Below, piece by piece: positions 1 through 64,000 of a stretch of 64,000 nucleotides of DNA; within the stretch, counting starts at the first letter, position 1; each line of letters opens with the position of its first letter. The position numbers and the translations under genes are program-made. Source of the stretch: Persicaria tinctoria. Lineage: Eukaryota; Streptophyta; Magnoliopsida; Caryophyllales; Polygonaceae. The notes below the pieces were generated by a model, which had not been told where the DNA came from, did no database searches, and was given only the letters and a program-made list of their open reading frames with translations. The stretch is from NCBI GenBank assembly GCA_037127255.1, contig JBANSL010000009.1, positions 3,592,001 through 3,656,000 of the forward strand, in the 5' to 3' direction.

Positions 1-1823
1 GCATCTTGATGAAGCGCTGAAACTTTTTCTCTGCCGGGTCCTTTAGAGATTTTGTGGGGAAAGGCAGCTTCTTTTTCTGCGTCGGAGCCAGAACAGACGT
101 CGGAGGTGCTGCAGGCTGCTCTATGTCGACCAAAGGCTCCTCGACATCGACAAGGCCTTTGTCGACATCGACCAGATTGGGCCCATTCAAGTTGTTGTGT
201 GGTGCAGACGAAGATTCTGGAAGTTTCTCCTCGAGGTCGACGAGGCTCTTGTCGAGTCAACCACGACTTTGTCGAGATCGACTTGCTGTTCCTCGTCGTT
301 CTGCTGCTTTTCGACCTCTGGCTCTTGCAGTTGATGGCCGCTTCTGAGTTTAATAGCAGCGATGCGTCCAGTCTTTCCCTTAGGATTTGGTTCTGAAGAT
401 CCAGGGAGCGGACCTGACTGTCTGGGAATTCCTGCTGCTAGCTGACCAATCTGTGTATCGACTGATTTCCGCCAGATATCAATTTCCCCAAGCCTAGAGT
501 TGACACCTTGCATCTGAGTATAGACGGAGTTGAAAGATTGCCTAGTTCTGAGTGGTTCCTCCGTATTTCCTCCAGGACTGTCTGTATATCATCCTTTTTC
601 TGTTCCCTTTCCGGATGTCCTGGAGCTCTGTAGGGCGGGGGATTCCTAGGGACACCTTGGTTCCATTGTGGTTGCTGAAACCTTTGGTCCCCCATGTAGC
701 GACTGGGACCCCTTGCGTAAGCTACATCCTCATGATGCTCTGCCATCCTGACTTGTTCTGCGTGTGGGCACTCAGGAGTGGTGTGCCTTTGCGATTCGCA
801 TTCAATGCAAGGCTGGTTGACAGAGAGATACTTTACTTGCTTGATGAGCTTCTTATTCTGGTCTATGTAGTACTGTTCCCTAACATCCGGATTAATCTCC
901 TTAGGTGGCTCATATAGAGGCATGGATGGTGCTGGCCTGGCGTATGGGTTCTCTTCATAAGTTGCAGTAGACCCATACTTGTTGTCGTAGTTGGTGAGCT
1001 TCTCTAGCACACCCCATGCGTCACTTGGCGGCATTGTCAGATACTCATAGCGAGTATAATGGTTGATTCTGTCCTTTGTGACTTGATCAAGAGAGTTGAA
1101 GAAGATCTCCTGAATGACGTAGGGTGGTTGTCCATGAGTAGGGCAAGATCGCAGAAGTTCCTTGTAGCGCTCCCATGCCTTTGCCAGCGGTTCCCCTTGC
1201 TTTTGTTTGAAGGCGGTGATTCTCTGGCGGAGATGTGCTGTTTTGGCAGGTGGGAAGAATTTGTGCAGAAACTCTTGCTCTACTTGGGCCCAGGTTGTGA
1301 GTGATCTTGCTTTCAGCCCTTTCAGCCATTTTAGTGCAGGCCCAGCGAGAGACCAGCGAAAAGATTTCATCTTGACATATTCCAGGGTTGTACCTTCAGC
1401 AATAGTATGGCACATGTCAGAAAAGTTTGTAATATGTTCAAGAGGACACTCATTAAATCTACCATAAAAGGCATTATTTTTAATCTCTATAAGAAACTGA
1501 GTGCGAATTTCAAAAGAGTTATCAGGGATTAGGATCGCCGATTCAGGCACGACGAGAGTTGGGTGCATGTAGTCCTCTGCCGTGGTTGGATATTGGGCAA
1601 GCTCAACCTGTGCTTGCTCCCTTGCTGCTCTCTCAGCGGTGATAGCAGCATCTTTAGCGGCGATAGCAGCATCCTTTGCGGCCAATTCCCTGGTAAGCCT
1701 AGCGACCAGCTGTTCCTGTGTCTCAGCGGCCTCCATGATCCTTTTGAGTTTGGAGTGGATGTGTAGGTAGCGCTCCGGTTCGTCTAAGCTGTCAAACTCA
1801 GGTGTTTGACCAGAACGACGCAT
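1..1823 (-). pseudogene. Athila-type gag, frameshifted
   Basis: A 461-codon reading frame (1823 down to 438) holds the retrotransposon gag fold region: WLKGL near residue 165, then the EFLHKFFPP and FKQKQGEPLAKAWERYKELL blocks typical of plant Ty3/gypsy gags. A degenerate zinc-knuckle-like Cys/His cluster (CIEC...H...C) follows near residue 340. The frame then ends, but a second frame (513 to 187) continues with the family's next conserved block (IGQLA, then KLRSGHQL), so a frameshift lies near 440-510. Below base 330 the sequence is dominated by TCGAC-type repeats that encode a biased Val-Asp-rich tail. Gag would form the cytoplasmic virus-like particle. This copy is broken, and the start at 1823 is simply the first Met after the leader. 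Confidence 0.8.
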
Positions 1824-1885
1824 ACACCTGAAAAGTAACTCAAAGAAACAGTGAGAACTGACTACCTAAGGCGCGAATGATTGCT

Positions 1886-1903
1886 TCCCCAGCAACGGCG
1901 CCA
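1886..1903 (-). other. Primer-binding site (tRNA-Asp type)
   Basis: Read on the plus strand the 18 bases are TCCCCAGCAACGGCGCCA. They match the 3' end of plant tRNA-Asp except for one base (A for G in CCCCGGC, as seen in the perfect copy at 36144-36161). The site sits six bases inside the LTR edge at 1910, as expected for the minus-strand primer site. Confidence 0.85.
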
Positions 1904-1909
1904 ATTTGT

Positions 1910-3834
1910 TGTTGCAGAAGGATGGTCAAGTATGAAATAAATATTAAATAAAGTTCAGACTGACTTCCCTGTCTCAGCAAATAAATACAAGACTTCCTCC
2001 CGTTGTAGTAAGAGAAAATCAGGATCGAATCCACGAGGAAGCACGTCAGCAGTTCTTAGGTAGCTGTAAATTCTCACAGAAGAGGCAGCAGAAGGACAGA
2101 AACACAGAAAGGAAAGAAACAAATAAACCCGGCCAGGGTTTCAACACCACAACGATAACCATGCAAAGTAACACATAAAGGCATAAAAGATCATGCTTTC
2201 CATCAAATAACTTTCGTCATTAACAAATAGGCAAATAGAGGCTTTCGCATAAACCCTAATTGTTACTAACCCTTTTTCACATAATTAATCCAAGTTGCAT
2301 TAAGATCACTTTCGCTTCAATAACATAAACAAGGATCACCTTCAACTCTCGCAAAAGAATCATGCTCATAGGGATAGAAGATGAATCGCACAAAAAGATC
2401 TGACCTTTATCGCATCGCCTCACATGGCCACCGTCGGGCTCACCCCAGCCCCAGAAGTGGGTGGACTACTCACGCCTCATTGCAATCGCAGACATTGATT
2501 GAAAAGAAATAACTTGCATAAAACTAAATTCAAAAGCCTTTACAATCCCGGCAATCAACTTTCGCAGAAAGCCAAAACCTTAAAAACCTTAGAACTCCTA
2601 AACTGTATCTGTGGGACCAACTAATTGTCTCTGAAATTGAATTGTCATATGGAATGAATAAAACTGAGCCCCCTAGGGCCTTATTTATAGTCTTCTTTCC
2701 CTAGCTAATCTAGGAAAGAAATATCTATCTCTATCTAAAATTATATCTAAAACTTGAAAGGATAAATAAATTGTTTTAAGGAAATAAATCTAAAATGAAT
2801 GAATAAAACTAAATAGGGTAAGTCTTCATGATGTTGATAGATCTTGTCTCCTTGGATAGAACTTGATGAAATCGGATAGAATTTTCTTCCTTCGGCCCCA
2901 AGGAATCCCAAGTCTACTCGGACAGGTCTTCGTCGAGAAGTTTCTGGAATCGGCTCTACTCGACTTCGACCACGGCTCGTCGACCTCGACAAGGATGGTT
3001 CGTCGACTGGACTCCTCGGCTAGATCCTGCTCGATGTGGCTCAGTCTTGGCTCCTGGCGCTCGTCGATCTCGACAAGCCCTAGTCGACCTCGAGTAGACT
3101 GGCTTGCCGACTAGGTCTTCTCGAGTGACTCTGCTCGATGGGCTCCGGATCTGGACTCAGGCGCTCGTCGACCTCGACAAAGGGTCCTCGAGATCGACTA
3201 GGGTTCTTCTTTTCCGCTTCCGCGAGTTTCCTCTTCCGCTGCAGCGAGTTGGCTTCTCCGTCGGCTTGGTGCATTCCGCTGGCAGCGAGTTTTTTTCCGC
3301 GGCAGCGAGCGGTCCGCTGCAGCGAGTCGAGTCGCTGGCAGCGGGTGCTGCCTGGTCGTCCTCGGCTCCGTCCTCGGCTTGTCGACCAGCTCTTCTTCTC
3401 GTCAACCCCGGGCGTGGCGCTGAGGTGTCGTCGATCTCGACTAGTGGTCCTCGAGATCGAGTAGGGCTCCGGAGCTGGGTTGGTCTGGCTCTCGATCAGG
3501 CTCTATCGACAAGGCGGTGCTCGGACATGCTCGTCTATGTCGACTAGGGTCAACTCGAGATCGAGTTACCCTGACTCTCAGCTTGGTTCTGTATTTCGCT
3601 GCTCCTTTGACCATGGACTTCTGTAGTGGTTTTCCGAGCTTTTCCGACCTTCTGTAGAATTGCTGTAAAATGCCTCGATTTCTGCGAATTAAACAGAAAC
3701 TGGTGTAGATTCCATAATTTGGCAAATAAACATAAACTACATAGATTCTGTACTATCTAAGCCCAAATGAATGCAATGTATACAGAAATCGATATAAAAG
3801 TTACTGTAAAACATGGCAGATTTAGCTCACAACA
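1910..3834 (-). repeat. LTR of the Athila-type element
   Basis: Minus-strand limits are TGTTGTGAGC at 3834 and CTGCAACA at 1910, giving a TGTTG...CAACA inverted end. It aligns with the solo LTR at 9450-14874 at both ends and through the middle (for example the block around 2160-2420 with 10390-10560 and 14340-14410). The length is about 1.93 kb. It contains a TCGAC-rich motif block at about 2930-3570. No protein-coding frame is credible here; short frames in the GTCGA repeats are by-products of the repeat. Confidence 0.85.
2930..3570. repeat. Degenerate TCGAC/GTCGA motif cluster
   Basis: Dozens of TCGAC, GTCGA and CTCGA pentamers occur here, often as pairs about nine bases apart (TCGACCTCGAC, TCGAGATCGAC). 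The same motif recurs at the end of gag (about 124-290) and in both halves of the solo LTR (about 9720-9900 and 14520-14705). It is not a simple tandem repeat, because the intervening sequence differs from copy to copy. Confidence 0.7.
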
Positions 3835-3845
3835 CACATGAATTG

Positions 3846-3915
3846 TTTTACTTGACACTTGAATTGATTTATTTAACACGTGAATCGTTTACTTGACACA
3901 TGAATTGTTAATGTC
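3846..3915 (+). repeat. TTTACTTGACACRTGAATTG motif array, forward
   Basis: Three or four imperfect copies of a unit of about 22 bases containing TTTACTTGACAC and TGAATTG. The reverse-complement array lies at 5030-5100, with related single copies near 5640-5720. Together they bracket the duplicated block at 4011-4423. Confidence 0.55.
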
Positions 3916-4010
3916 ATTCAAAACTTTCTTAAACCCCACATGGATAAGCTAAACTGGAAGCAGAAACTATAAAAGTGCAGAAGCTTAGAAGAACAATATG
4001 CAAGCACAAT

Positions 4011-4423
4011 AAGAATGTTGATTCTCTTCTTTGTAGTCATTGAATGAAAATCATTAGGGCAACTATATACAGACTGAACGGACCACTTTGTTCACATGAT
4101 GAATGAAATCCTTGAAGAGCTCAACTATATACAGACTGAACTCCTCGACTTGCTTATCTTGAAGCGTCGATCTTAGTTGAACTAGTAGCTTTGTACTTGT
4201 CAAGCACATCAAATCAATTGAACAAGACTCTCATCATCTAAAGCCATGTTGATAAAGTTGAAGCAAAGTTGTCACATGTTTATTCAGACATGACAGACAT
4301 TTTCACATACTACATGACTCATACACAGGTCAACATGTCACCTGTGTATTCAGACATGACAAACAACAAAGTTGTAGCAATTCAGTTTGTACATAGTTGT
4401 CGTAATGATTTTCATTCACTGAT
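4011..4423 (+). repeat. Direct repeat copy A (about 0.41 kb)
   Basis: Runs from AAGAATGTTGATTCTCTT to GATTTTCATTCA and matches 5114-5524 nearly base for base, including the inner ATATACAGACTGAACTCCTC block. The copies are about 1.1 kb apart in the same orientation. Neither has a credible coding frame. Confidence 0.8.
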
Positions 4424-4445
4424 TTCTGTCTCTTTATCACTTTAG

Positions 4446-4514
4446 AAATGAGCAAAATGTGGATTTCAAGAAGTTTGATGCCCATGGTCATCAGCCAAGC
4501 AACTCTAGGTAATT
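4446..4514 (+). pseudogene. Relic of a histidine-containing phosphotransfer (AHP) exon
   Basis: After an acceptor-like CACTTTAG the plus strand reads NEQNVDFKKFDAHGHQ. Plant AHP proteins have VDFKKVDAHVHQ just before the KGSSSS phospho-acceptor block, so about 12 consecutive positions agree. The KGSSS part is missing: the sequence becomes PSNS and then meets a donor-like AGGTAATTT. AHPs relay phosphate from cytokinin receptor kinases to response regulators. Here only one exon-sized piece remains, with no neighbouring AHP exon seen, so it is probably a captured or dead fragment. A chance match cannot be excluded on this length. Confidence 0.5.
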
Positions 4515-5029
4515 TAGGGATTGAAACATCATCTGAAATCTTAGATTTTGATCCTGATGTAGGTTGCTGTCACTCTGATAGGGTTTGTTGTTTTCATGTT
4601 CACAATTTGAGCAATAATTCGAAGACGCGGTTACTGTCACAAGTAATGTTTCTAGTACTGTTAATTGTCTAGTTGTGTGTATTTGTATTTGAAGAGAGTC
4701 AAAATCAATGATTTCTGTTTGATGTCTCTTCTTATTGTAATGCTAGAATTGATGAAATTCAGAGAAAGCTTATGCTTTTGCATACTCGTTCTGCTCATTC
4801 ATAGTTGTCATGTGTAATACTTTTAGTGTAAACTAGAACCGCGTTTTAAGTTCGAAATGTGTGTTTTGGTCGTAGTTTGCATTTAAAGTTTCAAGCCATT
4901 GGGATCTCGCAGGTGTCAATTTTTTTACTTCATAGAATTCCTGATTAAATAAGCGAGTTCGTGCTTGGTTCATGAACTATGCTCCTATACATAAGGGCCT
5001 AGACTAACTCGAAATTACGATTGATGTGT

Positions 5030-5100
5030 TATGTAAAACAATTCACGTGTCAAGTAAAACAATTAGCGTGTCATGTAAAACAATCCCCGTGTCATGTATT
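5030..5100 (-). repeat. TTTACTTGACACRTGAATTG motif array, reverse
   Basis: Three copies of the reverse complement of the unit at 3846-3915 (GTAAAACAATTCACGTGTCA and variants). With the forward array it forms a loose inverted repeat around duplication copy A. Confidence 0.55.
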
Positions 5101-5113
5101 TTTTATATATAAC

Positions 5114-5524
5114 AAGAATGTTGATTCTCTTTTTGGTATTCATTGAATGAAAATCATTAGGGAAACTATACACAGACTGAACGGGCCCCTTTATTCACAT
5201 GATGAATGAACTCCTCGAAGAGCTCATCTATATACAGACTGAACTCCTCGACTTGCTTATCTTGAAGAGTCGATCTTAGTTGAACTAGTAGCTTTGTACT
5301 TGTCAAGCACATCAAATCAATTGAACAGGACTTCCATAATCTAAAGTCATGCTGACAAAGTTGTAGCAAAGTTGTCACCTGTTTATTCAGACATGACAGA
5401 CATTTTCATTTACTACATGACACATACACAGATCAACATCTCATCTGTTTATTTAGACATGATAGACAATAAAGTTGTAGCAATTCAGTTTGTACATAGT
5501 TGCCGTAATTATTTTCATTCAGTG
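5114..5524 (+). repeat. Direct repeat copy B (about 0.41 kb)
   Basis: Second copy of the block at 4011-4423, with scattered point differences. A 70-codon minus-strand frame inside it (5378 to 5166) has no recognisable domain. Confidence 0.8.
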
Positions 5525-6041
5525 ACTACAAAGAGTTTCGTTTACGAAAACTCAAATAAAGAAACATGTTAATCCAAGCACTTATGCCACTAAATTATGT
5601 GATAACAGCACCAAAAATAACCCATAACCCATACTGAATTTACATATCACCCATACCGGATTTACATGACATATAATGTATTTTACTTGACATATTTTAT
5701 TTTTACTTGACACCTGAATATGAGACATATTCTATTCCTTTTTTATGATTCAAAATTCCTTCTGCTAGACTTCTTTTTTTGAACTTGGTTTCAAATTCAG
5801 CCTTGGATGATTTCTGTGATAAGTCCGCTCACTCTGACTGTAATGTGAAGTGACATAGGTGACATGTCAAACCTATTACCTGTCATGTTAAAAAAAACCA
5901 TCTTATGATGAATTCAATTGGAAGATGAAGTGTCTTGGCTTTTGATTTATTTTGATATGAAATTGCCTATAATTTGGTGATGTAGCAAGTTTTACTTGTT
6001 CTGAACATAAGTTGATAGTCGACATTGATTAATGAATAATA
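5525..6041. other. No gene seen
   Basis: AT-rich intergenic sequence with further single copies of the TTTACTTGACA motif near 5640-5720. No coding frame, RNA gene or clear element ends are visible. Confidence 0.5.
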
Positions 6042-6110
6042 AGCTTATGTGGGAATTGAACGCACATCTTTGTGTATTACCACAATGCTCTTCCATTGAG
6101 CTAATAGGCT
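6042..6110 (-). pseudogene. Degenerate tRNA-like sequence
   Basis: On the minus strand it begins AGCCTATTAGCTCAATGG, which gives an acceptor 5' strand and D-arm with an A-box-like core, and ends with GCGTTCAATTCCCACATAAGCT, a B-box-like T-arm and acceptor 3' strand. The B box is altered (GTTCAATTC). The anticodon arm TTGTG...CACAA leaves only six loop bases, so it is not a normal tRNA. It belongs to the same family as the copies at 44783-44853 and 45224-45294. Confidence 0.5.
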
Positions 6111-6293
6111 ATATGAGCATTTTTTTTAAACAAGGAAAACTACACGAATCTCACAAAAATTCTATGACATGAACTTGAGGACCTCCATGAACACGAACAC
6201 AAAAAAGGGCAAACTAAATGCCAGAACTACTATCAAGAACTCATATGGCATCTCCTCCAATAGCCTAAATTTCACAAAACACAATTGTGTAAT

Positions 6294-6800
6294 CAATGTT
6301 CTAAAAGGCACTAGGCGGCGGGTGGATGCCTAGCGCCTAGGCGGCGCCTAGGCGGACTTAGAACAAACTTGATTATTTCCTTATATTTTGACAAATAAAA
6401 CTTGTCAATAATTCATATAATGTAATAATAATCTATAATATCACTCATAAACCCAAAGTTGCGGCGCTTAACTAACACTAAAGTAAATAAACGCAAAAGT
6501 ACAAGTCTGAGTAACAACTCTAAACCTTTTCAAATCCAAAACTATAAGTTCGACTAAAAAGCAAATGCATCCCGACTCTGGGGATAAAAAAACCGTAAGT
6601 TAACTAATCATATGCTTAAAAGCTCAAATTGAATAATCGTTGGACTAGGCGGCGCCTAGGCGGGCCCAAGCAGGGTCTAGGCGGCGCCTAGGCGGTTCCT
6701 AGACGAATTTCCGCCTAGAGGCCCACCTAGGCTTAAAAATTCCTAGGTCCCGTCCCGCCTAGCGCCTAGGCGGCGCCTAGGTGCGATTTTTATAACACCG
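6294..6800. mobile_element. hAT-type miniature element (MITE), CTAGGCG family, copy 1
   Basis: The 507-bp unit is flanked by a perfect 8-bp duplication, TGTGTAAT (6286-6293 and 6801-6808), the hallmark of hAT insertion. The ends are imperfect inverted repeats: CAATGTTCTAAAAGGC on the left and, read inwards from the right, CGGTGTTATAAAAATCGC. Both ends hold stacked palindromes of the CTAGGCGGCGCCTAGGCGG type, and the AT-rich middle is shared with 7993-8551. It has no coding frame, so movement would depend on a transposase supplied elsewhere. Confidence 0.85.
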
Positions 6801-6808
6801 TGTGTAAT

Positions 6809-7984
6809 AGAAGTAAATTGTCATATTTGAGAATAAAACCAAGTTTGTTAAGACTCTTGAAAACCGGGAGATTCAATGCCATCCTCATGATTTGCCTATT
6901 TGACACTTAAATTATGACAACAATATCCTAATCGTGAATTCTAGAACAACATAATCCTTTGCAAAAGTCGGACCACCACCCACGTAGCCTCCTTGTTCAA
7001 GCACAAACCAACACTCCCTCTGCCTTCTTTGGTCACTGAATATTAGCCACCCACAACACCACCATCACCCATCGACACCAAGGCAGCCCAGAAGCGCCAA
7101 GAAGAGCTGTCTCATCAAGCCAGCGCCGTCTTCCTGCACCATCCCTATTTCGCCTAGAGGAAACACAGGCTTCCTCACCCTCTCCCTTGAGCAGCATCAG
7201 TCCCCAGCATTCCGAGCAACACCTCTCGAAACCCAGGCGCACCCAACTATCCATCGGAGCCAAGACGCAAGCCACAACCATCCCCGTTTCTGATTGGCAA
7301 GGTCGGTTGCCGATTTCTCTTCATTTTCGATCCTAAACACCTAAAAATCAGTCTTTAACCCCATCCCCACTCTCCTAGGCCTTTCTCGAATCTATTCTCA
7401 AGCCATTGCAGCCGGAGCTTCCCTCGGAGCCGGAATCGCGCCGACCTCAATAATCCCTCTTTTCTTCTTCTCCTTTCCTCGTGATTGAATCTATGTGTGT
7501 GGGTTATGGTCGGAATTTCCAATCAGTCGAGATGGAGTGCTTTTGGGTTGAGACGGCCACCGGGGAGTCCCTGGGTTCCTCTCTTCTTCTTCCGGTTTCT
7601 CTCCGTCGCTGAGCGGTGTGCCGTTCTTGTGGGTTGAGAAAGACGGGTTCACTTCTTTTCTTTCTTTTCCTCTTGAACCGGGTTTCTTATTTTTTTTCCA
7701 GACTAGTCGGGTTGGGCTTTGGACTTGGATCCAGGTTATAAACTGGGGTCGAGCCTCTTCTTTCTTTCTTATCTTCATATAGTCCAGATCCGGGTTATGG
7801 ATCGCGTCCTCTTGTTTTATTTTATTATGTTCTTCTTCTCTATTAACCGGAATCAGAGAGAGTTGGGGCGGGTATGGGGTGAGAGTGGGCTCGGGAAATT
7901 GGATACAGTTGGGCTTGTTCTGTCTCGGGTTGGGCCGGCCAGCATTCCTTTAGTTTTGGGTTAATGTTTTATGTGTTGTTATCT
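6809..7984. other. Unclassified repeat-like DNA, no gene called
   Basis: A moderately GC-rich stretch (7000-7500), then CT-rich and GGGTT-rich sequence. Short frames exist on both strands (for example 7281 to 7033 minus and 7719 to 7964 plus) but show no domain, compositional periodicity or splice context. The stretch could be part of an old LTR element that also includes 8560-9449 and 14875-15780. Confidence 0.35.
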
Positions 7985-7992
7985 ATCATTTA

Positions 7993-8551
7993 TAATGTTC
8001 TAAAAGGTGCTAGGCAGCCGCTAGGCGGTGGGTGGCCGCCTAGCGCCTAGGCGGCGAGGCGGGTGCCTATGTAGCGCCTAGGCGGATTTAGAATAAACTT
8101 GATTATTTCCATATATTTTTATGCATACCACATGTCAATAACTCATATAATGTAATAATAATTCATAATATCACTCATAAACCCAAATTTGTGGTGCTTA
8201 ACTAACACTAAAGTAAATAAACGCAAAAAGTACGCATTTGACTAGTGACTCTAAACCTCCTAAAATCTAAAACAATAGGTTCCACCAAATGGAAAATATA
8301 TCCCGACTTGGGGGATAAAAAAAACCTTAAGTCGACTAATCATATGCCTAGAAGCTAAAATTGAATAATCGTTGCGCTAGGCGGGCCTAGACGGCGCTTA
8401 GACGGGGCTAGGCAGGCCTAAGCGAAGTCTAGGCGGCGCCTAGGTGGGGTTAGGCGGTGCATAGGCGGATTTGCGCCTAGAAGACTGCCTAGGCTTAAAA
8501 ATTCCTAGGTGCCCTCCCACCTAGCGCCTAAGCGCGATTTTTAGAATACTG
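7993..8551. mobile_element. hAT-type miniature element (MITE), CTAGGCG family, copy 2
   Basis: A 559-bp relative of the element at 6294-6800. The ends are TAATGTTCTAAAAGGTGC on the left and, inwards from the right, CAGTATTCTAAAAATCGC. The 8-bp flanks are ATCATTTA (7985-7992) and ATTATTTA (8552-8559), one mismatch, consistent with an aged hAT target duplication. The internal AT-rich core (TCATATAATGTAATAATAAT and neighbours) matches copy 1. Confidence 0.85.
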
Positions 8552-8559
8552 ATTATTTA

Positions 8560-9449
8560 TATGATGTTTATTTGATTACTAAATTAGTAGTATCACTATA
8601 ATATTTGTTTTTAAGGTTATATAATTCTGATATTATTATTTTTTATTATAAAATGGGTTAAAAGAGACATTAATTGGATTATGTATTTAGTGATGTTTTA
8701 ATTTGTGAATATTAGGAATTTTAAAATGATGTATTGGCTTGATTTATAAATATGGTTGTGAAAATAAAATTATTTTGTGAATAAATGTCGGAAATTATTT
8801 ATGTAATGATTTTGAAAATTAGCATGCTGGGGTTGTGTTAATAATATGATTTTGGGAATTTGGTAAGGATTTAAATGATAAATGTTGGAATTTGGCCAAG
8901 TATAATTTGAGAAATTATTTTGAATATGAGTTGACTTAACTTGAGATTTAAGAGTTTGGAAAACTTTGGGAAATGAGTTTTGAAATATTATTTTAATATT
9001 CAATATTAAAGAAGGGATTTGACGGAACTTGAATTATTTGATATTGAGCTTGAAGTTATGTTAAAAGTGTCATTTCCAATTTCGGGATTTTGTCTTGCCT
9101 TGATGATGTTGGTTTTGAGAAGGAAATTGGAAGAATGATTTTGGTTGATGTTGATCCTATCGAAAAGGTTTTGGAAAATGGTTTTACTATCGATTGATTT
9201 TGAGTATGTTGAGAACTTGGGTTTCGTGCGTATGAATGTTAGTTCGGTAACTTATGGAAATGGCTTGATGATAGGTGTGTATTGCTTTTGGATTGCTTTG
9301 GCCTTGCATTTGGGCCCTTGCTTGTGTTATCTTGTTGTTCTGCATCTTCAGGTAAGTATCCTACGGGACTTACTCAGTAACCTGGACCTCGTGCCTGCTG
9401 TGTCATATGATGTGTAGTTTGTTGCATATTAAAGCATGCTATGTAGTAT
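8560..9449. other. AT-rich DNA, no gene called; left flank of the solo LTR
   Basis: Non-coding, T/G-rich sequence without a supported gene. The end (about 9350-9449) and the sequence from 14875 onward were one locus before the solo LTR formed. AGTAT occurs at 9445-9449 and again at 14878-14882, three bases beyond the right LTR end, so the target duplication is plausible but not exact. Confidence 0.4.
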
Positions 9450-10659
9450 TGTTGTGAGCCTAATTTGCCATGTTTTATACTTACTTTTATATCGATTTCT
9501 GCATAAATTTCATACATTTGGGTTAGAATAGTACAGAATCTATGTAGTTTACACTTATTTGCCAAATTATGAAGTCTACACTAGTTTCTGTTTAATTTCG
9601 CAGAAATCGAGGCATTTTGCAGCAATTCAAAGAGAGGACGGAACGCTCAAAGTCAACTACAGAAAGTCCAAGGTCAAGGAGCAGCGGAACCAGGACAAAT
9701 CGAGCAAAAGACGAGAAGGATCAACTCGACACAGTTTGGTCGATGTCGAGTAAACTTACTCGATGTCGAGGACAAGTCGACGAGCCCAGAATCCTAGCCG
9801 AGCTCGAGTACAATCCGAGGAGTGAAGACCTTACTCAACGTCGAGGACATTCCAGAAGCAGTCCGAGTCCGAGATCGAGGAGAAATCCGAGAAGATAGAG
9901 TTACTTGCAAGTCAAAAAATGTGGAATTCTATCTATCTACATCAAGATCTATCAAGTCAAGAAGGAATCTATCCACATTAGTCCTAGTTTTCTTTATAGA
10001 TTTATTTCTTTTATCATAATATTTTATCTTATGTTATTAGATAGAAAGTTTTAGATTTAGATATAGTTGTTCCTTCCTAGAATAGCTACATGGAACACTA
10101 TAAATAAGGTATTAGGGGGCTGGATTTTATTCATTCAATGAATCCAAGCCAAGCCACAAGAGAGCATAGAGAGAGAGATAGCGAGTAGAGAGAGAAGGTG
10201 GAGGCCGAGTGAAGTTTGTGAAGCAAGAGCGGAGTTGGCTTTGTTCGGTTGTAAGTCTTGTTTGATTTCATTATTGCAATTTAGTTCCTTTTTATTATTT
10301 ATGTGTTTCTTGATGATGAAGAGCGAGTAGTCACCCAACTTCTAGGGTCGGGGTGAGCCCGACAGTAGCCATGTAAGGTGATGCGAAAAGGTACAATCTT
10401 TTGATGCGATTTCGTCTTCTATCCCTATGAGCATGATTCTTTTGCGAAAGTTGAAGGTGATCCTTGTTTGTGTTATTGAAGCGAAAGTGATCTTAATACA
10501 ACTTGGATTAATTATGTGAAAAAGGGTTAGTAATAATTAGGGTTTATGTGAAAGCATCTATATTCATGTTGAACAAAAATGCGCGAATAATTGTAAAACA
10601 TATTTTATTTAATTTTTTATAATTTGAGTTCGAACCCTTTTGGTTATTCTCTTGATTCG

Positions 10660-11160
10660 AAGTCGTATCGACACCAAGACTTAAGTAGTTTTGGTGATTT
10701 GGGCTGCACCCGAATTTTAATGGGTTGCCTACGTATCTTTTGGAAGAGAATCAAGCCTTACGTAGTTTAGAGTATTTGAATTGATTTTTATTTTTTGGTT
10801 TTGGTGATTGAACCCGACGAGCTTGAGCTTTTTGTCGGGTGTCCTACGTACCTGTTTGGAACGGGATCAAATCACCCGTAGTTCTTCTAGGAACCAATTA
10901 TTTAATTTGGTTGGATTTTGACCTCGTATTCATTTAGAAGTGAATTTAGAGGTTGACGACTGTACCCGATATATTTTTAGGATTTAATATCGGGTTACCT
11001 ACGTAGCCGATATAAAGCGTCAAGTCTTTACGTAGTTCTCTTAAGAACCAATTTAATTTGATTTGAAATGGGCGACTGAATCCAATATTTCTTTTATCGG
11101 ACTTCCTACGTGACTCATAAAAGAGCATCAAGTCTTTACATAGTTCTCTTTTAGAACCGT
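10660..11160 (+). repeat. Four-unit degenerate CCTACGTA...CGTAGTTC array
   Basis: Units of roughly 120-160 bases each hold a CCTACGTA (or CCTACGTG) core, then ATCAAG or AATCAAGCC, then ACGTAGTTC followed by GAACC-type sequence (near 10727, 10851, 10996, 11104). The arrangement CCTACGTA...TACGTAG is itself roughly palindromic. I do not recognise the family. Confidence 0.6.
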
Positions 11161-13219
11161 TTGAATTTGGGAAAATTTAATTTAGAGTTTTGACTCCGTT
11201 TTCTTTTTTCTCGTTTAGAAGTCAATTTTGAGATTAACCCACTGGAATAAACCGGCAATGAAATTTTACGAGTTTGACTTAATGATTTCCGCTAAACCCA
11301 ATTTTGAATTTGCCAATTATAATTCTAATATTTTAGTGGGTCGATTTCGTAATTAGCCATATATTTAGGAAATTTAAAGTCATATGTGTAAGCATATGGG
11401 TTGACATCGAATGCTTTTGTGCTTTCATCTATGTCAAACACACAACTTCACATTTGCCGATTGAATTAAACCCAACCCAATTTTAATTGTGGCCCACATT
11501 TTTAATCAGCCCAATTTATTAATTCAGCATGTAGGCCATAGCCTTAAACGCTGCGCCTTCTTCGTTTTCAGTCTTCATGTCTCCTTTCTCAAAACGACGA
11601 TTGCATCCCTTTGACAGTAGCAACCCTTCGACGCCTGAACTTGTGGCTTCAGATTCTAGCAGCTGAAACGGGACGATCAGGACGAGTCGGGCCTCGAAAA
11701 TCCGGGACGAGTCCAAGGTGCGATTTCCACTCGGATCGCTCTGACTAGGTACGCTTCAGGCTTTTTGTTATTTTGTTTGTTCGTTTGCGGATTTCAGCCT
11801 CGAACACTTTATTCAATCTCGCCTCTAGCCAATTCTTGACCTGAATTGAGGATCTTCAATTGAATCCCCTTTTAATTGAGTGCCTAATTTTTTACACTCA
11901 ACTGGCTTCGTTTTCAAATCGCGATTTTAGGGTTTAAATTTGTGCAATTTGGGGCTTTTTGGTTTAGGGGTCATGGAAGGACGCTAGTTCAAGGTCGGGG
12001 AATGATGAGGAAAGGATGAGAGAAGACTGAAAATGGCTCTTGAAGACAGAGTATCCGGAGCTCCCGCCGCTTGAAGAACAATCGGTATGTTTTTTTTTTT
12101 CTTCTTCGATTTGCCTTTTGATCCGAATCTGAACGACGTGGGCTTTAGCTAGGGCTGATTTTTTTGCTTTTCCATTTAGGATTTTTTTTGTTTGGAGGCT
12201 TTTGGAGTTAAGACAGCAAAAGAGGATTCAGATTCAAGGCTCAGGGGATGACAAAGGCAACGCATCAACCGGGTGCGACCCTGCAACGTCGGGTGCGACC
12301 CTGCAACGTCGAAGACAGTCGTTGTTTTAGCTCCTCAGTTCGGGTATGTTAATGTAACTTTTCCCGTTTTGTTTGCACTGAATTGGAATCTCAATTTGGG
12401 GTAGACATGGGCTGATCTTGATTTAGGTATTTTGATTTGGTGTTAGTTGCAATTTGATAGCAACCAGTGAGGATTTAGGGTTTAGGAGCTTGCTTGATTT
12501 AGACCGTTTAGGACGATTAGTCTGTCCTTTGCGATCACACTGCTTTTAATTGGTGCATAAAATCTGTTATCTTTCTTTTTCTTTGATTTCAACTTCCTCA
12601 ACTTCCTTAACTTCCTTAATACCACGTCCGGCTGCAGTGAACTTGTTTCCTTTGTTTGTTTGTTTGAAACTTGTTGCGATATGAACGTGTGAATTAGTTG
12701 ACTGATTTAGGACCAATTAAGCAGTGTGTTGACTGATTTAGGACCAATTAAGCAGTGTTTTGCTCAGACTTTAATGCTGGTTTTGCCTCCTGCTCAGCAG
12801 CTCTTTGGTTGAGTTTAGACTCCTTTAGGTGTAAGTTTAGACTCACAAGGGCTTAGTTTGCTTTGTGTAGTCAAACCGATGGTTTGTTGGCTTTACTGAC
12901 TTGCTTTGCTAATACTTTTCAGCAATCTGCACAGATTCAACTTGAACAGAAAATCTGCGTGAGTTTTGTGAATTTTGTTGTTTTGTTGTTTTGTTAGCCA
13001 ATTTTCACAGATTCAACTTGAACAGAAAATCTGCGTGAGTTTTGTGAATTTTGTTGTTGTGTTTTTTTTTTTCTTGAAGCTGGTAGCCTTAGCTTTGGAA
13101 TTCTCTGCAGAAATTTTGACAGAACTTCACCCTTGTTTTAGGGTAAACCTCTGATTTCCTTAGGAAAATTATTGCCTTGAGGACTTTGTTGTGTGAGACT
13201 GAATTTGCTTGCAATTTGT

Positions 13220-13554
13220 TTACTTGATTTGGCCGCCTAGTTTAGGGAAAATCCAGCATGAATTAGTCTGCTAGTTTAGGGAAAATCCAGCATGAATTAG
13301 TCCGCTAGGGAAAATCCAGCAGCGTTTCACCCAGGCCACAAGCGAAAAGGTTTGCAAGGGCCTAAGCCACGAGCGAAAGCTTGAGGGTTTGCAAGGGCGG
13401 GGTTTCGAGAATCGATTTTGGCAGCATGTCGGCTTGATTTGGGGTGATTTGATGACTCCGAAACCCATGCCACAAGCGAAAGCCTGCAAGGTTTGCTAGG
13501 GCCTAAGCCACGAGCGAAAGCTTGAGGGTTTGCAAGGGCGGGGTTTCAAGAATC
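13220..13554 (+). repeat. Short tandem and dispersed duplications
   Basis: A unit of about 37 bp (CTAGTTTAGGGAAAATCCAG and following) occurs twice plus a partial copy at 13225-13312. A block of about 80 bp containing CCACGAGCGAAAGCTTGAGG appears at about 13337-13414 and again at 13470-13554. Confidence 0.7.
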
Positions 13555-14874
13555 AATAGGAATCCCCACGCATAGAGGGAGAGCTACCTTGGCTCTCTTC
13601 TTCTTCCTTGCTTTCTTCCGACGTGTGTTTTCTTTTCTGCAGCCTTTCTTTTCTTTTTTGCCGTGTGAATTTTTTTCTTTGCCCTAGCATGCTTCTTTTA
13701 TAGGGAGAGTGCACAGAATAGGATAGATCCTAGTTAAGAAAATATCTTTCTTTTCCTTAAAAGATAAAACATTATCTTTTCTAGAAGACCTTCTATCTTT
13801 TTTTTCTTTCTCTTTAACTGCTGATTTCCTTCCATCAGCTAAATATCGATAGGCTCTCTTCTCTTATTTATCTATTCACCTACCTATTTAGTTGATTCTG
13901 CTAACATCACGTACCTTTGGAGCCTATTTTGGGCTTTGGGCTGTCCTTTAATTTAAACAAGCCCATGTGATTTTTTTTCTTCAAACCCATTAATTAATTC
14001 AATCAGAATTTTACTTTTGCAGGTCCAATCTGATAGCTGAACCAGCACCCAAGTGACGGATTTTTGTGCTCTCGGAGGCTTAACTATTTTACTTTTTATT
14101 TATATATATGCTCGACCATTGTATCTGCATACTTTAGTTTACGAGCTTGGAGTACGCTAAAATGGTGTAATTGATATGTAACACATTTTGCGCACTCTTT
14201 ATTTGCCTGGAATCATTGTCCGCCAATTTTCGTTCGTGTTTAATATAGAGTATCACATGAGAGCTTCACAAAAAATAATTTCATGAGCTTATACAATATC
14301 TTTTGATTAAACACGAATTTTTACTCCCAAACAATTCCTATTTGTTAATAACAAAAGTTATTTGATGAAAAGCATGATCTTTATGCCTTTATGTGTTACT
14401 TTGCATAGCTATCTTTGTGGTGTTGATGCCCTGATCTTTGAAGTCTTTAGTTTATTGATTTTATTTCATCAATTTCGTGTTCTGTCTTGCGAAAAGTTAC
14501 GATGTTTAGTTTCTGTGTTGCTCGAGATCGACGAGTTTTGGTTGACGTCGAGGAAGGTTAGTCGAAGTCGAAGAAGCTTAGTGGAAATCGACCAGTCTCT
14601 GCTTTTTGTTTTCGTTTTCTATTTGTTTCTGCTTTCTGTTTTAGTCGACAGGGTGGTCGAAGTCGAGTACCTTACTCGAAATCGAGGACTCTTCTAGTCG
14701 AATTCGCATTATTTCTGGAACTGAAAAGGCGGGCGCTGAAACGCTTCCTCGTGGGTCGATCCTGACTGCCTTCTACTACAACGGGAGGAAGTTTTGTATT
14801 TATTTGCTAAGACAGGAAATCAGTTTGCTTTATATTTTATTTATATTTTATACTTGACACATTCTCCTGCAACA

Positions 14875-16177
14875 ATAAGTATCATGCTAGGATTGAATTG
14901 AACTGAGCATGTGGTTACTATGTGTGTTTGAATACAGAACGACCGTTATCTGTGATAGTCCAAGAGTCTTTGCTAGGGTCATAGGGTAACCGAGCCCCAT
15001 TGGGTTTGCCCTGAGTTAATCGAGCCGATATGAGCATCATATGATATCCCAGCATCATCGGGCAAGCGATGAGATGATATGATATGATGATGACGTGATT
15101 TGTGCCCCATCACAAGGAAATTGCTATGCTATAGCACCGAACTGGCTAACCACTGCACTAACGGGAAGGGGTGCAAAGGTAGGAGAGGGATATGCCACTT
15201 GGCATTGTCTTACGCCATTTATAGTTTTCTGCATATTATTATAACTGTCAAGCATGCTTATGTGATTTAAATCTTATACTGCATTAGACCATCCTTTATT
15301 TAGGTATAGGCATGTTATGTGGCCTCATCGCAGTTAGAGAACCCGTAGGCGATTACAGGGCCTGGCTTTGTGGATAGTGTTAAGTACCTATCCATGCTTG
15401 CTCCTTGCTTCTATGGCGGGAAACCCTTTGGCGAATCAAAGAATCTGGCTAACCTTCTAACTTGGTAAAATGGTAATCATTCGCTTATATTTTGGTTTTG
15501 ACCAGGCTCTGCCGTGGCACTTTGTATCTTAACTTTGCTTCCGCTTTACTTTCATTTGAATTGAATTTCGCGATATAGTCCTAGGACGGGTTAAGGGTAC
15601 CCAAAGACCCTTCGAGGTTTTTAGGTTTTGAAATCCCTCTTTCTACTAATCTTAAAATGAGTTTGAAACCTCGACCCATACCTGAATTTCAAGATCCAAA
15701 CAAGGGGTTTAATCCCTTGAAACGTAACCCGAAAATCATAATTCTGGACTGTTACAACGTGGTTGCCATTTGTCTTGGTATATTTATGTTTTTTTTACAA
15801 CTATTCTAGGTCATTCGAAAACATCCTCTTAACTTAGTCGAGGAAAAGAAGCTTTTAACTTGACTCACTCGGATCTTTCCTTAAGCATGATATATTGAAA
15901 TTGTTATCATTGTTGTTTTAAATTTTTTATTGGAGGCAAAGATAAGTTAGATAACAATTCAAATTTTTTTTATTGGTTCGATAAGAAAATAAGGATACTC
16001 CACCAAATCACTAGCCTTACTCAAAATATATGCACGGGATCGAAGATCTATGTCACAATAACAACAATCATCACATATATCCTACCACCTAGAAAGGACT
16101 GAGGGATCTAGTAGTACGCACCCTTTCTTTAACAAAGTTGAGAGAGTGTTTCCGTGTGACCATACAATATATTAAAA

Positions 16178-16182
<5 letters not shown>
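14875..16182. other. Unclassified repeat-like DNA, no gene called
   Basis: Continues the sequence interrupted by the solo LTR. It contains ATGATATGATATGATGATG-type short repeats (about 15030-15100) but no supported coding frame. It is probably an old retroelement remnant. Confidence 0.35.

Positions 16183-16257
<75 letters not shown>
16183..16257. repeat. (TA)n microsatellite
   Basis: About 37 uninterrupted TA units. Any reading frame through it encodes alternating Tyr/Ile and is spurious. Confidence 0.95.
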
Positions 16258-16263
<6 letters not shown>

Positions 16264-16795
16264 CAAGACTTATATAAGAATTTATAAGACAAGATATATA
16301 AAAATATATAAAGGGTAGAAGAAACTAAAGAAACGTTGCAGAACGACGGCTAAGCTCCAGAACACCTATTAATATCCCTTTTTTACAGTGATTGCTCGTA
16401 TCCACTCTACCCTACCTCACGAAACCCCTCCTAAAAATCCCATTTTAAGTGGGACCCATACGAATCTGGGTAGGATCGTCGCGACCAACACTGGCTTACC
16501 TGACCCACGTGATCCATGTACACGTGGCCCAACCTGTGTCGTGGAGTGTCAGACGAAGAGGACCCCTCCCAAATTTACCTCGAGGAATGTCGCCTTGATC
16601 CGTGGGGTTCGAAGAACATACTTGTGACACGAGCGAAGGTTGGATTTATCAAATCGTCGCGGATAGAGTTTATCTTCTCCCACGAGGGCCTTTTGGGATT
16701 CTTTTACTGATTGGACGCTGAAGTACGTTATCGGTGATTCTTCCGCAGAGCTACATGGGTAATCAGTGGTGTAACCAAGCCCCTACCCAATCTTT

Positions 16796-16835
<40 letters not shown>

Positions 16836-17044
16836 CCCCCCCCCCCGAGTTCGGTGATTTCCCAAAATGTCGGGTCAGTCTTGACACGTGTAAACTCCAT
16901 GGTTATGGGGCATGTGTGACACGTGTCCTTTTCATTCTCTGTATTTCGTCTGCGGCTGCCTTCATCGGACGCGGCTGCTTCCATTGGACGTTTTCTTCTG
17001 GTTTCGTCACTTTCATCGGACGAGGCTACTTTGGACGTTTTCAT
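16258..17044. other. No gene called; (CT)n and poly-C tract inside
   Basis: Short frames on both strands lack domains. A (CT)n run followed directly by about 14 C residues lies at about 16797-16846. The sequence has locally raised GC but no recognisable product. Confidence 0.35.
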
Positions 17045-17059
17045 CTGGTTTCATCACTA

Positions 17060-17640
17060 TCTTGTGCCAACTCTTTAGTGATCTCTAAGACGGCAAGGTC
17101 CTGTCTCATCACCTCCTTTCAACTCTTCTTGATATCCAAGTTATTACACCTACGGATTTTCTCATTCCAGTCTCTAGCTCGTTTCCACATGACCAAACCA
17201 TCGAAGCCTCGACTCACACATCTTGTCCTTAATACAAATTACACCCTACCTTTTCACGGATAGCCTTGTTCCTGATTCTATCTTGTCTCGTGTGTCCACA
17301 CATCCATTTTATCATTCGCATCTCTGCTACAATGAGTCTTTGTTCCTGTGCATTTGTGGTCGCCCAACAATTTGCCTCGCAAAGTAGAGCGGGCATCATT
17401 ACGATTTTGTAAAATTTTCTTTAGTTTTAGAGGGACCTTTCAATCGCACAAGACTCCAGATGCAGCCCTCCATTCTTACCACCTCATTCGAATCTTGTGC
17501 TTAATATCCTTGTCTATATTCCATTTCTATGCATAACTATTAAAATTGAGGGTGATAATCTAATAATTGAGATGATATTGATAGGTGTCCTTTGCCACCC
17601 GATGTCTTTCCAATTGGCTTCATTCTCCCATCTTTTTCGT
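17060..17640 (-). pseudogene. RTE-clade LINE relic (C-terminal part of reverse transcriptase ORF)
   Basis: The minus strand reads, with stops and shifts between blocks, HKIRMRW, WRAASGVLCD, KVPLKLK, then EMRMIKWMCGHTRQDRIRNK and IREKVG. This is the conserved tail of plant RTE-type non-LTR retrotransposon proteins (WR.ASGVLCD...PLKLKGKFYR...EMRMLRWMCGHTR.D.IRN). Several in-frame stops and at least two frameshifts show it is dead. Endonuclease and upstream polymerase motifs are absent from the flanking DNA. Confidence 0.75.
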
Positions 17641-17649
17641 GAGTGCAAC

Positions 17650-17875
17650 ATGGTAACAGATAAAGAAGTACACCTTAGAGCAACCCCAACAGTGAACCTA
17701 AAGGTTCATCTGCATGCCAAGTGGAAAAAAAGTTGCGGGGAAAAAAGAAAAAGGCATGAATCCACTGGTTAAGATTCATCTGCAAAGACCCCAAAAAAGG
17801 GTTCATGAGCGCTAATACCCAAGCCATAGTTAATTAAATTGTTAAAATGGCAATTTCAGCCATTTTAAGATTATA

Positions 17876-17919
<44 letters not shown>

Positions 17920-18343
17920 TTTAATATAATTTAATTTTCTCTACATATAGACATCCACTTTGCATATGTTTCGATGGAAAAAAATCATGATATACCCTAT
18001 TTCGTGTGACGCTCGTATAATTTATTATCCGATTGTGATACTAATTATAATATTTAATATTCAATAATAATAATTTATTATTGTTAAGAAAATTAAATAA
18101 CTGATAATATTTAATAATAATAAATTATTAATAATAATAAAAGTAATTACAATATTCAATATTTAATAATGAAAAATCCACCATTTATACAAATTGTAAT
18201 ATTAAAATAACTAATAATATTTAATAATAACAAACTTATTATTATTAATAAACTTAATGAGAATAGATTATATTATGAGTTTAATATAAGAAAATTTCAT
18301 GTAATAAAAAGAAATACAAAGAAACGTAAGTTATGAGCCCAAG
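17650..18343. other. AT-rich DNA with (TA)n, no gene called
   Basis: A TA tract lies at about 17880-17917, followed by very AT-rich sequence with repeated TAATAATAAT strings. The AGCAACCCCAACAGTGAACC stretch near 17690 resembles the start of a common plant miniature element, but I could not find its other end. Confidence 0.35.
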
Positions 18344-21300
18344 GTTTTTTTTTGTCTGAAAGGAGAGTCGGAGCTCTCCGCGCATCTCGATGTGCTTTTA
18401 TTAAAATAGAAAAAGGCTAAGTAGTTAGTAAACGGGGGATAGCCCGACACCTTACATCGTTTTGCAGATACGATAAAACACCCTTAGGCGGGTCAAACAA
18501 TACCATCAAACCAATGTCATAAAGAAAAGCTAAGCTAGTAAGGTGATCCGCAATGCAATTTTGCTTCGCGAAACACATGTCGAACCTGGATTTCCCAGTT
18601 TCTTCTAATTAAGCATTGACATCTAGTGACAAGGCTAGCTAGTGGCTGACATCGCGAGATTTCTTTCCCTAGGAAGAGGTCACTGTAGTATGAGAATCCA
18701 TGTCAAGAATCACACGTCTGTAGCCACCTTCCCAAGCGCGTTTAAGCCCCTATAATACACCCCAAAACTCAGCCTTGGGTACAGTACATGTGCCTAAATT
18801 CAGAAGGAACCCATGGTGCCACTCACCAGCACTACCCCTAATGACACCAGTCGCGGTGCCATGCCCATCCCGACGAACAACGCCATCCGTATTAACCTTC
18901 ACCCACCCTTCGTTAGGCTTTTGCCACGCTATCTTTATTTCCCGCTTCTTCTGCCCATCTTCGCTCTTCTGCTGCTTTCTCCAGCTCTCCTTATAACTCT
19001 TCGTCTGATTTATAATGAAGGTCTGTTTGCATCCCCTCCAAGCTTTGCTTTTGAAGATTTTGTCATTGCGCCATTTCCACAACCACCAAAGGGTACCTGC
19101 AAAAACATCCTGCCACACCAAGCTATCGATATAAACAGAAGAGTTAGCAAGATTACCTCTAACCCATGCTGCATAAGTGTCATAAAGAACTCTTCGTCCA
19201 TCCTGATTACGTTCACGCTCTCCAAAACGGTCTTGGTGTCTTTGCAGTCTCTCAACAGGTGGATCATGGTTTCCACCTGGTCTTTGCAGGCGATGTAGCT
19301 TTGAGACGTGACCATATGTCTTTGAACACGTTCGGCGTTCGTAAGAATGGAACCCTATAGGCATTTCCCCATGAAGACTATATTCCTCTCATGCACCTTC
19401 AACTTCCATATCCCTTTAAACATAACATGATCCACCCCTCTGACCCCCTTGTTACCACGCACCAAATCATACGCCGAGGAAACCGTGTACTGCCCCATTT
19501 TTGTCAACGCCCAACTCACCTCATCTTCCTCCCCCATGTCGCATGAACATCAAAACAGGACAACTGTAACATGACCTCCCTCGGTAAGACCCTTGCCAAC
19601 ACCTCCCAATTCTAGTGCCCACTCTCCATCCAGTAATCTACCACCAGTTGCTGCTGTTAATTGCTCTGGATGTCCCAGGTTGCTAACTGAATCAAAGGTG
19701 TGTCCAACGCCCAACAATTCGTCTAGAACTTAATCTTCTCCCCATCACCCAGCTGCCACTTCATACCCTTGTGATGTTATGCAACATGTGAGAAGGGGCC
19801 ACAACAGTCCCTCCCGAATCCGGAACATGCTTACTTCGAACCACCTCAACCCAAAGCGCATTATATTCTGTAAGGAAGTGCTAGGCCAGTTTGCCTACCA
19901 ACACAATATTCATAGCTCTCATGCACCGAATATCAAGCCCTCTAACTCTTTCGGCTTGCAAATTTCACACCAACTCACCATAGGCAGCTTTCGAGCATCC
20001 TCCCTATCACCCCAGAGGAATCTTTTGCAGATTTTTTCTATTTCCTTGGTGAACGCTCTCGGAAGAAGCATAGAACCCATAGAGTAGTTGCGCATCGATG
20101 AAAGCACCGATCTCGTGAGTGTCTCTCTTCCCGTAAAGCTTAAAGTCTTGCCTTTCCAACCAGCGAGACGAGCTTGGATCTTAGTCAACAAAGGCTCGAA
20201 CAAGCTCTTAGCCACCCTTTGGTGAAGGAGCGGAACCCCAAGATAAGTACCCAACTTTGTCGTCACTACAATGCCTCCAGCTTGTTGGATTTTTTTTCTT
20301 AGCTCGATGCTAAAGTTCTTAGAAACAAAAACCTTCGACTTCTCCTTACTGACGCGTTGGCCCGAGGCTTTATAGAAAACCTCTAACACCCCCCATGATC
20401 ACTTTCATTTGATGTTCCGATGCATCCGCGCATAAGATGATATCATCGACAAAGAACATGTGCGAAATTGGAGGTCCCCCTCTCGAAATGTGGACCGACT
20501 TCAACTCTCCTCCTTCCATAGCCCTATTTATAATGTGGCTTAACCGTTCAATGCAAAGCACAAACAAGTACGGAGAGATAGAGTCGCCTTGGCTCACCCC
20601 TATTTCTGGTTTGAATTTGGTCGACACTTCCCCGTTCTAAAGAGTCTGCATGACATTGGTTCTCACGCACTCTCTAATTCATTCAATCTCCTCTTTCGAG
20701 ACCCCAACAGCCTTAAAAGTATCTTCAATAAAATCCAATCGGAGTCTATCGTACGCCTTCTCAAGATCAAGTTTTAGGATCATCCATTTCTTCCCCGTTA
20801 TTTTCTTTCTCATCAAATGCACAACTTCCTGGAATAGAACAAGATTGTCCTGAATCCATCTTCTAGGAAGAAAAATACCTTGCGTCGGACCAATGAGTTC
20901 CCCGGTCACTTTTTGCATTCGCAAGACCAACACCTTGGAGATGATTTTATATATGACCTTACACAAGGCAATAGGCTTGAATTGCTTTATAGTCTCCAGT
21001 TTCCCGACCTTGGTGAGAAGAACAATGACAGTATCATTCATTCCTTTCAGCGGCTTCCTTTCAGAGAAAACCCCCAACACTTCCTTAACAAGGTCCCATA
21101 TCCTTCATGGCATCTAAACCCCAACAGAATCCCCGACAATCTCCCATCACTTCTGGTAGAACACATGTTGAAAACCATTTAAACACGGGCTTTTATAAGG
21201 TCCTATCTCCTTCGTGGCATTCCAAACATCAGCACTCGTAAATGGTGCATTGATTATGACTCTCATACCAGCATCCAACTCGGGGACATCGTCAGCCTCA

Positions 21301-21830
21301 AGAGTGCAAGTCAATATAGGCGTGATATCAGAAGTGCTATAGAGCTCCTTAAAATATCTCAAAGCAATTTTCTCCATTTTACCATTATCATCAGTCCATC
21401 TGTTTCTTTCGTCCAGCAACCCTTTAATCTTATTTTTCTTTCTCTTTATGACTGTGGACAGATGAAAGAAAGAAGTATTTCGATCACCATCACGAAGCTT
21501 GTTTTCACGAGACTTTTGCAACCAAATATTTTCCTCCTGATTGAGAGCACGTTCAAGTTCAATATGTAGTTCACTTTCCCGCATCAGTAAAATGGCCGAC
21601 ATCCCCAACTGAGGATTTTTTTGCAACTTCTCAATCGTGCCAATCAAGCCATTCTTCATGTGAAAGATGTTGCCAAAAACCCAGCGATTGCATTTGAGAA
21701 GGATATCTTTAAAAATATAGAGTGAGTCGCGTACCTTGGCCTCTGAGGTCCACCCATTTTTAACCACTTTCTTGAAGTCGGGAAGGCCATCTCTTCGTTT
21801 TAGCATTCTGGTTGGGCTTGAGCGCCATAA
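18344..21830 (-). mobile_element. Decayed, 5'-truncated L1-type LINE
   Basis: Read on the minus strand, ORF2 pieces appear in the expected order: the pre-polymerase region (21806-21147, with NKLRDGDRNTSFFHL), reverse transcriptase (21080-20679, then 20627-20370 with the catalytic FVDDIILCADAS block, then 20389-19919), a zinc-finger/connection region (19537-19355) and an RNase H start (about 18950-18750, VNTDGVVRRDGHG). The 3' end has TAATAAAAG and a poly-A run (poly-T at 18345-18353). The endonuclease domain is missing upstream of 21830, and frameshifts and stops separate the blocks, so the copy is inactive. No target duplication was found. Confidence 0.85.
18750..21830 (-). pseudogene. LINE ORF2 remnant (RT, connection, RNase H)
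   Basis: This would encode the enzyme for target-primed reverse transcription. The polymerase active site survives as VDD at about 20455-20445, with the KLDLEKAYDR block near 20790 (region 20679-21080). At least four breaks interrupt the frame (near 21147, 20679, 20370, 19919-19537). The first RNase H aspartate (NTDG) is present, but the domain ends in a stop after AEFWGVL. No endonuclease is present. Confidence 0.8.
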
Positions 21831-22226
21831 GCATCGTGATTCACTAATGCGGATGGTCTCACTACTTAAACAGAATCCAACTTATAGAAAACCTAACCCT
21901 TAGACCTCATTCATTAAGAGGTTTTAAGAAGACAACGGTTCGGGATGGTCTCTCCAAATTATTTCTTTATAAGAGAAATAAAATAATGATACTCATTTTT
22001 TTTATAGAGTAAAAATTCGGCTGGTTAGATTTAGCCGATAACATCCTTTCAGATGAGATCAATAAGATCTTTATGTGATGCCAGTGCAGACCCGGAAGAA
22101 TGGCGGTTAAGGTATGCAAGCTTATCTCCACTCTGTTCCCTTCCCGTAACACATGGGAAATTTGTGTTCTCGGGAAGGATTTAATTATCCATTTAATGGT
22201 TCACCCTTCCAACCTAATCTTTTTTA
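21831..22226. other. No gene seen
   Basis: Flanking DNA of the LINE. No coding frame or element end was recognised. Confidence 0.4.
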
Positions 22227-22228
22227 TA

Positions 22229-22470
22229 CTCCCTCGGTTAATTAAAACTTGTCGTTTTAAGAAGTAAATTTTATTATGAAAAACTTGTCATTTTAGGTAT
22301 TTTGCTATATACTTTACGAAATTGCCCTTATAATTATTAGATAGTTGTTAGTTGTAGTTTTTGATAAAGTAAAAAGAAGAGTAATACCTAGGGGTATAAG
22401 TGTATTTTTATTTTTTTTCTTAATAACTGTGTAGATTTCTAAAATGACAAATTTTAATTAACGGATGGAG
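22229..22470. mobile_element. Stowaway-type MITE
   Basis: A 242-bp unit flanked by TA on both sides. The inverted ends are CTCCCTCGGTTAATTAAAA on the left and, read inwards from the right, CTCCATCCGTTAATTAAAA. These are the classic CTCCCTC...GAGGGAG ends of Tc1/mariner-related Stowaway elements. A related copy lies at about 63745-63987. Confidence 0.85.
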
Positions 22471-22472
22471 TA

Positions 22473-23084
22473 TTAAATAAAAAACAAAGAAGTTTATAAA
22501 AATACTACTATAAAAAACTGCAGGGGCAAAGACGACAATTCAACCAGGCCATGGATGACGGTTGTATACTATCACTGCGATGACTTGGTAATGAATTGAA
22601 CTTTTATCTTTTCTCTATTATTCTTTTCTGTTTATTTTAAAGTTGTACCGGATTATTATATATGTGGTCCAATAAAGGTGACATTATCACCTTTAAATTA
22701 TATCAGAAAATAGGAATATATCCCTTAATTAATTTGAACAACTAATTTGAAAATGGGATAACAAACTACCAGTAATAATACCAACCGTACGTATTAATTA
22801 TACTAGTATTGATAATTCATAATTAAGACGTTTTTCTTTTGATTTAGATTACGTTTAGTGAAAGAGTAGCTAATATGGTACCTAAAGTGTTTGGATAGTT
22901 GAAGCTGATAGATTATTTATGTTAACGCGGAAACTAAATATATCATAAATCAAGTTTAGGGGTGCACGTCCATATGAAAATGGTGCACATCCATATAAAC
23001 GTGGTGCCCTAAATCATAATTTAACTTCGATTTCTAGTGTATACCTGCACGTTGATTCGGACGTGGCACCACGTCAATAATATC
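22473..23084. other. AT-rich intergenic DNA, no gene seen
   Basis: Left flank of the 19.6 kb retrotransposon. Before insertion it was continuous with the sequence starting at 42663. Confidence 0.5.
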
Positions 23085-23090
23085 ATGCAT

Positions 23091-23799
23091 ACCAATGCCG
23101 AGAAACATCTGTCAAAACACAAAAAGTACCAAACAATTGAGTAAAAAACAAACAAGAAACTCATTTTATTATCCGCGGACGAAGGTCCAAGAAACTACTC
23201 ATAAGAAATCGTCCGCGGATGAAAAAGAACAGATACGTGGCAATCATGCACACTTCCCACGAGTATAACACGTGTTGAAAGCGGAGCACCACGTGGCGTA
23301 ACATGCAGGAGAGTCGAAAATCTATAAATAGGGAAAAACTTCATAAGATAAAGGACTTTTTGGAAACGAAGGGAAGAGAGGAAGGCGGATTAAGATATAG
23401 TGAAACCAGGAGAAAGAAGGGAAAGAAGCAATTACACGCGAAAGAGAAGTCTGATAAAAAGAAGAGAATACACATCATGTACAAATGTCAATCTCCGCGG
23501 ATGTAAAACCTGTCTACTTTTAGTGTAGAATTCTATTAAGAGTTGACGTTAATAAACCTCAAGACATTCCACGACGACAGGTATAGTAAGCTTGGTTTCC
23601 AAATTGTCTAGGAAAAACTCGATAAGGGAACCGCCATTCGCAGTTAAAACAAATTAACTTAACTTCCCGCGGCACAGGTTGGGTCGTGTCGATTCCTTCG
23701 ACGCGGGTCAGGTAAGTCCGTTGAGAAGGACGTACGTTTCATCAAGAAGGTTCCCGGGCCCCACATAAAAATGGTGGCCTTTCGTTTCGCGGTTTTTCA
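23091..23799 (+). repeat. 5' LTR
   Basis: Starts ACCAATGCCGAGAAAC and ends GCGGTTTTTCA directly before the primer site. The end is a normal CA, but the start is not TG: identity with the 3' LTR begins at ACCAATG. It contains four CCGCGG palindromes. A 68-codon frame inside (23303-23506) recurs in the 3' LTR and is not a gene. Confidence 0.9.
23234..23331 (+). promoter_or_regulatory. LTR promoter: ACGT-core boxes and TATA box
   Basis: Three ACGT-core (G-box/ABRE-like) sites lie in a row: TACGTGGC (23234), ACACGTGT (23268) and CCACGTGGC (23289). A good TATA box, CTATAAATAG, follows at 23322. This is a compact promoter of the kind driven by bZIP or bHLH factors. The 3' LTR carries the same sites at about 42091-42188. 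Stress or ABA responsiveness is only inferred from the boxes. Confidence 0.65.
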
Positions 23800-23800
23800 C

Positions 23801-23820
23801 TGGCGCCGTCCGTGGGGACC
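23801..23820 (+). other. Primer-binding site
   Basis: TGGCGCCGTCCGTGGGGACC starts one base after the LTR end CA. The TGGCGCC start is the usual complement of a tRNA 3' end. The rest differs from the tRNA-Asp primer sites at 1886 and 36144, so a different tRNA is probably used; I do not assign it. Confidence 0.8.
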
Positions 23821-23931
23821 CCCTCACACTAAGGGGTTTCCTATTTTAAATTTGATTAAAATCTACAAATGTAAGTTTTCAGATATCTAACATCGAACTT
23901 TCTGACAAGACAGATTCACAATAGCAAGGAA

Positions 23932-26175
23932 ATGAGTGATAACCAAAATCACCAGACTCAGGACATGAGTCAAGGAGATCACCAAGATCAAGAAGCCTCG
24001 AGCATGTATGTCTCGCTGACGCCCCCAACTAATCCTAATGCTGAGATGGGGGAACAGAACCTTGAAACTCCTCCTCAACCCTACGGTAATCAGTATGGAT
24101 TAGACGGAGGATTCATTCCACAAAACTTCTGGTATTATGAAGCGCGACACGAACAGCCAAATCCTTTTCAACAGGAGCAGGCTCAATACTTTTACTATGA
24201 TCAATGGGGACAGAATCCGCGTCAGCAAGGAAATTATAGGCCAGAAGGACAGTATGGGAATTTTGATCGTCGTAACACTGTTTATGAAAATCCCAGTAAC
24301 TGGAACTATGGTTTTCAGAACCAAGAAGTGCCATACCAGACGTGGCAAGATGATCACTATCACAGAGAAGGTAAACATCGACGCGGAGATAGGTCAACAG
24401 ATGTTTCGACCTCAACAAAATCTGACTCTATAGAAAAAAGAAACGAGAATGCACCAACCGGATTCCCATCAGTGTTTACTCAAGAGATCTGCTCCGCGAC
24501 AGTACCGAAGCGATGGAGAGATGTGAACCTAATGAAGTATGACGGAACAACTGATCCTGAAGATCATCTATGTCATTTTGCTACCGCAATGGGGATTAAC
24601 GAATACAATGACGCCATGTTATGCAGAACGTTCCCTTCAACCTTAACAAAGATCGCACTAACTTGGTTCACCAACCTTCCCAAAGGGTCCGTAACCAATT
24701 TCGCCCAAATGTCTCACATCTTCACTTCTTATTTTGGAAGTGCGCGGTCGAGAAAGAAGACTATGCTCGATTTGAATTCCATCAGGCAAGGAGCTGGGGA
24801 ATCTTTGGGGCATTTTTTCACTCGTTTCACCAGTATGGTAGTCCAAATCCCTAACTTCAATCACGAATCAGCTATTATCATACTTATGGGCAATTTGGCT
24901 GAAGGGGATTTTAAGACATACTTATTTCGAAAAAAGCCCACAAGTTATGATGACTTAAGAGAGCGAGTCTCTAGACAGATTGAAGCAGAGGAAGCAGCCG
25001 CGTCCAGCTCAAAGGCGAATACTGGGAATTCAGGACCTTTTGGGAAATTAGTAGGAAAATTCAGAAAGGAGAAAGCCAAGCCTCCTAGACATCATTCGGA
25101 GGCAGTAGATTTCCGTCCCCACCGTGATGAAGTGCATATGAACTTAGAAAGGGGTCAAGGATCTTGTCGTAGGGAAGATCCTCCGCGTTCTCATCATCCA
25201 CGAGAGAATCAATACAGAAATCACGATGTGAGATCTCCACCTAGGAGGGAGAACCGACCCGATCACAGACCTCGATGGGGGGACCGAGGTCCTAGGTTTG
25301 ATGAATCTCGGAATCCACAAGAACGATTTGATAGGCAACAAGATCCGCGCAGAGAACTCCCATTCCATAACCGGGGAAGAGGGAGAGGAAGAAGAGGACG
25401 CGGAGGAAGATACAACAACACACCAGTAGCTCAGAGATCTGTCAATCAAAGAGAAGCTCGAAAGACAGAAGAAGGTCAGATACCCGAACCAGAAGGCTTC
25501 ATCAACACCCTTGCAGGAGGTTTGTCTATGGCCGGATCTAGCAGGCAGGAAAAAGGAAACTATGAGAGGGAAGGAAGACAGCCACCATCCGCGTCAAGTA
25601 GAAGAATTTCTCTCACACAGCATGAGAACATTTCCTTCACTCCGAAAGACGCGGAGGAAATAAGAATGCCACATTCAGACCCACTGGTCATTCATGTACA
25701 GATAGCTGCCAAAACCGTCAAAAGAGTATTTATTGATACCGGGTCCTCTGTGGACATCCTATCGTGGGAAGCATTTTCTCAAATGGGAATCTCCGCGGCT
25801 TCGTTGAAACCATATCCAGGAACGCTGATCACATTTTCAGGAGGAGAAGTACAGGTGGCTGGCACAATCGAGCTTACAGTGGTTCTGGGGACGCCTCCTA
25901 ACAGGCGTATAGAAAATATTGTGTTCACAGTAGTGAAGATTCCCACCGTGTATAATGCTTTGTTGGGCCGTGTCTCGCTTTACAAATTCCAAATGGTAGT
26001 TTCAATCTACCACTTTTTGGGAAAATTCCCGTTACCAGGTGGAGGAATAGGTGAGGTCCGCGGACAACAACCAGAAAGCAGAAGCTGTTACTTAACCTCC
26101 ATCAAGAAAAATAAAGAAGTAATGTGTGTAAGTGAGAATTACGAATCCGAGGTCGGAGACAGTGACTCAGCCTAG
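23932..26175 (+). CDS. gag-protease polyprotein
   Basis: 747 codons. Residues 1-160 are Gln/Asn/Tyr-rich. The plant gag domain spans about 195-365 (LMKYDGTTDPEDHL, then LTWFTNLP and LGHFFTRF). A basic Arg/Gly tract with RGRGRRGRGG lies near 480-495, and I see no CCHC zinc knuckle. A retropepsin-like aspartic protease follows with its active site FIDTGSSVDI near residue 600. The frame ends in TAG (26173-26175), but the downstream pol frame (from 26218) is in exactly the same phase. Either readthrough joins them or a CAG became TAG. The start is the first ATG after the 110-base leader. The product builds and matures the virus-like particle. Confidence 0.9.
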   Translation: MSDNQNHQTQDMSQGDHQDQEASSMYVSLTPPTNPNAEMGEQNLETPPQPYGNQYGLDGGFIPQNFWYYEARHEQPNPFQQEQAQYFYYDQWGQNPRQQGNYRPEGQYGNFDRRNTVYENPSNWNYGFQNQEVPYQTWQDDHYHREGKHRRGDRSTDVSTSTKSDSIEKRNENAPTGFPSVFTQEICSATVPKRWRDVNLMKYDGTTDPEDHLCHFATAMGINEYNDAMLCRTFPSTLTKIALTWFTNLPKGSVTNFAQMSHIFTSYFGSARSRKKTMLDLNSIRQGAGESLGHFFTRFTSMVVQIPNFNHESAIIILMGNLAEGDFKTYLFRKKPTSYDDLRERVSRQIEAEEAAASSSKANTGNSGPFGKLVGKFRKEKAKPPRHHSEAVDFRPHRDEVHMNLERGQGSCRREDPPRSHHPRENQYRNHDVRSPPRRENRPDHRPRWGDRGPRFDESRNPQERFDRQQDPRRELPFHNRGRGRGRRGRGGRYNNTPVAQRSVNQREARKTEEGQIPEPEGFINTLAGGLSMAGSSRQEKGNYEREGRQPPSASSRRISLTQHENISFTPKDAEEIRMPHSDPLVIHVQIAAKTVKRVFIDTGSSVDILSWEAFSQMGISAASLKPYPGTLITFSGGEVQVAGTIELTVVLGTPPNRRIENIVFTVVKIPTVYNALLGRVSLYKFQMVVSIYHFLGKFPLPGGGIGEVRGQQPESRSCYLTSIKKNKEVMCVSENYESEVGDSDSA

Positions 26176-29100
26176 TTCTCAGAAGCCGAACTGGAGGTTC
26201 GGCCGACAGAAGTCAAGATGTCTACCGCGGATGAGAAAATTGCATTTACACCCTTTTCTAACTCAAAGGAAAAAGTCTATCTGGGACAAGCATTGGAAGT
26301 AAGAGAAAGAGTTAGAGTTTTAGAAATCATAGCAAGGTCAAGAGACATCTTTGCATGGAGTCCTCGAGACCTGCTAGGTGTCCCGTCTGCAATAGCTTTA
26401 CATACTTTAAGGATTCGCCCGGGAACGAAACCTGTAGTGCAGAAGAGGAGAAAAATGGCACCAGAAAAAGCTGCCGCGGCAAGAGAAGAAACTAATAAAC
26501 TTTTAGAAGCTGGCTTCATAGAGGAAGTGGAAGATTCTGAATGGCTTTCAAACGTAGTCCTGGTGAAGAAATCTAATGGGAAATGGAGGATGTGTATCGA
26601 TTTTACTGATCTCAACAAGTCCTGCCCAAAAGATAGTTACCCACTTCCATCCATAGATGAACTTGTCGATGGAATCGCGGGAAACAAAGTCCTTAGTTTT
26701 CTTGATGCATACTCAGGATACAATCAGATAAACCTGGATCCTTCAGACAAAAAAGCTACGACTTTCATCACCAGCCAGGGAATTTTTTGTTATCGCATCA
26801 TGCCTTTTGGACTCAGAAATGCGGGAGCAACGTTTCAGAGAACAGTCGATCGGATCTTTCGTAATCAAATTGGCAGGAATGTTTCGATTTACGTTGATGA
26901 TATTGTCGTCAAAAGTGAAAGAGCAAAAGATCACGCTGCGGATTTACAGGAGACTTTTGATTCCCTTCGAAGAGGAGGTTTGAATTTAAATGCAGAAAAA
27001 TGTGTCTTTGGGGTTGATTCTGGGAAATTCCTTGGTTTTATGGTTAGCCATAGAGGAATTGATGTTAATCCTGAAAAAATTACATCAATTCAAAATCTTC
27101 AACCACCGTGGACGATCAAAGAATTACAATCTCTAAATGGAGCAGTGAACTATTTGAGCCGTTTTTGCTCCTACCTGGCGGATAAGTCGTTGCCTTTCTT
27201 TCTCTACTCAAGAAGAAGGGACCGATACGGTGGACTCCTGAATTGCAAGATGCCTTTGAAAATTTAAAACTTTTTCTAACATCGCTTCCTACCCTTCACC
27301 AACCTGAGAAACAAGAAGTCCTCCATCTGTATTTATCTGTAAAAAATGTCACCATCAGTGCAGTTTTGACGCGAGAAGAAAAGTTCCCGGTCTACTACAT
27401 CAGTCGTGTTCTTCAGGACGCGGAGACAAGATACGAACCAGTGGAGAAAATGATCCTGTGCTTGACATTCGCGGCAAGAAGGCTAAGGCCTTATTTTCAA
27501 GATCATCCAGTCCGAGTAATGACAGATTTGCCGATGCGACAGATCCTCCACTCGCCATGTTTATCAGGGAGAATGATGAAATGGGCAGTCGAACTCACAG
27601 AATTTGAGATAGAGTACACTCCGCGGAAAGCGACCCTCGCTCAATCTCTGACTGATTTCATCAGTGAGACAAGTTTCGAATCAAGCTCTCCAATGGAAAG
27701 AAGTGAGTGGACACTCAGGGTAGATGGTGCAGCTAACAAAGATGGATGCGGAGCAGGGGTTACACTAACAGCACCTGATGAACGGCAGTACAACTATGCC
27801 TACAAGTTGGATTTCCAAACTACCAACAATGAAGCCGAATATGAAGCCTTGCTAGCTGGACTGGAAATAGCTTTGATTAAGGGTGCTAGGCAAGTATCAG
27901 TTTTCACCGATTCCGAAGTTGTGACACGGCAAATATCAGAGGAATATGAAGCCAGGACTGGATTAATGCCAGATTACCAGAGAAAAGCGCAGACACTTTC
28001 TAAAGCTTTTTTGAGTTTTTGTGTAACAACTGTTCCTAGGGGTGACAACCAGCAAGCGGACGCGTTGGCACGTTTGGGAGCTGTAATGCCAGAGGAAGTA
28101 GGAAAAGAGGTGATTCTGGAAAGGATGAGCAACCGAAGACTCATCCAAGAAATCTATCAGGTACAAGAAATGGAGGTGGAAGACTGGAGAGCACCAATCG
28201 CGGATTATTTAGGTAAAGGTACCCTACCTGAAGACAGAACCGCTGCTAAGAAGATACTCGTTAAGTCCTCTCGATTCACTATCAGGGAAGGAAAACTGTA
28301 CAAGAGAGGGTACTGCTTACCTGATCTGTTGTGCGTATCGTCAGAAAAAGGAAGTCAAGTAGTGGAGGAACTACATGATGGGGTTTGCTCGCATCACCAA
28401 GGATGGAGAGCTATTGTGGCCAAAGCAATCAGGCTGGGATATTATTGGCCTACTATGAGACATGATGTCCAAAGTTATATACAGAAATGTGACGCGTGCC
28501 AAAGGTTTGGAAATCTAAATCACCGTCCTTCTGAGACAATGAAGAGTATAGCCGGAGCTTGCCCTTTTTCTGTTTGGGGAATGGACATTCTCGGTCCATT
28601 TCCCACTGCTCCTGGACAGTTGAGGTATGTTTTGGTCCTAGTTGATTACTTCACCAAATGGGTGGAAGCCGAAGCAATGGGATTGATAACCGCGGAAAAG
28701 GTGAGAAAGTTTTTATGGAGAAATGTTGTTTGCCGCTTCGGAGTACCCGAAACAATAATTACAGACCATGGGCCACAATTCGATTGCGAAAGGATCAGAG
28801 ATTTCTGTGTGGGGCTGGGCATCAATCTTAAGATCTCCTCCGTAGCTCACCCTTAGACGAATGGGCAGGCGGAAACAACCAACCGACAGCTGTTACATGG
28901 GATACGAAAGAAACTCGACAACACAGCAAAAGGGCGTTGGGCAGAACTCTTACCATTAGTGCTCTGGTCTTACCGCACATCAACAAAGACTCCCACTGGA
29001 GAAACCCCATTCTCTTTAGTCTTTGGTATGGACGCGGTCATCCCAGCAGAGAGATTGATACCATCAGCATGGGTAATGACCTATGACCCGGATATCAATG

Positions 29101-29405
29101 ATGAAGCACTGGAATTTGAGCTCCATCTCATAGAAGAACGCAGAATGACAGCTGCTTTGAAGGAGCTAGAATACAAGAGGAGGCTTTCCAAGTATCAAGA
29201 TAAACGAATTTCCCCGCGGCATCTTAAAGAAGGAGATCTAGTGCTGCGACAAGCTACGTCGGGGGGGAAGCTAGATCCCAACTGGGAAGGACCGTATATA
29301 ATTATCAAGGAAGTCCAAAAAGGCGCATATAAACTCAGCACTCCCGAAGGAATCATCTTGAACAAGACTTGGAACGCTGACAATCTAAAAAAGTATTATG
29401 TGTAA
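26176..29405 (+). pseudogene. pol: reverse transcriptase, two RNase H domains, integrase
   Basis: The reverse transcriptase has RMCIDFTDLNK, MPFGLRNAGATFQR and the catalytic YVDD at about 26890. A shift near 27200 moves the frame to 27243-28856, which holds a first RNase H (from 27243, active-site residues poor) and a second RNase H (27718-28080) with D, E, D, D in VDGAA, NNEAEYEAL, FTDSE and GDNQQADAL. The integrase has the H-H-C-C zinc region (HHQGW...CDACQRF) and D, D, E in WGMDIL, ITDHGPQF and NGQAE. A TAG replaces the conserved Gln of HPQTNGQ at 28854-28856; the frame then resumes to 29405. Dual RNase H is a Tat-lineage trait. This copy cannot make full-length pol. Confidence 0.9.
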
Positions 29406-29500
29406 CCACCAAAACAGCTAAGTAAATATAAAACTAAGTCGCACCCGCAAAAATCAAATAAAGCGGTTAGAGGGCGCTTTCTATGATGATTCGCACTTAA

Positions 29501-30436
29501 GATGATACTTCATATAAAGTCCTAAGACGCTGGAGCTTATATCCGCGTCAGGCCTCTGATCGAATCCGCATTCTCAGAGATGATACTTCGTATAAAGTCC
29601 TAAGACGCTGGAGCTTATATCCGTGTCAGGCCTCTAATCGAATCCGCATTCTCAGAGATGATACTTCGTATAAAGTCCTAAGACGCTCGAGCTTATATCC
29701 GCGTCAGGCCTCTGATTGAATCCGCATTCTCAGAGATGATACTTCGTATAAAGTCCTAAGACGCTGGAGCATATATCTGCGTCAGGCCTCTGATCGAATC
29801 CGCATTCTCAGAGATGATACTTCGTATAAAGTCCTAAGACGCTGGAGCTTATATCCGCGTCAGGCCTCTGATCGAATCCGCATTCTCAGAGATGATACTT
29901 CGTATAAAGTCCTAAGACGCTGGAGCTTATATCCGCGTCAGGCCTCTAATCGAATCCGCATTCTCAGAGATGATACTTCGTATAAAGTCCTAAGACGCTG
30001 GAGCTTATATCCGCGTCAGGCCTCAGATCGAATCCGCATTCTCAGAGATGATACTTCGTATAAAGTCCTAAGACGCTGGAGCTTATATCCGCGTCAGGCC
30101 TCTGATCGAATCCGCATTCTCAGAGATGATACTTCGTATAAAGTCCTAAGACGCTGGAGCTTATATCCGCGTCAGGCCTCTGATCGAATCCGCATTCTCA
30201 GAGATGATACTTCGTATAAAGTCCTAAGACGCTGGAGCTTATATCCGCGTCAGGCCTCTGATCGAATCCGCATTCTCAGAGATGATACTTCGTATAAAGT
30301 CCTAAGACGCTGGAGCTTATATCCGCGTCAGGCCTCTGATCGAATCCGCATTCTCAGAGATGATACTTCGTATAAAATCCTAAGACGCTGGAGCATAGCT
30401 TCGCAACAGGTCTCTAATTAAATCCGTATTCTCAAA
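29501..30436 (+). repeat. 78-bp minisatellite, about 12 copies
   Basis: The block beginning GATGATACTTCGTATAAAGT recurs at 29501, 29579, 29657 and then every 78 bases to 30359. The units are almost identical, apart from the first and the last. Each carries TATCCGCGTCAGGCC, i.e. one TCCGCG motif per unit. It lies between the end of pol and the antisense genes. Tandem repeats in this 3' region are known for Tat/Ogre elements and are a proposed source of satellite DNA. It is not a CRISPR array: there are no unique spacers. Confidence 0.95.
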
Positions 30437-30627
30437 GATAACACTTCATTATTAATCAGATCATTAGAGTTCTAAGTATGGTCAACTTTTCAAAGGACCA
30501 AACCCATCGGTGAACAACAGTTAAAATATTAAAAAAGAAATACTCTTTTGGGATTCCCAAAAAAGTATCATGATTATTGAAAGAAATTACAACGGTTGAC
30601 TCATGATTAAAACAAGCATCCTTCAAC

Positions 30628-31139
30628 CTATATCCGCGGAAAACGCCCTGGGATAATACGAGTTCTGCCCTGACTTAAACGAAATCCATTTGAGGGGGGA
30701 CCATCTGACTCTGAAGAAGCCCACTCCGCGTCCACCTCATCTCCCACAGCATCCAAGATCTGGACGTCGAAGCGATTCTCACCTTTATGAACAAAGGTAA
30801 GAGAAGAACCAATATGGACGCTGTGAGTCTCAGCAAAGTCATTCCAACCACCCCTAAAAAATGGAACCCTATAGTCTCCACGCATAACCTCCACCGGGAA
30901 ATCACGAAGAATCCTAGTAGATAGGAGGATACTCCTAGGAAGACCTGGCCCAAGTCTATCTTCGAAGCATAAGGGCAAGGACTAACAAAAACAAACAGAT
31001 TTCAAGAGATGCTAGTAGATAAATTAACTTGATGAAAAATAAAATCAACAACAAATGAACTGACCAAACGAAGAAGTTGCTCAGGAAAGCTAATTCTCTC
31101 ACAGAATGACCAAGGTAAACCATCCATGGAAGGCATCAT
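30628..31139 (-). CDS. B3-domain protein A, antisense within the retrotransposon
   Basis: Two exons on the minus strand: 31139-31065 (25 codons, ending EQLLRL) and 30981-30628, with a GT donor (GTCAGT) and an AG acceptor, phase 0. The predicted protein of about 142 residues is one B3-like domain: a WSFCERI first strand, LPRSILLSTRILRDFPVEV, then FFRGGWNDFAETHSVHIGS, LTFVHKGENRFDVQILD. The GGW..F.....GS...F.H.G...F.V pattern is that of plant REM-type B3 DNA-binding domains. No other domain is present. Neighbours B and D share the same intron position. Product and function are inferred from the fold only. It appears intact. Confidence 0.75.
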
Positions 31140-31480
31140 GAAAGTACAGCAATGGGTTCAATGGTTTCTTTCCTACACTCTCCTTTTTATATAGCAAAGG
31201 TCTAGACATGTGTCGAAAAAACTGAAAATGTTGAACACATAAGTTTGAAATGTCACGTCATTGGGACAAAAACCACAGGTGCCATGCATAAGATAAATAG
31301 TAAATACTGTTACTGAATCTCTCAGAAATCCTGTGAGGTGAATATCATGACAATTAACCTCGAAAGACTTAACATGCATAAACAGAGAAATTCCCAGGAG
31401 TAGCTGCCGTGAGCTAGCTAAACCTCTACATCTCGAAACAGATGGAAGAGCCTAAAACCTTATTTAGAACTGAGAATTTT

Positions 31481-31907
31481 TTAAGAACCATTCGAAATTA
31501 TTTCAGGAGGGACCCGATTCTCGTTATTTCCCCCACGCGGATCAACCACCTGAACTTCGAATGGAGCCTCGCCCGTATGAGTGAAAATCATAGAAACCCC
31601 CTGCTCAAAGCCGTGTGAGTCTACAGAGTCCTTCCATCCGCGGCCAAAGTAAAGAAAACCACCGTTACACCGCTCTATGCAAACCATGAAGTTGTGCAAT
31701 AGATAGGATGATAGAAAAACGTGACCAGGGATAGCGTCGGCATATTCCTCCTCAAACCGAAGTGGAAGTAACTAAAAAGAATAAAGAAGTATTAGTTAAA
31801 AGTAAGTTTTCTAAAGATTTCCAACATAGTTAGCTCACCAAGTGTAGGAACTGTTCCGGGTAATCAATCGCTTGAAAGAAAGCCCAGCGGGTGGCACAAC
31901 CACCAAG
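31481..31907 (-). CDS. B3-domain protein B, antisense within the retrotransposon
   Basis: Exon 2 spans 31771-31481 (LLPLRFEEEYADAIPGHVFL, then FLYFGRGWKDSVDSHGFEQG, SMIFTHTGEAPFEVQVVD). Exon 1 ends at 31839 with WAFFQAIDYPEQFLHL and a GTGAGC donor, phase 0. The layout matches genes A and D. I could not find a good ATG for exon 1: the frame runs back past 31907 to a stop without Met. The start is therefore either upstream in another exon or lost. It is divergent to gene C, whose ATG is at 32104, so the roughly 200 bases between may be a two-way promoter. Confidence 0.65.
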
Positions 31908-32347
31908 GGCACGCGTCCTTCTTTTTCAAGACAAAATTACCAGGTGTTAAATCTTTTCCCAAGATCGACAAAAGTAAAAACTCAAAGGAAATTAAAATTA
32001 CTTATCGGTAAGAAGCGATGAAACCAAGGATAGGAAAACCTCACGAGACGAGTATAAAACTCACCCAAAACATCTAGGGGTAAAGAGCAAACTTAAAAAC
32101 AAAATGGATCCAAACTCACAGCCTAGGGCTTTCTACAGAGTCATTATGAGAGAAGAACAACTTCAAACCCTTCGCCTCCCTCTCACGTATGTCCTAATCG
32201 ACGAAGACGCTCATACTCAGGCTAGACTCTGGTCCCGCTCCAACCAGGAACACGAGGTGAAGGTAGACAAAGATGAAGATGGCCTTTTTTGGCTAACCCA
32301 AGGGTGGCGCGACTTCACACGAGCAAATCGAGTCAATGTCGGGTCCG

Positions 32348-33768
32348 TGATGAGCGGTTTTTAGTCGCCTAAACCGTATCAAAATAAATTCGAACCTACC
32401 TAACTAATGTAGTGTGGTAAGCACGAGTCGATCCCACAGAGAATCAAGTTATTCATGAGTTAAGCTTATTTACCAATTAGTATGAAACGGGGGTTTTGAT
32501 TGATTGAAATAAGAAAGAAAATAAAATAAACTATAAACAAATGATGCAAAATAATTTAGAAAGATCGCTCTACCTACAACTATCCACTTTATTTGGTTGA
32601 ATTGATATTGTAACTTCCTCTTGTCCTTTTAGGTTTCCTATGAATGCCCTTGTCCCGACCTAATATAGTTACTAGTCCAATCAGTCCTAGAAACCCTTAT
32701 TAATCGAACAGTCCCTAAAGAAGGATTTAACCCAATTGATAGCTTTAAGTTCAGAGATTAACCAAGGTATTTGCAGTCCCTAAAGAGGGATTTAACAACA
32801 CATCCAACTTCCTACCCATCCAATTAGTTCAATCAGCCCTAAAGAGATAAGTTTGCCACTTGGGTTAAGGTTCACAATCAGGAATCTACAAAACCCTAGC
32901 AATTGAATTGATTCTACCAAGTTGATCAGTCGAGATAGAATAAAACAATCAAACATTCAAGCACAAAGAAGTCGAAACATTCAATATAGGAAATAAGGAA
33001 CAAGATTCAGAAACTCACAAATCAATCCAAACAAAGCTTTAAATTGTAGATAGAACGGGAGAGTTTAGGTCTCCATAAAAGTAAAACAAAACATAATTAG
33101 GTTAAAGGTGGAACAATTTTAACCGGCCGTATGTCACGTTTTGGCCTCCACTGTTCGGCCTCAAACCAACATAATAGAAACTAGGGTTTTTTTCCTCAAA
33201 ACGGCGCGCCGACTGTCCGTGCGGCGGGCGCAGCATGAATACCGCCCCTGGCGGCGGGCGCAGCAAACTATGCGGCGGGCGCAGCAAACTATGCGGCGGG
33301 CGCAGCAAACCATGCGGCGGGCGCTGCATTGGGTTTTCCCGAAAATTCCGTCTCGAATTAGCTCTTGACGTCAACATGAAAGTTGTAGCTCTCTGAAAGA
33401 GCTTTCCAACGCATGGTCATAATAGTCGATCGGACAACCGAGGCCTCCAGAAAGTGCAAAACAAGTTCAGCATGTCTGGCGACAACTTCTGCAGACTTGT
33501 TCTTCGTTTAGGTTCGCTTCTTCTTCTCAGGACCTCTTGAGATCTTCATGTAAGCTTCTTCGATCAACTAGACATTCTCATCCAATGCGTTATCAACCCA
33601 TGTCTCCTCCTCGGATCCACGATTACCTGAAATAATCAATAAAAGCATGTAGATTTCGACTCCACCAACATAGAGAGCAAATATGCAAATTGCACTTAAT
33701 CCATGCATGATATGCATCTTAACTAAGCTAAATGCAACCTATTATGCCTACCTATATGCATGCTATCA
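32348..33768 (-). repeat. 3' LTR of the nested element
   Basis: 1421 bp, about 20 bp shorter than its partner because of a different number of 21-bp GC-rich units at 33221-33328. Otherwise only a handful of base differences. Confidence 0.9.
33221..33328. repeat. GCGGCGGGCGCAGCAAACYAT minisatellite (left LTR)
   Basis: About five units of 21 bases or variants, one extended by ATGAATACCGCCCCTG. The frames running through it are repeat artefacts. The copy in the other LTR (37038-37165) has a different number and order of units. Confidence 0.85.
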
Positions 33769-33784
33769 AACTCCCCCACACTTA
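33769..33784 (-). other. Polypurine tract of the nested element
   Basis: The minus strand reads AAGTGTGGGGGAGTT immediately before the 3' LTR start TGATAGC. A near copy (CTCCCCCACACTTAAAC on the plus strand) lies inside the element at about 35154-35171 and could act as a second initiation site. Confidence 0.75.
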
Positions 33785-35449
33785 AGCTTTTGCTTGTCCT
33801 CAAGCAATGAAAACTAAATATAGAATTAATCATCCCACAAATAAGATCTTCATGCTATAGTTTTAGAAAAGCAACCTCAAACAATAGGAGCCATGAATAA
33901 GAGAACAAATATCCTAGCAAATATATGAGCGATCCAATAGTAAAAGAAAATTTAGTCCAACCTCACCGGGATGATGTGTTTCACTCAAGCTCTCATGTGT
34001 TTAGGCTTTAAAGTTCAACTCTCAACTCAATCCAAAATGCTCCATACACCGTGAAAGTTATCACTTGCAAACAACATCATGAGGACTTTTATAAGGTTGT
34101 AATGGGGCTTTGGTAGGAACATAAGGCATGAGAAATATTTAGGCTTGTGGTGCTAAAAATCCGGGAAAAAGGAACAACAACCAACCAGAACAACACCGAA
34201 ACTTCCATACTCCACAAACCATTCCAATAACATAAACTCCAATACATAACAATAAACTCTTTGATTTCAATAGCCATACAACTCATGCAATTTTTTATTT
34301 GGATGATGACTTTTTTTTTCTTTTATGCTTACTTTTGCCCCTAAGTGAATTTTATCCTCCTTAGGTCCAAGCTTACTAGACTTTTACTCCTAAGTGAATT
34401 TTATCCTCCTTAGGCCCCTAGTAATAAGTCATCTCTATTATGCAAGAAGGGTTACCTTATTTTGGCTATGCCTCTCGCAATGCACAACCATACATACATC
34501 ATCTCCACTCAAAGCAACTCCAACATAAAGATTTTTCACCAATTCTCCTCCTAATTCCCGGATAGGGTCAGGCTAATCATTGGCTATGATATATTTTTGT
34601 GGAGCTATCAAAAAGAATAGGCTTTAAGGCTCAGATGGGCTTCAAGCACAGGATAATATGTAAGGTAGATAGGGTATAATATGGCTAAAGAAAACATGCC
34701 TCAATCATTTGAAATTCACAAGCAACAAACATGTGCAATACGGTATTGAAATAAGAAGCATATGGAGAGTATAATCACACAATAAAAGCAAAAGGGAAAT
34801 AATTATGAATAGTCCCTATAAGGCCAAAACAAACTCACAAGGGGTTATGTTATTGCTAGATTTCAATTTAACCTCAACTATGAACCATACTTGCTCAATT
34901 ATATTCTCAAACCATGCTCCAAAATCATTTTCAAGCAATTCAATCAAATCATGGGATTTATGCAATAAGCTCATAAAAATGAATTAGAGGACAAACCAAA
35001 CCAAGATGGGTATCGTTAATAACACTTAAATGCAATGCATGATATTTTTTTTTTCAAATGCAGTATATGAATAAAAATAAATATGACAACGTAAATAAAC
35101 ATGATAACATAAGTAAACATGATATGCAAATTCTATCTATATGCAATGCAATCCCTCCCCCACACTTAAACCTTTCATTGTCCTCAATGAAACATAAAAG
35201 ACAACAAAAATAAAAACATAGAGAAAGAGATTAATGAAATACTCACAATGTGGTGGAAGGGGCGATATAGGTCGGATCTGAGCATTGCGCGCGGCGGGTT
35301 AAAGAAAACTAGCTAACTAGGAATTGAAATAACTAAAACTTACCTCGGGTTGCCTCCCGAGAAGCGCCTTTCTTTAATGTCATTGGCTTGACTTATTCTC
35401 AATCTCAAGACCTTATTTCTCAGACATTGTCAAGGCCCTCAGTAGCCTA
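33785..35449. other. Non-coding interior of the nested element
   Basis: AT-rich spacer replacing protease and pol. It contains a tandem pair of about 52 bp with TAAGTGAATTTTATCCTCCT (about 34338-34420) and the second purine-tract-like site near 35160. No coding frame is convincing. Confidence 0.6.
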
Positions 35450-36034
35450 TCATATTCCTGTGCACATATCTTCTTCGAGAGCCACATAAATCGGCTCGGT
35501 AAATGATTCCTTGATAGGCAAGTCAAGGATGATTTCTTCAGATGAAATAGGAGCCAAAACACATGGATCCTCATGCGTGCACTCATGAGACTCCATGTAA
35601 GGGAGCATTGGGCTCTCATCGATCAAACCATCATTGTTTGTGTCTTGGCGTTCATCAACTTGAGGAATAAAGTATTGCTCTACTACCAACTCACTCACCG
35701 GTTGATTAAGTTGGTTCAATTGTTCCTCAATTCGCTCCATCCTTTTAAGCACCTGCTCCAACATAACCTGGCGTGTGAAAGCTTCTTCCTGCTCCACCTG
35801 GTGACCCATGTAACAGAAAAAATCCCACATCTCTGATAAGTTGAAACTCGCAAAGCCTCCGTTACTCATAGACTCGGCAAGTTCTTTGGTCTCAGGAGTC
35901 ATGCCCTCAAGTACACAAATAACCATATCTTGCAAACTATCTTGGTAACCCCTTGCATAACGGGCATCCAATAAATTATGCACTCTTGTGAAATAATGGT
36001 GAAAATTTTCGCCTTGATACTGCATTAATCTCAT
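35450..36034 (-). CDS. gag-like protein of the nested element
   Basis: 194 codons starting 110 bases after the primer site. MRLMQYQGENFHHYFTRVHNLL resembles the Q...E....Y..RF..L block of Athila gags; a Met-rich helix (LEQVLKRMERIEEQLNQLN) and an acidic tail follow. It lacks the N-terminal gag half and any zinc knuckle, so it is a shortened gag. Whether it is translated is unknown, and the family assignment is by context plus weak similarity. Confidence 0.55.
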   Translation of the reverse strand: MRLMQYQGENFHHYFTRVHNLLDARYARGYQDSLQDMVICVLEGMTPETKELAESMSNGGFASFNLSEMWDFFCYMGHQVEQEEAFTRQVMLEQVLKRMERIEEQLNQLNQPVSELVVEQYFIPQVDERQDTNNDGLIDESPMLPYMESHECTHEDPCVLAPISSEEIILDLPIKESFTEPIYVALEEDMCTGI

Positions 36035-36143
36035 CTTAAGATGTTAGTAGTAAGGGTGTCGTGAACCGTAAGATAGGTTCACAACAGAGTTAATTTATAT
36101 ACAATAATCGGCAAACACACAAAACAAAGAAATAAACTTTGAT

Positions 36144-36161
36144 TCCCCGGCAACGGCGCCA
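36144..36161 (-). other. Primer-binding site of the nested element (tRNA-Asp)
   Basis: TCCCCGGCAACGGCGCCA on the plus strand is an exact 18-base match to the 3' end of plant tRNA-Asp, three bases from the LTR end. Confidence 0.9.
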
Positions 36162-36164
36162 ATT

Positions 36165-37605
36165 TGATGAGCGGTTTTTAGTCGCCTATACCGTATCAAA
36201 ATAAATTCGAACCTACCTAACTAATGTAGTGTGGTAAGCACGAGTCGATCCCACAGAGAATCAAGTTATTCCTAAGTTAAGCTTATTTACCAATTAGTAT
36301 GAAACGGGGGTTTTGATTGATTGAAATAAGAAAGAAAATAAAATAAACTATAAACAAATGATGCAAAATAATTTAGAAAGATCGCTCTACCTACAACTAT
36401 CCACTTTATTTGGTTGAATTGATATTGTAACTTCCTCTTGTCCTTTTAGGTTTCCTATGAATGCCCTTGTCCCGACCTAATATAGTTACTAGTCCAATCA
36501 GTCCTAGAAACCCTTATTAATCGAACAGTCCCTAAAGAAGGATTTAACCCAATTGATAGCTTTAAGTTCAGAGATTAACCAAGGTATTTGCAGTCCCTAA
36601 AGAGGGATTTAACAACACATCCAACTTCCTACCCATCCAATTAGTTCAATCAGCCCTAAAGAGATAAGTTTGCCACTTGGGTTAAGATTCACAATCAGGA
36701 ATCTACAAAACCCTAGCAATTGAATTGATTCTACCAAGTTGATCAGTCGAGATAGAATAAAACAATCAAACATTCAAGCACAAAGAAGTCGAAACATTCA
36801 ATATAGGAAATAAGGAACAAGATTCAGAAACTCACAAATCAATCCAAACAAAGCTTTAAATTGTAGATAGAACGGGAGAGTTTAGGTCTCCATAAAAGTA
36901 AAACAAAACATAATTAGGTTAAAGGTGGAACAATTTTAACCGGCCGTATGTCACGTTTTGGCCTCCACTGTTCGGCCTCAAACCAACATAATAGAAACTA
37001 GGGTTTTTTTCCTCAAAACGGCGCGCCGACTGTCCGTGCGGCGGGCGCCGCAAAGTTGCGGTGGGCGCAGCAAACCATGCGGCGGGCGCAGCATGAATAC
37101 CGCCCCTGGCGGCGGGCGCAGCAAACTATGCGGCGGGCGCAGCAAACCATGCGGCGGGCGCTGCATTGGGTTTTCCCGAAAATTCCGTCTCGAATTAGCT
37201 CTCGACGTCAACATGAAAGTTGTAGCTCTCTGAAAGAGCTTTCCAACGCATGGTCATAATAGTCGATCGGACAACCGAGGCCTCCAGAAAGTGCAAAACA
37301 AGTTCAGCATGTCTGGCGACAACTTCTGCAGACTTGTTCTTCGTTTAGGTTCGCTTCTTCTTCTCAGGACCTCTTGAGATCTTCATGTAAGCTTCTTCGA
37401 TCAACTAGACATTCTCATCCAATGCGTTATCAACCCATGTCTCCTCCTCGGATCCACGATTACCTGAAATAATCAATAAAAGCATGTAGATTTCGACTCC
37501 CCCAACATAGAGAGCAAATATGCAAATTGCACTTAATCCATGCATGATATGCATCTTAACTAAGCTAAATGCAACCTATTATGCCTACCTATATGCATGC
37601 TATCA
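36165..37605 (-). repeat. 5' LTR of the nested element
   Basis: 1441 bp, directly flanked by the target duplication GTCCG at 37606-37610. It contains the 21-bp GC-rich minisatellite at 37038-37165. Confidence 0.9.
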
Positions 37606-37949
37606 GTCCGCGCTGATCTTCACCTACATGGGAGATTCCATCTTTGAAGTCGACGTTGTCAGCCCAGATAGCGAAGAGAATGGAGAGATAGGCCGTCCTT
37701 GATCTCCCAATAAATTCTCCGCGTCAACTATGTAACGATCTTAAAGGGATCCAAACCCTACGAAGGGTTTCTGTACGCATTTTCCATTATTAATAATAAT
37801 AAAGATCCCTTCCTTTTATTGTAGTTTGATAAAATATGTGAAAATGGTGAGGAAACTGTGAATTCCTTTTTTATTTTATTTTGATCCACTAAAAAACTTA
37901 TATTAAGTAATAAGCTCGAAGATCTACAAGAGGACTACGCGGAAATAAC

Positions 37950-38392
37950 TCAATTAGAACCACACGACGAAGAGACCGAGTCCGAAGTAGATTTAGGTTC
38001 ATCTACGACTTCACGACGCGGACAAACTTGAAAGGAGACATTGCCCTTATGAAAAAACATCATCGCACTTCCTATCCCCAAGTGATGAAGCATGAGGAAT
38101 TCATCCCAACCATTATCAATTTGAAAAAGACCGTTTTCACTCCATGATACGGCTACTGGGAAATCGCGGACGAGATAGGACGAAAGAAAGGCCCATCGAG
38201 GCGGGAGAGGTCCATACTCAGCCTCAAATTGGGGAGGCATAACCTACATATGAAGCAAGTCGATGCTTAAGTTGAAATAACTCAAACTTCATTTAAAGCA
38301 AAGATTAAAAAGATACTCACTAGCCGAGAAAGTTGCTCCACATTGTCAATCTTTTGAAAAAAGGCCCACGGATTAAAATTTCCCGAGGACAT
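37950..38392 (-). CDS. B3-domain protein D, antisense within the retrotransposon
   Basis: Exon 1 is 38392-38321 (24 codons, NPWAFFQKIDNVEQLSRL, donor GTGAGT). Exon 2 is 38243-37950 (VMPPQFEAEYGPLPPRWAFL, then NGLFQIDNGWDEFLMLHHLG, MFFHKGNVSFQV), phase 0. The protein is about 121 residues and a single REM-like B3 domain. The intron falls after the same EQL.RL motif as in genes A and B, so the three are duplicates of one ancestor. Its 3' end faces that of gene C. The reading frame is intact. Confidence 0.75.
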
Positions 38393-38733
38393 GATACTTA
38401 CAGTAACGCGACTGGTTAATTCAACTCAAGAAATCACAAAGGATAGAGATCGGAGCCTTAAGAAGAAAAACTCATCCAAAGAAATAAGGACAAGTGGTGA
38501 CGAATCTTGAACACCAGGATAAACCCTTTCAACACTTGGAAGGTCCAGAATATAAATATATAAATATTTACTGCGAACAAAGCATACAAGTAACGCAAAT
38601 GTTTTAGCCAAAGAGATCTTCAACCTATTTTCAAAACAAAAGAAGTATCTCAATGACACACCAAAAACCAGGAAACCACATACAGATTCCCAATGTGCAT
38701 CACCACACAAAAAACCTAAAGTAACAAAGTACT

Positions 38734-41423
38734 TCAAGGAGAATTTGCCTTCTCATTTTCTTCCTCCGCTTCATCATCGTCATCACCTTCGGAATAAGAG
38801 TCTTCCGCGTCCATCTCCTCCTTCGAAAGGCCCCAGTCAGCACTCTCCAAACTAGGCTCGAATTTTTCCAAAGGGACACCTGGGTTGTTTGATGAACGCG
38901 TCACACTCTGGTTGATCCCTGCAACCATTCCCTTCCGAAAATAACTAAAACATTTGTCTTTTAGAATACTGGAGCCCTTTGGAGTCTGGAGACATGCCTT
39001 TGCCGCGGAAGATAGGAAAGAGAGACCAGCCTCAGTTTTGACCCATTCAGAGGACAGATGCTTCAAACCCTCAGGACTCTGAAGCCATTGTAAAGCCACA
39101 TCCTGATCCGTTCGCGCCTTTACGATGTCAAGCTCATGTTTGGTCATAGATAGCTCATCTCGAAGAATTGAAAAATCTTCCTCCATCTTGTCTATGATAG
39201 CCTTCTTAGCTTGGAGAAGCTTCTGTGAGTCACCTTCAGAAGCCTCTAGCTCTTTGACGCGGGAGGCAGCAGAGTTTGAAGAAATTTTCAAGTCATCGTA
39301 TTTCTTCTGTAAAACAGTCATGGCCTCCTTCAGATTTTGCACTTCCTCATGAAGATCAGCCGATCTCTTTTTAAACTTCTCCACTGAAGCTGGATCCCCA
39401 ACTGTATTCCCTAATATGCGGAGCTTGTGTTTCAATTTTTTGATTTCTTCATCCTTCTTCCTGAGGTCTTCTTCTCCGCAGACCATGCGTCTCTCAACGT
39501 CCGGCTGGATCACCCTTAACTATCAAATCGAAGTAAGAATAAGAGGATCTGAAAATGGAACGCGTCAGGAAAGTAAAGAAAGTTAATGAGAAACAACAAA
39601 AAGATCTAAACTTACCCACTGAATTAAACGATCAAAGTAAGCAGAGAGAGAGAGACAGAGTCCATGCGTTTAACATATCCTTGCTCTGGGAGGCAACGCT
39701 TCTTGGTTGGAAAAGCAAGACCTTGCAAGTCAACTGGATCGAAACCAGGCATAGGAAACTCACGAAGCGTAGCCACACCCTCCAGAAAAAGCTCCTTTTT
39801 ATCTAAAGCGGTTGGCTCAGCAGCCATGGCAAATTTCCTTTTTTTGGATCTCGAAGATTCTGGCGCGGACGGACCAGTGCGTTCCTCTCTAAGGGCAGGA
39901 ACCAATGACGAGGATTCAATTAAGGCGCCAGTATCATCCGCGACACTCACATCAACAATTGGTGTCACTTCTAAAACAGGAAGAGGAGCAGGAGGATCAT
40001 TGGCTACCAAACTCGATTTCTTTTTCTTTCCCGATTTGGCTTTATGCCGCTTCAAAAGCGCATCCAAATCCATTTTATCTGTAAAACACAATGCACTTCC
40101 TAATAAATTATCCATTTTAAGAAAAGTAAAATATGAAAGTGCAAATTATTAAACAAAGAAGCCACCTAGTCGCGGATGAGGCATGCTCAAGCCAGCCATC
40201 TCAAGACGAAACGCGGATAACATTTTATCCCATGGAAATCTAGGAATATGAGAAAAGGACGACTTGAACTGAGAAAGATTGGAAATTTTTGGTTTTGAAA
40301 CAGAGCAAAAAGGCCCTGGGACCGTTCGACAACCAAAGCCCTGTCCGGATTTGTCGCGGACCAAAAACCACTTATATTTCCAGTTTGGTTTACTAGACAA
40401 CCTCTCCATATATTTACAACTCGAGTTGCATTGATAAAATCTTGTGTCTTGAGTCCCCTTTTTCAGAGAGAAAATGCTGAGCATCAACTTCAACGAGGGG
40501 GCAACACCAATCTCCTTACATCTCATAACAAAACTTGTAAAAAACATCCAACCATTGGGAACAATTTGAGCAGGACTCAGGTTATACTCCTCCAAAAACT
40601 TTGAGAAAAGGGGATGAAGAGGGAGCCGGAAACCTTGAGATAGACTGGCTGCATATACAACTAAGCAATCCTCGTAAGCGTCCAGACATCCACCTCCTTC
40701 CTCAGGAAGACATAATTCGACACCCGCTGGCCATGGAAAGACTTGCGAAAGAGCATCAAGGTCTCCAAGATTCAATAGGATAGTGCAACCCCTCAATTTA
40801 CTCACTGGGGACCTCCATGGATGAATCCTTTCGAGCACAACTGGTGGACGGCCGGTTGGAGGAGGAAGAGGTTTGAAATCCCCCCAAAAGAGACAAGAGT
40901 CAAGATCCTTCAAATCGTACGCAGGGGTATCCAAATCACTCAGATTCTCCTTAGAACGGATTACCTTAGGAGCTTCCGCTAAACCAATAGGAGGAAGCTC
41001 ATAAGGAATCCAAACTTCCTCTGACTCTTGATTCGCCGACTGAGACGCGGACGATATCCCCGCGTCCACGGAAGAACTAGCACCCGAATTATCCGCATCC
41101 GTTGTATTCTCACCATCCACGCATCCCTTCGAAGAAGAAGAAACTGAGTAAGGTGAAGAATAGTAATCAGGGTCAGAACGCTTCCGACGCCTTCTCACCT
41201 TGATTGGGCTACCATTAGGTCCGATTCGATCCGGGGTAGACGCGGATGTAGAAGAAGATGACTCTGACGAGGAATCATCATAGGAAGAAGAAGAACTCCC
41301 TGAGGAGATAGAAAGCGGCTCCGGAGACGGACGCGCTTGAGAAGATGAAACAGCACCACCTCTCCATCCTTCATCCCTCTCAAAATCTTCTAGTGAGTCA
41401 CCCTCCTTGTTGAGATTAGCCAT
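38734..41423 (-). CDS. Three-exon antisense gene: PF04195-like domain plus coiled coil
   Basis: Exon 1 (41423-40166) has a Ser-rich acidic start, an RRRRKR basic patch, and the region FRLPLHPLFSKFLEEYNLSP, AQIVPNGWMFF that is the core of the plant 'putative gypsy-type transposon' family (PF04195). Exon 2 (40078-39616) is Lys/Ser-rich with KRHKAKSGKKKK. Exon 3 (39519-38734) is a long coiled coil (EEDLRKKDEEIKKLKHKL...) with an acidic tail. Splice sites fit: CTAG|GTGGC, TTTTACAG|AT, TGG|GTAAGT and GATAG|TT. The end of exon 2 is out of frame by one CT unit in a CT repeat (about 39640-39660), so this copy may be frameshifted. Antisense extra ORFs are known in Tat elements; their role is unknown. 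Confidence 0.7.
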
Positions 41424-41947
41424 TTCTAAAAGAAACTAGAAGAAAATTGTACGAAAATCTTTACTAACACAAAGTAAAGTTCCATCCGAAAAACACCTCC
41501 GAAACAATTCCATACCGAAATCTACGATCCAAAGGATAAAAAATCAAAGAATTCAACAAAGAAAACTCAAGAACAGCCAAGAACAAAAAGAATTACCTCG
41601 CGGAAATTGAAGAAAACCACCAGGAACTTCGAAACAAACCGCCGGAACCCTAGAAGACCGCTGCCGGAAAACTAAAGATAAGGATTAAAGATAGCGGAAA
41701 GTGGAAAAAGACAAATGTGGGTGAAAAAGAGAACGGAACGGGGTAACTTATAGAAAAATTACTGACGTTTGAAATTCCAAACATGAATGGGCCTAATGGA
41801 CCCAAATTGGGCCATGACTCAATAAAGAAAAGGCCCATTAACCCCATCAGAGTCAATGACGGTAACAAAACTACAGATGTTTATATTTTGTGTCGATCCG
41901 CGTCAATTGTTAGACATAATCAACACGGACCGAGGAGCTGTGACTAA
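41424..41947. other. Leader of the antisense gene and pre-LTR region
   Basis: Probably the promoter and 5' UTR for the antisense gene. It contains two TCCGCG-type sites (near 41600 and 41898). The bases before the 3' LTR (CGGACCGAGGAGCTG) are only weakly purine-rich, so the polypurine tract is not clear. Confidence 0.45.
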
Positions 41948-42656
41948 ACCAATGCCGAGAAACATCTGTCAAAACACAAAAAGTACCAAACAATTGAGTA
42001 AAAAACAAACAAGAAACTCATTTTATTATCCGCGGACGAAGGTCCAAGAAACTACTCATAAGAAATCGTCCGTGGATGAAAAAGAACAGATACGTGGCAA
42101 TCATGCCCACTTCCCACGAGTATAACACGTGTTGAAAGCGGAGCACCACGTGGCGTAACATGCAGGAGAGTCGAAAATCTATAAATAGGGAAAAACTTCA
42201 TAAGATAAAGGACTTTTTGGAAACGAAGGGAAGAGAGGAAGGCGGATTAAGATATAGTGAAACCAGGAGAAAGAAGGGAAAGAAGCAATTACACGCGAAA
42301 GAGAAGTCTGATAAAAAAAAGAGAATACACATCATGTACAAATGTCAATCTCCGCGGATGTAAAACCTGTCTACTTTTAGTGTAGAATTCTATTAAGAGT
42401 TGACGTTAATAAACCTCAAGACATTCAACGACGACAGGTATAGTAAGCTTGGTTTCCAAATTGTCTAGGAAAAACTCGATAAGGGAACCGCCATTCGCAG
42501 TTAAAACAAATTAACTTAACTTCCCGCGGCACAGGTTGGGCCGCGTCGATTCCTTCGACGCAGGTCAGGTAAGTCCGTTGAGAAGGACGTACGTTTCATC
42601 AAGAAGGTTCCCGGGCCCCACATAAAAATGGTGGCCTTTCGTTTCGCGGTTTTTCA
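41948..42656 (+). repeat. 3' LTR of the 19.6 kb element
   Basis: Matches 23091-23799 with seven base differences by eye; for example one CCGCGG has become CCGTGG near 42069. It ends TTTTTCA and is followed by ATGCAT, the repeat of the left target sequence. Confidence 0.9.
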
Positions 42657-42662
42657 ATGCAT

Positions 42663-43158
42663 TTGCTTAATCAAGATTTGCGGTGTATCTAAAGCTTCGA
42701 AAAGTTTGGGTGGTCAGTAATAGTTGAAAAGCTCTGATTCCAAACGCTAATTAAATTAAAATATTATTTTATTTTATTAAAACTATATAATATCAAAACC
42801 AAAAGATTCAAAAAACTAGCTGATGGTTCCAAACATAGCGGTAAAAGTTTTAATTTATGAGAAAGGATAAACGAAAGTTGTTCACTTAATTAAAAAGAAA
42901 TTTGTTTAGTGTTCCTGAGGTTTGAACAATATTCCGATTGGTGTTCTACAACTTTTTTTTTTTGTCTAGATGGTACCTCTATATTTTGTGAAAGATTCGG
43001 TCGATGCCCAAAACTCAAATTTTCCTTTTTTTATTGAAAAATCACCCTTTATTTGCCCCTTTTTTCACAAAGCCCCATTTTATCTTAAATATAATATTTC
43101 ACAAAACCACCCATTATTCGCCTAAATTCAAAACAAAAGTCGCCCGAGTAGCTCCCTA
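42663..43158. other. No gene seen
   Basis: Right flank of the retrotransposon. AT-rich, with a (T)10 run near 42952. No element ends or coding frame recognised. Confidence 0.4.
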
Positions 43159-43166
43159 CTCGTCTG

Positions 43167-43871
43167 CATAGGCGGAGCTAGGGGGAGCGTGGGGGAGCAT
43201 TCGCCTCCCTCATCCGACGAAACACCTGTATTTGTTCTACTCGTTCGTAGATTCGTTTTGATATATTATAAGCCTCAATCCAATATCTTAGTAAAAAGTT
43301 ATAGACGTTTAAAAGTTAAATACAAATTAATTATATATCTAAGTAAAAAGTTATAGATGTTTAAAAGTTAAATACAGATCAATTATTTCAAATGTCTTTT
43401 ATTAAATCATAATGTTTTTATATTTTACTTAATTTGATATTTTGGTAATATAATTCAACTCAAGAGGTTCGAAACAAGAGGTTATATTACTAAATTCGAT
43501 AATTATACAAGAAATTATGTCAGATTAAAGTTTCCATATCTTGTCACATATTAACTTTGTAGATTTCAAAAGATATATTTTTATATGAAAAGAATGTTGT
43601 TATAGATTAAAATATATTAATTTTTTTGTTTAAAGAGAAAAAATATATAAGATCTAATGACACAGTTTTAAACTAAAACACCATCGTTTTGAACAAAAAG
43701 TTATGTTTTGAACTAAAAAAACGTTGTTTTAAACTAAAATATAATTTTTAATATAAAATATCACAATTTTGGTTCGCTAAATTATAGAAAAATCTATTGT
43801 CGAAAAGCGAATCAACAATTTGTTCAAAACGTACTTTGCCCCCATTCGATATGTTTCTGGCTCCGTCACTG
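43167..43871. mobile_element. hAT-type miniature element (CGGAGC ends)
   Basis: A 705-bp AT-rich unit. The left end is CATAGGCGGAGCTAGGGG; the right end read inwards is CAGTGACGGAGCCAGAAAC. The flanks CTCGTCTG (43159-43166) and ATCGTCTG (43872-43879) match at 7 of 8 bases, consistent with a hAT target duplication. It has no coding frame. Confidence 0.75.
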
Positions 43872-44124
43872 ATCGTCTGAGTAGCTAGCCTCTTACTCAC
43901 CTCAACGGGTGTTTACTCGTCTCACTAGCTCATTGGACGTATAGCTTGTGTTCTTCTCTAAGGTTCTGACTTTGATTGTTTTTGCCTTCTCATAAACCTT
44001 TTAGCTCATTTTACTCATCTTCTTCACATTTTTAGTTCTTTTAGCATGTTATTGAATTGCATGAACTTAACTAATGTTTCAAAACCTAATTAAAACTAGA
44101 CAGTCAATCAATTAATTAAGAGAG

Positions 44125-44130
<6 letters not shown>

Positions 44131-44204
<74 letters not shown>
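44131..44204. repeat. (TA)n microsatellite, left target of the Mutator-like element
   Basis: About 36 TA units ending exactly where the inverted repeat GGGGAAGGTTC begins. The matching TA tract is at 46647-46703. Confidence 0.95.
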
Positions 44205-44207
<3 letters not shown>

Positions 44208-44782
44208 GAAGGTTCAAGTGGAAACAACCCTTCCCATAGAAACCCCCTACTATAGAAACTTTTAATCTAGACCGTTCATTCTTGATCAATGGTAATTGGG
44301 AAGCGGTGGCAATTTTGAAGTTTATGTGAAGTTTAAGCCTTTTTTGTTATTATCAAATCCTTCCCACATCTCCCAGTCAATCAGACGTGAAACCATGAAT
44401 ATTTTTGTGTGTATAATTGACTCAAAGTTTGATTAATATGATTGATGATTGATATTCTCTATATTCGATTGTGGTTGCTGCTGCCATTTCCGTTTGATGC
44501 TATCTTCATTTTCTTATGAGGTTTGTTGCTATCTTCATGTCTCTATTGGCTGATCTAATTTGCCATTGATTTGAGAATTCATCTAATCTGCCATTTACTG
44601 CTTCCATTTGAGAACATTTGGTGAATTCATCTAATCTGCCACTTACTATTGGCAAGGTTTGATTGTTTTTACAATTGGTGAATTCCTTCAGTTTTTTACT
44701 TTAGCCATCAATTCTCTGTGTACCTAAAATACTCTGAAGGTTTCTGATTTCTGATTGAACAATGAAAGCTTATTTATATGAA

Positions 44783-44853
44783 AGCTTATTAGCTCAAATG
44801 GTAGAGCGATGTGTTATGATACACATGACGTGAGTTCGAATCTCGCATAAGCT
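44783..44853 (+). tRNA. tRNA-like sequence, copy 1 in the Mutator-like element
   Basis: 71 bases: acceptor AGCTTAT/ATAAGCT pairs fully; the D-arm TAGCTCAAATGGTAGAGC contains an A box; the T-arm GAGTTCGAATCTC contains a B box. The anticodon arm ATGTGT...ACACAT leaves a six-base loop, or five pairs with an eight-base loop, so decoding is doubtful. The two internal promoter boxes could still support RNA polymerase III transcription. Confidence 0.45.
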
Positions 44854-45223
44854 ACATTGGTATATTAGGCTGTGATCATCTATTATTCACCAAATTGGTG
44901 TTGCAGTGAGCAATTAATTCAAGGTTCTTTGTTAGAAAATCAATTTTATGGAGTTGTACATTTGTAGACAGCTAGATCTAAATTGAGATTTTCTTCATTT
45001 CTAGATAAAAACTTGCAAATAGAAGTTGCAAGATCTTAAAGTTGCTTCTGTTTCAGTTTAGAAATATTTATCAAGCTTAGAAAACAACGCAAAAGTAGCA
45101 AGTTGCTTCTGTTTCAATTTTCATAACATAAGTATTGCTTCTATTTCAGTTTTCAGATTTGCTTTTGTTTGAGTTTTCAGAACTTAAATTCTTGCATTTG
45201 TGTTTCTTCTATAGTGTAGAGAA

Positions 45224-45294
45224 AGCCTATATGGGATTCGAACCCATATAATGTGTATTATAACACATCGCTCTACCAATTGAGCTAATAGGCT
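45224..45294 (-). tRNA. tRNA-like sequence, copy 2 in the Mutator-like element
   Basis: 71 bases on the minus strand: AGCCTAT/ATAGGCT acceptor, TAGCTCAATTGGTAGAGC D-arm, GGGTTCGAATCCC T-arm with a consensus B box. It has the same odd anticodon arm as copy 1 (ATGTGT, six loop bases TATAAT, ACACAT). It faces copy 1 across 370 bp. Confidence 0.5.
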
Positions 45295-45555
45295 TAAAAC
45301 AGTCAAGACAATTGGACAAATTACACAATTGAACATGTAATGATGCCAGAATCATGGCTTGTCATGATAAAGATTTGAACTCAGGATCCGTTATTACTCC
45401 TACTATGGCATTTCAAACAAACAACAAGATGATTTGAATTACCAATTATGCTCAACCTATGATTCAGCAAGCAAAATCTTCACCATATCATAGAACCTAA
45501 TTTCTGTCAGGCAAAGATTATAGCACACAGAGATATCATATAGCCTAAGATAGCA

Positions 45556-46413
45556 TCATAAGGTACTCACAAAGATGTTTCCGACGTACCTTGGCATTAT
45601 CCAATCCATAAGGCCAGTAACCACAGACCAACAGGTGTAACTACACATCTTAAAGTATATGATTCTAATCAGCATTGAGCATAAATTCTGAAATTGTCTA
45701 GATCTGTTCTTCCCTATCAACGGGAATAAGTTAAGGAGATAATCCCAATTATCAGGTTCGTAGGAGCCTACAATCATAGGAATGCAGAGACCTTGTAATT
45801 GAAGAGGATTAACATACCTACCTTTGTACGAAGCCCTCTCGATTCTTGTAGAAGACATGGATGATTTTTGAGTTGCCCATCTCCACTGCCAGCGGTAACG
45901 AAAGCCACCAGCCATATCGCTCAGGGCCTCCTCAACCAAGGATCCTTCTTCTTCTGTCTCCTTTTGTGCTGGAAAAATCGGTTTGCGTTGACTAAGCAAG
46001 AAGAATCTAGTCCTGTCTTCCACAGGAGAGGAGTGGTGACTAGGTTTGATGATCAAAACCCCTGGAAACGACGAAACCGCCAGACAAAGGAGGCTTTCGA
46101 TCCCAGCAGGCCGCCAAAGTTCCGGAAACGACGCAGCAAGGGGGAAGTGGGTGACGATTTGTGCAAACCATTGGCCAGTAACCAGGGCGAAGACGAGAAC
46201 GCCCAATTGTTGCACGAGTAGACCGATACCACCAACCTTCATCACTTTCAGATTCCGACCTCTGGCCCGGCAGAACGAAGGAGAAATCTTCACCTTCGCA
46301 CCATCAGGAAACATACGGCTCTCTCGACCATGGCAAGCCAAGAATTTTGCCTCATTGATGCATAAGGATTCGAAAGACACTGAGATTGTCTTCAAGGGAG
46401 GCTTCAACTTCAA
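45556..46413 (-). pseudogene. 285-codon frame, possible captured gene fragment
   Basis: The open frame begins just inside the right inverted repeat. The first 170 residues look protein-like, with one hydrophobic stretch (GGIGLLVQQLGVLVFALVTG, about residues 60-80), then a basic, Trp-rich patch; the last 90 residues look like non-coding sequence. I do not recognise the family. An exon captured with part of its intron by the Mutator-like element is a reasonable reading, but the function is unknown. Confidence 0.35.
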
Positions 46414-46643
46414 ATTGGTTGGATTTTGCCCTATTGCAGGGCTTTCATGGAAATTTTGAGGGATTGAGGTAGGAAATTAGGTTTGGATGAAGGAGCTTTT
46501 TTTATTTTAATTAGTTTTCCTTTTATTTTAAGTTATTAAATAAGTCAAAAAATAATAGCCATTGATCAAGAATGAACGGTCTAGATTAAAAGTTTCCATA
46601 GCAATGGGTTTCTATGGGAAGGGTTGTTTCCACTTGAACCTTC

Positions 46644-46795
<152 letters not shown>

Positions 46796-47035
46796 GATCA
46801 AAAGTTAACAAGTCTTATTGTATTTTATGTTAACAAATTTTGACCCTTGATTGAGGAAAGATGGATGGCCCAGATTATTCTAAATATTAATTTAATTATA
46901 ATTTACATGCAAAATAAAAAAACCCACCCACCCTGTTAGCGCGTGAATTAAAAGGCCAGGCCTACTCCCTCTCTTTCGTCTACCCTAATCGACGCTCGCA
47001 CCTCGTCTTGCCTCGCCTCCCTCCCTCCGCTCGAT

Positions 47036-47158
47036 GTCGTCTGCTCCCTACGGCACCACCGACGAATTCGACTCCTCTGACTCCAAGGAGCCAGCCACCA
47101 CCACCCGCCCTGCAATGACTCCTTCTTCGGCTCCGCTGCAATTGGGTGAATTGTAACC
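47036..47158 (+). pseudogene. Short captured exon-like frame
   Basis: ATG at 47036 opens a 40-codon frame (MSSAPYGTTDEFDSSDSKEP...) ending TAA at about 47156. The locally high GC and the CTCGCC-rich leader resemble the first exon of a host gene, and a T-rich intron-like region follows. I do not recognise the protein. Probably a gene fragment carried by the Mutator-like element. Confidence 0.3.
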
Positions 47159-47719
47159 GACGGTGATGGATACATCATCGATGTTCGAAATCACCCAACC
47201 GTATTTTGGTCATGTTCTCATCTAATCTCTCGTCGAATTTGCCCTCGGTAAGTTCACCTGTTACTCGATCTTTCTCTCGTTCGATCACCTTTCACTTCCT
47301 AGTTTCGATTGGATACCATTTCATCTTGCATCTCTCTGAAGTAAATTTAATTTTTCATGTTTGCTGTGTGAAATTCTATACTATGACATAGGAAACTATG
47401 TTAAGGGAAATTGCAGAGAATTCATATTGATTTTTCCCCTTTTCATGTTTGCTGTGTGAAATTTAATTTTTCATCTCTCTCTTTTTCCCCTTTTTATTAC
47501 AGAGAATTCATCGAGGAGTTTTAAAATTTTGCAGTCTTGTGTTTTTCATCTGCCGACAGAGAATTAGGAAACTATGTTAAGGGCAATTGCTGATATTCAC
47601 CAGAGGAGGGCTCGTCCTATGGATTTGCAAAGAGCTCCATGGCTCCGTCTTGTGTTTTTGTCTTTGAATTTCAGGTTTTTTTTTTTATTGAATCAACATT
47701 TTTGTCTTTGTATTCGACA

Positions 47720-48130
47720 ACTTCATAGTGATATTCGGTGATAATAAGCAATTATGCGGTGGAATTCATATGATTGTTCTATTAATCTCATGTTCAGAGT
47801 CACTATTCGCCAAGTTCATAGTTTCTATTCGGTAATAATAAGGAATTATTCGGTGATAGTAAGGAATTATTCGACAAGTTCACAATTTCTATTCGGTAAT
47901 AATAAGGAATTATTCGGTGATAGTAAAGAATTATTCATATGTATGTGGTTAATTAGAGGTGGAAATCAAGAATTATATTTATATATTCTTTTAACCTAGC
48001 GAATAATTAATGTCAACTTGGCGAATAATTACTATCAGCCTGGCGAATAGTTGAAAATTGACAAACCTTTTGCTATTATTGATAACTCATATTTATAGAC
48101 GAATAATAACAATCAATTTAGCGAATAATT
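47720..48130. repeat. ATTATTCGGTGATARTAAGGA repeat field
   Basis: Imperfect units of 18-50 bases built from TTATTCGGT, GATAGTAAGG and GCGAATAATTA. A unit of about 60 bp is tandemly doubled at about 47815-47935. GCGAATAATTA copies at 47998-48130 are in the inverse sense. Confidence 0.6.
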
Positions 48131-48134
48131 ACTA

Positions 48135-48384
48135 CTACCTCCGTCCAAAAATACATTGCCTTTACTATTCACGCACGCTTTTTTAAGAAGGTAAAAACTA
48201 TATAAAATATTAAGTTTTTTATTAATTTTTTTTAATAATTAAAAACTTATTAAAAAAACTTAATATCAATAAGTTTGTAATTATTAAAAAAAATTAATAA
48301 AAAAGTTAATATTTTATATAGTTTTTAACTCCTAAAAAAGCGTGCATGAATAGTAAAAGTCCATGTATTTTTGGACGGAGGGAG
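48135..48384. mobile_element. Stowaway-type MITE nested in Mutator-like element 2
   Basis: A 250-bp unit. The ends CTACCTCCGTCCAAAAATACA and, inwards from the right, CTCCCTCCGTCCAAAAATACA are near-perfect inverted repeats, flanked by TA. The whole unit is close to a long palindrome (for example GCACGCTTTTTT against AAAAAAGCGTGC). Confidence 0.9.
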
Positions 48385-48715
48385 TATTATGCTAGCGAAT
48401 ATTTACTATTTTCCTAGCGAATATTTTCATCGAACGCATAGTGGAAGCAAAATCTCCTCATCCCCAAAAATAAAAAACGTTACCTAAAAAAATCAACGTA
48501 CGCGCTTTCTCTACAGCAAGTTGACTATGGGAAAGTCTCAATTAATTTCACCCATTCATTCCTAATCAATCAATGACCTATATTTGTTAACACAAAACAC
48601 AATAAGGGGTGTAAACACCTGACCCAACTTATATATATATATATATATATATTATATATTATATTATATTATATTATAGATGAGGCCTCTATATATTATA
48701 AATAAGGCAACATGT

Positions 48716-49742
48716 ATCTCTTATATCAATCAATTTGAGGATGTCGACAACAGAGAGTTTCCGCCCCCAAAACTTTCTTAGTGAAATCCCAAATTTTATC
48801 ATCTTTCTATCATCACCCTCACCAAATCAGGTTTGATTTGGCTGAATTGATCCCCAAACAACAATTTCGAACCCAGTTTCTTCTATTCACCTTCCCCTTG
48901 GATCGTGGGTTTGGCTTGTGCAGCCTTTCGGTGTCACTCCTCCGGCGTCTCCGGTTTTGAGGCTCCTCGGCGCCGGTTTGGATCCTCACCGGCGTCGGAT
49001 CTTGGCTCCTTCTTTTGCATATTCTCCCTCTCCTCTGGCCGCGCTCTTGGTCCGGTGGGGGTCCTGTCTTCCTATTGGCTTGGGCTTGGTCGGCGGTGAG
49101 GGTCGGGTTTCCTTCTCTCCGTTGCACTTGAGCCTGTGGAGTCTCAGGTCCCGGTCCCTCCCTCCTTGCGCGGCACGCATTTGTAGGAATCCCGGAATTT
49201 TCGGGATTGCTCCAGATTCTGGGTCGTCCTCGCTCCTGTTGTGAGGTTAAAGTTGGGTGGGGACTTGGGCTTCCACAAAAAAAAACCGAGAGAGTGTTAT
49301 ATATATATATATATTATATAAATAATGCTAGATCTACGGAATTGCTGAGGTGGTATGGTTTTCTGGCTTTGGGGCTAGCAGTGTAAAGCAGAGCTCTTCT
49401 CTTTTGTCGACGTGCGAGAGGTCGTGGACGTGATCGAAACCCGAAGGCTCGTCGGTAGAGTTCAAATCTGAGGTTTTCACTTAGTTCCACAGGGCTTTCC
49501 TGAGTGCCTCTTCCAACTGACGGACGAGATGCCATGCGTTGCTTTTGTTCTTTCATGATTAGTACTAGCCTGGGTCTGTAACTGTACTCTTGTAATTTGG
49601 TCTTTCTGGTTTGGTGTTGCATTGTATTTCACTTGTATTGACGGTTTGTTCGTCGCCGATTTCATCGGCCTCTCGATCCGCCGGGTCTGTCCGGTGCATC
49701 GAATTTTTACCTGATAAAAAAAAATAAAAAAAAAATTAAATA
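48716..49742 (+). mobile_element. Retroposed fragment with poly-A and target duplication
   Basis: Flanks AATAAGGCAACATGT (48701-48715) and AATAAGGCAACCTGT (49743-49757) match at 14 of 15 bases, and the insert ends in an A-rich tract (about 49713-49740). That is the signature of LINE-mediated insertion. An internal A-run at about 49276-49284 and a TA tract at 49301-49318 suggest two joined or nested pieces. The GC-rich half (48900-49250) has frames on both strands but no recognisable protein. Possibly a 5'-truncated LINE or a processed transcript. Confidence 0.6.
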
Positions 49743-49757
49743 AATAAGGCAACCTGT

Positions 49758-50416
49758 GTGACTGACTAATCTTCTTAGTTGAAATGTAAATATCACTCCC
49801 TTTCTCTCTAGTTCTCTCTCATTTCCTCCTCCTCATCTTTCTCTATTTGATACATTTATGTCCATTAATTTATAAGCTCATGCGCGCTATAATACAATTA
49901 CAAGTCTATAATTGAAAACAAAAAAAAAATAGACTACTTCATATCTACAAGCTAGTAGTAAATCACTCAATATTATTTATGTAGGATGCCAAATCATATT
50001 TTTTTTATTAAATAAAAATTCGATATTACACAAGTTTGATTCTCGACAGTCCGATCAACCGTCTAGAAACACAGTATAAACCAAAACAGGCTCATCGAAG
50101 CCAAACCATTAATTTCTTATCGTTCAGCATACGTAGTGTCCTAAGTGGCTAAGTTGAAATAATAAAGAGATCGAAAAGAGAAGAAATAAAATTAGGCCAA
50201 TTCAGGGAGGTTAAAATCGGAATCTCCCACAGGCCATTATGTGAAGCCCAAGTCATTTCTATTATATATTTTCCATTTAATTAACATCATGGAGAATTTT
50301 TATAATATAACTTCGTCAAATTGGAAGAACAAAACAAATAAATAATTTAACTCGTTATAAAATAAGCTATAAATCAAAAAATATCATATCGGCGTGGGCG
50401 AAGAATAGGATAACAA
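49758..50416. other. No gene seen
   Basis: AT-rich DNA without recognisable coding frames or element ends. Confidence 0.45.
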
Positions 50417-50431
50417 GGTACTGAAACAGTT

Positions 50432-50637
50432 ACCAATGACCTCTTGCCCTAGTGGTAAGGGAGAGGTAACTCTTGCAAGAGGTCAAGGGTTCAAATCTCA
50501 TTACTTAAGTCTTCATTGGCTTGGGTGAGCCTGCCTGGTGGCTTGCCCGGTTCGGGTCCTTTGCAGGCTAGGACTCGGACCCGTGGGGGATTAGTCGACA
50601 ACCTCGGAACCCCCACGTCATAAAAAAAAAAAAAAAA
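50432..50637 (+). mobile_element. tRNA-derived SINE
   Basis: A 206-bp insert with polymerase III boxes (TGCCCTAGTGG and GGGTTCAAATC), a GC-rich body and a 3' A15 run. The target duplication GGTACTGAAACAGTT is perfect (50417-50431 and 50638-50652). The last two bases of the right copy (TT) are the first bases of the LINE next door, so the SINE arrived after the LINE. Confidence 0.85.
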
Positions 50638-50705
50638 GGTACTGAAACAGTTCTTTCCGTGAGTTTATATATTTTATGCTTTATCAACCAAGTTATATAT
50701 AAGAT

Positions 50706-51091
50706 TAGACATGTCAAAACACAACCCGACCCGACCGACCCGGAAAATTTTCGACCCAAACCCGGAAATTTTGACCCGAATTTTTTTTCCGACCCGAACC
50801 AAAAAACCCCGAAATTTTCCGGGTAATCTGGGTTTCGACCCGGTGACCCGATTTACCCGATTGACCCGGTTGATTTATAATTATATATAATTAAAAAAAA
50901 TTTTATATAATTAAAATTTATCACAAAATTATCAAATCATGATTTTTAAATTTAAAAAGGAAAAAATTGGCAAACCCGAAATCGACACGAAACCCGGTCA
51001 AACCCGAGTTCGAGTCAACCCAAAAAACCCAAAACCCGTTTTACCCGAAACCCGAAGTGACCCGACCCGAATGATCCGTTTGACAGGTCTA
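50706..51091. mobile_element. hAT-type miniature element in the LINE leader
   Basis: A 386-bp insert. The ends TAGACATGTCAAAACACAAC and, inwards from the right, TAGACCTGTCAAACGGATC are typical hAT terminal repeats, flanked by a perfect 8-bp duplication TATAAGAT (50698-50705, 51092-51099). The body is full of GACCCGA/TCGGGT repeats on both sides of an AT-rich centre. Confidence 0.9.
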
Positions 51092-51225
51092 TATAAGATC
51101 AATTATCCAACTATTATTCTAAATATCCTAACAAATCTGATAATGGTTACTCAATGTTGTCAGTCATGGTTACTATATGTTTTAGAAATGCTCACAAAGC
51201 GGGTATGTATAAAATATTTTATTAA

Positions 51226-54200
51226 ATGACGAATATCGCATATTGGAATATCAGAGGTGTGAGAAAATCTAACTTGTGGCAAGACTTAGCTTATATTCAA
51301 AAAAGAAATAAATTGGATATTTTAGTCCTTGCAGAAACCAAGTCATCTGAGCCGCCAACTCAATCACTTTATATTAGATCAGGTTTTAACAATGCTCATC
51401 ATATTGCCTCAATTGGAACAAAAGGAGATTTATGGATTTTACTTAAGAATTCTAAATTTACTGAATCGTTTCAACAAATCTCAGCATCAGATAAGTACAT
51501 TATTTACCGGGTTAAAATTGATAACTTTAGTTTTATTATTACTTTCATTTATGCTCCTTCGAATCAAATAGATAAAAATAGGTTTTGCAATGAGTTATTC
51601 ATTGTCATCCATAACCAATCTCTCCCATGTTTGATAATGGGAGACTTCAATGAAATCGAATCAGGTTCTGACAAAATTGGAGGACTAATTCCGCAGGCTA
51701 ATAGATTTCTGTGAATTCAACAAATTGTGGAAGAATTAGATGTTCATACGATCCCTTGTACAGGTAGTCCAATTACGTGGAGGAAGAGTTAAAATCCTAT
51801 TGATAACATTTATGAACGATTAGATAGAGTAATGGTTCATACAGATATCTTAACACAATTCCCTAACTTATCAGTACACAATCATCCTTTTACGACTTAT
51901 GATCATTCTTTAATGTCTATGTCTATAGAAAGTATGAAAATAGGGCTGGTTCACCGTTTAAATTTGAAATGTCTTGGACTAGTAATGATAACTATAACAG
52001 ATTAGTTAAATCAACTTGGCAGAACAAGCTTCATGGGTCGTTTATGTTTACACTATTATACAAAAACATAAACTTCTTAAAAAAAAAACAAAGATCTGGT
52101 GTAAGTCTCACCCAAATAATAATTTTCCACAGATAACAAATATTGAAAATCAGCGGTTGTTACTTCAAACACAACAAATTAGTGGGAATTCAAACGATAC
52201 AATAAACATTAAACGTAATAGATTGTTAAGTAAGCGTGAAGCCCTCATGAACTTTAATAATATTTTTTGGAAACAACGAGCTAAATCTAATTTTCTAAGG
52301 TTTGGAGACAGAAATACCAAATACTACTACCAATCAATATCAAAAATAAGAAATTCTAAAAATGTCACTCGTGATTTTACAAATAAACATGGTTTATTGA
52401 TTGAGGATGAGGATCAAATATTTAGAGATGAAATTACGACTGAATTGGCTAAAAGATTCATTTCTAATAATGCACCGATTAGTAGTAATTCATATTTCCT
52501 AAATTTAATTGATCAGACCATTACTGAATCTGAAAACAGAATTTTAACACAACCTTTTTCAGATAAAGAAATTAAGGATACCCTATTCTCAATGACAGAT
52601 GATAAGTCTCCGGTCCTGATGGTTTTCCACCAGAGTTCTATAAAAAATATTGGGATATTGTCGGCAAATTAGTTTGCAAAGCTGTTCAATCATTTTTTCA
52701 TTCTAGTGTCCTACTCAATGAAGTAAATTCAACTTTTATTGCACTTATTCCAAAAATTGATACACCTAGTAACATTAACCACTACCATCCGATTAGTCTG
52801 TGTAATACTATTTATAAGGTTATCTCGAAACTTTTGGCTAACATATTATTAATCGGCTGAAGCCTATTTTACCACGTATTATTAATCCTTTTCTATGAGC
52901 TTTTGTTCAAGGTAGAAATATTCAGGATAACATACTAATAGCTCATGAGGTTTTCCATTCTTTTCATAACAAAAAAGATAAACTTGGGTGGATGGCTTTA
53001 AAGCTAGATATGGAGAAAGCTTATGACAAAATAAGCTAGAGTTTTATTCGTATTATTCTAAACAAATTTGGTTTTGATTCCAAATGGATTAATTGGGTTG
53101 TGACCTGTCTAACTCAAACTAGCTTCTTAGTTTTAGTTAATAATTTGCCGGGCCGTACATTTCATACTTATAGGAGAATTCGACAACCATTCCGGAATGG
53201 CTCACCGGAAAGGATTTGTGGGTAGTACCCATAGATCCCCGGTTCGAACCCCGGATATGGCCGCTCTTTATTTGCCAATTCAAGGGGAATTCGACAAGGA
53301 GATCCTCTTGCTCCATATATTTTTGTATTGGTTATGGAACTATTAGGGAGAATGTTGCAACAGGAATCTTTGGAATGTGACCCTTTGGCTGGAATCAAAC
53401 TTACAAATAATAGTGATCCTATTCCATTCCTTTCCTTTGTAGATGACACTCTAGTTTTTGGACGAGCTGATGATTTAAGCCTTCATACGATTAGAAATCT
53501 TCATAATACTTTCTCCAATATGTCTGGATTAACTATAAATTATAATAAAAGTTCTCTACAAGTTTATAACAATATTCCTTTCAGTAAAGCCCAATCCCTT
53601 GCCCAACAGATAAATATTGCAGTTACAAAATCAATGGTATACAACTTATTAGTGGAAGGGTTTGTAACGTCTTGTTTGATGAGGCGATAAGTAGTCTTAA
53701 AAAGCAGCTGTCAAAGTGGAAATCTAATACTCTCTCTCAAGCTGGTAGATCGGTTCTAATTCAGGCAAACCTAAATTCTAAAACAAATTATTTAATGCAG
53801 TCATTTCTTCTTCCAAAAGGAGTTCTACAAAAGATTGATCAGATCAACAAAAATTTCTTTTGGAATAAAATTCAATCAGATAACTATCATCCTCTAATCA
53901 GCTGGGAACATCTGTGTACTCCTAAAAAAGATGGTGGGTTAGGTTTTAAATCGGCTGAGAAAATTAATATTGGTATGCAAATGAAACTTCTTTGGAGAAT
54001 TATAGCTAATCCTGATAATATTTGGTCAAAGGTTATTACAGATAAATATCTCTCGACAGAATCTCTAATGGAAAGAGGCGGTTTTAAAAGTTCTTGGCAG
54101 TTTGGTAGGCTTCTTAATGTCAGAGATCTTTTCTCTAAAGGTCTTCTTTGGCTAGTGGGTAATGGGAAAACCATAAATATATGGTCTGTCATTTGGGTAA

Positions 54201-55419
54201 ATGCGCAATATCTTCAAAACTTTCGGAATGATCGTAATCCTAACTTAAAAGTTTATGATTTATTTACAAATACTAACTCTTGGGATATTGATCAATTAAA
54301 TAGTATATTCCCCTCACATATTGTTCAAGCTATTACTAATATCCATATTCCAGTAATTGATATTCTAGACAGGTTAATTTGGATTTATAGTAGTAACGGA
54401 AAATTCTCTGTTAAATCCACATCTTCTATTTCTAATACAGGAAATACTAAGAAAATTCCGGCAGACTGGATGTGGAAACTTAATATTCCTCCGAATATTA
54501 AAATTTTATTTGGAAAATTATTTTAGATATCTTACCTACTACGGCCCGTCTAAATAGATATATAAATAGAGTTCCTAGTACTTTCTCTCTTTGTAATTCC
54601 AATACAAAAGATACAAATCATTTATTGTTTAATTGTCGGATCACAAGAGCCCTTATTCAAAATCTGGGTGTTAAGTTGGGAAAATGTCAAAATATTCCAA
54701 ATTTAAAAAGTAATGTTTCAGAAAATATTTTAAATACTAGGGCTCTTAATATAGATTTTACAGACTTATGTCATTTATGGAATTCTGTTTGGGAGCTCAG
54801 AAATAGAATTATTTTTCGCAATACTTCTGATATAGGTATTATCTATGCTCTAACTCAAACTATAGACAAAATCTCATGTTGGAATAATCAGCAGGTAAAA
54901 ACGAAGTTACCTAAACGTGTTAGACCTCCTGATAAATTGATTTGGAAATGTCCTCCAATAAATGTCATTAAGATCAATGAAGATGCTTCGGTGAAAATTG
55001 ATACTCAACCGCAGGTTGGTTGTATTGTGAGGAATAATGATGGTCTAGTTCTTCGAATTCATAAATGTAACGTTAGGATGCGTTCGGTCATTCTAGCAGA
55101 AGCTTTTACAGTTTATACAGGTTTAAGACTAGCAGCGGAGATGGGGATTCGAAAAGTAATAGTTGAAAGTGATTGTGCAATCATCGTCAATGCCATCAAT
55201 CAAGTGAACAATATACCATGGGAGGTCACTCAAATAATCCAAGAGATCCATTCGTTAAGCAAAGATTTTGAGAGCGTCACAATTCAGCACTGCTATAGAG
55301 AGGCAAATGGTGCAGCTAATTTTCTTGCTAAATCTCAGTTGAATTGTAATTTTATTTTGAGTTCCTGTTGTTGTGAGTTCCAGAACATCATCTTGCGAGA
55401 TGATCATGGATGTCGTTAG
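51226..55419 (+). pseudogene. LINE ORF2 (endonuclease, RT, RNase H), broken
   Basis: The AP-type endonuclease (51226-51714) starts MTNIAYWNIRGVRK and has LAETKS and MGDFNEI. It stops at TGA where related proteins have Trp (RFLW). Pre-polymerase sequence at about 52016-52672 includes FLRFGDRNTKYYYQ. The reverse transcriptase has KLDMEKAYDK (near 53010) and FVDDTLVFGRADD (near 53440), with the conserved IRQGDPLAPY split by a SINE-like insert at 53187-53282. The connection region runs through 53672-54526. The RNase H-like domain (54625-55419) has NEDAS in place of the usual N.DGA, plus AEAF and VESD. More than six stops or shifts are present. Confidence 0.85.
53187..53282 (+). mobile_element. 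Short SINE-like insertion inside LINE ORF2
   Basis: The 96-bp insert interrupts the IRQ/GDPLAP codons and is flanked by AGGAGAATTCGACAA (53172-53186) and AGGGGAATTCGACAA (53283-53297), 14 of 15 identical. It contains TGGCTCACCGG (A-box-like) and GGTTCGAACCCC (B box) at tRNA spacing. It lacks a clear A-tail. Its family differs from the SINE at 50432. Confidence 0.75.
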
Positions 55420-55465
55420 TACATCCAATTTATTGCCAACTGTAAAAAAAAAGGTACTGAAACAG

Positions 55466-55949
55466 AACCAACAATAGTGACCTCTTCTATTTCCCTTCTT
55501 TTACCATCCAAAATTCCAAATACGAGATTCTCTAATCTAATACCCAAACCGAACCCTATCTCACATAAATATTATACCTCTAAACTAATTTAAAAAAATA
55601 TATTTAACTAATATATAGTTATTTTAACATATTTTAAAAAAATCCTAAAAAATCAGTTTACAAAAATTATGTTATAAAATAATATATATTTTTATATCTT
55701 TTTAATATATATTTACAACCTTTTTATAAAATAATATATACTTACAACCTTTTTATATCTTTTTAATTATTACAATTTTTATAATGTAATTTTTGAGATT
55801 TTTTTCAAACATGTTATAATAAACATGTACAAGTTAAATATATACTCCACATTTATGGGAATTTTTTTAAAAAAATATTCATTGAAAAATAAATAATTAC
55901 ACATTTATTTCCTACTTCAAACTATTTCCTAAAATATTCATTTGTCTCA
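55466..55949. other. AT-rich DNA, no gene seen
   Basis: Very AT-rich stretch with repeated TTTTTATATCTTTTTAAT strings. No coding frame or element ends. Confidence 0.5.
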
Positions 55950-56840
55950 GGGATAACAGAAAAACGTGGTCTAAGACCGTATTTTATTAACAAACAAAAA
56001 AAATTCTAAAATTGGAGTAATGGTTGAAAAAAATTAACAAAATTAAAAGAAATGCGGGTTGAAACCACTTTTCTTTGTTAATTTATTTCGAAATGAATTA
56101 CACAATTGTTTTTTATTAATTTTTTTATTCAGGGAAAAGGAAAAGGAACGCTGGGGTCGCTGGTTAGGGAAAGAGGGAGGAGGCCGGAGTCCTGATTTCG
56201 GGCAGGGACGAGGCGGATGCCGGAGAGAGGAGGTCGGAGGTCGCTGGTGAAAGGAGGAGAGGGGAGGTCGGAGTCCCGATTTGGGGCAACCATTGACCGA
56301 TTCGAGGCCGGAGGTCACTGGTGGGAAGGAGGAGATTCGGGCAATCTACGGCTTGGGAAGAAGGCTGGAGGTTCGATTTCGATCAGGGAGGAGGTCGGGC
56401 AGGTGGGATATGGAGTCGGGGCGATGGCGGTGGAGTTGTAGGCGAGGCGTCGGGGCTATGGCGGTTGCAGGCGGGAGGAAGGCGGGGCTGGGGGGAGGGG
56501 GGAGGAAGATGGAGCTGCAGGTGTCGAAGGGCCATGACGGGAGAAGATCCTCTCTCCGGTCTCCGTCCCCCGGCCTCGTCCGGCCTCTGGCCCCCGGCCT
56601 CCGGCCTCGTCCCTACCCGTCCCTCTTTCCCCCACTAGCAACCTCGACGCTGCTTGAAGTCGCGCCATTAGGGTAAAATTTAATAAAAACAATTATATAA
56701 TTCATTTTGAAATAAATTAACAAAGAAACGCGGTTTCAACCCGCGTTTCTTTTTGTTAATTTTTTCACCCATTACTCCAATTTTAGAATTTTTTCTTGTT
56801 AATAAAACGCGGTCTTAGACCGCATTTTTCTGTCATGCCC
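55950..56840. mobile_element. Mutator-like/foldback element 3 in the BEL1-like gene promoter
   Basis: Inverted repeats of about 170 bp: from GGGATAACAGAAAAACG (55950) inward, and the reverse complement from GGGCATGACAGAAAAATGCGG (56840) inward, aligning through CTAAAATTGGAGTAATGG to TTTTTATTAA. Each arm contains two smaller palindromes around GGTCTAAGACC and GCGGGTTGAAACCRC. The 0.5 kb centre (56140-56660) is GC-rich with GGAGGTCGGAG repeats and could be captured host DNA. There is no transposase and no clear target duplication. Confidence 0.75.
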
Positions 56841-56963
56841 GCAAAAAACGAATATAGTTTTGTTTTGTAGCATTTTCTTTTCCCCCTCAAAATTAATTAA
56901 TTAAAAAATAGAAATTCCCACCAATCTCTCTTTCTCTGAGGATTGTCTTCTGTGAGAGAGAGA

Positions 56964-57479
56964 TATAAAAGTCATCCTGTAAACTAAGTGAAAGACCCTC
57001 CCTCCATTATATTTGTGTTTGCTCTCTCTCTCTCTCACATCACCATCATCACCATCACATATCTCTTTCCATTGGAAGGCGATTGAAGAACACTTCACTG
57101 CATACCTACCGCTTCCAATTACAGAATTGAACCTAGACGAAGCCCTTGAATTGATTCATAAATCAAATTGAGATCGAGGAGTCAAGCAACGAACACGACT
57201 CCGTAGCTCAATTCTCTAAACTCCAGGCCTTTCAATTTCAGGATACACCTGTACGTGTGGGTGCTTCCAAACCCTTTTTCTTGCTTCCATATATTATCCA
57301 AAGCCAAAGGTATTTTTTCTTATAACTCAAAATCCCCAATTCAACTTCTCTTAAATTTAATCCTCCTCGATCCCTAATTAAACAAGCCCTTTTCTTTGAT
57401 GCTGGGAATAGATCGACAAGTTATTAATTGGTCCACCGGACTTTAACCCCCCGTTGATGATGAAGAAATCAACGGCAAT
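56964..57479 (+). promoter_or_regulatory. TATA box and 5' leader of the BEL1-like gene
   Basis: TATAAAA at 56964-56970 follows a GA-rich stretch. About 510 bases of CT/CA-rich leader precede the ATG at 57480. Several GT/AG pairs within 57090-57440 would allow a leader intron, but I cannot choose one. The Mutator-like element ends only about 120 bases upstream of the TATA box. Confidence 0.5.
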
Positions 57480-60008
57480 ATGGGCATAGCAACGCCATCA
57501 AAGAAACACTTCAATTCGATTCCGATTCCGATTCCGATCCACACAGGTAATTCTATGTCCGAGGGTTACCACCAAAGCCACCAGGGAATCTTCTCTTTTC
57601 CGTCGCCGTCAAATGGGTTCGACGTCAGAGCTACCGATCAGCAAGCTGCAGGGTTACCCCCGTCGGTTTACGAGTCGGCAGCGACCGGGACGCTGTCGGA
57701 GATGTTCAATTTCGCCGGTGCAGCCCCGCCGGAGTTACATCCGCAGATCTCGGAGTCTGCCGCTGCAGCCATGCAGCTTTTCCTCACTGACCCGCAGCCG
57801 AGGTCACCGACACCGTCACCTCACTACCAACACCACCAGCCGCCGCCCCCTCCGTCCACCCACATGTTGCTTCCCGGCCAGGGCTTTCACGCCATCTCCG
57901 GCCATCAGCCCCAATTCACATGGATGCCGGACGCCGAAGGGAGCGGTGGCGGAATTGTCGGAGGACAAGGCTTGTCGTTGTCGCTCTCCTCAACCTTGGA
58001 GGCCGCCAAGGCCGAGGAGGAGCTGAGGATCGGCGGTGGCGGAATGATGTTCTTTGGTAACCAAGAAGTGCTTGGAGGTGGAGGAGCTTCTTCAAGTACT
58101 TCATTCAAGAATTTTGGAGTACAACAACAACACACCCAAAATCAAAATGTGATGCAATTACAAGGCTATGGCATAGGCCACCACCTTTCGGGTGATATCG
58201 GATTCGGGTCATCTCTAGCCACTCCTGCGTCAGGAATGGGGATGATTAATGTTTTGAGGAATTCAAAGTACGCCAGGCTGGCGCAGGAGTTGCTGGAGGA
58301 GTTCTGTAGTGTCGGACGAGGACAACTGAAGAAGAATAAGTTGTCTCGGAACAACTCAACCGCCACCGCGAGCACGAGCGGTGGCGGGGCGGGCCCCTCG
58401 TCGGCGACGGATTCGACCAAGGAGCTTCCACCGCTATCAGCGGCTGATAGGATGGAACATCAAAGGAGGAAGGTCAAACTCATAGCAATGCTTGATGAGG
58501 CATGTATCCCAACATTTTTCTCCTTAGCGCTCTCTCTCTCTCTCTCTCTCTTGCCTCTTCTCCCTCTATCAAGAGTCAAGACCAAATCTTCTCTTTTTAA
58601 ATTACTTAATTAATTACCATGTTTGATTACTTTAGAAAACCACTCACACAATTATAAAATTCAAAGCTTAAGCCCCAATTAATAATTAATAATTAATCTT
58701 TGATCATCTATGTGAAGTATTTAATCCTATAGATTGATGCCGGCTGGTTGAATTGTCTTTAAAGTATACATTATTTTTGAATTGGATTATAACTCAAATT
58801 ATACCATTGAGCTTGAATTGATTACACATTTTCTCTTTCCCTTCTCATTTTTACCATTAATACTTTAATTATATAATTATAAATATATATGAATGCAAGA
58901 AATCAAAGCAACAAAATGATACAATATAATTAATCACTTTTTGAAACCCTTGTGTGAAGTTTTGGTCATTGATTATGTATGCTTTTGTTGACTTGTGATG
59001 GGTTAATCATGCACCTTGTTTGTTTCTAAATGCTTTAAAAACATACTTAAAAATGGAATTTGTTTCCCTAAACGCCACTATTAAATAGCTAGCATATATA
59101 TCTTTTGGTGTATATGAATGATTATTTGATTCCCCTTTCATGATATGAAAGATCCTCTCATGAAATCTTGTAGCTAGGGTTAATTACAATACAATATCTC
59201 AAATTAAGAATTGGACTAGCTGGTGTAATGGTATTACTAATTACTAATATATAAATATAATCAACATTAATTAATTAGTAGATTCTAGCTAGTGTGGATC
59301 GACATTCTAATTGCACCATCTCTTTCTCTCTTTAATTTTGTCTCTTCCAGCATTGTCAGTTGAGTGAAAACAACCCTTCTACTTCCCAGATCTTGCTTAG
59401 AAATCAAACTAGAATCGGTCGATATCGATCTGACCTAACAACCACCATATATATATATGTGTGTGTGTACGGACATAAATATATATATATTGTTCTTGTA
59501 CTAATCTAGCTAATTAAGAACATTGTTTAGCAGTACTATAGTGATGGATATATGCTTAATTAGATTTATGTATAGTATTGCAGGTGGAGAGAAGGTACAG
59601 CCAATATTGTGAGCAAATGCAGATGGTGGTGAACTCATATGATCTAGTGATGGGGTTTGGAGCAGCAATCCCATACACGGCCCTCGCACAGAAGGCCATG
59701 TCTAGGCACTTCAGGTGTCTGAAGGACGCGATACAAGAGCAATTGAAGCGAAGCTGCGAGGTTCTAGGAGACAAGGATGTGACGGGGAGCACAGGGATAA
59801 CCAAAGGGGAGACACCGAGGCTGAAGATGTTGGAGCAGAGCCTGAGGCAGCAAAGAGCCTTCCACCAAATGGGGATGATGGATCAGGAGGCTTGGAGGCC
59901 TCAAAGAGGCTTGCCTGAGCGTTCAGTCAACATCTTGAGGGCATGGCTGTTTGAGCACTTCCTTCATCCGTACGTTCCTTTCACTTCTACTTCTAGCTCG
60001 CTCGATCA

Positions 60009-60051
<43 letters not shown>

Positions 60052-60403
60052 TCATCTTCAATTCATAGATCTGCAATTCATTAATCACTTAATTTCATGC
60101 ATTATATTGGTTGATTGTTTACTAGTAATTAAGTTTGTTTAGGATCACATACATACAACAACTAACCTTAACCTTGAGTATGTATTTGGTTGAGGGGATT
60201 TCTGGTATTAGGAATGGATTGGAGAATCACTTGATCAACCAAATGTCACATAAATGCTACTAGGACATTACTTTGCTGTACTCACATTTACGTTGTTTAT
60301 CTTTATAGAGTCACATTATCTGGTATATTGATTAAATGCCATTACCAAATTGACAAAATAACCAAACAGCAAAAGTGACTTATATATTATTTAGTGTTAT
60401 TTT

Positions 60404-60438
<35 letters not shown>

Positions 60439-61258
60439 GAACACGATCCAAGATTACTTAAGGGGAAAATGCCTTTTACTCTTTCTACAATTGTATGAGG
60501 GTTACAAAAGATGAACAGATTCAGTGTGTCATATATGAAAGCTGATCATGTCTTACTTTGAAGCTTTGCTCTTATTCCTGATCATATAATTAAAATCCTC
60601 TTTTCTCTGAGTAGCTTTATCGATCATATATATATATATATATAACCTTCAATTCATCTCCCATCCTCGATCTGCAAGTATCAAATACAACAATCATTTC
60701 ATCACCATATGCATTTATTGCACCTAAGCTATAGCTAGCTAGCTAGCTAGTAAATAATTAAACTAAAAAAAAAAGAGAGAATATATGTCTGTAAAACATA
60801 GTAAAGATGCTCTTTATATTTGAAAAAGAAACGCCTACTGATTTTATTATAAACCAAAGTGGTCCTACATGCAGGACCAGTCTATGTCCATCAAATATAT
60901 CTCAATCCTCAGGTTCCTATCTATACACATTTAAGACTCTAGCTATATGTGTAAATGTAACTCATATATATATATACATGTTCCATTTCAGTAAATTCAT
61001 CCATCCTTTTTCATGGTCATGCTCAGCTCTTCACCTGAATTTCAAAGAGAGATTTGATATATATATCTACAATTGATCCAAGATTGTTATTAACATACCA
61101 ACAAGTAACAACCAACAGATAGCGATAATTAGATGCCGATCCAACTCCATAAACTGATTGATACATATATGCATATCATATATAGTTTTCTACTGAACTT
61201 TCATCAAGGATATATTATATACCCCTGATGAGATCTTAAACTTACCCCTGATTTAAAA

Positions 61259-61317
<59 letters not shown>

Positions 61318-61731
61318 AAATGGTTGATAAAAGGAAACAAAATAATCAAGTGGTCCTATCTAAAATGCAAAGGAAAACACAGCAGTGCAATGCAGTGGGT
61401 GTGGGTGTGGGTGTGCTGTTTTTATCTCCTTTTTTTTTTCCCTCTCTTTGCTTTGTTTCTCTTTAGTCTAGCTTAGATTCTCACGCTCAACAGGGAAAAC
61501 ACACCTAAAGAAAGAAATTCAAAGACCAATTGGTTTTGGTACTTTTGGTTTCCCCATTTGTGCAAATATATATAAAGACATTTTTTAATTTATTTGATAT
61601 ATATTATTTGGGTTTCATCTTCTGGTGTTAATATATTATATATATGGAATGCAATTCTGGGGTGATTCAGGTACCCAAGTGATGCTGATAAGCATCTGTT
61701 GGCTAGGCAGACTGGCTTATCCAGAAACCAG
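57480..61731 (+). CDS. BLH2/BLH4-like: BEL1-like homeodomain protein, SAW1/SAW2 (BLH2/BLH4) type, exons 1-3
   Basis: TALE-class homeodomain transcription factor. Exon 1, 57480-58499 (340 codons): N-terminal motifs shared with SAW proteins (SMSEGYHQSHQGIFSF, LSEMFNF, AAAMQLFL), GQGLSLSLSS near residue 163, the SKY region (VLRNSKYARLAQELLEEFCS, from residue 258), then the BELL domain start (LSAADRMEHQRRKVKLIAML). Exon 2, 59584-59969: rest of BELL (VERRYSQYCEQMQMVVNSYD), then the homeodomain start (WRPQRGLPERSVNILRAWLF). Exon 3, 61671-61731: YPSDADKHLLARQTGLSRNQ. The last exon, with VSNWFINARVR, is not in the window. Intron 1 has a GC donor (GAG|GCATGT); intron 2 is CC|GTACGT...TTCAG|G. SAW1/SAW2 repress KNOX genes at leaf margins with KNOX/BELL partners. 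The frame is open throughout, so the gene is probably functional. Confidence 0.92.
58500..59583 (+). other. Intron 1 of the BEL1-like gene (GC-AG)
   Basis: 1084 bp. The donor is GCATGT directly after the conserved codons LDE; the acceptor is TATTGCAG before GTGGAGAGAAGG (VERR). It contains a (CT)n run near 58528-58550. No other GT donor nearby keeps the conserved BELL junction. Confidence 0.8.
59970..61670 (+). other. Intron 2 of the BEL1-like gene
   Basis: 1701 bp with GT-AG ends, interrupting the homeodomain between Pro and Tyr. It contains TA microsatellites at about 60010-60048, 60418-60438, 60628-60644 and 61261-61314 and no coding frame of note. Confidence 0.8.
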
Positions 61732-62177
61732 GTTCCTCATCTCTTTCATCTCTCTTGGATTGCAGATATTCATATTATATATTGCTTAATTAATTTTATC
61801 TTTTTCTTAAAATCATAAAATTCATCATATAAATTTGTGAAATGTCCTGTTGGTATTAACCAAACGACTACCTTTGGACAATTTGATACATTTTTTTTTC
61901 CATAGAAAATTTGATATTTTAAATACAAGTACTAATATTTGAGTAACAAAATATAATACAACTTTGATCAGAAGCAAATAATTATTTAGAATTTTATTTT
62001 AAATTAATTCAAAATTTTGTTAGTTTTTTTTTCCTTTCAATAACATACAAAAAATCCTACGACCCTCTATAATTTTCTTGTGCCAAACTGAACTAGTCAC
62101 AAATTAGATTTTTTTTTATAAAAAAAATTACTCATAACCATTTTTATTTAAAGAAATCTTTGAAAGTTAATTATGGT

Positions 62178-62212
<35 letters not shown>

Positions 62213-62458
62213 CACAGTGGGTTGATTATACAAGAAGAAATACATTGTGGGTACAAAGATTTATGTGATCTGTTTCAAGTTCATGGGAACATTAACTATG
62301 AATATATGTCCATTAATTATGACTACCAACAAAATCAGATAATAATGAATTATTCAGAGGAAACCCCCAAAAAGGAGTCTTTATGAAGAGAATTAGATGT
62401 TTGTCTCTCTTGCAAAAGTGTTTTCTATAAATTTATAAGAATCTGACACATCATAGGG

Positions 62459-62495
<37 letters not shown>

Positions 62496-64000
62496 TATTA
62501 AATGTTGTAAAGTAAAGAAGTTTATTGTTTTTTTTTATATAAAAAAAAGTTGAAAAAAACACATATGGGTCATGCTCCATGTTTTCACCCTCCAATATAT
62601 ATATGCCTCCATGCAGTGCATGAAATAATAATTAATAATAATAACATTACATATAATATATACTGATCCATTGATCAGGTGATCTGATAAAAAAAAAAAA
62701 ATGATTCATAAAAGATGTATTAATTTCTCATTCAGACACATAATAATAATAAAAATAAAGGGATGAGTTGCTTTCAGTGTCAAAAAAGGGACAGTAATAA
62801 AATTGTACCAAACACAACACATACTTGTTTTGGTTTTATCATTGTCTCTTTCATCCTCTCCTTCCTTTCATTTTCTCTCCATGCATTCTGAAAAACTTTC
62901 ATTTCTCTCTTGAAAGCTGCATTGCTGCACTTCTCTTTATCTGCACCTCCATCCCATTCTAATCACTATTTTATATCCCTCCCTTTTTTTTCCAAAATAT
63001 TTTTTGTCAGCTAAAGCTTCAACTTTTATTCACCACTTAATTAAAATTTCCAAAATTATTTAATAAATTAACTCGTTCCTTACTTAATCCAATCATTTTA
63101 TAACCACAGTATGCAGATTATGATTCAAGTGTCAATACAATATATTTTTTTAGTTAACTATGTAGAAAGTGGGTGGGTGACTACCTCATTCATAGGTATT
63201 TATCTTAATTAAGTACTTGTCCCTATCATAAATCTTAATTAAGTATTACTGAATAAAAAGTATTGAAGAAAGTTTATATATAGCCTGCCAAGATGGACTC
63301 TAAATTATACTAGTATATATCAAAGGAGGATATACATATTATATATGTGATTTAGTACTAAAAAATATAGTATGGTTCAAGATATCAGTGGTTGATTGAA
63401 GATTTGATAAACTTTAATATATGATTTCATCTCCTAATCTTGATTAGGTAGCAATTTTTTTTAGCCCCATGATTGAGTTCTCTGCTTACAGTTTTATTGA
63501 CTTTTTCTTCTCATAAACCTATCATATACATCATTGAATTTTCAGTGTGTGATTTAGTTGTGTGCTTCATTTAATTTTCATGACCATGTGATACATTATA
63601 ATTTCATATGAACACTTGCTTTTTCTTCATATTTATTTGACATTTTTCATGTCAATTTAAATACAAGACTTTTATAGTGTCTACTGGATTTTGGTACGGT
63701 AGGTTTGGGTGTTGAAAGCATTGATTTTGTACTATTTTCATTCGACAAAACATATATATCATTTTAGAGTGTTAATTTTATTCTATAAAAACATGTCATT
63801 TTAAATATTTGGGGTTTTACTTTACGAAAATATCTTTGTAATGATTAATAAGTATGTTGTTAGTTGCAGTTTTCAATAAAGTAAAAAATAGTTTCATAAA
63901 TAATGGGTAAAATAGTACTCCATATTGTTGATTTTCTTAAAAATTATGCACGGGTTAAAATTACATGTTTTGGCGAGCTGATGGAGTATATCCATCCAAC
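61732..64000 (+). other. Start of intron 3 of the BEL1-like gene, runs off the window
   Basis: The donor GTTCCT follows SRNQ. No WFINAR-coding exon is seen up to base 64000, so the intron is at least 2.27 kb. TA tracts lie at about 62180-62208 and 62461-62492. A Stowaway-like element lies at 63745-63987. Confidence 0.65.
63745..63987. mobile_element. Diverged Stowaway-like MITE in intron 3
   Basis: The middle matches the element at 22229-22470 (TTTACGAAA, TGTTAGTTG, AATAAAGTAAAAA in the same order). The right end GATGGAG is followed by TA. The left end is too diverged to place exactly. Confidence 0.55.

Follow-up and report, generated by a model that had tools for sequence, protein, structure and literature searches.

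Why does a plant retrotransposon carry four genes for B3-domain proteins, and what might these proteins be reading? The question arises from an element of Persicaria tinctoria (assembly GCA_037127255.1, contig JBANSL010000009.1, positions 3,592,001 to 3,656,000 of the forward strand), in a stretch of 64,000 nucleotides that we call the window and within which all coordinates below are counted. The function of antisense accessory genes in Tat/Retand elements has been called unknown, in the parts of the two sources that were available (PMC7264820, PMC11963269). In the present element, the family to which four accessory genes belong has an established fold and cellular role, and the binding site of one member is known; as the element also bears a dense candidate target, accessory-gene function becomes testable by in vitro binding.

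Layout of the element

The element is an LTR retrotransposon of the Ty3/gypsy Tat/Retand layout, assigned as such from its domains and their arrangement. Its parts are as follows.

23091-23799, plus strand: 5' LTR, 709 bp, direct repeat with 41948-42656, flank ATGCAT
23875-26175, plus strand: gag ORF (PF03732, 9.1e-11)
26176-29405, plus strand: pol, split over separate ORFs, with Pfam domains for RT, RNase H, an additional RNase H (RVT_3) and integrase
29422-30420, plus strand: tandem array of 78-bp units 3' of pol, from repeat detection, with 9 CGCG motif sites
30628-31139, minus strand: B3 gene A; predicted exon 1 31139-31065, intron 31064-30982, exon 2 30981-30628
31481-31907, minus strand: B3 gene B; predicted exon 1 to 31839, intron 31838-31772, exon 2 31771-31481
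32104-37702, plus strand: B3 gene C, intronless, split by a nested insertion at 32348-37605
32348-37605, minus strand: nested LTR-type insertion within C, with terminal repeats, TG..CA ends and the 5-bp repeat GTCCG on both sides
37950-38392, minus strand: B3 gene D; predicted exon 1 38392-38321, intron 38320-38244, exon 2 38243-37950
38734-39513, minus strand: coiled-coil ORF, 259 aa, with weak coiled-coil matches only
39624-40115, minus strand: ORF of 163 aa, from the ORF call
40149-41423, minus strand: TRP28 (Transposase_28) gene, 424 aa (PF04195, 6.9e-12)
41948-42656, plus strand: 3' LTR, direct repeat with 23091-23799

The region from pol to the 3' LTR thus contains all four B3 genes, three of them (A, B and D) in antisense orientation relative to the genomic RNA and C in sense. 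They are enclosed, as the preliminary description had stated, by matched LTRs with a shared flank: the two LTRs differ at 7 positions over 709 aligned bp, and ATGCAT is found on the outer side of both. The pol reading frame is broken in the window copy, and the additional RNase H sits between RNase H and integrase within one ORF (RT_RNaseH 46-140, RVT_3 184-296, integrase from 389). In this position of the additional RNase H the element resembles the Retand lineage of Ty3/gypsy Tat, as described in the available parts of PMC11963269 and PMC6317226, and it does so equally in the antisense TRP28 between pol and the 3' LTR, the tandem array after pol, the long region from pol to the 3' LTR and the antisense coiled-coil ORF, for which dN/dS is 0.15 (10 sequences). 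What sets it apart is its set of four B3 genes; the available text of PMC11963269 does not use the term 'B3 domain'. The 163-aa ORF has no Pfam match. The nested insertion, whose strand was read by eye from a tRNA-Asp-like primer site near 36143-36163, is outside the B3 system.

Maize Grande likewise has an antisense gene with a promoter of its own, gene23, located between pol and the 3' LTR (PMC7264820); the available text reports no known domain for it, whereas the present element has B3 genes, four in number, of which one lies in sense and three in antisense. The preliminary description knew of no B3 gene family in a Tat element, and this claim of novelty has to be narrowed, since B3 in LTR elements has a precedent: one sentence in a 121-genome screen mentions a B3 domain in LTR-retrotransposon consensus sequences of Aegilops tauschii (PMC9289625). 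There as here, B3 recurs in LTR retrotransposons of one species; unlike for the P. tinctoria element, the available text gives neither a lineage nor a gene structure, and surveys neither copies nor selection.

Identity, copies and selection of the B3 genes

Single exon pieces gave matches to the Pfam B3 profile (A exon 2, 3.9e-6; B exon 2, 1.8e-5; D exon 2, 0.0093), as did the 5' piece of C (9.6e-6), while the 3' piece of C (33 aa) had no Pfam match; all exon pieces of A-D stayed below the gathering score for B3. When A, B and D are spliced as predicted and C is represented by an extant copy that lacks the interruption, all four whole proteins match PF02362 (best E 3.3e-8), A scoring 29.4, just under the gathering score of 30.1, and each protein has one B3 domain. 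The nearest solved structure is a REM-type B3 of Arabidopsis (1yel, At1g16640, 1.1e-7), the next being ARF1 (0.44) and VRN1 (1.1); exon 2 of D, searched by itself against the PDB, returned nothing relevant. The matches in four genes, together with the match to the REM structure, rule out a chance profile match, and they bear out the four B3-like domains of the preliminary description, which had named a search against PF02362 as a test. Protein database searches yielded one match and then four; these were short proteins from contigs of 531-798 bases, and every one closely resembled A, C or D. Of the repeated 85-aa B3 matches in the genome, those in the two loci fetched lie near Mutator-like sequence and are not part of the element system.

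The B3 genes belong to the element family and are no one-off capture. Each of the four has at least 150 matches in the genome, and other copies hold the same genes in the same order; all 16 LTR pairs examined contain at least two of the four, and 12 of these contain all four. The earlier proposal that the genes travel with the element holds up, including against a search for copies that lack them, which found none among the 16 pairs.

Strong purifying selection acts on the B3 proteins A-D, as had been suspected from the open frames. The copy sample comprised 38 elements, from which 27 copies of A, 35 of B, 36 of C and 34 of D were aligned, the numbers differing because copies with a gene running off the fetched locus, or matching less than 90% of the gene, were dropped beforehand; as copies were taken from best-scoring lists, open frames are over-represented among them. 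dN/dS across extant copies is 0.14 for A (27 copies), 0.17 for B (35), 0.07 for C and 0.06 for D (34), compared with 1.06-2.83 in the wrong frames. The value for C comes from 30 open copies of the 36 found, the six dropped being the interrupted window copy and five that are not open; the gene is thus open at 111 aa in 30 of the 35 other copies. As a check on bias, dN/dS was determined again for B and C at 20 loci that had been selected on A and D, giving 0.14 for B and, from the 16 open copies among the 20, 0.05 for C. The donor GT is kept in 25/27 copies of A, 35/35 of B and 32/34 of D, the acceptor AG in 27/27, 35/35 and 34/34, and a TATA box is present in 26 of 27 copies of A and in all 36 of C. 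In the window copy itself, A and D are intact as first described; exon 1 of B has no in-frame ATG there, one being present 16 codons upstream in 32 of the 35 aligned copies, and C is interrupted.

Gene transduction by LTR elements is a known phenomenon (PMC7264820), and accidental capture could in principle have left the B3 genes as functionless passengers. We give this next to no credence: the dN/dS of 0.06-0.17 and the copy survey, with B3 genes in every LTR pair, rule it out, and the splice sites are mostly kept against introns that diverge by 0.11-0.15 per site in A, B and D.

A dense motif and its possible readers

New relative to the preliminary description are the studding of the element with a short motif, CGCGGA/CGCGTC, and the better retention across copies of the CpGs in this motif than of other CpGs. 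Five element stretches hold 118 sites against 17.5 expected, the nested insertion 1 against 4.8, and the enrichment is confined to the element, the window flanks not being studded. Sites are spread over the LTR, gag-pol, the tandem array and the accessory genes; coding sites fall in all three frames (8, 15 and 24) and encode different peptides, which together with the sites in the LTR rules out a coding artefact. Seven fetched copies that were tested have 36-47 sites against 5.1-6.8 expected, and a diverged copy, L081, has fewer, 16 against 5.4 expected, 16 also being the maximum of 300 simulations. Retention is uneven, with site 30727 kept in 7 of 20 copies and site 38407 in 6 of 20.

In Arabidopsis, the host REM B3 factors VDD, VAL, REM12, REM13 and REM8 position or recruit Pol IV, and REM8 binds AAGCGGAT, according to the available part of PMC12270911. 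The REM type of B3 is common to these factors and the element, and the REM8 site shares GCGGA with the element motif, a likeness that is only partial, since the element stretches lack AAGCGGAT altogether (0.36 sites expected) and show no enrichment of AGCGGA (5 sites against 4.3 expected). The REM factors differ in being host genes and in promoting methylation.

We infer that the B3 proteins bind the motif and act through it. The explanation that we tentatively prefer as a whole, at a chance a little short of even, is that a Retand-type Ty3/gypsy family took up one or more REM-type B3 genes from its host, of which four are now carried, and that their products read the motif for self-recognition or anti-silencing. 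The proteins would be made from antisense transcripts (A, B and D) and from an internal sense transcript (C), and would bind CGCGGA on copies of the family, perhaps with TRP28; they would keep the family transcribable, either as a coat on the element or by ousting the host REM proteins through which Pol IV and DNA methylation arrive. In this way the element may label itself or be shielded from host silencing. A sharper version, in which host REM-type factors that guide Pol IV for DNA methylation were turned into such a kit and four B3 proteins read CGCGGA throughout the element, its own coding genes included, seems to us conceivable but doubtful.

The motif could also be read by TRP28 or by a host factor. 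CAMTA-type proteins recognise the CGCG box, V-CGCG-B, which covers ACGCGG and CCGCGG, and the sites might thus confer a stress response; the chance of this is slim, as a promoter needs few such sites, whereas the motif extends beyond the LTR into gag-pol and the accessory ORFs, where it occupies all three frames. A reading by TRP28, with the B3 genes serving otherwise, for example in control of their own promoters or in integration, is unlikely, though not far-fetched: DNA binding is predicted for TRP28, which is present in almost every recent Retand cluster (PMC11963269, available part), and both the window element and L081 carry it, but GCGGA is common to the motif and a known REM B3 site, and four B3 genes under selection need a use of their own. 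As a control for the motif, a TRP28-bearing relative free of B3 genes was sought and none was found, L081 carrying C and D. It is rather improbable, lastly, that the B3 proteins are decoys that pair with host REM proteins in the Pol IV-recruiting pathway while another protein reads the motif. Each of the four REM proteins reading CLSY3/4 motif 1 contains two B3 domains, of which one is predicted to mediate dimerisation and the other DNA binding (PMC12270911, available part), and the single-B3 proteins A-D would suit such a role, which leaves the motif by itself unexplained.

Self-recognition through the B3 proteins, our preferred reading, has its analogy in the VANC proteins, which act likewise for VANDAL transposons. 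Both systems combine element-borne proteins with a dense short motif that lies partly in a tandem array, as far as the available part of PMC5735166 describes the VANC case. VANDALs, however, are DNA transposons, the VANC family (DUF1985/DUF287) is unrelated to B3, and the VANC21 motif YAGTATTAY is mainly non-coding, whereas the motif here is dense also in gag-pol and the accessory ORFs; binding and demethylation were shown for the VANC system. Besides B3, proteins A-D gave two weak matches (E 0.088 and 0.17), neither of them VANC-like. If correct, the proposed reading would connect the REM-Pol IV pathway with anti-silencing by transposon-encoded proteins, as demonstrated for VANDAL DNA transposons.

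Introns, strand and descent

The introns of A, B and D lie at the same place and in phase 0, before SLP, LLP and VMP, respectively, and two host B3 exons, judged REM-like by reading, begin at the same place in phase 0, before AVP and HIP. The shared position and phase had been taken as showing duplication within the element; the observation is confirmed, but since host exons share it, it points to a REM-type ancestor and is by itself insufficient to prove such duplication. The B3 genes look to have been captured from the host's family of B3 regulators. Lying antisense to the genomic RNA, A, B and D would keep their introns through retrotransposition, whereas splicing of a sense gene before reverse transcription would remove its intron; this contrast would amount to a simple rule by which retroelements can retain introns in their own genes. 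Gene C, correctly described earlier as intronless, has no intron within its B3 domain, probably owing to its sense direction.

B3 genes, element layout and intron

The preliminary description read A, B and D (minus strand, each with an intron) and C (plus strand, intronless), which lie between pol and the 3' LTR, as B3 genes. This identity is borne out by Pfam B3 matches (A exon 2, 3.9e-6; B exon 2, 1.8e-5; D exon 2, 0.0093; 5' piece of C, 9.6e-6), all of these pieces scoring below the Pfam gathering score and the short 3' piece of C having no Pfam B3 match. As whole proteins all four match (best 3.3e-8), and a profile of A-D finds the Arabidopsis REM protein At1g16640 (1yel) at 1.1e-7, followed by ARF1 (0.44) and VRN1 (1.1). 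The further claim of intact frames in the window copy holds in part: A and D are open, and exon 1 of B is without an in-frame ATG. C is split in the window by an LTR-type insertion, and its uninterrupted form was read solely from other copies, not through this insertion:

Window 32348-37605: nested insertion in C; TG..CA ends, 5-bp target repeat GTCCG, long terminal repeats

The insertion may be non-autonomous, since its 197-aa ORF has no Pfam match.

The LTR pair of the element (at 23091 and 41948; 709 bp each, 7 differing positions, flanked by ATGCAT) encloses Pfam domains for gag, RT, RNase H, an additional RNase H and integrase, together with a 78-bp tandem array and a minus-strand TRP28 gene; the pol reading frame of the window copy is interrupted. 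Domain order, tandem array and antisense TRP28 are the same as in Retand, where, according to PMC11963269, recent clusters carry TRP28-bearing antisense ORFs in 97% of cases and tandem arrays in about half. Among the open PMC papers listed by literature searches, none was seen to describe B3 genes in a Retand element. The term 'B3 domain' is absent from PMC11963269, PMC7264820 and PMC13317346, and the lone mention found of B3 in an LTR element is one sentence on Aegilops tauschii (PMC9289625). Near the element, an ORF at window 57447-58613 encodes a POX domain (PF07526, 1e-14), which also occurs in BELL-type homeodomain genes, and is likely a host gene.

PMC2688026 describes the exon-intron structure of REM B3 domains as conserved. 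Two host B3 exons (loci L082 and L083), called REM-like by reading of their sequence, start right after AG in phase 0 with residues AVP and HIP, and the second exons of A, B and D start at the same place with SLP, LLP and VMP; this shared intron place and phase points to an intron-bearing REM-type gene as their ancestor. As expected from an exon border there, 80 of 150 B3 hits listed in the genome start at profile position 16-18, some of them being transposon-borne fragments. Because A, B and D are antisense to the genomic RNA, their introns would not be spliceable from it and would survive reverse transcription; the sense-oriented, intronless C would be as expected had its intron been spliced from genomic RNA.

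Copies and selection

The host genome (1.68 Gb, 221 contigs) was searched for copies, and pieces of A, B, C and D each gave at least 150 matches (initial candidates 3,523 to 5,933). B3 genes of plant type and the Retand features mark it as the genome of a plant. The B3 genes belong to the element family, in agreement with the proposal that they travel with it. In a sample independent of B3 content, 32 of 40 LTR matches could be joined into 16 pairs, leaving 8 unpaired; among the matches listed, which give lower bounds as an unlisted gene may still be present, every one of the 16 pairs contains two or more of the four genes and at least 12 contain the full set, arranged A-B-C-D from the pol side. 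By eye, six of the eight single LTRs have listed B3 genes nearby, and the two with none listed may be solo LTRs. Also by eye, only 37 of the 150 listed matches of gene A fall on contigs C11-C20, which seem paired with contigs C1-C10; the youngest copies are thus concentrated in one contig set, as if the sets differed in recent history. At G000:C8:66677068-66682500 in the host genome, some 1.5 kb separate an LTR hit from a same-sense gene A, at the expected place of gag-pol, possibly an internally deleted element retaining B3 genes.

Diversity at codon positions 1/2/3, intron diversity, mean dN/dS and open copies, from extant copies aligned per gene
A: 0.044/0.039/0.158 (27 copies); intron 0.107; dN/dS 0.14; open and spliceable 22/27
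B: 0.052/0.051/0.155 (35 copies); intron 0.111; dN/dS 0.17; open and spliceable 25/35 (start codon not demanded)
C: 0.021/0.019/0.138 (30 open copies); dN/dS 0.07; open in 30/35 copies other than the window's
D: 0.025/0.021/0.162 (34 copies); intron 0.150; dN/dS 0.06; open and spliceable 26/34

The selection suspected earlier is confirmed by dN/dS of 0.06-0.17 across extant copies, the two wrong frames giving 1.06 to 2.83. At 20 loci picked on A and D only, dN/dS is 0.05 for C (16 open of 20) and 0.14 for B (20 copies). In 26 of 27 copies the start of A is preceded by a TATAWA box at a distance of 49-55 nt; for C, all 36 of 36 copies have such a box, 40-52 nt before the start. A-D thus resemble protein genes under selection, and A and C seem to have their own promoters. 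Purifying selection likewise acts on the neighbouring antisense coiled-coil ORF (window 38734-39513, minus strand; dN/dS 0.15, 10 sequences).

A dispersed CGCG motif and its candidate readers

Counted on both strands of the element minus tandem array, nested insertion and 3' LTR (12,602 bp), CGCGGA occurs 44 times (2.4 expected), CCGCGTC 18 times (0.43) and ACGCGGA 17 times (0.56).

CGCG[G/T] on either strand, observed / expected
5' LTR: 12 / 1.7
gag-pol: 43 / 6.0
tandem array: 18 / 3.5
A to C: 10 / 1.5
C end to TRP28: 35 / 4.8
nested insertion: 1 / 4.8
left flank: 12 / 7.6
right flank: 4 / 6.2

Seven fetched element copies hold 36-47 motif sites (5.1-6.8 expected) and five host-gene or Mutator-like loci 3-12 (5.2-8.3 expected). 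The diverged copy L081, meant as a B3-free control, carries C and D and has 16 sites (5.4 expected). Those inside ORFs are spread over the three reading frames (8, 15 and 24 sites). CGCG density in three stretches is 5.2, 3.1 and 5.7 sites per kb; the first stretch has sites spaced more evenly than chance would give (a fraction of 0.033 of random placements reach this evenness), which is not clear for the second and third (0.56 and 0.10).

Since CpGs in methylated DNA decay fast, their retention within CGCG fits a use for the motif. Retention inside CGCG versus other CpGs is 0.895 versus 0.690 from A to C and 0.848 versus 0.700 from C end to D (21 sequences each), and 0.965 versus 0.927 in the LTR (9 sequences); for L081, with 73% identity over its longest aligned stretch, it is 24/34 versus 34/84. 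Not every site is kept equally well: 30727 persists in 7 of 20 copies and 38407 in 6 of 20. Because some sites lie in conserved codons, protein selection may explain part of the retention.

The B3 proteins, perhaps with TRP28, may read CGCGGA on the element and keep it unsilenced, or they may displace host REM proteins. Other possible readers are TRP28 itself and host CAMTA factors. PMC12270911 gives repeats of AAGCGGAT as the target of Arabidopsis REM8 and reports that REM proteins, acting together with GDE1, bring in CLSY3/4-Pol IV and thereby direct DNA methylation. GCGGA is common to the REM8 site and the motif; the likeness is only partial, since the element stretches lack AAGCGGAT (0 versus 0.36 expected) and show no enrichment of AGCGGA (5 versus 4.3). 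The target of VANC21 is YAGTATTAY, a motif that is dense on VANDAL21, frequently within tandem repeats, and VANC21 brings about methylation loss there (PMC5735166); if the B3 proteins read CGCGGA, the element would work like this pair. It does not belong to the VANC/VANDAL family.

TACTCGA is over-represented in L081 (3400-5000; 10 versus 0.5 expected across the whole locus) and may be the motif of a different element. Another B3 carried by a transposon, not related to the one above, is a 70-aa REM-like exon that recurs on many chromosomes together with an 85-aa open frame:

L079:1830-2039 (G000:C5:67111429): 70-aa REM-like B3 exon, PF02362 1.5e-14
L080:1970-2179 (C6:16908269): 70-aa REM-like B3 exon, PF02362 4.1e-15

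The L079 exon has a MULE transposase domain (PF10551, 1.1e-14) at a distance of about 1.5 kb.
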